37,850 nt of DNA, taken from positions 1 to 37,850 of the forward strand of contig NZ_JAEMSS010000018.1 of the NCBI RefSeq assembly GCF_016462705.1. Reading direction: 5' to 3'. The position numbers were made by a program, and so were the translations under genes. Below, piece after piece: positions 1 through 37,850 of the stretch (position 1 is its first letter; each line of letters opens with the position of its first letter). The notes under the pieces are model-generated. The model was not told the origin of the DNA. It was given only the letters and a program-made list of their open reading frames with translations, and made no database searches. The stretch comes from Nocardioides sp. (lineage in GTDB: Bacteria > Actinomycetota > Actinomycetes > Propionibacteriales > Nocardioidaceae).

Positions 1-319
1 TCGGCAGCCCGTTGTCGTCCCAGCCCATCGGGTAGAAGACCGACTTGCCGCGCATCCGCTGGTAGCGGGCGATCAGGTCGGTGTGGGTGTAGGAGAAGAC
101 GTGCCCGACGTGCAGCGACCCGCTCACCGTCGGCGGCGGCGTGTCGATCGAGTAGACGTTCTCGCGCGGCTGCGTGCGGTCGAACGCGTACGTCGAGGCG
201 GCCTTCCACTGCTCGGCCCACTTCGCCTCGAGTCCCTCCAGGGCAGGCTTGGCCGGTACGACGACCGGGCGCGATGCGTCCGGCGTGTCCGGGGCCTGAT
301 CTGCAAGAACTTCGGTCAT
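1..319 (-). CDS. valS: Valine--tRNA ligase, N-terminal part (runs off window start)
   Basis: Reverse translation from ATG at 319: [39 protein letters not shown]...[56 protein letters not shown]; class I HxGH (HVGH) and ValRS-type N-terminus. Confidence 0.93.
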
Positions 320-410
320 GCGGTCAAGCCTAGGGCGGCGTGGCGCCGTGCCGGAAAACGGTCCGGAGTATCACGGGCACCGTTAGCCTGCTCTTGTACC
401 AGCTGAGGAC

Positions 411-908
411 GTGCTGAGAATGGGGGGAGCCGTGGTGTCCACACCTGCCTCGAGCACGCTGCCGACCCCCTCGGCCGTCCCCCGGACGGGCTGTGACCTC
501 CAGCCGGTCGACGTCGTGCGGGACGCGGTCCGGCACTTCGGGGCGCGCTACCTCGACCGGGTCTACACACCGGCCGAGCAGGCGTCGTACGCCGCCGGTG
601 GGCCGGCCTCGCTCGCGGCCCGGTTCGCGGCCAAGGAGGCGGTCCTCAAGCTGATCGGGACCGCGGACGGCGTCGACCTGCGCAGCGTGGAGATCAGGAC
701 GCCCGCGGTCGGCGGTGGCCGGCCGGCGGTGCACCTCACCGGCCGCGCCGCCGAGCTCGCCGAGGAAGCCGGCGTGGACGCCGCGGGCATCGACGTCAGC
801 CTGAGCCACACCGCCGACCTCGCCATGGCGGTCGCGATCGGGCTCCAGCGCCCCACCACCCAGACCACGAACGAGACCGCCACCATGAACGAGACAGGCA
901 CCGCATGA
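411..908 (+). CDS. Holo-ACP synthase / 4'-phosphopantetheinyl transferase-like (start may be 420, 432 or 435)
   Basis: AcpS-like motifs: GCDLQPVDVVRDAVRHFGARYLDRVYTPAEQ ... LAARFAAKEAVLKLIG ... DVSLSHTADLAMAVAI. Stop overlaps the next ATG (ATGA). Confidence 0.85.
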   Translation: MLRMGGAVVSTPASSTLPTPSAVPRTGCDLQPVDVVRDAVRHFGARYLDRVYTPAEQASYAAGGPASLAARFAAKEAVLKLIGTADGVDLRSVEIRTPAVGGGRPAVHLTGRAAELAEEAGVDAAGIDVSLSHTADLAMAVAIGLQRPTTQTTNETATMNETGTA

Positions 909-1177
909 CCGTCAAGGACCAGATCCGCGCCATCCTGGGGCAGCACGCCAAGCTCTCCACCGACATCTCCGCGGTGGGCGACGGTGACGACCTCTACGCG
1001 GCCGGGATGACCTCCCATGCCTCGGTGACGGTGATGCTGGCGTGCGAGGACGAGTGGGACATCGAGTTCCCCCAGCAGATGCTGAAGAAGAGCACCTTCG
1101 CCTCGGTGGACGCGATCGCCGCGGCCCTGGCCGAGCTCGACATCACCGACGGCGTCGGCTCCGGGGTGTCGTCGTGA
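905..1177 (+). CDS. Acyl (aminoacyl) carrier protein
   Basis: 90 aa, ACP-like helix pattern; DDLYAAGMTSHASVTVMLACEDEWDIEFPQQML with candidate phosphopantetheine Ser in GMTSHAS; between AcpS and an acyl-CoA-dehydrogenase-like gene with overlapping stop/start codons. Confidence 0.88.
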   Translation: MTVKDQIRAILGQHAKLSTDISAVGDGDDLYAAGMTSHASVTVMLACEDEWDIEFPQQMLKKSTFASVDAIAAALAELDITDGVGSGVSS

Positions 1178-2355
1178 AGCTGGCTGACGAGCACGAGGGC
1201 GTCGCGGAGGTCGTCGCGGTCGCGCGCCGGATCGGCCGTGACGTCGCCGCCGTCCACGCCGCCGACGTGGACGCCCACGCCCGGTTCCCCAAGGAGACCG
1301 TCGACGCGTTCCGCGCCGAGGGACTGCTCGGCGCGCTGGTCCCCGTGGAGCTCGGTGGCCTCGGCCACGACCTGCGCCAGGCCGCCGCGGTCGTCCGCGA
1401 GGTCGCCCGGCACTGCGCGTCCTCGGCGATGATCCTGGCGATGCACCACATCAAGGTCGCCTCGGTGGTGCGGCACATGACCTCCCGGACGGTGGAGGAC
1501 TTCATGCGCCGGGTCGCCACCGAACAGCTGCTGCTGGCCTCGGCCACCACCGAGATCGGCATCGGCGGCAACACCCGCAACTCCTCCTGCTGGGTCGAGC
1601 GGGAGGGTGACGGACCCGACCAGCGGTTCCGCCTGACCAAGCAGGCGCCGGTCATCTCCTACGGGCAGTACGCCGACGCGATCATCGTGACGGCCCGGCG
1701 CGACGCCGACAGCGCCCCCAGCGAGCAGGTCATGGTGATCTGCGAGGCGAAGGACGTGACCCTGACGCCGATCTCCGGCTGGGACACCCTGGGCTTCCGG
1801 GGCACCTGCTCACTCGGGTTCACCCTCGAGGCGACCGGACCGGCCGACCTGGTGATGGACCACCCCTTCGGCGACATCTCGACCGAGACGATGCTGCCCA
1901 CCTCGCACCTGCTGTGGTCCTCGTTGTGGCTGGGCCTGGCCGAGGAGGCCTCGTGGCGGGCCCAGCGCTTCATCCAGAAGGCCGCCCGCAAGGACCTCAA
2001 CCAGACCCCGCCAGGCGCGCCTCGCCTGGCCGCGCTGATGGTGACCAGGCAGCAGCTCGCGTCGTCGGTCGACGCGCTGATGAGCCGCTACCTCGACATC
2101 ATGGACGACGCCGAGGAGACCAGCTCGATCGACTTCATGGTCGCCATCAACACGCTCAAGGTGTCCGCGTCCACGTTGGTCGTCGACATCATCAACCAGG
2201 CGATGCTGATCGTCGGGATCCAGGGCTACCGGGAGGACACCGAGTACTCGCTGGGCCGGCTGCTGCGCGACGCGCACGGTGCGGCGGTGATGGTCAACAA
2301 CGACCGGATCGCCGGCAACACCGCCCAGCTCGCCCTCATGCAGCGCGAGAGCTGA
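1174..2355 (+). CDS. Acyl-CoA dehydrogenase-fold flavoprotein
   Basis: GTG start at 1174 overlaps ACP stop (GTGA). ACAD architecture: FPKETVDAFRAEGLLGALVPVELGGLG ... ASATTEIGIGGNTRNSSC ... GWDTLGFRGTCSLGFTLE ... QGYREDTEYSLGRLLRDAHGA. Confidence 0.88.
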   Translation: MKLADEHEGVAEVVAVARRIGRDVAAVHAADVDAHARFPKETVDAFRAEGLLGALVPVELGGLGHDLRQAAAVVREVARHCASSAMILAMHHIKVASVVRHMTSRTVEDFMRRVATEQLLLASATTEIGIGGNTRNSSCWVEREGDGPDQRFRLTKQAPVISYGQYADAIIVTARRDADSAPSEQVMVICEAKDVTLTPISGWDTLGFRGTCSLGFTLEATGPADLVMDHPFGDISTETMLPTSHLLWSSLWLGLAEEASWRAQRFIQKAARKDLNQTPPGAPRLAALMVTRQQLASSVDALMSRYLDIMDDAEETSSIDFMVAINTLKVSASTLVVDIINQAMLIVGIQGYREDTEYSLGRLLRDAHGAAVMVNNDRIAGNTAQLALMQRES

Positions 2356-2365
2356 GTCCACGACC

Positions 2366-3277
2366 GTGCCCGCGCCGTACGCCACCCCCGAGGACCTGCG
2401 GACCGTCCTGCTCGACGCGGGGCTGCTCGTGCAGACCCGCACCGACGGGCTCTACCACCGCTCGGGCGACTTCGAGGGGGTCCTGCAGGGAGTGGAGCGG
2501 TACGCCGCCGAGCAGCGCACCGACGCGACGGCGCCGCGGCGCTGGTTCCCGCCGATCATGGCCCGCGACGACTTCCTGCGCACCGACTACCTGCGCTCCT
2601 TCCCGGACCTCGTCGGGTCCGTCGACGTGTTCACCGGGGGCGACCAGGAGCACAAGCAACTGCTCGCCGAGCTGGAGGAGGGCCGGGACTGGACGCTCGC
2701 GCTGGACCCGGCCGAGGTGGTGCTGAGCTCGTCGATCTGCCACAGCCTCTACGGCACCCTGCCCACCGGGATCCCGGACGACGGGCTGCTGCACGAGTGC
2801 TGCGGGTTCGCGTTCCGGCACGAGCCGAGCCTCGACCCGGCCCGGATGCAGTCGTTCCGGATGTACGAGTTCGTGCTCGTCGGGACGCCGGCGCAGGCCG
2901 TGGCGCACCGCGACCTGTGGCTGCAGCGAGGCCTGGACTCGCTCGCGGCGCTCGGCCTGTCGGTGCGCAGCGATGCCGCCAACGACCCGTTCTTCGGGCG
3001 GGTCGGCCGGATGCTGGCCGCCAACCAGCTGCACGCCGAGCTGAAGTACGAGGTCCTGATCGACCTCACCGAGGCCAAGCCGACGGCGATCGCCTCCGCC
3101 AACTACCACGAGGACCACTTCGGCCTGCCGTTCGGCCTGACCACCCCGGACGGCGAGGTCGCGCACAGCGCCTGCTTCGGCTACGGCCTGGAGCGGATCA
3201 CGCTGGCCCTGTTCGCCACGCACGGCACCGACGTGACGGGCTGGCCCGGCGAGGTCCGGTCCCTCCTGGGATGTTGA
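2366..3277 (+). CDS. Amino acid--[acyl-carrier-protein] ligase (class II aaRS-like, no tRNA-binding domain)
   Basis: Class II motif 2-like HECCGFAFRHEPSLDPARMQSFRMYEFV and motif 3-like CFGYGLERITLALF; candidate Zn ligands C (SSICHSLYG), E (RMYEFV), C (SACFGYG). About 303 aa, catalytic core only; beside a carrier protein gene, as for the aa:CP ligases typified by Bradyrhizobium Bll0957. Confidence 0.88.
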   Translation: MPAPYATPEDLRTVLLDAGLLVQTRTDGLYHRSGDFEGVLQGVERYAAEQRTDATAPRRWFPPIMARDDFLRTDYLRSFPDLVGSVDVFTGGDQEHKQLLAELEEGRDWTLALDPAEVVLSSSICHSLYGTLPTGIPDDGLLHECCGFAFRHEPSLDPARMQSFRMYEFVLVGTPAQAVAHRDLWLQRGLDSLAALGLSVRSDAANDPFFGRVGRMLAANQLHAELKYEVLIDLTEAKPTAIASANYHEDHFGLPFGLTTPDGEVAHSACFGYGLERITLALFATHGTDVTGWPGEVRSLLGC

Positions 3278-3302
3278 GCCCTGAGATGTCGAGCAGGGTG
3301 TC

Positions 3303-5015
3303 GTGCTGAGCAGGCAGGTGTGGTTCGGCCCGGACGAGCGACCGCTCTACGGCTGGGTCGCCATGCCGGCCGACGGGCTGGTCCGCGGCGGTGTCGTCCT
3401 CTGCCCGCCGATGGGGGAGGAGGGGCGCTCGGCGCACCGGACCTTCCGGCGGCTCGCCGAGGCGCTCGCCGGCCGTGGCCTGGTCGCCCTGCGCTTCGAC
3501 TACGACGGCACCGGCGACTCCGCGGGACTCCAGGACGACCCGGACCGGGTGGCCTCCTGGCTGGCCAGCGTCGAGGCGGCCCGGCAGTACCTCCTCGACC
3601 TCGGCGCGCCCCACGTCTCGGCGGTCGGCATGCGCCTGGGCGCGACCCTGGCGGCCTGCCAGGCCGCCGCGTCGTCGCCGTTCCGCTCACTGGCGCTGTG
3701 GGACCCGTGCCTGAGCGGACGCACGTTCCTGCGCGAGGGCGAGGCGCTCTTCCTGCTCGGCGAGGACGACGGGCGGGCGCACGACGACGGGCTGCGGCAC
3801 ACGCCGGGCTTCCAGTACGACGCCGCGACCGCGTCGGCCCTGCGCGGCGTCGACCTGGCGAAGCTCCCGGAGGACCGGCCGCTGGCCGACCGGGTGCTCC
3901 TGCTCACCCGCACCGACCGGCCCGCGCCCGAGGGCATCGAGCGGCGGGTCCGGCTCGAGCCCGGGGACCTCACCTTCGGGCCGGCCACCGCGCAGGACCA
4001 GCTCCTCGACCGGACGCCGAGCGACTGCTACGTCCCCGAGGAGGCGCTGGCCTCGGTCGTGGGGTGGCTCGTGGCCGGCACCGACGAGGCCCGGGTCCCC
4101 GTCAAGACACCCGAGGAGTCCGGCGTACGCGTGGCGTCGGCCGGCCCCGGCTCGCGGCCGGTCCTCGAGCGGCCGACCCGGATCGGGTCGTTCGGGCTCT
4201 ACGGCATCGTCGACGAGCCGGTGACCCCGACCGACGCGCCCTGGGTGGTGCTGGTCAACGTGGCCGCCGAGCACCACATCGGCCCGGGCCGGCGCTGGGT
4301 GGAGTTCGCCCGGCGCTGGGCCGGCGACGGCTACCGGGTGGTGCGGATCGACCAGAGCGGCATCGGCGACAGCCCGTCCCACCCCGGCCAGGTGGAGGAC
4401 GAGCCGTTCGCGCCCGAGTGGATCGACGACATGCGGGAGGTCGTCCGTGAGCTGGCGGCCGACGGGTCGACGGTGGTGATCGCCGGGCTCTGCTCGGGGT
4501 CCTACTCGGCGTTCGAGGTGGCGCTGTGGGAGCGCGTCGAGGCGGTCTTCGCGGTCAACCCGCGGCTCACGCTCTACCCCGCGGCGAAGGGCACCCACGT
4601 CTACACACCGATCCGGCGGGCCGGCATCGTCCCGGCGGCACCGATCGCGGCGCTGGCCCGGCGGCACCGGATCCTGGCCGGCGGCCTGTGGCGCATCTAC
4701 CGCCAGGTGGCGGTCTGGCACGGCCCGTTCCGGGTGCTGCGCAGCGTCGTGAGACGCGGGACCGCCGTGCACGTGAGCGCGTGCCGCGACGACGCCCAGC
4801 ACTTCACCGAGGTCCTCTTCTGGCGCCCGTTCCTGGCCCGGCTGCGGCGGAACCCGCGGTTCCGCTTCGACCAGGACGAGGTCTTCGACCACTCGCTGCT
4901 CAGCCGGGCCGGCCAGCTGGCCACCTTCGACCGGGCGTCGGACTTCCTGGCGACCTACGTGCCGCTGGTCGACCGGCCAGGCACCGACGGCGTCGACGGG
5001 CGGGCCGCGTCGTGA
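3303..5015 (+). CDS. Tandem alpha/beta-hydrolase-fold protein
   Basis: 570 aa from GTG. Two halves each with hydrolase-fold signatures: GGVVLCPPMGEEGRSAHRTFRRLAEALAGRGLVALRFDYDGTGDSAG and NVAAEHHIGPGRRWVEFARRWAGDGYRVVRIDQSGIGDS...VVIAGLCSGSYSAFE. Confidence 0.82.
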   Translation: MLSRQVWFGPDERPLYGWVAMPADGLVRGGVVLCPPMGEEGRSAHRTFRRLAEALAGRGLVALRFDYDGTGDSAGLQDDPDRVASWLASVEAARQYLLDLGAPHVSAVGMRLGATLAACQAAASSPFRSLALWDPCLSGRTFLREGEALFLLGEDDGRAHDDGLRHTPGFQYDAATASALRGVDLAKLPEDRPLADRVLLLTRTDRPAPEGIERRVRLEPGDLTFGPATAQDQLLDRTPSDCYVPEEALASVVGWLVAGTDEARVPVKTPEESGVRVASAGPGSRPVLERPTRIGSFGLYGIVDEPVTPTDAPWVVLVNVAAEHHIGPGRRWVEFARRWAGDGYRVVRIDQSGIGDSPSHPGQVEDEPFAPEWIDDMREVVRELAADGSTVVIAGLCSGSYSAFEVALWERVEAVFAVNPRLTLYPAAKGTHVYTPIRRAGIVPAAPIAALARRHRILAGGLWRIYRQVAVWHGPFRVLRSVVRRGTAVHVSACRDDAQHFTEVLFWRPFLARLRRNPRFRFDQDEVFDHSLLSRAGQLATFDRASDFLATYVPLVDRPGTDGVDGRAAS

Positions 5016-5947
5016 TCAGCCTGTTCGGGCTCGACCCCGCGACGTACCGGCAGCACCCGCTGCACGACGGCGAGCGGACCTACCAGGAGACCAACTGCTT
5101 CGCCGACTGCGTCATCGAGCTGGTCGCGGCGGCGGGGCACGAGCCGGAGGCGATGCTGGCGGGCACCGCCGCGGTCGACTTCGAGGTCGACCAGTGGACG
5201 TTCTTCAAGCCGGCCCCCGAGGACCTGGTCACCCTCTACGGCCTCGACCTGCACGAGATGCAGCCCTACCGCTCCATCCCCGAGCAGACCGCCGCCCGGC
5301 TCGCGCTCGGGCAGACGACGATGCCCGAGGTCGACTCCTACTGGCTCCCGGACGTCGCGGCGACCGACTACCGCACCAACCACGTGAAGAGCTCCATCGT
5401 CATCGAGGGGATCGACCCCGACGCCCGGGTGCTGCGCTACTTCCACAACGCGGGCTACTTCGAGCTGTCCGGGGAGGACTACGACGGGCTGTTCGCGGAG
5501 CCCGCGCTGCCGCCGTACGTCGAGCTGGTGCGCTTCGGGGTGGCGCCCGCGCTCTCCGGCGACGCGCTCCGTGATGCTGCGCGCGTCCTTCTCGCCGACT
5601 CCCTTGGCCGCCGGCCCGCGGACAACCCGTTCGACCGGTTCCTGGCGGCGCTCGAGGCGGACCTGCCGCGGCTGCTGGAAGGGGACGAGGCCGACTACCA
5701 CGCGTACGCGTTCCACAACCCGCGGATGGCCGGCGCCTCGTTCGAGCTGCTCGCGAGCCACGTGCGGTGGCTCCTCGGCGAGGAGGGCGAGCAGGCGGCG
5801 GCCGCCCTCGACGACGTGGTCGGTGGCACCAAGATGCTGCTGTTCCGGCTGGCCCGGCGCCGCGCGTTCGACGTCGCCGGGGTCGTCGGCCCGATGGCCG
5901 AGGGCTACGCGACCGCGATGACCGAGCTCGACCGTCTGGTTTCCTGA
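5012..5947 (+). CDS. DUF1839 family protein
   Basis: GTG start overlaps previous stop (GTGA). VISLFGLDPATYRQHPLHDGERTYQETNCFADCVIELVAAAGHEPEAMLAGTAAVDFEVDQWTFFKPAPEDL recognised as DUF1839-like and typical of aa:CP ligase neighbourhoods. Confidence 0.8.
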   Translation: MISLFGLDPATYRQHPLHDGERTYQETNCFADCVIELVAAAGHEPEAMLAGTAAVDFEVDQWTFFKPAPEDLVTLYGLDLHEMQPYRSIPEQTAARLALGQTTMPEVDSYWLPDVAATDYRTNHVKSSIVIEGIDPDARVLRYFHNAGYFELSGEDYDGLFAEPALPPYVELVRFGVAPALSGDALRDAARVLLADSLGRRPADNPFDRFLAALEADLPRLLEGDEADYHAYAFHNPRMAGASFELLASHVRWLLGEEGEQAAAALDDVVGGTKMLLFRLARRRAFDVAGVVGPMAEGYATAMTELDRLVS

Positions 5948-5951
5948 CCAC

Positions 5952-7709
5952 GTGCGCGAGGTCCTGGAGTTCGAGCGGATCACCCCGGAGCCGGGTCCGG
6001 ACGCCGACTCGGTGCGTCACGAATGGGTGGCCCAGGTCGAGGTCGACGAACCGGGGGGCGCGACCCTCGAGATCGGGGGCATCGCGACGGTCTGGGACGT
6101 CCTGGTCAATGGCGACGTCGTCGCCTCCGGGCGCTCGATGTTCGAACCCCGCACGGTGGACGTGTCCGGTGCCGTGCGGTCCGGCGGCAACGAGGTGCGG
6201 GTCGTCGTGCACCCGCTGACCGACCTGCTCGACGAGCTGCCCCGCAAGCCCCGGGCGCGCTGGCGGACCATGCTCGTCGACGAGCCGCGGCTGCGCTGGG
6301 TGCGGACCCAGGTCCTCGGCCGCGCGCCCGGGTTCGCACCCGGCCCGCCCGTGGTCGGGCCGTACCGGCCGATGGTGCTGGCCACCGAGCCGGCGCCGGT
6401 GGCCGATCGCGTGGGCACCTGGTGGCCGCACACCCACGGCACGCGGGAGGCGACGGGGCACCGCACCGTCGAGAACCGGTCGGAGGACTCGCTCGACCTC
6501 CGGGTCAACGGCGAGCGGGTGTTCGTCCGCGGCGTCGTGTGGACGCCGGGCGACCTCGCGGCGCTCGACACCGCCGTGGAGCTGGGCTTCAACCTGGTCC
6601 GGGTCAGCGGCGTCTCGGCCTACGAGAGCGACGAGTTCTACCGGCGCTGCGACGAGCTCGGGCTGATGGTGTGGCAGGACCTGATGTTCGCCACGTTCGA
6701 CTACCCGCTGTCCGACGAGTCGTTCCGGAGCACGGTCGAGGCCGAGGTCCGGGACCAGCTGGCCCGGCTCAGTGACCACCCGTGCGTCGTGGTCGTCTGC
6801 GGTAGCGCCGAGCACGAGCAGCAGGCGGCGATGTTCGGGGTCAGCCCCTCGACCGGGTACGCCGGCGAGCTGGCGGCGTTCCTGAAACCGCTGTTCGACG
6901 ACTCCGGCGTCGACGCCGTGTGGGTGGACAGCTCGCCGAGCGGCGGCGACCCGGTGGTCCGCGTCGACACCGGGATCGCGCAGTACTTCGGGGTCGGGGC
7001 GTACCTCCGCGACCTGCCGGACGCCCGGCACAGCGGCGTGCGGTTCGCCGCCGAGTGCCTGGCCTTCGCCAACCTTCCCGACCCGCTCGTCGCCGGGGGC
7101 GTGCCGCGGGACAACGGTGCCGACTGGGACTTCGCCGACGTCCGCGAGCACTACGCCCTGGCCCGCTACGGCCCGGACGCGACCGAGACCGAGCGGCAGC
7201 GGGTCACGGGCGAGGTGATGGCCGACGTCTTCGGCGAGTGGCGTCGGCCGGCCTCACCGTGCGGCGGCGGCATCGTGCTGTGGCTGCGGGACCTCGAGCC
7301 GGGTTCCGGCTGGGGCCTCCTCGACCACACCGGCTCGCCCAAGCCGGCGGCGCACGCCCTCGCGCCCGTCCTGCAGCCGACCGCGGTCTGGCTCGTCGAC
7401 GAGGGGCTCAACGGGCTCGACGTCCACGTCGCCCACGACCGCGGTGAGCCGGCCGACCTGACCCTCGCCGTGGAGCTGCTCCGCGAGGACGGCTCGGTCA
7501 TCGAGTCCGCCGAGCGGGCCTGGACGATGGAGCCGCACGGGCACCGGCGCTGGACGGTCGACGCCCTGCTCGGCCGGTTCGCGGACTCGTCGTACGCCTA
7601 CCGCTTCGGCCCGCCCCCGCACGCCGCGGTCCGGGCGAGCCTCACCGGCGACAGCATCGAGCGCGAGTCGACCTGGCACGTCCCCGGCCCGCCGACTCGG
7701 CGTTACTGA
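5952..7709 (+). CDS. Glycoside hydrolase family 2-like (beta-mannosidase-like) protein
   Basis: RVNGERVFVRGVVWTPGDLAALDTAVELGFNLVRVSGVSAYESDEFYRRCDELGLMVWQDLMFATFDYPLSDESF matches the GH2 beta-mannosidase TIM-barrel pattern; candidate acid/base Glu in VCGSAEHEQ, candidate nucleophile Glu in RFAAECLAFANLPDP. Confidence 0.78.
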   Translation: MREVLEFERITPEPGPDADSVRHEWVAQVEVDEPGGATLEIGGIATVWDVLVNGDVVASGRSMFEPRTVDVSGAVRSGGNEVRVVVHPLTDLLDELPRKPRARWRTMLVDEPRLRWVRTQVLGRAPGFAPGPPVVGPYRPMVLATEPAPVADRVGTWWPHTHGTREATGHRTVENRSEDSLDLRVNGERVFVRGVVWTPGDLAALDTAVELGFNLVRVSGVSAYESDEFYRRCDELGLMVWQDLMFATFDYPLSDESFRSTVEAEVRDQLARLSDHPCVVVVCGSAEHEQQAAMFGVSPSTGYAGELAAFLKPLFDDSGVDAVWVDSSPSGGDPVVRVDTGIAQYFGVGAYLRDLPDARHSGVRFAAECLAFANLPDPLVAGGVPRDNGADWDFADVREHYALARYGPDATETERQRVTGEVMADVFGEWRRPASPCGGGIVLWLRDLEPGSGWGLLDHTGSPKPAAHALAPVLQPTAVWLVDEGLNGLDVHVAHDRGEPADLTLAVELLREDGSVIESAERAWTMEPHGHRRWTVDALLGRFADSSYAYRFGPPPHAAVRASLTGDSIERESTWHVPGPPTRRY

Positions 7710-7731
7710 CGCGCAGTAGCGCCGACTCGGC
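7691..7731. repeat. Palindromic hairpin element overlapping the GH2-like stop codon
   Basis: GCCGACTCGGCGTTACTG / ACGCG / CAGTAGCGCCGACTCGGC: 18-nt arms pair at 16/18; each arm also contains the 11-bp palindrome GCCGACTCGGC. Confidence 0.75.
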
Positions 7732-7770
7732 GGCCAGCGGAATCCGGGTGCGCCCGACGCCCTCGGCACG

Positions 7771-8676
7771 ATGGAATGCCGCATGACCTACCGACTGTCG
7801 TTCACCGAGGACCCCGCCGAGTTCCTGGCCGTCGCCGGGGAGCACCTCGCCGCGGAGCCGGTGCTCAACACGGTGCTGGCCACCGTCGCCACCCGGGCCG
7901 CCGCCGAGGACGCCTCCGGGACGCCCCGACCGGACCACCCGCGGTGGTGGGTGAGCGTGCTGGACGCCGACGAGCGGGTGGTGGGCGTGGCCATGCGGAC
8001 GGCGCCGTTCCAGCCCTACCCGCTCTACGTGCTGCCGATGCCCGACGAGGCCGCGCGGCTCCTGGCGGCCGCGCTGGTCGACCGTGGCGAGGACGTCCCC
8101 GCCTCCAACGGTGCGCTGCCGGCCGCGCGCGTGGTCGCCGACGAGGCCGCCCGGCGCGCCGGCGGCACGGCGGAGGTCACCGAGCACATGCGGCTCTTCG
8201 AGCTCGAGGAGGTCGTGGAGCCTCCGGTCCCGCCAGGGCGGCTGCGGGTCGCGACCGGGGACGACGCCGGGCTGTGCCTCGAGTGGTACCAGGCGTTCGA
8301 GGCGGCCGCCTCCGAGCAGGCGGGCCGGCCGCACCGGGTGGGCTTCGGCGAGCACTTCGACGAGGCGTTCATCGAGGGCCGGATCGCGGAGCAGCGGATC
8401 CACCTGTGGGAGACCCCCGGCGGCGACGTCGTCCACCTGACCGGGGCCAACGTGCCGGCGTACGGCGTGGTGCGGGTCGGGCCCGTCTACACCCCCAAGG
8501 AGCACCGCGGCCTCGGCTACGCCAGCGCGGCCGTGGCCGAGGTGTCGCGGCAGGTCCTCGCGACCGGCAACCGGCCGTGCCTGTTCACCGACCAGGCCAA
8601 CCCGACGTCCAACCGGATCTACCAGGCCATCGGCTACGAGGCCGTGGTCGACATGGCCAACCACGTGATCCGGTGA
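7771..8676 (+). CDS. GNAT family N-acetyltransferase (start may be 7783)
   Basis: C-terminal GNAT core: RVGPVYTPKEHRGLGYASAAVAEVSRQVLATGNRPCLFTDQANPTSNRIYQAIGYEAVVD. Confidence 0.88.
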   Translation: MECRMTYRLSFTEDPAEFLAVAGEHLAAEPVLNTVLATVATRAAAEDASGTPRPDHPRWWVSVLDADERVVGVAMRTAPFQPYPLYVLPMPDEAARLLAAALVDRGEDVPASNGALPAARVVADEAARRAGGTAEVTEHMRLFELEEVVEPPVPPGRLRVATGDDAGLCLEWYQAFEAAASEQAGRPHRVGFGEHFDEAFIEGRIAEQRIHLWETPGGDVVHLTGANVPAYGVVRVGPVYTPKEHRGLGYASAAVAEVSRQVLATGNRPCLFTDQANPTSNRIYQAIGYEAVVDMANHVIR

Positions 8677-8696
8677 CCCGTCAGGGTGCGGTCACC
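8672..8696. terminator. Possible bidirectional hairpin between convergent GNAT and ADH genes
   Basis: GGTGACC (8672-8678) and GGTCACC (8690-8696), perfect 7-bp arms, 11-nt loop, overlapping both stop codons; no U-tract. Confidence 0.35.
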
Positions 8697-9780
8697 AGAC
8701 CAGGACCGGCTTGACCACCTTGCCCGACGCCGAGTCCTCGATCGCCTGGTTGATCTGGTCGAACGGGTAGGGCGTGACCAGCCGGTCGAGGTCGAGCTCG
8801 TCGGCCATCGCGAGCATCCGCGGGATGAACTCCAGCGGGTCGGCGTCGCCCTCCAGCGAGCTCCGGACGACCTTGCCGTTCTGGAGCAGGTCGACCGCGT
8901 CGATCGGGTACTCGTCGGCACCCAGGCCGATGGCGATCAGCATGCCGCGCACCGCCAACGACTGCTGGGCCGACTTCACGACCGCGGGGACGGCGGTGGT
9001 GTCGATGCCGTACGTCGCCCCGCCGCCGGTCAGCTCCTTGACCTTGTCGACCACCGAGACGTCGCCGAGCGCGGTCGGGTCGATGGTCAGCGCTCCGTAG
9101 GACTCGGCGAGCTCGCGCCGGCTGGCGAGCGGGTCGACGGCGACCATCGTGGCGCCGGTGGTCCGGCCCGCGGCGAGCGCGGCCAGGCCGACCGACCCGA
9201 CGCCGAAGACGACGACGCTCTGGTCCGCGCTCGGGTTCGCGACGTTGAGCATCGTCCCGACGCCGGTCTGGAAGCCGCAGCCGTAGGGGCCGAGCCGCGC
9301 CAGGTCCAGCGCCTTGTCGACGACGACGCAGTTGTCGGCGTAGGCGATCGCGTGCTGGGAGAAGCTGGACTGGCCGAAGAACGAGCCGAACACGGCCTGG
9401 CCGTCGCGGGTGTAGGTCGTCGAGCCGTCCATCCGCATGCCCATGTAGTTGATGAACAGGCCCTGCTCGCAGTGGCCGTAGTAGCCGGCCGCGCACTGCG
9501 CGCAGGTGCGGCACGACCGGAGCGAGAGCACCACGTGGTCGCCGACCTCGATGCCGGTCACGTTCGCGCCGACCTCCTCGACGACGCCGGCCCCCTCGTG
9601 GCCGAAGACGTTGGGGAACATCTCCGCCGGGAGCATGTTGCGGACGGTGAGGTCGGAGTGGCACAGGCCGGTGGCGACGATGCGGACCAGGACCTCGTCC
9701 TCGCGCGGCCCCTCCAGGTCGACCTCGGCGAGGGTGAACGGCTGGCCGGGGGACTCGACGAGGGCGACGGTGGTCTTCAT
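8692..9780 (-). CDS. Zinc-dependent alcohol dehydrogenase (aryl-/class III-like NAD(P)-dependent ADH)
   Basis: MKTTVALVESPGQPFTLAEVDLEGPREDEVLVRIVATGLCHSDLTVRNMLPAEMFPNVFGHEGAGVVEEVG; GHEGAG Zn-ADH signature; structural Zn cysteines CRTCAQCAAGYYGHC; VVVFGVGSVGLAAL Rossmann. Confidence 0.92.
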   Translation of the reverse strand: MKTTVALVESPGQPFTLAEVDLEGPREDEVLVRIVATGLCHSDLTVRNMLPAEMFPNVFGHEGAGVVEEVGANVTGIEVGDHVVLSLRSCRTCAQCAAGYYGHCEQGLFINYMGMRMDGSTTYTRDGQAVFGSFFGQSSFSQHAIAYADNCVVVDKALDLARLGPYGCGFQTGVGTMLNVANPSADQSVVVFGVGSVGLAALAAGRTTGATMVAVDPLASRRELAESYGALTIDPTALGDVSVVDKVKELTGGGATYGIDTTAVPAVVKSAQQSLAVRGMLIAIGLGADEYPIDAVDLLQNGKVVRSSLEGDADPLEFIPRMLAMADELDLDRLVTPYPFDQINQAIEDSASGKVVKPVLVW

Positions 9781-9802
9781 GGCGGACAACCTAGCCACAG
9801 AC

Positions 9803-9818
9803 CTAGAACGTGTTCTAG
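9803..9818. promoter_or_regulatory. KstR-like TetR operator upstream of ADH
   Basis: CTAGAACGTGTTCTAG: 7-bp arms around GT; fits the TnnAACnnGTTnnA pattern described for the KstR steroid-catabolism repressor; 22 nt upstream of the ADH start codon. Confidence 0.55.
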
Positions 9819-9846
9819 TAGCAACCTCCCTAGACTCGACGGCGAG

Positions 9847-11229
9847 ATGACCGAGGACACGGACCACGACCAGAGCCCACGGCTCGCGGAGACCTTCGCC
9901 GAGGTCGAGGACGCGCTGCTGTCCCGGTGGCCGGAGACCAAGCTCGAGCCGTCGCTCGACCGGATCCGCGCCTTCACCGCCCTGCTGGGCGACCCCCAGA
10001 CCGGCTACCCGGTCATCCACCTCACCGGTACCAACGGCAAGACGTCGACCTCGCGGATGGTCGACACCCTGCTGCGGGCCCTGGACCTGCGCACCGGGCG
10101 GTTCACCAGTCCGCACGTCGAGCGGATGACCGAGCGCATCTCGGTCGACGGGGAGCCCCTCTCCGACGAGGAGTTCGTCGCGGCGTTCAACGACGTGGCG
10201 CCCTACACCCATCTCGTCGACGCCGACGAGGAGCACCCGCTGTCGTTCTTCGAGACGGTCGTCGGGATGGCCTACGCGAAGTTCGCGGAGGCGCCGGTCG
10301 ACGTCGCGGTCGTCGAGGTCGGCATGGGCGGCTCGTGGGACGCGACCAACGTGGCCGACGCGGCGGTCGCGGTCGTGCTGCCGGTGGCGGTCGACCACGC
10401 CAAGTACCTCGGTGGGACACCCGCGGAGATCGCGGTCGAGAAGGCGGGCATCATCAAGGAGGGCTCGGTCGTGGTGCTGGCCGAGCAGGCGCCGGACGTC
10501 GCCGAGGTGGTGCTCGCCCGCGCGGCCGAGGTCGGCGCGACCGTCGTCCGGGAGGGCACGGACTTCGGCGTGGCCACCCGCAGTCCCGCGGTCGGCGGCC
10601 AGGTCGTCTCGATCCAGGGCCTGCGGGCGCGCTACGACGAGGTCTTCCTGCCGTTGTACGGCGCGCACCAGGCGCAGAACGCCGCGGTGGCCCTGGCCGC
10701 GGTCGAGGCGTTCCTCAGCGGCGGTGAGGTCCTCCACGAGGACGTGGTCCGCGCGGCGTTCGCGGAGGTGACCTCGCCGGCCCGGCTCGAGATCATCCGC
10801 CGCAGCCCCACGGTCGTGCTCGACGCCGCGCACAACCCGGCGGGCGCCGAGGCGACGGCGGCGGCGCTCGACGACTCGTTCGTGTTCTCCCCGCTGATCG
10901 GTGTCATCGGGGTGATGGCGGACAAGGACGCCGAGGGGCTGCTCGCCGCGTTCGAGCCGCACCTGGCGCACGTCGTGTGCACGCAGAACAGCACCGACCG
11001 GGCGATGCCGGCGGAGACCCTCGCGGTGACTGCTCGTGAGGTCTTCGGCGACCACCGGGTGACCGTGGAGCCGAGGCTGGCCGATGCGATCGACCAGGCC
11101 GCAGCCCTGGCCGAGGCGGGCGAGGCCGTGGGTGAGTCCATCGGGTCGGGGGCGGTGCTCGTCACCGGTTCGGTCGTCACCGCCGGCGAGGCGCGGACCA
11201 TGCTGGGTGCCACGGGCAGGCGAGCATGA
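9847..11229 (+). CDS. folC: Bifunctional folylpolyglutamate synthase / dihydrofolate synthase
   Basis: VIHLTGTNGKTSTSRMVDTLLRALDLRTGRFTSPHVERMTERISVDGEPLSDEEF ... YLGGTPAEIAVEKAGIIKEG ... VVLDAAHNPAGA. Confidence 0.95.
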   Translation: MTEDTDHDQSPRLAETFAEVEDALLSRWPETKLEPSLDRIRAFTALLGDPQTGYPVIHLTGTNGKTSTSRMVDTLLRALDLRTGRFTSPHVERMTERISVDGEPLSDEEFVAAFNDVAPYTHLVDADEEHPLSFFETVVGMAYAKFAEAPVDVAVVEVGMGGSWDATNVADAAVAVVLPVAVDHAKYLGGTPAEIAVEKAGIIKEGSVVVLAEQAPDVAEVVLARAAEVGATVVREGTDFGVATRSPAVGGQVVSIQGLRARYDEVFLPLYGAHQAQNAAVALAAVEAFLSGGEVLHEDVVRAAFAEVTSPARLEIIRRSPTVVLDAAHNPAGAEATAAALDDSFVFSPLIGVIGVMADKDAEGLLAAFEPHLAHVVCTQNSTDRAMPAETLAVTAREVFGDHRVTVEPRLADAIDQAAALAEAGEAVGESIGSGAVLVTGSVVTAGEARTMLGATGRRA

Positions 11230-11627
11230 CCGACCCGTCCCCGGGCAGCGCGCCCCCACCGGTCCAGGAACGCTCGCCCCGGAGGGGGATGTGTGCCGCG
11301 GTGCTCAGCCTGGAGGCGATCACCCTCGGGCTCACCACCCCGGTGATGATCACCGTCGCCGACGTCGGCACCGGCACGGCGCTGGCGGTCGGCCTCGGCC
11401 TGGCCGTGGCCTGCTTCCTGGTGGCCGGGATGCTGCGCGGGGAGTGGGCCTACGCCCTCGGGTGGCTCCTGCAGCTCGGCGCGATCGGGCTCGGGCTGGT
11501 CGTGCCGCTGATGTTCTTCCTCGGCTCGGTGTTCGCCCTGCTCTGGGGCACCGCCTACTTCCTCGGCCGCAAGATCGAGCGCGAGCGCGCGGCGGCGTAC
11601 GCCGCCAGGCGAGGAGCCGACGGGTGA
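11226..11627 (+). CDS. DUF4233 domain membrane protein
   Basis: Four predicted TM helices, ATGA overlap with folC, conserved position downstream of folC in actinobacteria. Confidence 0.85.
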   Translation: MTDPSPGSAPPPVQERSPRRGMCAAVLSLEAITLGLTTPVMITVADVGTGTALAVGLGLAVACFLVAGMLRGEWAYALGWLLQLGAIGLGLVVPLMFFLGSVFALLWGTAYFLGRKIERERAAAYAARRGADG

Positions 11628-12304
11628 CCGAGCTGTCGCCGACCCCGCGCACCACCCTGACCCGGGAGAAGGAACGGGGGGTGTCCGACCGCGCCGAGCT
11701 GATGGCCCTGCTGCGGGAGGGACTCATCGCCCATCTCGGCGTCACCGTCGGTGACGGTGCCGACGCCCACCCGGTCGTCCTGCCCGTGGCGTACGCCGTC
11801 GAGCCCGACGGCCCGGACCGGGACGGCACGCTCTACGTCCACGGGTCGGTCGCGGCGGGCTGGCTGCGACGCACGCCCGGCGCCAGCGTCTGCGTGACGG
11901 TCACCGCGCTCGACGGGCTGGTGCTCGCCCGCTCGGCGTTCAACCACTCCATGAACTACCGCTGCGGCGTCGTGATCGGCCCGGTCCGGCTGGTCGACGA
12001 CCCCGAGGAGAAGGCACACGCCCTGGACCTGATCGTCGAGCACGTCGTCCCGGGCCGCGCGGCAGCGCTCCGGCCCAACACCCGCAAGGAGCTCGCCGCC
12101 ACCGCCGTGCTCGCCGTGCCGCTGCACGAGGCCTCCCTCAAGACCCGCGCCGGGGGCCCGGAGGACGACCAGCCGGACATCGACGCCGGCTACTGGGCCG
12201 GGCACCTGCCGCTGCGCGTGGTCGCGTCACCGGTCGTCCCGGACCCCGCCGCACCCGGGCCGGTGCCCGAGCACGTCCAGCGCCGGGCCGCCGACTTCGC
12301 CTGA
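11624..12304 (+). CDS. Pyridoxamine 5'-phosphate oxidase-like FMN-binding split-barrel protein
   Basis: GTG start overlaps DUF4233 stop; LMALLREGLIAHLGVTVGDGADAHPVVLPVAYAVEPDG...LYVHGSVAAGWLRRTPGASVCVTVTALDGLVLARSAFNHSMNYR. Confidence 0.85.
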   Translation: MTELSPTPRTTLTREKERGVSDRAELMALLREGLIAHLGVTVGDGADAHPVVLPVAYAVEPDGPDRDGTLYVHGSVAAGWLRRTPGASVCVTVTALDGLVLARSAFNHSMNYRCGVVIGPVRLVDDPEEKAHALDLIVEHVVPGRAAALRPNTRKELAATAVLAVPLHEASLKTRAGGPEDDQPDIDAGYWAGHLPLRVVASPVVPDPAAPGPVPEHVQRRAADFA

Positions 12305-12330
12305 GGACACCCCTCAGTAGGGTCCCGCTC

Positions 12331-12735
12331 ATGGAGCGCACCCTTGTCCTGCTCAAGCCCGACGCCGTCCGCCGCGGCCTGGTGGGGGAGATCCTCGGCC
12401 GGTTCGAGGCGAAGGGCCTGACCATCGTCGCGATGGAGCATCGCACCATCAGCGCGTCGGTCGCCGACAGCCACTACGCCGAGCACGTCGACAAGGACTT
12501 CTACCCCCCGCTGCGGGACTTCGTGACCTCCGGTCCGCTCGTCTCGGTCGTCCTCGAGGGCGACTCCGCGGTCGAGGTCGTCCGGGCGCTCAACGGCGCC
12601 ACCGACGGCCGCAAGGCCGCGCCCGGGACCATCCGTGGCGACCTCTCGCTGTCCAACCGCGAGAACCTCGTGCACGGCTCGGACTCAGCCGAGTCGGCCG
12701 CCCGCGAGATCGGTCTCTGGTTCCCCGAGCTCTGA
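12331..12735 (+). CDS. ndk: Nucleoside diphosphate kinase
   Basis: MERTLVLLKPDAVRRGLVGEILGRFEAKGLTIVAMEHR...DLSLSNRENLVHGSDSAESAAREIGLWFPEL; catalytic His in NLVHGSD. Confidence 0.97.
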   Translation: MERTLVLLKPDAVRRGLVGEILGRFEAKGLTIVAMEHRTISASVADSHYAEHVDKDFYPPLRDFVTSGPLVSVVLEGDSAVEVVRALNGATDGRKAAPGTIRGDLSLSNRENLVHGSDSAESAAREIGLWFPEL

Positions 12736-12833
12736 CGGGCACGACGAGGGTGGCCCGCGCATAGGTCCCGCGTCACGACGGGCACAGACCTTGGTCCCTG
12801 TCGCCCCGTCTCCCCGGGCCCGAGGGTGGGGCT

Positions 12834-13925
12834 GTGTCCTCCATCCTCATGACCGGGTTCCCCGGGTTCCTCGGCTCCGCCCTCCTGCCCCGCCTGCTGG
12901 CCCGCGGGGCCGGCGTGCACGCCTGGTGCCTCGTCCAGCCCCAGCACCGCAGGCTGGCCGAGCAGCGGATCGCCGAGCTGGCGGAGGAGCATCCGCACGT
13001 CCGTGACCGGGTGCAGGTACTGACTGGGGACCTCACCGAGCGAGGCCTCGGCCTGGACGCCGCGGCGAGGCGCAAGGTCCACGCCGTGTCCGAGGTCTGG
13101 CACCTCGCCGCCGTCTACGACCTCGCGGTCGGCGAGGACGTGGCCCGGCGGGTCAACGTCGAGGGCACCGACCGGGTCCTGGAGCTCTGCCGCGGGCTCC
13201 CGGGGCTGCGGCGGCTGCACTACGTGAGCACCTGCTACGTCAGCGGGCGGTACGCCGGGGAGTTCGGCGAGGACGGCCTGGACGAGGGCCAGGAGCTCCG
13301 CAACCACTACGAGGAGACCAAGTTCGAGGCCGAGCTCGCGGTGCGCAAGGCGATGGCCGACGGCCTGCCCGTGACCATCTACCGCCCCGGCATCGTGGTG
13401 GGGGACTCGTCGACGGGGGAGACCCAGAAGTACGACGGCCCGTACTTCCTCGCCCAGTTCCTCCGCCGCCAGCCGCGGCTGGCCCTGGTCCCCGCGCTCG
13501 GGGACGTCGACCGGGTGCGGGTGTGCCTCGTGCCCCGGGACTTCGTGGTCGACGCGATGGACCGGCTCTCCGCGATGGACGCCTCGCTCGGGCGGACCTA
13601 CGCGCTCACCGACCCCCACCCGCCGACCGTCCGCGAGCTCGTCGACGCGTTCGCCTCCCGGCTCGGCCGCCGGGTGCTGTGGGTGCGGCTGCCGGTCGGG
13701 GTCACCCGGACGCTCGTGGGTGGCGTGCCCGGGATGGAGCGGCTCCTCGGCCTGCCCGCCGAGGCGCTGGAGTACTTCGCCTCCCCGACGACGTACGCCA
13801 CCACCCACACCGACGAGGACCTCGCGGGGACCGGGATCGCCTGCCCGCCGTTCGCGTCGTACGCCGACCGGCTGCTCGACTACATGCTCGACCATCCCGA
13901 GGTCGGCTCGGCGGCGATGACATGA
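12834..13925 (+). CDS. Extended SDR / NAD_binding_4-like (fatty acyl reductase-like) protein
   Basis: MTGFPGFLGSALLPRLLARG (Rossmann GxxGxxG), VSTCYVSGRYAGEF..EETKFEAE (YxxxK), SDR/male-sterility-type pattern. Confidence 0.82.
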   Translation: MSSILMTGFPGFLGSALLPRLLARGAGVHAWCLVQPQHRRLAEQRIAELAEEHPHVRDRVQVLTGDLTERGLGLDAAARRKVHAVSEVWHLAAVYDLAVGEDVARRVNVEGTDRVLELCRGLPGLRRLHYVSTCYVSGRYAGEFGEDGLDEGQELRNHYEETKFEAELAVRKAMADGLPVTIYRPGIVVGDSSTGETQKYDGPYFLAQFLRRQPRLALVPALGDVDRVRVCLVPRDFVVDAMDRLSAMDASLGRTYALTDPHPPTVRELVDAFASRLGRRVLWVRLPVGVTRTLVGGVPGMERLLGLPAEALEYFASPTTYATTHTDEDLAGTGIACPPFASYADRLLDYMLDHPEVGSAAMT

Positions 13926-15958
13926 CCGCCCGCCGACCGGCCGCCGACACCCTCGTCGTCGTCGACGTCTCGCCGGCCGACCCCGCCCACGACCACGACG
14001 CGCGGGTCCGCTTCCTCGAGCAGGACGTGCGGCTGGTCCGGGTGGGCACGGCGGGCGACCTCGACGCGATCGAGGGTGAGGTGCGGCGGTGGGCGCCGCG
14101 GGCGCACGCCCTGTCGGTCACGGGCCTGGCCGCGGATGTGGACCTCCACCGGCTGGCCGCGATCGCCGACGGTGTCCCGCTGACCGACGGCCGGGCCCTC
14201 GCGCCCGTGCTGCAGGAGTGGGCGGTCCGGCACGTGCAGACCGAGATGCCGGGTCTGTTCAACAACGCCCGCACGGTCGTCATCGGCGCGCACCACCGCG
14301 GCACCACGAGGATCCTCAAGGAGTTCACCGGCAACGTCGAGTTCGCCGACCCCCTGCTGCGCCTCGACCTGCCCGCGCTCGCCGAGCACGCCCTCGCGTG
14401 GCCGTTCGCGCTGGTCCCGCCCGGTCTGCGCTCCGCGCTGGCCGCGCCGGCGGAGGCGCTCAGCACCGCGCTGACCCGCCGGGCCGCGCGGGAGAGCGAC
14501 GTGGTCGTGGCGACCTACGACGAGCTCGCCGGGTTCGGCCTCGAGGACCTCGCGGGCAAGACGCTCATCAGCTCCTCGGTCACCGACGAGCAGCTCGCCG
14601 AGCTGGCCTCGCGCGGGGTCGACCTGGTCATCGACTCCACGCCGCAGCCCTTCGAGGGCACGGTCTCGGCGGCGATGCTGGAGGCGATGATGCTGGCCAC
14701 CGTCGGTGGTGGTGCGCTCACCGACGACGACCTGCTCGACATCGTCGTCTCGGCCGAGCTGGAGCCCCGGCTGCTGCAGCCGAACGGGCCCCGGCGCAAG
14801 AGCCGCTTCGCCTTCGTGATCCACCCGCTGTCGCAGGAGTTCTTCTCCAAGGTGGAGCCCCTCGGCACGATCGCCGGAGTCACCCCCGGCCCGGTGATGG
14901 GACTCGTCGAGAAGGCGGTCGCCTACGCGCCGCCGTTCGTCTACAGCCACGTCACCGGGATCAGGTCGCCCACCGGCGCGGAGGCGGAGGGCTGGCTGAT
15001 CACCGTCGGCGGCACACCCAAGGAGCTGATGGCGCACTCGCCCGAGTTCACCTACGCCCGGCTGCTGTCGGCGGCCGAGACGGCGCGCAAGCTGGGGGCC
15101 CAGGTGATGGGACTCGGCGCCTTCACCAAGGTCGTCGGCGACGCCGGGGTGACCGTGGCCAAGCAGGCGCCGCTGCCGATCACCACCGGCAACAGCTACA
15201 GCGCGTCCGGCGCCCTGTGGGCCGCCCACGAGGCCTCGGAGCGCCTGGGGCTGATGCAGGTCGACGAGGACGGCCGGATGCACGGTGCCGCCATGGTGGT
15301 CGGCGCCACCGGGGCGATCGGTTCGGTCTGCGCCCGGCTGCTGGCGCTGGCCAGCGACGAGCTGTGGCTGATCTCGCCCGAGACCGCCAAGCTGCTCGCG
15401 CTCAAGCACGACATCGAGCGGACCACGCCGAGGGCCACCGTGCACGTCGCGGCGACCCCGGACCGGCACCTGCCGCACATGGACCTGATCGTGACGGCGA
15501 CCTCGGGGGCCGGCAAGCGGGTGCTCGACATCACCGCGGTCAAGCCCGGGTGCGTCATCACCGACGTCGCCCGGCCGCTCGACCTCTCGCCCGCCGACGT
15601 GGCGCTGCGTCCCGACGTGCTGGTCATCGAGTCGGGCGAGATCGAGCTCCCCGGCGACGTGCGCATGAAGAGCATCGGGCTGCCGCCGGGCGTCGCGTAC
15701 GCCTGCCTGGCCGAGACGGTCGTGCTGGCGCTGGAGGGGCGCTACGAGACCTTCACGGTCGGCCGGGACATCGAGTGGGAGAAGGTCAAGGAGATCTACC
15801 GGCTCGGCCTCAAGCACGGCATGCGGCTCGCCGCGATCTCCGGCGTCGGCGGGGTCTTCACCGACGAGGACTTCGCCCGGGTCCGCGAGCTGGCGCTGCG
15901 CGAGCGCGCGAGCCTCAGTCACATGAGTCACACCAGTCACGGCGTGCCTCCGGCGTAG
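13922..15958 (+). CDS. Large dehydrogenase; C-terminal region resembles long-chain acyl-[acyl-carrier-protein] reductase
   Basis: ATGA overlap with the SDR. C-terminal part: GPVMGLVEK..., GLGAFTKVVGDAG, ITTGNSYSA, MVVGATGAIGSVCARLLA (Rossmann), PGCVITDVARPLDLSP, GVAYACLAETVVLALEGRYE, EKVKEIYRLGLKHGMRLA. Confidence 0.72.
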   Translation: MTARRPAADTLVVVDVSPADPAHDHDARVRFLEQDVRLVRVGTAGDLDAIEGEVRRWAPRAHALSVTGLAADVDLHRLAAIADGVPLTDGRALAPVLQEWAVRHVQTEMPGLFNNARTVVIGAHHRGTTRILKEFTGNVEFADPLLRLDLPALAEHALAWPFALVPPGLRSALAAPAEALSTALTRRAARESDVVVATYDELAGFGLEDLAGKTLISSSVTDEQLAELASRGVDLVIDSTPQPFEGTVSAAMLEAMMLATVGGGALTDDDLLDIVVSAELEPRLLQPNGPRRKSRFAFVIHPLSQEFFSKVEPLGTIAGVTPGPVMGLVEKAVAYAPPFVYSHVTGIRSPTGAEAEGWLITVGGTPKELMAHSPEFTYARLLSAAETARKLGAQVMGLGAFTKVVGDAGVTVAKQAPLPITTGNSYSASGALWAAHEASERLGLMQVDEDGRMHGAAMVVGATGAIGSVCARLLALASDELWLISPETAKLLALKHDIERTTPRATVHVAATPDRHLPHMDLIVTATSGAGKRVLDITAVKPGCVITDVARPLDLSPADVALRPDVLVIESGEIELPGDVRMKSIGLPPGVAYACLAETVVLALEGRYETFTVGRDIEWEKVKEIYRLGLKHGMRLAAISGVGGVFTDEDFARVRELALRERASLSHMSHTSHGVPPA

Positions 15959-16064
15959 GACGGACTTCTGTTCCTAGCCTGACCGTGCCGGGCGTGGCCG
16001 ACGCGCCACCCCGGCGCCAAAGCACACCCGCCCTCAGCACCCTTCCCCGGCAGAGGACAGACAG

Positions 16065-17104
<1,040 letters not shown>

Positions 17105-17108
<4 letters not shown>

Positions 17109-18049
17109 CGGACCTGATGCCGCGCGAGCGGCTCAACCGCCGCGGCAGCCTCGAGCCCCGCGCGCCCGGGACTCCCCGGCGCTCGCGGGCCGTCAGCCTG
17201 GTGCTGGCCTGCCTGGTGCTGATGACCCTCGACCTGGTCGGAGGCGAGTCGTCTCCCGTCGACGCCGCGCGCCGGCTCGTCGGTGAGGCGTACGCGCCGG
17301 TCGAGGCCGGCGTCGACGCCGTGCTCGGTCCGGTCCTCGCGGTGTCGGGCTGGTTCCGGACCCAGGACTCGCTCACCGAGGACGTCGCCCGCCTCGAGGC
17401 CGAGAACGACCGGCTGCGGGGCGACCTGGCCACGGTCGACTACGAACGCAACCGGCTCGAGGAGTACGACGGGCTCACGGCGGCCGCGGAGCAGATCGGC
17501 TACGCCCTGGTCCCCGCCCGGGTCATCGGCATCGGCCCGGCCCAGACCTTCTCGCGCACCGTGACCATCGACGCCGGCACCGACGCCGGCCTCCGCCCGG
17601 ACCTGACGGTGGTCAGCGCCGCCGGCCTGGTCGGGCGGGTCATCCGGGTCACCAGCTCCTCCGCGACGGTCCTGCTCGTCATCGACGCCGACTCAACGGT
17701 GGGCGGCCGGGTGGGCAGCAGCATGAAGATCGGCTTCCTGCACGGCCGCGGCGACCTGGGCGACTTCGGCAGGACCGGCCGGCTCGACCTCGAGCTGGTC
17801 GACCAGACCACGGTCCCCGCGCGAGGGGACGCCGTCGTGACCTGGGGGAGCGAGGACGGCGCGCCCTACGTCTCCGGCGTGCCGGTCGGGACGGTCCGCT
17901 CCGTCTACTCGAGCGTGCGGGACAGCACCCAGCGCGCCGTGATCGCGCCGTACGTCGACTTCGGTGCGCTCGACCTGGTCGGGGTCGTCGTCCCCTCGGG
18001 GACCGCGAGCGACCGGGCCGTGGTCGAGCCGGACGGGACGCTCAGGTGA
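17105..18049 (+). CDS. mreC: Rod shape-determining protein MreC
   Basis: GTG start overlapping mreB stop; TM helix, coiled coil LTEDVARLEAENDRLRGDL, VIGIGPAQTFSRTVTIDAGTDAGLRPDLTVVSAAGLVGRVIRV. Confidence 0.94.
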
Positions 18050-18612
18050 GCCAGACGACCTCGGGCCTGACCCCGGGGATCACCACGCCCCGGGCCGCCG
18101 CGGCGGTCTGGGTCCTGCTGATGGCGGTGGTCCTGCAGGTGTCGGTGCTGCCGCACCTGGCGTTCCGCGGGGTGGTGGCCGACGTCGTCCTGCTCGTCGT
18201 GGTCGCGGTCGGGCTGCGGCACGGCTCGGAGCCGGCGATGGTCCTCGGCTTCGCCGGCGGTCTGCTGCTCGACCTCGTCCCGCCCGCCGACCACGTGGCC
18301 GGCCGCTGGGCCCTCGCCCTGCTGGTCGCGGGCTACGTCGCGGGCCGGGTGTCCGGCCGGGCCGGCCGGGCCGGCCGGGCCGGCTCGCCGCGCTGGCCGG
18401 TGCTGCTGGGGACCGTGGCGGCGTGCTCGTTCGTGGCCTCTTCGCTCTTCGCCGTGAGCGGCATGGTGCTGCGGGACCCGCTCGTCGGCGTACCCGCCCT
18501 GCTCGAGACCGTCCTGGTCGCGGTCCTCTCCGACGTCCTGCTCGGGGCCCTGCTCGTGCCGCTCGTCCTGGCACTCGACCAGCGCCTCGAGCCGGACCGA
18601 CTGCCGGCATGA
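18046..18612 (+). CDS. mreD: Rod shape-determining protein MreD
   Basis: Hydrophobic multi-TM protein between mreC and PBP2; overlapping start/stop codons. Confidence 0.88.
   Translation: MSQTTSGLTPGITTPRAAAAVWVLLMAVVLQVSVLPHLAFRGVVADVVLLVVVAVGLRHGSEPAMVLGFAGGLLLDLVPPADHVAGRWALALLVAGYVAGRVSGRAGRAGRAGSPRWPVLLGTVAACSFVASSLFAVSGMVLRDPLVGVPALLETVLVAVLSDVLLGALLVPLVLALDQRLEPDRLPA
18355..18384. repeat. 9-bp in-frame tandem repeat (GGCCGGGCC)x3.3 within mreD
   Basis: ggccgggcc ggccgggcc ggccgggcc ggc, encoding (GRA)n. Confidence 0.85.
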
Positions 18613-20720
18613 GCGCCGACGCCCGGAGCCGGCTCCGGCTCGTGGTGGTCCAGGCGCTGGTCTTCTCCCTGTTCGCGACGCTGCTGGTCCGGCTCTGGTA
18701 CCTCCAGGTCGTCACGGGCGAGGAGTACACCGCCCAGGCCGCCTCCCAGTCGGTCCGCGAGATCGTCGTGCAGCCGCAGCGCGGGCTGATCGTCGACGAC
18801 CAGGGCCGGCCGCTGGTCACCAACCGCACGTCGTGGGTGGTCTCGATCGACCGCGGCACCCTCGCGAAGATGCCCGACGACGAGCAGTCCGCCGTGCTCC
18901 GCCGGGTGGCGAAGGTGACCGGTGTCAAGGTCGCCCGGATCAAGCTGCGGCTCCAGACGTGCGGCGACGAGGGCAGCAAGCCCAAGGTCTGCTGGAACGG
19001 CTCGCCGATCCAGCCCGTGCCGGTCGCCGTCGACGTCCCCCAGCCGTCGGCGCTGCGGGTCCTCGAGCAGCCCGAGGACTTCCCGGCCGTGCTGGCCGAC
19101 CAGCAGAGCCTGCGCGCCTACCCGCGGCCGTTCGGCGTCAACCTCGCGCACGTCCTCGGCTACCTCAGCCCGATCACCGGCGACGAGCTGGACGCCTCGG
19201 AGGCGGACGGCGACCGCTCGGTCAACGGCGCCTCGGTGGTCGGCCGCGCGGGGGTCGAGAAGCAGTACGACGCCTGGCTGCGGGGCATGCCTGGCTACAC
19301 CTCGGTGGCCGTCGACTCGATGGGCCGGGTGATCGGCGACGAGGAGGAGGTTGCCGCGCAGGGTGGCGACACCCTGGTCACCTCGATCGACGCCAAGGTG
19401 CAGAGCGTCGTCGAGCAGCAGCTGGCCGGCGCGATCGCCCGCGCCAGAGCGACCAGGGACACGGTCACCGACCGCAACTACGTCGCCGACTCCGGCGCGG
19501 TCGTGGTCATGGAGGCCACCACCGGCCGGATCGTGTCCATGGCCAGCCAGCCGACGTACGACCCCGAGGTGTGGGTGGGTGGGATCTCCCCGAGGCAGCT
19601 CAAGCAGCTGTACTCCAAGAAGGCAGGGACGCCGCTGCTCGGCCGGGCGACCCAGGGCCAGTTCGCCCCCGGGTCGACGTGGAAGCCCTTCATGACCGCC
19701 GGCGCGCTGAGCAACGGCTACCCCGAGGACACCCAGCTCAACTGCTCCTCCTACCTCCGAGTGGGCAACCGCGACTTCAAGAACTACGAGTCCGGCGCGC
19801 ACGGCTACATCACCTTCGCCCGGGCGCTCGAGGTCTCGTGCAACACGTTCTTCTACCGGATCGGGCTCGACTACTGGCAGCGCTTCGGCTCCGACGTCGA
19901 CGACGTCAAGGCCCGCGACCCGCTGGTGGCCGCGGCCAAGGCGTTCGGCTTCGGGAAGCAGACCGGCGTCGACCTGCCCGGCGAGGCCGCGGGCCGGATC
20001 GCGGACCGGCAGTGGAAGCGCGACTACTACGAGTCGATGAAGGACTACTACTGCGAGGTCGGCGAGGAGCCCGGCGACGACTTCCTGCACCGGTTCGCGC
20101 GGGAGTTCTGCGTCGAGGGCTACGCCTACCGAGCCGGCGACGCGGTCAACTTCGCGATCGGCCAGGGCGACACGATCCTCACGCCGCTCCAGCTGGCCCG
20201 CGGCTACGCCGCGATCGCCAACGGCGGCACGCTCTACGCGCCGCGGGTGGCCAAGGCGGTGGTGTCGGAGGACGGGACCGTCCTGAAGCGGTTCGCGCCC
20301 AAGGCGACCGGCCGGGTCGACGTCACCCGCGCCTCGCTCGACTACGTCGACCAGGCCCTGCTCGGCGTGCCGAAGGTCGGCACCCTGGCCTGGAAGTTCC
20401 CCGACTTCCCGCTCGACCGGGTCGAGATCCGGGGCAAGACCGGCTCCGCCGAGGTCTACGGCAAGCAGTCCACGTCCTGGGTGGCGACGTACGACGAGAA
20501 CTACGTCGTCGTGATGATGATCAGCCAGGGCGGCACCGGCTCGGGCACCTCCGGCGACGCGGTCCGCACGATCTGGGAGGCGCTGTACGGCGTGGTCGAC
20601 GGCGCCGTCCGGCCGGCGCAGGCCGCCATCCCCGGCACCGTCCCGCCCGAGGAGCTCCCGACCTTCACCGACGACGGCGCGATCCTGCCGCCGTCCCGTT
20701 CCACGGAGGGGCCATCGTGA
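18609..20720 (+). CDS. mrdA: Penicillin-binding protein 2
   Basis: N-terminal TM, PQRGLIVDDQGRPLVTN dimerisation domain, transpeptidase motifs STWK (APGSTWKPF), SCN (EVSCNTFF), KTG (IRGKTGSAEVYG). Confidence 0.95.
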   Translation: MSADARSRLRLVVVQALVFSLFATLLVRLWYLQVVTGEEYTAQAASQSVREIVVQPQRGLIVDDQGRPLVTNRTSWVVSIDRGTLAKMPDDEQSAVLRRVAKVTGVKVARIKLRLQTCGDEGSKPKVCWNGSPIQPVPVAVDVPQPSALRVLEQPEDFPAVLADQQSLRAYPRPFGVNLAHVLGYLSPITGDELDASEADGDRSVNGASVVGRAGVEKQYDAWLRGMPGYTSVAVDSMGRVIGDEEEVAAQGGDTLVTSIDAKVQSVVEQQLAGAIARARATRDTVTDRNYVADSGAVVVMEATTGRIVSMASQPTYDPEVWVGGISPRQLKQLYSKKAGTPLLGRATQGQFAPGSTWKPFMTAGALSNGYPEDTQLNCSSYLRVGNRDFKNYESGAHGYITFARALEVSCNTFFYRIGLDYWQRFGSDVDDVKARDPLVAAAKAFGFGKQTGVDLPGEAAGRIADRQWKRDYYESMKDYYCEVGEEPGDDFLHRFAREFCVEGYAYRAGDAVNFAIGQGDTILTPLQLARGYAAIANGGTLYAPRVAKAVVSEDGTVLKRFAPKATGRVDVTRASLDYVDQALLGVPKVGTLAWKFPDFPLDRVEIRGKTGSAEVYGKQSTSWVATYDENYVVVMMISQGGTGSGTSGDAVRTIWEALYGVVDGAVRPAQAAIPGTVPPEELPTFTDDGAILPPSRSTEGPS

Positions 20721-21877
20721 CCAGGCTGCCGCGGCTCGACTGGATCCTGCTCGCCGCCGTGCTGGCCCTGCTGGTCCTGTCCACCCTCCTCGTGTGGTCG
20801 GCCACCGTGCACCGGACCGACCTCACCGACGGCGACTCGACGGCGTTCCTGCGCAAGCAGCTGGTCAACATCGTGATCGGCCTGGTCCTGCTGGCCCTCG
20901 TCACGGTGACCGACCACCGGTGGGTCCGGATCGTCGCGCCGGTCCTCTACCTCGTCTCGGTCGTCGGCCTGGTCCTGGTGCTCACCATGGGCTCCACGGT
21001 CAACGGCTCGCAGTCCTGGCTCCGGTTCGGCGGACTGTCGGTCCAGCCGTCGGAGCTCGCCAAGCTGGCGGTCGTCGTCGGGATGGCGCTCGTCCTCGCG
21101 GAGCGGTCGGAGGGCCGCCGCCGCCCCTACGTCGGCGGGGCGGACGTCTCGCTGATGCTCGCCGTGGCGGCGGTGCCCGCCGTCCTCATCCTCCTGCAGC
21201 CGGACCTGGGCACGATGCTCGTCCTCTCCGCCACCGTCTTCGGGGTGCTCGCCGTGTCCGGTGCCCGGCGCCGCTGGCTGGTGCTGCTGGTCGGTGGCGC
21301 GGTCGGTGGCGCGGTCGCCGCCGTGATGGCCGGCGTGCTCAAGGCCTACCAGGTCGACCGGTTCCTCGCCTTCGTCGATCCCTCGCTCGACCCGCGCGGC
21401 GCCGGGTACAACGTCGAGCAGGCCCGGATCGCGATCGGCAACGGCGGGCTCCTCGGTCAGGGCCTCTTCGACGGGTCCCAGACCCGGGCCGGCTTCGTCC
21501 CCGAGCAGCAGACCGACTTCGTGTTCACCGTGGCGGGGGAGGAGCTGGGCCTGCTCGGCGCCGGCGTGCTCATCGCCCTGCTCTGCCTGGTCATCTGGCG
21601 CGCCCTGGTCATCGCCCGGCGTGCCGAGGACGTCTTCGGCCGGGTCTGCGCCGCCGGCATCGCCTGCTGGTTCGGCTTCCAGGCCTTCCAGAACATCGGC
21701 ATGTGCCTCGGCATCATGCCCGTGACCGGCGTCCCGCTGCCGTTCGTCTCCTACGGCGGCTCGTCGCTGTTCGCCGGGCTGCTGGCGGTCGGGCTGCTGC
21801 AGAACATCCACCTCCGGTCGGCGTCGTCGACCTACCCGTCGGCACTGGCCGAGCGGCGGGTGCTGGTCGCGCGGTGA
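20717..21877 (+). CDS. rodA: SEDS peptidoglycan polymerase RodA
   Basis: GTG start overlapping mrdA stop; FLRKQLVNIVIGLVLLALV, QPSELAKLAVV, LQPDLGTMLVL, PEQQTDFVFTVAGEELGLLGA, GVPLPFVSYGGSSLF. Confidence 0.96.
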   Translation: MTRLPRLDWILLAAVLALLVLSTLLVWSATVHRTDLTDGDSTAFLRKQLVNIVIGLVLLALVTVTDHRWVRIVAPVLYLVSVVGLVLVLTMGSTVNGSQSWLRFGGLSVQPSELAKLAVVVGMALVLAERSEGRRRPYVGGADVSLMLAVAAVPAVLILLQPDLGTMLVLSATVFGVLAVSGARRRWLVLLVGGAVGGAVAAVMAGVLKAYQVDRFLAFVDPSLDPRGAGYNVEQARIAIGNGGLLGQGLFDGSQTRAGFVPEQQTDFVFTVAGEELGLLGAGVLIALLCLVIWRALVIARRAEDVFGRVCAAGIACWFGFQAFQNIGMCLGIMPVTGVPLPFVSYGGSSLFAGLLAVGLLQNIHLRSASSTYPSALAERRVLVAR

Positions 21878-21902
21878 CGTCCGACGTCGCGCGGCGATGG
21901 GC

Positions 21903-22160
21903 TCAGCTGGTCCACGCCTCGACGGCATCCGGTGTGGCGGGGAGGGTCCGGTCCTCGCACGAGCGGTACCAGCCCTCGACCGCGTCAGGGGTCCGGGGCA
22001 GCTGGTCCACGGTCCACGAGCACTGGGCGGCCGACGCGGGGTCGACGGGGGCCCGGTCGGGAGCCGCACCGGCCGGCTGCCCTGACGCGAAGACGGCGAC
22101 CAGTGCGATGGTGGCGAGCGAGCCGGTCAGGTGGGACGGCGTGCGGGGGGTCTTGGTCAT
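21903..22160 (-). CDS. Small putative secreted protein with TPDAVExW repeats
   Basis: 85 aa: MTKTPRTPSHLTGSLATIALVAVFASGQPAGAAPDRAPVDPASAAQCSWTVDQLPRTPDAVEGWYRSCEDRTLPATPDAVEAWTS; Sec-type signal peptide with AGA-A-like cleavage region, two Cys, duplicated TPDAVE(G/A)W. Confidence 0.65.
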   Translation of the reverse strand: MTKTPRTPSHLTGSLATIALVAVFASGQPAGAAPDRAPVDPASAAQCSWTVDQLPRTPDAVEGWYRSCEDRTLPATPDAVEAWTS

Positions 22161-22258
22161 GGGATGCCTCCAGATCGATGACCCGTGGTCCGGGTCGCTG
22201 GGCAACACCGTGGCCGTGGCCGCTGAAGAGAGGGTCGATCGCGGGTCTTCCTGATCCC

Positions 22259-22270
22259 GGAACCGGTTCC
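22259..22270. promoter_or_regulatory. 12-bp perfect palindrome upstream of AfsR-like regulator
   Basis: GGAACCGGTTCC, 35 nt before the GTG at 22306, in the divergent intergenic region. Confidence 0.45.
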
Positions 22271-22305
22271 AGCGAGATTCCAGCGGCACTGACGAGGCTG
22301 CAGGC

Positions 22306-25300
22306 GTGGCAGACTCGCCCGATACCCGGGCAGCGCCCGACCCGGCGAGGGGGCATGTGGTGACCGACGTCCGTGGCCCCGGCAGCCTGCGGGTGGACGT
22401 CCTCGGGCCCTTCGAGGTCCTGGTCGACGGGGCACCAGTGGGCCCTGCGGGTGCCCGACGACGTGGCCTCCTGGCGCTGCTGGCTCTCGAGCCGGGCGCC
22501 GTGCTGCCTGTCGAGACCCTGGTTGACCGGCTCTGGGGAGCCGACGCACCGCCCTCGGCGGTCAACGTCGTCCAGACCTACGTCTCCGCCTGGCGCCGGG
22601 TGCTGGGCGGTCGCGATGGCGTCCTGAGGACCGTCGGTGCCGGATACCAGCTGGACGTCGGAGTGGAGCAGTGCGACTACGCCCGGTTCCGCGCACTCAC
22701 GGCCGAGGCCCGGGAGCTGGCCGCCACCGGAGCCCTCGACCAGGCGGAGCAGAGCTGGGACCAGGCTTTGCGGCTGTGGCGGGGGCCTGCTCTCGCCGAC
22801 CTTGCCGGGACCGCTCTGCACGACCGGATGTCCCAGCGGCTCGAGGACGAGCGGGTGCTCGTGCTGGAGGCGTGGGCCGACGCGGCGCTTCGGCTCGACC
22901 ACGAGCCCAGTGAGGTCCTCGACAGGCTGGCGCTCCTCCGTGCGTCAGACCCCTGGCGGGAGAGCGCGGCCGCCCTGGTCGTGCGGGCGCACGCGGCGGC
23001 GGGCCGCCCTGCCGACGCCTTGTCGACGTACGACGAGATCCGCCGGGTGCTGCGCGACGAGCTCGGTGCCGACCCCGGACCGGTGCTCCAGGGGCTGCAC
23101 GCCCGGGTGCTCGGCTCCGATCCCGTCCTCGTGCGGCGGACCCCGCCGGCCGAGCTCGCCCCCACGCCACTGCCGCTGGGCGGGACCGACCCGCTGTTCG
23201 GCCGGGATGCCGATGTCCCGCTGCTGCAGGCCATGCTCGAGGAGCGCAGGCTCGTCACGCTGACCGGCCCGGGAGGGTGTGGCAAGACCCGGCTGGCCAC
23301 GGAGGTGCTCGCCAGGTACGTCGATGCCGGCGGCAGTGCCTGGTTCGCCGACCTCGGGCCGGTGCGTGACGGAGGCCTGGTCGCGCCCGTCGTCGCGGCG
23401 GCGGTCGGCGCCCAAGCGGCGGCGGGTGCCGATGCCGAGGCCTCGCTGGTCGGGCGGCTCCGCGCAGCGACCGGGTTGCTGGTGCTGGACAACCTCGAGC
23501 ACCTCCACGATGTCGGCCGGCTGGTCGCACGGCTGCACGAGGCCTGCCCGCACCTGCAGCTGCTGGCGACCTCACGGCATCCCCTCGCCATCGCGGGCGA
23601 GCAGCAGTACCCGGTCGCGCTGCTCTCGGTTCCCGACCGGGGAACCGACGACCCCGACGCGCTCGCGTCGTTCGACTCCGTTCGGCTCCTCGTCGACAGG
23701 GCCGTCGCCGCGGACCCCGCCTTCCGGGTCACTCCCGCCACGGCGCCCGCCGTCGCCGCGATCGTCCGGCAGCTCGACGGGCTGCCTCTCGCCCTCGAGA
23801 TCGTGGCGCCGTGGCTGCGCCTGCACTCACCGGCCGAGCTGGCCGATCGGTTGTCGCACGCCCCCCTCGACCTGCGTGGACGTCGCACCGACCGGCCCGA
23901 ACGCCAACGCAGCCTGCGCGACACCGTCGACTGGAGCTACCAGCTGCTCGCCCCTGCCGAGCGCTCACTGTTCCGTCGGCTCGCGGTCTTCGCCGGCAGC
24001 TTCTCCCTCGCCGGTGCTCGTGCGGTGGGCGGCGGCGGGCCGGACGACGACCGGGGTGCCGGCGTCGCGGACGTGCTGCTCTCGCTGGTCGACGCCCACC
24101 TGGTGCAACGCCTGCCGTCGGTCTCCGACCAGCCGCGATTCCGGCTGCTGCAGACGGTGCGCGAGTACGCCGCCGAGCGGCTCCACGAGGACCCGGACCA
24201 CGACGAGGTTCGCGACCGGTTCGCCCGGGCGGTCGGGACCTGGGCCGTCGAGCTCGCCGCGAACAGCGAGGGCCCTGAGTCGGGTGCCTGGCTCGCGCTC
24301 GCGGTGGCGGAGTCGGACAACCTGCGCGCCGCCATCGCTCACTGGGGTGACCGCGGCGCCCATGCCGAGCGGCTGCAGCTGGTGGCGGACGCGATGACCG
24401 TCTGGTTCGAGGCCGGCCACGAGCAGGAGGGGGAGGCCCTGTTGTCCGCCGCGCTGGACGCGGCCGGACCTGACGCACCGGCCAGGGCGATCGCCCTGAC
24501 GTACTGGGCATGGCTGCGCTCGACCCGCGACCGGGCAGGCGCGGCGGCCGCAGCCGCGGAGGCGGTCGCCCTGGCGCGGGACGCCGACGACCCACTGGTC
24601 GAGGCGTTCGCCTGTCAGACGCTCGGCGACACGCTGCGCGATCCGGCTCGGGCCGAGGCCGCCAGCCGCGAGGTCTTCGACGCGGCCCGCCGCGGCGAGG
24701 GGCGCGAGGTCCGCTACGGCCCCACGGCCCCGGACGCGGTCCGCTGCGGGGCGAGCGCCAGCATCGCCGCCACGTGGGCGCACCGCTCGGTCGCGGACGC
24801 TGTCCACTGGCAGCGAGAGGCCCTGCGTCTGGCCGAGCTGGAGGGCGACCGGCGGATCACCGCCGTCAACGCGGCGCGTCTCGCCCGTCTCCACCTGCTG
24901 CAAGGCGATGTCGGCGAGGCGGGCCTCCTGCTGGAGCGAGCCAGGACCCTCGTCTCGACCCATGTCACCGCGCGCTGGGAGGACATCGTCTCGCTGGCCG
25001 AGGCCGAGCTGCTGCTGCACCTGGGTCACGTGGACGAGGCCGAACGCCAGCTGCGAGGACTCGTGAACCTGGCGACGGCGGCTGGCCGTCGGCTGCACTC
25101 CCTCCTGGGGTTCCTCCTCCTCGCCGACCTGCACACGGCGGCCGGCCGCATCGGCGACGCCGCAGACGACCTGGCCCAGCTGGCGCGGGTGCCCGGGACC
25201 CTCGACGACCCCGCGGCGGCACGAGCCTGGGAGGTGCGGCAGGCGCGCGTGGACCGGCTTGCCGGCAGCCCTCACCGGGCCGCCGAGCGGCTCGGGGCCG

Positions 25301-25488
25301 CGGAGCCCCTCCTCCCGCAGGACGCGCTGCCGCCGGAACGGGTGATCTGGCTGCTCGAGCGTGCCACGTCGGCGTCCGCCGGACAACGCGCGAAGTGGCT
25401 CGGCGTCCTCGACGCGGCCGAGACCCGGACCGGGGTCCGGCCGGCGCCCTGGGAGGCCAGGCGCCGCCACGAGCTCGCCGGGGCGTAG
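22306..25488 (+). CDS. AfsR/SARP-family regulator: winged helix + BTAD + NB-ARC + C-terminal helical repeats (true start may be downstream)
   Basis: LRVDVLGPFEVLVDGAPVGPAGARRRGLLALLALEPG...VDRLWGADAPPSAVNVVQTYVSAWRRVL (DNA-binding), BTAD region, Walker A GPGGCGKTRLATEVL, Walker B LLVLDNLEHL, WSYQLLAPAERSLFRRLAVFAGSF, TPR-like C-terminus. Confidence 0.9.
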   Translation: MADSPDTRAAPDPARGHVVTDVRGPGSLRVDVLGPFEVLVDGAPVGPAGARRRGLLALLALEPGAVLPVETLVDRLWGADAPPSAVNVVQTYVSAWRRVLGGRDGVLRTVGAGYQLDVGVEQCDYARFRALTAEARELAATGALDQAEQSWDQALRLWRGPALADLAGTALHDRMSQRLEDERVLVLEAWADAALRLDHEPSEVLDRLALLRASDPWRESAAALVVRAHAAAGRPADALSTYDEIRRVLRDELGADPGPVLQGLHARVLGSDPVLVRRTPPAELAPTPLPLGGTDPLFGRDADVPLLQAMLEERRLVTLTGPGGCGKTRLATEVLARYVDAGGSAWFADLGPVRDGGLVAPVVAAAVGAQAAAGADAEASLVGRLRAATGLLVLDNLEHLHDVGRLVARLHEACPHLQLLATSRHPLAIAGEQQYPVALLSVPDRGTDDPDALASFDSVRLLVDRAVAADPAFRVTPATAPAVAAIVRQLDGLPLALEIVAPWLRLHSPAELADRLSHAPLDLRGRRTDRPERQRSLRDTVDWSYQLLAPAERSLFRRLAVFAGSFSLAGARAVGGGGPDDDRGAGVADVLLSLVDAHLVQRLPSVSDQPRFRLLQTVREYAAERLHEDPDHDEVRDRFARAVGTWAVELAANSEGPESGAWLALAVAESDNLRAAIAHWGDRGAHAERLQLVADAMTVWFEAGHEQEGEALLSAALDAAGPDAPARAIALTYWAWLRSTRDRAGAAAAAAEAVALARDADDPLVEAFACQTLGDTLRDPARAEAASREVFDAARRGEGREVRYGPTAPDAVRCGASASIAATWAHRSVADAVHWQREALRLAELEGDRRITAVNAARLARLHLLQGDVGEAGLLLERARTLVSTHVTARWEDIVSLAEAELLLHLGHVDEAERQLRGLVNLATAAGRRLHSLLGFLLLADLHTAAGRIGDAADDLAQLARVPGTLDDPAAARAWEVRQARVDRLAGSPHRAAERLGAAEPLLPQDALPPERVIWLLERATSASAGQRAKWLGVLDAAETRTGVRPAPWEARRRHELAGA

Positions 25489-25580
25489 GGCGGGGCCGTC
25501 GTCGAATCGGCCGGGCGTCGTTCGTGGTAGGTGTGAACGGCTTTCCCACCAGGGTGCCGTCAGGACACAGGAGATGACCC

Positions 25581-25910
25581 ATGCAGTTCATGGTTTCCGT
25601 GATCGACGACAGGACCGGCTCGGCCACCCCCGAGGAGATGGAGGACATCCGCGCCTACAACGCACGTCTCCAGGCCGAGGGTCACTGGGTCTTCGCCGGC
25701 GGGCTCGCCGCGCCCAGCGCCGCCACCACCATCGACAACCGGGCCGGGAAGGGCCTGGTCACCGACGGGCCGTTCGTCGAGACCAAGGAGTACGTCGCCG
25801 GCCTGTGGATCCTGGAGGCGGCGGACCGCGACGAGGCGCTCGAGCTCGCCGCCGAGGGGTCGCGGTGCTGCAACCGGAAGGTCGAGCTGCGGCCGTTGCT
25901 CGCCGACTGA
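25581..25910 (+). CDS. YciI family protein
   Basis: MQFMVSVIDDRTGSATPEEMEDIRAYNARLQAEGHWVFAGGLAAPSAATTIDNRAGKGLVTDGPFVETKEYVAGLWILEAADRDEALELA; YCII/DGPF pattern (DGPFVETKEYVAG). Confidence 0.93.
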   Translation: MQFMVSVIDDRTGSATPEEMEDIRAYNARLQAEGHWVFAGGLAAPSAATTIDNRAGKGLVTDGPFVETKEYVAGLWILEAADRDEALELAAEGSRCCNRKVELRPLLAD

Positions 25911-25946
25911 GCCGAACCTGCTCGGACCACGTGCAAGCAGCGGTCA

Positions 25947-26057
25947 GTGACAGCAATCGAGGTCATTCAGGTCGACGAGCGGGACTGCAGCGGGGACGAC
26001 GGCCGCCCGCGGTTCCGGGTCTACCTGCACGGCAGCGCGTCCGACTCGACGGGCTAG
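25947..26057 (+). pseudogene. Possible truncated small ORF abutting the HNH gene
   Basis: VTAIEVIQVDERDCSGDDGRPRFRVYLHGSASDSTG* then stop 7 nt before the 3' end of the reverse-strand HNH gene; reads protein-like but is only 36 codons. Confidence 0.35.
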
Positions 26058-26064
26058 CGATGGT

Positions 26065-27390
26065 TCAGGCGGCGTTCCAGTCGAGTCTGGTCTCGGGGAG
26101 GCTGCGGTAGATCTCGACCACGAGTGGTCTGTCGTTCGGGCTGCTGCGTAGTTGTCGGGTGCCGGTGTGGTCGACGAGGTAGTAGCCGCCGTGCGGGTCG
26201 CGCCAGAGGTAGATGCCGGTGAAGGGTTGTTTGACGTCCCAGCCACCGAACGTCTTGATCCGGTGGTGGCTGCGGGTCATCGGGCCGTAGTTCCCCAGCC
26301 CTGACTGACCCGGTGGACCAGTGGGGCTCCAGGGCTTCGTGTGGTCGAGGTCCATGCCCCGGGAGAGGCTGGACCCGTAGGGGAAGGTGTCGGCCGGCGT
26401 CACGAGATGCACGGCCTGTCTATGTCGGTCGGGGATCTCGTAGGCATCGACCGGTGCCTGACCCTCGAGGTCGAGGACCGGGGTGATCTTGAACCGGCAG
26501 GTCGGGCCGAGGACGTCGCGGACCCAGGCTTCGGTGACCGGGCCGTGGCCCTCGAGCCGCGCGATCCCGGTGCTGTCGGGCCCGGTGTAGGTGTGGACAT
26601 AGAGCTGCACTGTCGGCAACAGGTCGCGGATGTCGGCGCCGTGGGGCTGGCCGGGGTTGCCGAGCAGCAGCAAGGCGGCATGAACGCGGCGTTCGTCTTC
26701 GGAGGCGTCGGGCATCGCCTCGGTGAGCTGTCCCGCGGTGGCGGTGACGGCGGCCTCGATCTGGTCGATGGTCGCGACGTCGGCACGGACCATGAACGTG
26801 GCCATCCCGTGCGCCTCAGTCCGGAGCTTCTTGGCGAACGTCGCCCTCGCGGCGCGTTCCTCCTGCTCCCTCGCGACCTCCGGGTTGGCCTTGACGATGC
26901 TGGCCTCGACCAGCGCCTCGAACCTCGTCCACGGGATCCGGCCATCAGCGGACTCGGCGACCGCCGCGTCGACATAGGCCGCCTCCTCGGCCGGCAGGCC
27001 CCGGGTCTGCCTGACCACGAACCTGGCGTAGGACGCCTTGACCTCCCCGGCCTGCACCCGGGCCCACAACCGCGGGCAACGGTGGTGAAGGTCCAGCGCG
27101 TCGGCCATCAGCTGACCCGCCGCGAACGTCGTGACCCCCATCCGGGCACCCAGCGCGGCGGCCGCGAACTCGGTCACCTCCGGGGTCCCCGCACCGCCAT
27201 AGGCACGGGCCCGCTCCCGACCCTGGCCCTCCTGGCTGGGGTCGAGCCGCTCAGGCGAGTGCAGGATCGCCCACTGGTAGGCACCCCTCAACTGGTCGGC
27301 CTGAGCGGTCCGCTCCCGCATGGCGGCGTCGCCGACAAAGGCGAGGACATCGTCCCCACCCATGTCGTCCAACACCGCCGTCCCGCTCAT
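26065..27390 (-). CDS. HNH endonuclease signature / DUF222 (13E12 repeat family) protein
   Basis: DUF222-like helical region and C-terminal MDLDHTKPWSPTGPPGQSGLGNYGPMTRSHHRIKTFGGW HNH motif. Confidence 0.9.
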   Translation of the reverse strand: MSGTAVLDDMGGDDVLAFVGDAAMRERTAQADQLRGAYQWAILHSPERLDPSQEGQGRERARAYGGAGTPEVTEFAAAALGARMGVTTFAAGQLMADALDLHHRCPRLWARVQAGEVKASYARFVVRQTRGLPAEEAAYVDAAVAESADGRIPWTRFEALVEASIVKANPEVAREQEERAARATFAKKLRTEAHGMATFMVRADVATIDQIEAAVTATAGQLTEAMPDASEDERRVHAALLLLGNPGQPHGADIRDLLPTVQLYVHTYTGPDSTGIARLEGHGPVTEAWVRDVLGPTCRFKITPVLDLEGQAPVDAYEIPDRHRQAVHLVTPADTFPYGSSLSRGMDLDHTKPWSPTGPPGQSGLGNYGPMTRSHHRIKTFGGWDVKQPFTGIYLWRDPHGGYYLVDHTGTRQLRSSPNDRPLVVEIYRSLPETRLDWNAA

Positions 27391-27433
27391 GAGTCAAGCC
27401 AACCAGTGCCCACCGACACAGCCACCGACCCTG

Positions 27434-27456
27434 GATCCCCTTCTTCACAAGGGATC
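27434..27456 (-). terminator. Hairpin between GAF-LuxR regulator and HNH gene
   Basis: GATCCCCTT-CTTCAC-AAGGGATC (one bulged base); just 3' of the reverse-strand regulator stop. Confidence 0.45.
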
Positions 27457-27464
27457 GACGGCCA

Positions 27465-28616
27465 CTAGCTGCCTGACCTGATCGTGCGCGCCAGCTCGAC
27501 CCGGGACTGCACGCCGAGCTTCCGGTAGATGTGCCTGAGGTGGTAGTCCACGGTGTGCGGTGAGAGGAAGAGCAGGGCCGCGGTCTCCCGGTTGGTGAGT
27601 CCACGGGCCACCTGATGCGCGATGGTGCGTTCTGCCTCGGTCAGTGAGGCCCAGCGGTCCTCGGTCGCGTCGTCGGTCGAGCCGGCCCACGGGCTCGCCG
27701 GCTTCGAGCCGAGTGACACGAGCGCACCTACCAGCGTCTCGCCGTCGTGCACAGGTTCTGCCCGGGCCGAACGAGGGCCGGTAGAAAGGTGGAGAACCGT
27801 TTCGGCGACGAGCGGGTGGCTTCGGATCTGGCGCTCGGCCCAGGCCCACACCAGGGCCCGGTCGGCGTGCGACGCCAGCGCAGCGCCTCCGGCCGTGTTG
27901 AAGAACATGCTGCTGCCGCTGACTGCGACGAGCGGACCCTTCGTCCTGCGCCGACGAGAGAGGAACGCCGTGCGGAGCGCTGCGGACGGGGCCCCGCCGT
28001 CCTGCACGAGCCGATCACGCGTTTCGGCGAGCACCCGGTCCAACAGCGCCGGCAGCGCCGGGTGGAAGGAGGACGCCCTGCTCGTGATGTTGACGACGCC
28101 GAGCATCCGGCCGGTGGCCGGATCCAGGACGGGTGCCGAGGCACACGAGACCACGGTCAGGTTGTCTGCGTAGTGCTCGAAGCCGAGGACCACGTTGAGC
28201 GACGTCGTGAGGAGAGCCATCCCGATCGAGTTCGTGCCGACCAGCTCTTCGCGGCACAGGTAGCCCGGGGCCGCACCGATGCCGTCCATGACGTCGGCGG
28301 TGCGGGTCGAGCCGGCGAACCGTTTCACGACGTGACCGCGCGCGTCGCTGAGCAGCAGTGCGACACCTTCGTCGGCGAGGAGGTCGCTGACGGCGGTCAT
28401 CGGCGGTCCGGCCGCCCACGACAGCCTCGTGTCCGCGTCGACGTCGGCAGCGAAGGGGACCGCGACGTGGTGGGGAGTGATCCCGGCGCCCGCGCATCGC
28501 TCCCACGAGCGATGGATGAGGTCGGGGACCTCGACCGCCGGCCGCCCGCTCTCCTCGACACGGTCGAGCACGTGCTGAAGGGCGGCACCGGGTGCTGCTG
28601 CGTCGACGAGACCCAT
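27465..28616 (-). CDS. Transcriptional regulator: AcoR-like GAF sensory region + C-terminal LuxR HTH
   Basis: IHRSWERCAGAGI, YLCREELVGTNSIGMALLTTSLNVVLGFEHYADNL (AcoR-type GAF) and LTEAERTIAHQVARGLTNRETAALLFLSPHTVDYHLRHIYRKLGVQSRVELAR (LuxR HTH). Confidence 0.88.
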   Translation of the reverse strand: MGLVDAAAPGAALQHVLDRVEESGRPAVEVPDLIHRSWERCAGAGITPHHVAVPFAADVDADTRLSWAAGPPMTAVSDLLADEGVALLLSDARGHVVKRFAGSTRTADVMDGIGAAPGYLCREELVGTNSIGMALLTTSLNVVLGFEHYADNLTVVSCASAPVLDPATGRMLGVVNITSRASSFHPALPALLDRVLAETRDRLVQDGGAPSAALRTAFLSRRRRTKGPLVAVSGSSMFFNTAGGAALASHADRALVWAWAERQIRSHPLVAETVLHLSTGPRSARAEPVHDGETLVGALVSLGSKPASPWAGSTDDATEDRWASLTEAERTIAHQVARGLTNRETAALLFLSPHTVDYHLRHIYRKLGVQSRVELARTIRSGS

Positions 28617-28671
28617 GATGACCTCTCACCGCGGGGTCCGCGCCATCTCCGTTGACGGCTGGGTGACTGTG

Positions 28672-28712
28672 CTTGTCAGGGACTGTCCTCCTCTTCTTTC
28701 GTCCCTGGCAAG
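28672..28712. promoter_or_regulatory. Inverted repeat in divergent promoter region of GAF-LuxR regulator and SDR
   Basis: CTTGTCAGGGA (28672-28682) and TCCCTGGCAAG (28702-28712), 10/11 complementary, 19-nt spacer. Confidence 0.5.
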
Positions 28713-28774
28713 AGGGCCGTGGACTACGCGATCACGTGATGTGGGCCGGCTCCGCCGCGCTCTAACGTCCGTGC

Positions 28775-29569
28775 ATGGCCATGGAGCTGGACCTCGCCGG
28801 CAAGATCGCCGTGGTCACCGGCGCTAGCAAGGGCATCGGGTTGGCGGTCACCCGCTCCCTGGCGGCAGAAGGTGCCGTCGTGATCGCGGGTGCGCTCAAC
28901 GGCAGCGACGAGCTCGACCTGCTGGCCGAGAGCTTCGCGGTCGAGGCGGTGCGCGTCGACCTCACCGAGCCCACTGCCCCCGAACGTCTGGTCGACCGTG
29001 CCATCAGCCGACACGGTTCCCTGGACATCCTGGTCAACAACGTGGGTGCCGTACGCCCGCGACCGGGCGGCTTCCTCACGGTGAGCGACGACGCGTGGCA
29101 GGCCACCTTCACCATCAACTTCCTCGTCGCGGCCCGCAGCATGCGCGCCGCGCTGCCCCACCTGGTTCGCCGCAACAGCTCCCGCGTGGTGACCGTGAGC
29201 TCGGTCAACGCGTTCCTGCCTGATCCCGCCGTCGTCGACTACAGCGCGGCCAAGGGAGCGCTGGCCAACCTGTGCAAGTCGCTGTCGAAGGAGTTCGCTG
29301 CGAGCGGCGTACGGATCAACACGGTCAGCCCCGGACCGGTGCAGACGGATCTGTGGCTGGGTGACGACGGCGTCGCTGCCACGATCGGTCAGGCCAGCGG
29401 GCTCAGCCCGGACGAGGTGGCCAGACGAGCCGCGGCGGACAGCCCCACGGGGCGCTTCACCACCCCACAGGAGGTGGCCGATCTGGTCCTGTTCCTGTGC
29501 AGCGCTCGTGCCGCCAACGTCAACGGCAGCGACTTCGTGGTCGACGGGGGGCTGGTCACGACGCTGTAG
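28775..29569 (+). CDS. SDR family oxidoreductase
   Basis: KIAVVTGASKGIGLAVTRSLAAEG, NNVG, VSSVNAFLPDPAVVDYSAAKGAL, INTVSPGPVQTD, NGSDFVVDGG. Confidence 0.93.
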   Translation: MAMELDLAGKIAVVTGASKGIGLAVTRSLAAEGAVVIAGALNGSDELDLLAESFAVEAVRVDLTEPTAPERLVDRAISRHGSLDILVNNVGAVRPRPGGFLTVSDDAWQATFTINFLVAARSMRAALPHLVRRNSSRVVTVSSVNAFLPDPAVVDYSAAKGALANLCKSLSKEFAASGVRINTVSPGPVQTDLWLGDDGVAATIGQASGLSPDEVARRAAADSPTGRFTTPQEVADLVLFLCSARAANVNGSDFVVDGGLVTTL

Positions 29570-29630
29570 GCCCCGACCAGCGGCGACGACGCACACAACA
29601 ACCGGAGCTCCACCCCAGAGAGGCACGCCC

Positions 29631-30425
29631 ATGACCAACACCCCCGTCGTCTTCATCCACGGACTCTGGCTGCACGCGAGCAGCTGGCAACCGTGGCTCG
29701 ACCTGTTCCGCGACGCCGGCTACGAGCCGATCGCGCCCGGGTGGCCGCACGAGGCCGAGACGGTGGAGGAGGCCAGGGCGCACCCCGAGATGGTCGCCAA
29801 CATCGGCATCAACGACGCCGTGGGCCACTACGCCGACATCATGGACGGCCTGGGCGAGCTGCCTGTCGTCATCGGCCACTCGTTCGGAGGGCTCATCGCC
29901 GAGAAGCTTCTCGGGCAGGATCTCGCCGCAGCGGCGGTGGCCATCGACCCGGCTCAGATCAAGGGCGTGCTGCCGCTCCCGCTCGCGCAGCTGCGGGCGG
30001 GTCTTCCGGCCCTGGGCAACCCGGCCAACCTCCACAAGGCGGTGTCCCTCACCAAGAAGGAGTTCCGGTTCGGGTTCGGCAACGCGCTGACCGAGGAGGA
30101 GTCGGACGAGCTGTTCGAGAGGTGGACCATTCCCTCGCCCGCCCGGCCGCTGTTCCAGGCCGCGGCGGCGAACTTCGTCATGCACTCCCAGGCCAAGGTC
30201 AACACCGACAACCAAACCCGGGGGCCGCTCCTGCTGGTCTCGGGGATGGAGGACCACACGGTGCCCGACGTCGTGACCCGCTCCACCCTCAAGCAGTACC
30301 GGGACTCCGCCGCCGTGACAGAGCTGCAGCAGTTCGAGGGCCGAGGCCACTCGCTCACCATCGACCACGGATGGAAGGACATCGCCGACGCCGTCCTCGA
30401 CTGGCTCAAGACGAACGGTCACTGA
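29631..30425 (+). CDS. Alpha/beta hydrolase
   Basis: MTNTPVVFIHGLWLHASSWQPWLDLF ... VVIGHSFGGLIAEKLL (GHSFGG) ... GMEDHTVP ... RGHSLTIDHGW. Confidence 0.92.
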   Translation: MTNTPVVFIHGLWLHASSWQPWLDLFRDAGYEPIAPGWPHEAETVEEARAHPEMVANIGINDAVGHYADIMDGLGELPVVIGHSFGGLIAEKLLGQDLAAAAVAIDPAQIKGVLPLPLAQLRAGLPALGNPANLHKAVSLTKKEFRFGFGNALTEEESDELFERWTIPSPARPLFQAAAANFVMHSQAKVNTDNQTRGPLLLVSGMEDHTVPDVVTRSTLKQYRDSAAVTELQQFEGRGHSLTIDHGWKDIADAVLDWLKTNGH

Positions 30426-30505
30426 CCGGGTCGCCCGCACGGGCGGGCCGGACGGGCTTGCCCTTGTTGCTCGACCGACACGCTGTCTTGCGTCACAGTG
30501 AGCCG

Positions 30506-31861
30506 ATGGTGACCGTCCTCGACGCCGACTACGTCGTGGTCGGCGCGGGAGCGGTCGGGATGGCGTTCACCGACGCGCTCGTCGACCACGCCGACGTCAC
30601 GGTGGCACTGGTCGACCGCAGGCACGGCCCCGGCGGGCACTGGCTCGACGCCTACCCCTTCGTCCAGCTGCACCAGGCCTCGGCGTTCTACGGCGTGGCC
30701 TCGACCTTGCTCGGTGGCGGTCGCATCCAGCAGGACGGGCCCGAGCGAGGGCTGCACGAGCGGGCGACCGCGCCGGAGATCCGTGACTACTACGACCGGG
30801 TGCTGCGCGACCGTCTCCTGGCCACCCGGCGAGTCACCTTCCACCCAGGCACCGAGCACTCCCAGGTCAGGCCGCGCCCAGGGGCGCGGGTCGTCGACAC
30901 GACGTACCTCTCGCCCATGGTGCCGGCGACCACGCCGCCGCCGTTCGCAGTCGCCGCGGAGGCCTCGGTGGTCCCGGTCAACCGGCTGGCCGACCTGGGC
31001 GGCGCGCCGTCCCAGTACGTCGTCGTCGGGTCCGGCAAGACGGCCACGGACGCGTGCGTCTGGCTCCTGGGGGAGGGGACCGACCCGGACGACATCTGCT
31101 GGATCCGCCCGCGCGAGCCCTGGATGCTCAACCGGGCCGTCGTCCAGCCGGACCCGGCGGTGTTCATCGGCATGGCCGCGGACACGATGGAGGCCGCGAC
31201 CGTGGCGGCGACGCCGGACGACCTGTTCCTCGACCTCGAGGACCGCGGGATCATGCTGCGCATCGACCGCGCCGTCACGCCGACCATGGCCAAGACCCCG
31301 ACGCTGGCGACCTGGGAGCTCGACCTGCTGCGGACCATCGAGCACGTCGTACGCCTCGGCCACCTCGAGCGAGTGGAGCCCGGCCGGCTGCTGCTCGAGC
31401 ACGGCGAGGTCTCCGTCGCGCGGGACGCGGTCGTCGTGCACTGCGCGGCGTCCGGCCTGCCGCGCAGGCCGCCGCTCCCGATCTGGGCGCCGGACGCCAT
31501 CAGGCCGCAGCCCATCCGGTCCGGGTTCCCCTGCTTCGGCGCGGCGCTCGCCGGGTTCGTGGAGGCCACCGTGGACGGCGACGCCGAGAAGAACCGGCTC
31601 TGCCCCTCCTCACCGTTCTCCGACACCCCGGCCGACTGGGCGGCGATGCAGGTGCTCGGCGGCCGCGCGGCGAGGGCCTTCTCGTCCGACCCGGCCATCA
31701 GGTCGTGGGCGGGAGGGGTGTCGCTCAACCTGGCGCGAGTGCCACCCGACCGCCAGGGTGATGCTGACGTCGTCGCGGCCACCGACCGATTCACCGCGGC
31801 CGTCGGCCCTGGTCTGGCCCGGCTGGCCGAGCTGGCCGGCATCGCCCAGGCGCGGCGCTAG
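30506..31861 (+). CDS. NAD(P)-binding flavoprotein monooxygenase/oxidoreductase-like
   Basis: DYVVVGAGAVGMAFTDALVDHADVTVALVDRR (FAD GxGxxG) and second dinucleotide motif YVVVGSGKTATDACVWL. Confidence 0.82.
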   Translation: MVTVLDADYVVVGAGAVGMAFTDALVDHADVTVALVDRRHGPGGHWLDAYPFVQLHQASAFYGVASTLLGGGRIQQDGPERGLHERATAPEIRDYYDRVLRDRLLATRRVTFHPGTEHSQVRPRPGARVVDTTYLSPMVPATTPPPFAVAAEASVVPVNRLADLGGAPSQYVVVGSGKTATDACVWLLGEGTDPDDICWIRPREPWMLNRAVVQPDPAVFIGMAADTMEAATVAATPDDLFLDLEDRGIMLRIDRAVTPTMAKTPTLATWELDLLRTIEHVVRLGHLERVEPGRLLLEHGEVSVARDAVVVHCAASGLPRRPPLPIWAPDAIRPQPIRSGFPCFGAALAGFVEATVDGDAEKNRLCPSSPFSDTPADWAAMQVLGGRAARAFSSDPAIRSWAGGVSLNLARVPPDRQGDADVVAATDRFTAAVGPGLARLAELAGIAQARR

Positions 31862-32334
31862 GAGCCCGATCGGCGCAGGCGTCGCCGGGCCCGCGAGTCG
31901 GCGTCGACCGGAACGACCACGGAGGCCTTGGCGAGGCCGTGGGCCGGCATGTTGCCGTAGACGGCCTCGTACTCGCCCTCGCGGACCAGGAACGTCTCGT
32001 GCCAGATCCCGGAGCGCGGGTCCCTGCCGACCCGCTTCCAGTACCGCCTCCAGACGGCGAGGTGCGGGTCGCCGTCGTCCCGGGCGAAGCGCTCGAGGGC
32101 GTCGAACGACCGCCAGTACTGCACGTTCATGGTCAGGCCGTAGGTCTCGTAGCCGAGCAGGCCCTTCTCGGGACGCTCGGAGAGGTACTTGAGCATGTAC
32201 GGCATACCCCGCATGCCGCCGAGGTCGCGCAGGCTCCGGATGGGATGCAGTGCGTCCAACCGCGCACCGATCAGGAACACCACGAAGTCACCCTCGATGC
32301 CGGCGGTCCACCGGCCCTGGTTCACCGCTGCCAT
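31858..32334 (-). CDS. DUF4188 family protein (monooxygenase-like)
   Basis: DFVVFLIGARLDALHPIRSLRDLGGMRGMPYMLKYLSERPEKGLLGYETYGLTMNVQYWRSFDALERFARDDGDPHLAVWRRYWK. Confidence 0.85.
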   Translation of the reverse strand: MAAVNQGRWTAGIEGDFVVFLIGARLDALHPIRSLRDLGGMRGMPYMLKYLSERPEKGLLGYETYGLTMNVQYWRSFDALERFARDDGDPHLAVWRRYWKRVGRDPRSGIWHETFLVREGEYEAVYGNMPAHGLAKASVVVPVDADSRARRRLRRSGS

Positions 32335-32379
32335 GCCCGCAGTGTGGACCCGGCGGGACTCACACGCGAGAGGCTGGAC

Positions 32380-33486
32380 TCACGGACTGACCGACAAGAA
32401 CACGAACGCCGCGAACAGCACCAGGTGGACGCCACCCTGGAGCGGCTTGGCGCGACCGGTGACCACCGTGAGGATCGCGACCAGCACCGAGAGGAACAGC
32501 AGCACGATCTGCATCGACGTCAGGCCCAGGTCCAGCGGCCCGCTGAGCCAGATCGACGCGACCGCGATCGCGGGGATGGTGAGGCCGATGGAGGCCATCG
32601 CGGAGCCGTAGGCCAGGTTGAGGCTGGTCTGCACCTCGTCCCGGTTCGCGGCCCGGACCGCCGCGATCGACTCCGGCGCCAAAACGAGCAGGGCGATGAC
32701 CACGCCGACGAACGCGTGCGGGAGCCCGGCCGAGGCGACGCCCTCCTCGATCGGCTTGGACTCGACCTTGGCCAGCCCCACGACGGTCACCAGGGCGAGC
32801 ACGAGCAGGCCGAGCGAGATCAGGGTCTCGCGGTCCGAGGGCGGGTCCGCGTGCCCGTCGCCGTCGTCGTCGTGACGTCCGTCCTGGCCGTGGACCACCG
32901 GCAGGAAGAAGTCGCGGTGCCGGATCGTCTGGGTGAAGACGAACAGGCCGTACAGCGCCAGGGAGGCGACCGCGGCGAAGGCGAGCTGCTCGCCGGTGAA
33001 CTCCGGCCCCGGCTCGCCGGTCGTGAACCGCGGCAGCACCAGTGTCACGCCGGCGAGGGTGATGACGGTGGCCAGCGCCGAGCCGGTGCCCTCCGGGTTG
33101 AAGCGCGCGAGGTGGTGCCGCAGCGAGCCGACCAGGAGCGTGATGCCCACGATCCCGTTGAGGCAGATCATCACCGCCGCGAACACCGTGTCCCGGGCGA
33201 GGGTCGACGTGTCGTCACCGCCGGAGATCATCAGCGTGACGATCAGCGCGACCTCGATGACGGTGACCGCCACCGCCAGCACCAGCGACCCGAACGGCTC
33301 GCCCACCCGCAGGGCGACGACCTCGGCGTGGTGCACCGCGGCCAGCACGGCACCGACCAGGGGCAGCGCGACCAGCAGGGCGACCACGGTCGACAGGCTG
33401 CGGCCCCAGGTGGCACCGAGCACGACGACCGCGACGGCCGGTGCCGTCACTGTCCAGCTGAACCGTCCCGAGGTCACCGCGCTCAT
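32380..33486 (-). CDS. chaA: Calcium:proton antiporter, CaCA family (ChaA-like)
   Basis: About 10-11 TM helices in two halves with alpha-repeat-like GEPFGSLVLAVAVTVIEVALIVTLM and VGVVIALLVLAPESIAAVRAANRDEVQTSLNLAYGSAMASIGLTIP. Confidence 0.88.
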   Translation of the reverse strand: MSAVTSGRFSWTVTAPAVAVVVLGATWGRSLSTVVALLVALPLVGAVLAAVHHAEVVALRVGEPFGSLVLAVAVTVIEVALIVTLMISGGDDTSTLARDTVFAAVMICLNGIVGITLLVGSLRHHLARFNPEGTGSALATVITLAGVTLVLPRFTTGEPGPEFTGEQLAFAAVASLALYGLFVFTQTIRHRDFFLPVVHGQDGRHDDDGDGHADPPSDRETLISLGLLVLALVTVVGLAKVESKPIEEGVASAGLPHAFVGVVIALLVLAPESIAAVRAANRDEVQTSLNLAYGSAMASIGLTIPAIAVASIWLSGPLDLGLTSMQIVLLFLSVLVAILTVVTGRAKPLQGGVHLVLFAAFVFLSVSP

Positions 33487-33522
33487 GCGGAGACCGTAGT
33501 CATCGCCTCGACACCGAGACGG

Positions 33523-34110
33523 TCAGCCGGGCATGCCGAAGTCCCATCGCGACACCGGTGACACCTGGAGCCGGCCCCCGTCGTTCAGGAGCAGCGCGTG
33601 GTGTCCGCCACCTGTCAGGTCGTCGGATCGCACGAGGCCCGACGCCTCCCAGCCGGTGCTCGCCCGCAGGTAGGGCACCTCGGCGAACAGTGCTCGGGCC
33701 ACGGCCACGAGCCACCCCTCCAGCGGCTCCCGCCAGGCCCGTGAGGGCCAGGACGCCTCCGGACCGAACGGGAAGGCCCCCACGGCCGGGTCCCAGGCTT
33801 CCAGCGCGCCCAGGGGGATGTCGAGGAACAGCCAGTCCTCGTCCGGTTCCGCGGACTCCACGACCCGCAGGACCGACACCATCGCCGCGACGGGCCGTCC
33901 CGGCAGGGGTTCGACCACCCCACGGGAGACCAGCGATCCCGTGAGCGTCGCTCGCCCGGGCGGAGCACCGCGATCGAAACCGGCGAGCCGCCACAAGGCC
34001 GTGCCCGCCTCGGTCAGGACGTCGTCGTCGCGAGGTCCGAGAAGGACGGCGAGCCCGTAGAAGCCTCCGAGCCACGTCTCCGGGTCCTCGAGGTCGTCTG
34101 CTGCGGGCAT
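33523..34110 (-). CDS. Hypothetical protein (upstream start at 34173 possible)
   Basis: MPAADDLEDPETWLGGFYGLAVLLGPRDDDVLTEAGTALWRLAGF...; good ORF between convergent/divergent genes; no family recognised. Confidence 0.6.
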   Translation of the reverse strand: MPAADDLEDPETWLGGFYGLAVLLGPRDDDVLTEAGTALWRLAGFDRGAPPGRATLTGSLVSRGVVEPLPGRPVAAMVSVLRVVESAEPDEDWLFLDIPLGALEAWDPAVGAFPFGPEASWPSRAWREPLEGWLVAVARALFAEVPYLRASTGWEASGLVRSDDLTGGGHHALLLNDGGRLQVSPVSRWDFGMPG

Positions 34111-34175
34111 GCGGACATCTTCCCCGCCCCGCGTAGGCTGGTGGGTCGTCCCACCAACGATCCTGGAGTGCACAC

Positions 34176-36155
34176 ATGCCCGCCCTCGCGAGCGCCCCCG
34201 AGTCGCTGTTCCCGCGCCTGGAGCCGTTGCTGCCGACGGTCAGCAAGCCGATCCAGTACGTCGGCGGCGAGCTCAACTCGACGGTCAAGGAGTGGGACGC
34301 AGCGCCCGAGGGGGAGACCGTCCGCTGGGCGCTGATGTACCCGGACGCCTACGAGGTGGGACTGCCCAACCAGGGCGTGCAGATCCTCTACGAGGTCCTG
34401 AACGAGCGGGACTGGATCGTCGCCGAGCGCACCTACTCGGTGTGGCCGGACATGGAGTCGGTCATGCGCGAGCACCACATCCCGCAGTTCACCGTCGACG
34501 GCCACCGCCCGGTCGGTGACTTCGACCTGTTCGGCCTCAGCTTCTCGACCGAGCTCGGCTACACCAACATGCTCACCGCGCTCGACCTGGCCGGCATCCC
34601 GCTGCACGCCGTCGACCGCACCGACGACGACCCGGTCGTGCTGGCCGGCGGCCACGCGGCGTTCAACCCCGAGCCGATCGCCGACTTCCTCGACGCGGCC
34701 GTGCTGGGCGACGGCGAGGAGGTCGTGCTCGCGATCTCCGAGGTGGTCCGCGAGTGGAAGGCCGAGGGCCGCCCCAGCGGTTCGATGGGGAGCGGTCGCG
34801 ACGAGCTGCTGCGCCGGCTCGCGGTCAGCGGCGGGGTCTACGTCCCGAAGTTCTACGACGTCTCCTACGCCGACTCCGGTGAGATCGCGGCGGTCGTGCC
34901 CAACGGCCCCGGCATCCCGGCCCGGGTCCGCAAGCACACGCTGATGGACCTCGACCAGTGGCCCTACCCGGCCAAGCCGCTGGTGCCGCTGGCCGAGACC
35001 GTCCACGAGCGGTTCTCGGTGGAGATCTTCCGCGGCTGCACCCGCGGCTGCCGGTTCTGCCAGGCCGGCATGATCACCCGCCCCGTCCGCGAGCGGTCGA
35101 TCGAGACGATCGGCGCCATGGTCGAGAACGGCATCCGCAAGTCCGGCTTCGAGGAGGTCGGCCTCCTCTCGTTGAGCAGCGCCGACCACTCCGAGATCGC
35201 CGAGGTCGCCAAGGGCCTGGCCGACCGCTACGAGGGCCAGAACGTCTCGCTCTCGCTGCCCAGCACCCGGGTCGACGCGTTCAACATCGACCTGGCCAAC
35301 GAGTTCTCCCGCAACGGCCGCCGGTCGGGGCTGACGTTCGCGCCCGAGGGCGGCTCGGAGCGGATGCGCAAGGTCATCAACAAGATGGTCAGCGAGGACG
35401 ACCTGATCCGGACCGTCGCGGCGGCGTACTCCTCGGGCTGGCGGCAGGTGAAGCTCTACTTCATGTGCGGGCTCCCCACGGAGACCGACGAGGACGTGCT
35501 GGCCATCGCCGACCTCGCCAAGCGGGTCATCGCCACCGGTCGCGAGGTCTCCGGCCGCAACGACATCCGCTGCACCGTCTCGATCGGCGGGTTCGTGCCC
35601 AAGCCGCACACGCCGTTCCAGTGGGCGGCGCAGCTCGACCACGACACCACCGACGAGCGGCTGCGCAAGCTGCGCGACCTCGTGCGCGACGACAAGAAGT
35701 ACGGCCGGGCGATCGGGTTCCGCTACCACGACGGCAAGCCCGGCACGATCGAGGGACTCCTCAGCCGGGGCGACCGCCGGGTCGGCGCCGTGATCGAGCG
35801 GGTCTGGCGTGACGGCGGCCGGTTCGACGGCTGGAGCGAGCACTTCTCCTACGACCGCTGGGCCGAGTCCGCGGCCAGCGCGCTCGCCGAGCACGGCCTC
35901 GACCTCGACTGGTTCACCACCCGGGAGCGGGAGTACGACGAGGTCCTGCCGTGGGACCACCTCGACTCCGGTCTCGACAAGGACTGGCTCTGGGCCGACT
36001 GGGAGGACGCCCTCGCGGTCGCCGACGGCGCCGACGTCGAGGTCGAGGACTGCCGCTGGACACCCTGCTACGACTGCGGCGTCTGCCCGGAGCTCGGCAC
36101 CGAGACCCAGATCGGGCCGACCGGCCGGCAGCTGCTGCCGCTCGCTGTCGTCTGA
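34176..36155 (+). CDS. TIGR03960 family B12-binding-domain radical SAM protein
   Basis: ESLFPRLEPLLPTVSKPIQYVGGELNSTVKEW, RWALMYPDAYEVGLPNQGVQILYEVLNER, radical SAM CTRGCRFCQAGMITRPVRERS, TFAPEGGSERMRKVINK, C-terminal CRWTPCYDCGVCPELGTETQIGPTG. Confidence 0.95.
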   Translation: MPALASAPESLFPRLEPLLPTVSKPIQYVGGELNSTVKEWDAAPEGETVRWALMYPDAYEVGLPNQGVQILYEVLNERDWIVAERTYSVWPDMESVMREHHIPQFTVDGHRPVGDFDLFGLSFSTELGYTNMLTALDLAGIPLHAVDRTDDDPVVLAGGHAAFNPEPIADFLDAAVLGDGEEVVLAISEVVREWKAEGRPSGSMGSGRDELLRRLAVSGGVYVPKFYDVSYADSGEIAAVVPNGPGIPARVRKHTLMDLDQWPYPAKPLVPLAETVHERFSVEIFRGCTRGCRFCQAGMITRPVRERSIETIGAMVENGIRKSGFEEVGLLSLSSADHSEIAEVAKGLADRYEGQNVSLSLPSTRVDAFNIDLANEFSRNGRRSGLTFAPEGGSERMRKVINKMVSEDDLIRTVAAAYSSGWRQVKLYFMCGLPTETDEDVLAIADLAKRVIATGREVSGRNDIRCTVSIGGFVPKPHTPFQWAAQLDHDTTDERLRKLRDLVRDDKKYGRAIGFRYHDGKPGTIEGLLSRGDRRVGAVIERVWRDGGRFDGWSEHFSYDRWAESAASALAEHGLDLDWFTTREREYDEVLPWDHLDSGLDKDWLWADWEDALAVADGADVEVEDCRWTPCYDCGVCPELGTETQIGPTGRQLLPLAVV

Positions 36156-36163
36156 CCCCGCGC

Positions 36164-36228
36164 TGTGGGGGCAAACCTCTGCACAGGGGGCACGGCCGAG
36201 CGTGGGGCCGTGCGGGTTTGCCCCCACA
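36164..36228. repeat. Nested (two-tier) palindromic element
   Basis: Outer arms TGTGGGGGCAAACC (36164-36177) / GGTTTGCCCCCACA (36215-36228), inner arms GCACGGCC (36190-36197) / GGCCGTGC (36206-36213); all pairs perfect. Confidence 0.75.
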
Positions 36229-36310
36229 CGCGTCCGCTTCTGCGCACCGACCACGAGCTGCGTCTCCGCCGGGCCTGGGTGGCCCGCCTCCACCACAAGC
36301 TGGGGCGGGC

Positions 36311-37036
36311 ATGACCGTCCACACCTTCCACCTCGTCGAGCTCCCCGCCTCGGTGGGCGCGCGGGCGCTGCTGCGTCCACCGTCCGCGGCCGGGCTGGAC
36401 CACGCCGAGGTGCTGGCACTCATGCGGCTCGGTGCTCCCGTGGTGTCACCGGACCGGCTCCAGCTGCGCCGCCTGGCGGTGTTCGCGCAGTGGCGCGACG
36501 AGGACGCCGTGGACGGTTTCCTGGCTCAGGACCCACTGGGTCGTCACCTGGCCACCGGCTGGCACGTCCGACTGGAGTTCCTGCGCCGGTGGTCGACCCT
36601 GGCCGCCCTGCCCGGTCTGCCGGCGCGGGCGGGGGAGTGGGTCCAGGACGAGCCGGTGGTCGCGGTCACGCTCGCGCGGATGCGACTCCCCGAGCTGCCG
36701 CGGTTCCTGCGCTGGGGTCGGCCGGTCGAGCGGCTGGTCCGCGACCACCCCGGCGTCACGCTGGCGCTCGCCGCGCTACGGCCGCCGCGGACGATCTCGA
36801 CGTTCTCGGTCTGGCGCACCGTGCGGGAGATGGAGGAGATGGTGCGCGGCCGCTCCGCCGTCCCGGATCCGGCCCGGCATGCCGCCGCGATGGCCGAGCG
36901 CGCCCGCCGTGACTTCCACCACGAGTTCGCGACGTACCGGTTCCGGCCGATCTCCGAGCACGGCTCCTGGCAGGGCCGGACCGGCATCGTGCCGACGTGC
37001 GACAGCGGCGGCCGGCACCCGGGGGGCGTCGACTGA
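36311..37036 (+). CDS. Spheroidene monooxygenase (CrtA)-like / dimeric alpha-beta barrel monooxygenase-type protein
   Basis: LRRLAVFAQWRDEDAVDGFLAQDPLGRHLATGWHVRLEFLRRWSTL ... TISTFSVWRTVREMEEMVRG ... FHHEFATYRFRPISEHGSWQGR. Confidence 0.7.
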   Translation: MTVHTFHLVELPASVGARALLRPPSAAGLDHAEVLALMRLGAPVVSPDRLQLRRLAVFAQWRDEDAVDGFLAQDPLGRHLATGWHVRLEFLRRWSTLAALPGLPARAGEWVQDEPVVAVTLARMRLPELPRFLRWGRPVERLVRDHPGVTLALAALRPPRTISTFSVWRTVREMEEMVRGRSAVPDPARHAAAMAERARRDFHHEFATYRFRPISEHGSWQGRTGIVPTCDSGGRHPGGVD

Positions 37037-37111
37037 CCCGGATCGGCTGTCTCCGGGCAACCGACCAGATGGAGTCACTCGACGCCGCCGGGTCCGGGCG
37101 GACGATCCTGA

Positions 37112-37850
37112 CTACAGCGGCGCGTCGAGCTTGGCGCCGTCGAGCCGGTAGCCGATGCAGACCAGCTTGTCGCCGGCGTTGGGTGCCGATTCGGTGGTCA
37201 GGCCGAAGTAGCCGATGTCCGGGTTGGCCGGTGCGACCTTGCCCTCGAGCCCGCCCGCAGTGATGAGGTCGGTGCAGAGCGTGCTCGTGGCCGGGTCGTA
37301 GCCCTCCGCGTCGTCCTGGGTGAGCTCCTTGGTGACCAGCACCTCCGCGTCGTGCGGGCTGTCGCAGCTCACCTCCTCGATGTCCTCGACGAAGTCCTCG
37401 GAGTCGTCGGTGAGGTTGCTCGCGTTGAGGCACTCGCCGGTCTTGAGCTGCTCGACCGGGAGCAGGTCGTCCCAGTCGACCTGGGTCAGGCCGTAGACGC
37501 CGGCGGACAGGGCCACGACCGACACGATCGACGCGACGACCGCGCCGATGGCCAGGCCCTTGCCGTGGTTGCGGCCGTCCCGGCTCCGGACCAGCACGAC
37601 GATCGCGAGGATCAGGCCGATCGGGAAGCAGCACAGCAGCGACAGGATGAGGGCGGTGATCGCCATCGCCTTGGAAGGCTCGGGCTCGACACCGGAGGCC
37701 GGGTAGCTGCCGGCCGCCATCGCGGGCTGGCCGTAGGGCGCCTGGGCGGGCTGGCCGTACGCCGGGGCCGCGGGCTCGCCGTACGGAGGCGGAGTCGGCT
37801 GGGTCGGCTGGGTCGGCTGGGCCGGCTGGCCGTACGGCGGGGGAGCGGCC
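37112..37850 (-). CDS. DUF4190-type membrane protein with Pro/Tyr/Gln-rich N-terminus and C-terminal septum-formation-like domain (runs off window end)
   Basis: Frame stays open from 37720 to window end (AAPPPYGQPAQPTQPTQPTPPPYGEPAAPAYGQPAQAPYGQPAMAAGSYPASG); two TM helices; extracellular LKTGECLNASNL...CDSPHDAEVLVTKEL...TLCTDLI...LVCIGYRLD. Confidence 0.8.
   Translation of the reverse strand, partial: AAPPPYGQPAQPTQPTQPTPPPYGEPAAPAYGQPAQAPYGQPAMAAGSYPASGVEPEPSKAMAITALILSLLCCFPIGLILAIVVLVRSRDGRNHGKGLAIGAVVASIVSVVALSAGVYGLTQVDWDDLLPVEQLKTGECLNASNLTDDSEDFVEDIEEVSCDSPHDAEVLVTKELTQDDAEGYDPATSTLCTDLITAGGLEGKVAPANPDIGYFGLTTESAPNAGDKLVCIGYRLDGAKLDAPL
37794..37829. repeat. 9-bp in-frame tandem repeat (GTCGGCTGG)x4 in DUF4190 gene
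   Basis: gtcggctgg gtcggctgg gtcggctgg gccggctgg; encodes QPT/QPA repeats on the minus strand. Confidence 0.85.

Follow-up and report, generated by a model that had tools for sequence, protein, structure and literature searches.

The window analysed here, a 37,850-nt stretch of Nocardioides sp. DNA, carries at positions 411–7709 seven tightly packed genes, all on the plus strand (Table 1). Stop and start codons overlap at 905–908 (ATGA) and 1174–1177 (GTGA), where the letters were inspected, with a third overlap at 5012–5015, and the remaining junctions are gaps of 10 nt (ACAD-fold/ligase), 25 nt (ligase/tandem hydrolase) and 4 nt (DUF1839/GH2-like). The layout described in the earlier note, namely seven co-directional genes joined by overlaps and gaps of 4–25 nt, is present in full, and its identification of the ligase as a Bll0957-type amino acid:[carrier protein] (aa:CP) ligase is borne out by an NF005479 score above the curated cut-off. 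A simple hydropathy scan detected no signal peptide or transmembrane segment in any of the seven proteins.

Table 1. Genes of the operon, with their positions in the window and the profile matches on which the gene identities rest
Gene product	Position	Strand	Profile match
AcpS-type phosphopantetheinyl transferase	411..908	+	PF01648, 47 bits
Aminoacyl carrier protein	905..1177	+	NF005480, 105 bits (cut-off 72)
ACAD-fold flavoprotein	1174..2355	+	PF02771/PF00441
Class II aaRS-like amino acid:[carrier protein] ligase, Bll0957 type	2366..3277	+	NF005479, 371.1 bits (cut-off 357)
Fused tandem alpha/beta hydrolase	3303..5015	+	TIGR03101, 90.3 bits (below curated cut-off, 202.75); TIGR03100, 63.5 bits (below curated cut-off, 168.45)
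DUF1839	5012..5947	+	PF08893, 299.1 bits (Pfam gathering score 22.5)
GH2 beta-mannosidase-like protein	5952..7709	+	PF22666, 33 bits (cut-off 27)

Properties of the encoded proteins

The genes for loading a carrier protein encode the ligase, the carrier itself and the phosphopantetheinyl transferase. The transferase, whose sequence contains the motif FAAKEAVLK, scores 50.9 bits against TIGR00556 (cut-off 45.35), and the carrier protein, with best PDB matches to an aminoacyl carrier protein (4h2w) and Agrobacterium Atu2571, has its attachment Ser within GMTSHASV, this Ser being invariant (76 of 76). The ligase matches the PDB entries 4h2w (E 2.5e-67) and 3mey (E 1.2e-66); at 303 aa it amounts to the catalytic core alone, without a tRNA-binding domain, and the NF005479 ligase occurs in a single copy in the window genome. 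Residues C125, E153 and C270, at the Zn-ligand positions, are invariant in 10 sequences and align with residues of the type-2 SerRS 3w3s; from established knowledge we take this Cys/Glu/Cys set to be the Zn ligands. Common families, Zn-site residues and ligase–carrier adjacency are shared with the ligases Bll0957 and Atu2573 and the carrier Atu2571.

The best sequence-profile matches of the ACAD-fold flavoprotein are acyl-CoA dehydrogenases, yet the known catalytic glutamates of such enzymes appear to be missing: the position of MCAD Glu376 is occupied by V or I in 40 of 40 sequences, and that of isovaleryl-CoA dehydrogenase Glu254 by S, T or A in the displayed alignment rows. His245 is invariant. 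The structure model (pLDDT 93.5) has as its top fold match the monooxygenase TdsC, mixed with dehydrogenases, and also matches KijD3 and DnmZ; many dehydrogenases are matched at similar E-values, and the fold search does not separate dehydrogenase from monooxygenase. With both glutamates apparently absent, an oxygenase-type step is therefore more likely, and the protein probably modifies the aminoacyl group on the carrier as an oxygenase would, not by C–C dehydrogenation. The fold is compatible with that of group D flavin monooxygenases, and no flavin reductase was found in the conserved core of the operon.

The model of DUF1839 (pLDDT 96) has a papain-like fold and was matched by Foldseek, over most of the chain, to AziU3, CcbD and CtaG (E 4e-9 to 1e-5, probability 1.00, TM 0.56–0.65), with a TM of 0.65 for CcbD; the alignments behind the structure models were built without plasmid rows. 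Cys29 is kept in 46 of 47 sequences and His145 in all 47, and their spacing of 116 residues compares with 112 in CcbD and 117 in CtaG, a comparison that covers the Cys and the His. The corresponding catalytic pairs are C19/H131 in CcbD and C11/H128 in CtaG (PDB titles and PMC12945683), and CcbD/LmbD couple a carrier-bound amino acid to an amino sugar through an amide bond, by a Cys-His-Glu ping-pong mechanism (PMC12945683). A DUF1839 profile search of the PDB sequences returned neither CcbD, CtaG nor AziU3, nor a sequence-level link to any other solved protein; we therefore say that DUF1839 'works like' these enzymes and do not file it as a member of their family. On this structural evidence DUF1839 is predicted to be an amide-forming acyltransferase of the CcbD/CtaG/AziU3 kind, for which amide formation fits better than hydrolysis. 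A paper on papain-like folds, the only one found to name DUF1839, suggests that its targets are glycans of the cell wall (PMC10318531).

The tandem hydrolase consists of a hydrolase-2-like N-terminal half and a hydrolase-1-like C-terminal half (exosortase-A type), and so resembles hydrolase 2 followed by hydrolase 1 of exosortase-A-associated polysaccharide loci, with scores that lie below the cut-offs of both families. The N-terminal half has the motif GMRLG, without a nucleophile, and the C-terminal half carries GLCSG, whose Cys occupies the nucleophile elbow; both motifs recur in most same-strand relatives. The GH2-like protein, which is predicted to be cytoplasmic, is short (585 aa versus about 815–830 aa in most relatives) and matches PDB beta-mannosidases with E 1.5e-20. 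Its candidate catalytic residues E287 and E368 are kept in 76 of 76 sequences, and on established GH2 knowledge we presume from the motifs that these are the acid/base and the nucleophile; the residue preceding the acid/base Glu is Ser or Ala in 75 of the 76 and Asn, as expected of a GH2 beta-mannosidase, in one.

Conservation and genomic context

The survey covered the best 80 of about 560 ligase loci. The genes for the carrier protein, ACAD-fold protein, ligase, DUF1839 and GH2 protein were complete and in fixed order in 68 of the 80, a further five loci being cut by contig ends (37 genus-level groups), and the operon is spread over Actinomycetota, Alpha-, Beta- and Gammaproteobacteria, Myxococcota and Chloroflexota. 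The grouping is far beyond chance, because the identical order recurs in several phyla. The earlier note would have taken a lack of co-occurrence with the ligase beyond close relatives as refuting its proposal; the survey put this to the test and the proposal withstood it, DUF1839 and GH2 accompanying the ligase across phyla. The gene for the tandem hydrolase, also named in that condition, is placed between those for the ligase and DUF1839 in the window but elsewhere usually follows GH2. When DUF1839 genes were drawn independently of the ligase (loci L097–L102), the ligase again adjoined them, with a rearranged order in one locus, and distance matrices of the ACAD-fold protein, ligase, DUF1839 and GH2 protein correlate at 0.83–0.92 (76 loci). 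Copies from Microbacteriaceae and Tsukamurella that stand in polysaccharide clusters lack DUF1839 and GH2, and transfer there must therefore work otherwise. A Priestia megaterium plasmid, again without DUF1839 and GH2, combines AcpS, carrier protein, ACAD-fold protein and ligase genes with genes for an ATP-grasp ligase resembling dapdiamide synthase, for an exporter, and for a permease and a racemase of alanine. No relatives were found in viral contigs. Several larger shared flanking clusters were discarded as antisense shadow ORFs with no Pfam match.

The priming sugar-phosphotransferase family PF02397 was present within 10 kb in nine of 40 operon windows, where 0.43 would be expected (P about 1e-9). 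At least one of four polysaccharide markers was found at 28 of the 80 loci, compared with one of 37 control windows taken in the genomes of those loci; roughly two in three surveyed loci lack all four markers nearby. Among the Nocardioides relatives no polysaccharide marker lies within 10 kb, and the window genome has two PF02397 genes, both on other contigs.

Discussion

We propose, with a probability of roughly 0.6, that the operon specifies a self-contained pathway in the cytoplasm that depends on a carrier protein and transfers an acyl group derived from an amino acid to an amino sugar; this sugar would most likely be a building block of a surface polysaccharide. We infer the following order of steps. 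AcpS would turn the carrier protein into its holo form, and the aaRS-like ligase would adenylate a small amino acid, which family precedent suggests is Gly or Ala, and load it onto the carrier; the ACAD-fold flavoprotein would then oxidise the group on the carrier, probably acting as an oxygenase, and the Cys of DUF1839 would accept the acyl group and pass it to a sugar amino group in ping-pong fashion, the way CcbD works in making lincosamides. The GH2-like protein may handle or trim the sugar partner, and the Cys-type hydrolase may edit or release acyl groups. A more specific version, which we hold to be less likely than not, has the operon decorating surface polysaccharides of several phyla in a way not described before: one of their amino sugars would receive a glycyl or alanyl amide in oxidised form, N-hydroxylated for instance. 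DUF1839 would then be a CcbD-like condensing enzyme that is widespread and stands alone, and the GH2-like protein would have been remodelled for a cytoplasmic sugar intermediate. Loading, tailoring and transfer to a sugar-linked acceptor, as proposed in the earlier note, find computational support in the conservation of the neighbourhood, in its exopolysaccharide context and in the fold of DUF1839. Its tailoring role for the ACAD-fold protein stands, but with V/I and S/T/A at the glutamate positions that protein is probably not a dehydrogenase; of the 'transfer/hydrolysis' that the note assigned to DUF1839 and the hydrolase together, amide-forming transfer suits DUF1839 better than hydrolysis does.

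Other readings of the individual steps have to be weighed against this scheme. If the ACAD-fold protein were a true alpha,beta-dehydrogenase, converting alanyl-CP to dehydroalanyl-CP with an unusual base such as the invariant His245, its profile matches and the many dehydrogenases among its fold matches would be readily accommodated; the replaced glutamates and the match to TdsC ahead of these, with KijD3 and DnmZ also matched, make this rather unlikely in our opinion. The acceptor might also be something other than an amino sugar: DUF1839 could acylate a hydroxyl of a polysaccharide, or a lipid carrier, to give an ester or thioester, or could hydrolyse the thioester in an editing role. Papain-like enzymes do include peptidases and hydrolases (PMC10318531), and the conserved core has no amino-sugar biosynthesis gene, but the closest folds are those of amide-forming, carrier-dependent enzymes and the operon already encodes a distinct hydrolase, so that we regard this reading as improbable.

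It is likewise conceivable, though in our judgement unlikely, that the product of the operon is a small diffusible metabolite (a dipeptide, amino-acid antimetabolite, signal or siderophore) and that the polysaccharide genes are incidental. The P. megaterium cluster with its ATP-grasp ligase and exporter, the origin of the CtaG and AziU3 folds in natural-product pathways and the lack of a nearby polysaccharide marker in Nocardioides all speak for such a product; against it, polysaccharide genes are strongly enriched in several phyla, every complete operon has a glycosidase, and the conserved core has neither an exporter nor a resistance gene. An NRPS starter module was rejected, the conserved core having no NRPS domain, as was valanimycin-type tRNA-dependent transfer, there being no tRNA-binding domain and no MprF/VlmA-type GNAT partner.

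The carrier-dependent transfer to an amino sugar that we prefer has a close counterpart in lincosamide synthetase (LmbC/CcbC A-domain, carrier protein and LmbD/CcbD), whose Cys condensing enzyme has the papain-like fold in common with DUF1839. That system, however, uses a stand-alone NRPS A-domain and yields an antibiotic, whereas the DUF1839 operon uses an aaRS-like ligase; unlike in the operon, no ACAD-fold or GH2 partner is reported for the lincosamide condensation step. To our knowledge, structures of aa:CP ligases have been available since 2010 without any downstream reaction. The biochemistry of Bll0957 and Atu2573 ends at carrier loading, and a 2022 review calls the role of such ligases 'unknown' (PMC9437257). 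In a phaR mutant, bll0957 goes up along with bll0958 (acd) (PMC10888616). In the literature covered, with the 2010 PNAS and 2013 ligase papers outside its scope, mentions of ligase loci are expression tables or module lists, and there is apparently no test of what the operon makes.

The neighbourhood of the SerRS-like aa:CP ligase, with the functional guess favoured here, was set out in one paragraph of a note added in proof (Biol Direct 2010 5:48; PMC2922099), in which Atu2574 is a predicted amide ligase and the reading was reached from neighbourhoods alone. It shares with the operon studied here the ligase, ACP, redox enzyme, conserved ORF and glycosidase, the link to polysaccharides and the functional prediction; its text has no structures, counts, AcpS or tandem hydrolase, and the window copy differs in being actinobacterial, in having the hydrolase inside the operon and in its short GH2 protein. 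To call the locus a candidate uncharacterised pathway was therefore right as to 'uncharacterised' yet not new, because the operon concept and functional guess were published in 2010. What is new here is the structural resemblance of DUF1839 to CcbD, a survey with counts, the evidence from active-site residues and the actinobacterial variant. A conserved partner with an amino-sugar condensing fold turns the purpose of the loaded carrier into a one-pot assay, and the pathway, if it operates as proposed, would be a tRNA- and NRPS-independent route for placing amino-acid groups on bacterial surface glycans.

As to distribution, the operon was found among soil and plant-associated bacteria, and one copy adjoins the nif genes of a rhizobial plasmid.

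Gene content and conservation of the operon

The seven co-directional genes named in the earlier note are present as described, and family scans back each name: the carrier protein and the amino acid:[carrier protein] ligase lie above the cut-offs of NF005480 and NF005479, respectively, and AcpS, the ACAD fold, an alpha/beta hydrolase of two fused halves, DUF1839 and a GH2 domain were also recognized. The stop/start overlaps (905–908, ATGA; 1174–1177, GTGA; 5012–5015) and short gaps at the other junctions (10, 25 and 4 nt) were likewise borne out. The 4.3 Mb genome encodes no ligase of this type besides that of the window; the closest relatives are from Nocardioides (83 % ligase identity), which makes this genus or a neighbouring one the probable source of the window.

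A ligase scan of 85,462 species genomes gave at least 560 loci, the best 80 of which were examined over at most 10 kb on each side, with the window and eight plasmid loci as the source of the profiles. Genes for the carrier protein, ACAD-fold protein, ligase, DUF1839 and GH2-like protein were complete, on the same strand and in the same order at 68 of these 80 loci, a fraction not valid for remote ligases since the 80 are the most window-like; contig ends cut five others after DUF1839, and parts are absent in seven. The neighbourhood survey proposed in the earlier note thus finds DUF1839 and GH2 accompanying the ligase far beyond close relatives, the 68 loci belonging to 37 genus-level groups from the Actinomycetota, Alpha-, Beta- and Gammaproteobacteria, Myxococcota and Chloroflexota. 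The tandem hydrolase gene lies 3' of GH2 in many loci and between ligase and DUF1839 in the window and in Nocardioides. An AcpS gene adjoining that for the carrier protein was seen in Nocardioides, Microbacteriaceae, some Undibacterium, Priestia and Tsukamurella. The correlations of 0.83–0.92 between the pairwise distance matrices of the ACAD, ligase, DUF1839 and GH2 proteins partly reflect common organism history.

Searching in reverse, DUF1839 proved rare, occurring in 3/397 Actinomycetota genomes (the window's own counted) and 4/289 genomes from the class of the Mesorhizobium locus (that centre counted); the genes so found have a ligase adjoining or close by, and at one locus (L097) the operon's two halves are in opposite orientation. 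Among plasmid records, 87 have a ligase homologue and 59 have DUF1839. Two Rhizobiales-type loci (L033 and L039) hold carrier protein and ligase only, the other core genes being absent nearby.

Positions of the operon genes and of selected homologous loci
Record	Feature	Position	Remark
Window	AcpS	411–908 (+)	
Window	Carrier protein	905–1177 (+)	
Window	ACAD-fold protein	1174–2355 (+)	
Window	Ligase	2366–3277 (+)	
Window	Tandem hydrolase	3303–5015 (+)	nucleophile elbow Arg (GMRLG) in first half, Cys (GLCSG) in second
Window	DUF1839	5012–5947 (+)	
Window	GH2-like protein	5952–7709 (+)	
L013, Cupriavidus metallidurans CH34 megaplasmid	DUF1839, operon copy	8934–9878 (+)	C29R
L013	DUF1839, second copy	13692–14666 (-)	intact, 490 bits
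L012, Rhizobium gallicum plasmid pRgalR602b	Operon region	1–15440	
L014, Priestia megaterium plasmid	Cluster	6133–14680	
L015, Streptomyces decoyicus plasmid	Cluster	6898–11864	

Predicted activities of the operon proteins

Papain-like proteins with a Cys-Thr/Ser-His set include DUF1839 according to a published survey, in which a role on glycans was guessed at (PMC10318531). In our alignment Cys29 is kept in 46/47 proteins and His145 in 47/47; the sole C29R case is the operon copy of C. metallidurans. A second, intact DUF1839 gene lies approximately 4 kb from it, and the two offer a natural means of testing the active site. Candidates for the third triad residue are T/S127-128, D156 or E171. 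The DUF1839 model (pLDDT 96.1, pTM 0.93) confidently matched AziU3, CcbD, which joins a carrier-bound amino acid to an amino sugar, and CtaG, to which peptidyl transfer from carrier to carrier has been ascribed (PMC6772006), and nothing else. With a Cys-His spacing of 116, DUF1839 is intermediate between CcbD (112) and CtaG (117). No link to AziU3, CcbD or CtaG emerged from sequence profiles, and DUF1839 is therefore predicted to work like CcbD-type enzymes and is not counted as one of them.

For the ACAD-fold protein, the reference glutamate positions were presumed from established family knowledge: the MCAD catalytic position is V/I in 40/40 sequences, and the isovaleryl-type position, before invariant His245, is S/T/A among the rows displayed. 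For the model (pLDDT 93.5) the top match was TdsC, followed by dehydrogenases, DszC, KijD3 and DnmZ. The apparent loss of both glutamates, together with the TdsC match, would favour oxygenation rather than dehydrogenation, but another base may act in their place. Glycine has no beta carbon, so alpha,beta-dehydrogenation would be impossible were it the substrate. A 2010 note added in proof in Biol Direct likewise read the redox enzyme as a monooxygenase (PMC2922099).

The two candidate catalytic glutamates of the GH2-like protein occur in all 76 of 76 sequences. The residue before the acid/base Glu, normally Asn, is Ser or Ala in 75/76, and a hydropathy scan found no signal peptide in any operon protein; together these suggest that the enzyme is intracellular and its sugar recognition changed, in contrast to a secreted mannosidase. 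In most same-strand relatives the fused hydrolase has elbows GLRLG/GMRLG in its first half, where the nucleophile is lost, and GLCSG (Cys) in its second. Cys at this position, as found in PHA synthases, might incline the enzyme toward acyl transfer.

Polysaccharide surroundings and relation to earlier predictions

Forty host genomes, chosen for taxonomic spread, contain 116 PF02397 priming sugar-phosphotransferases (Pfam), and these fell inside 9/40 operon windows of 21 kb (L022, L025, L030, L043, L049, L057, L059, L080 and L083) against 0.43 expected from genome size (P ~1e-9), the events not all being independent because certain genera appear twice. Any marker (PF02397, GT4, Wzx or Wzz) was present at 28/80 loci versus 1/37 control windows from the same genomes, where the GT4, Wzx and Wzz profiles, grown from operon loci, are biased toward them and GT4 may also pick up glycogen synthase; the PF02397 count is free of that bias. 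Microbacteriaceae copies lie immediately 5' of a polytopic membrane protein (no Pfam match), which we read as flippase-like, and a Wzc-type kinase, and Tsukamurella copies sit within a glycosyltransferase cluster; Nocardioides copies have no polysaccharide marker neighbours within 10 kb. In R. gallicum, nifHDKENX-fdxB and an exopolysaccharide repressor gene precede the operon and ACC deaminase follows, hinting at a symbiosis-linked use.

This neighbourhood was already described in the 2010 note, which predicted ligation of an amino acid to the amino group of a cell-surface sugar and proposed the conserved ORF as the amide ligase (PMC2922099), and the system is of the kind predicted there. A 2022 review still called the role unknown (PMC9437257); our literature search covered open-access papers, and later subscription papers were possibly missed. 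The present study adds the CcbD structural match, the survey of active-site residues, the statistical tests and the arrangement found in actinobacteria.

Divergent clusters

Streptomyces plasmid ligases (~30 % identity) are located in other kinds of cluster. The S. decoyicus homologue adjoins a carrier protein, with DpgABC, glycine amidinotransferase, a P450 and a PGM1-type peptide ligase as neighbours, and is probably part of a different peptide pathway built on the same ligase fold. The Priestia plasmid combines AcpS, carrier protein, ACAD and ligase with a DMT transporter, a dapdiamide-synthase-like ATP-grasp ligase, an alpha/beta hydrolase, an alanine permease and an alanine racemase; it looks like an alanine-derived antimetabolite cluster, in which the racemase is possibly self-protective.
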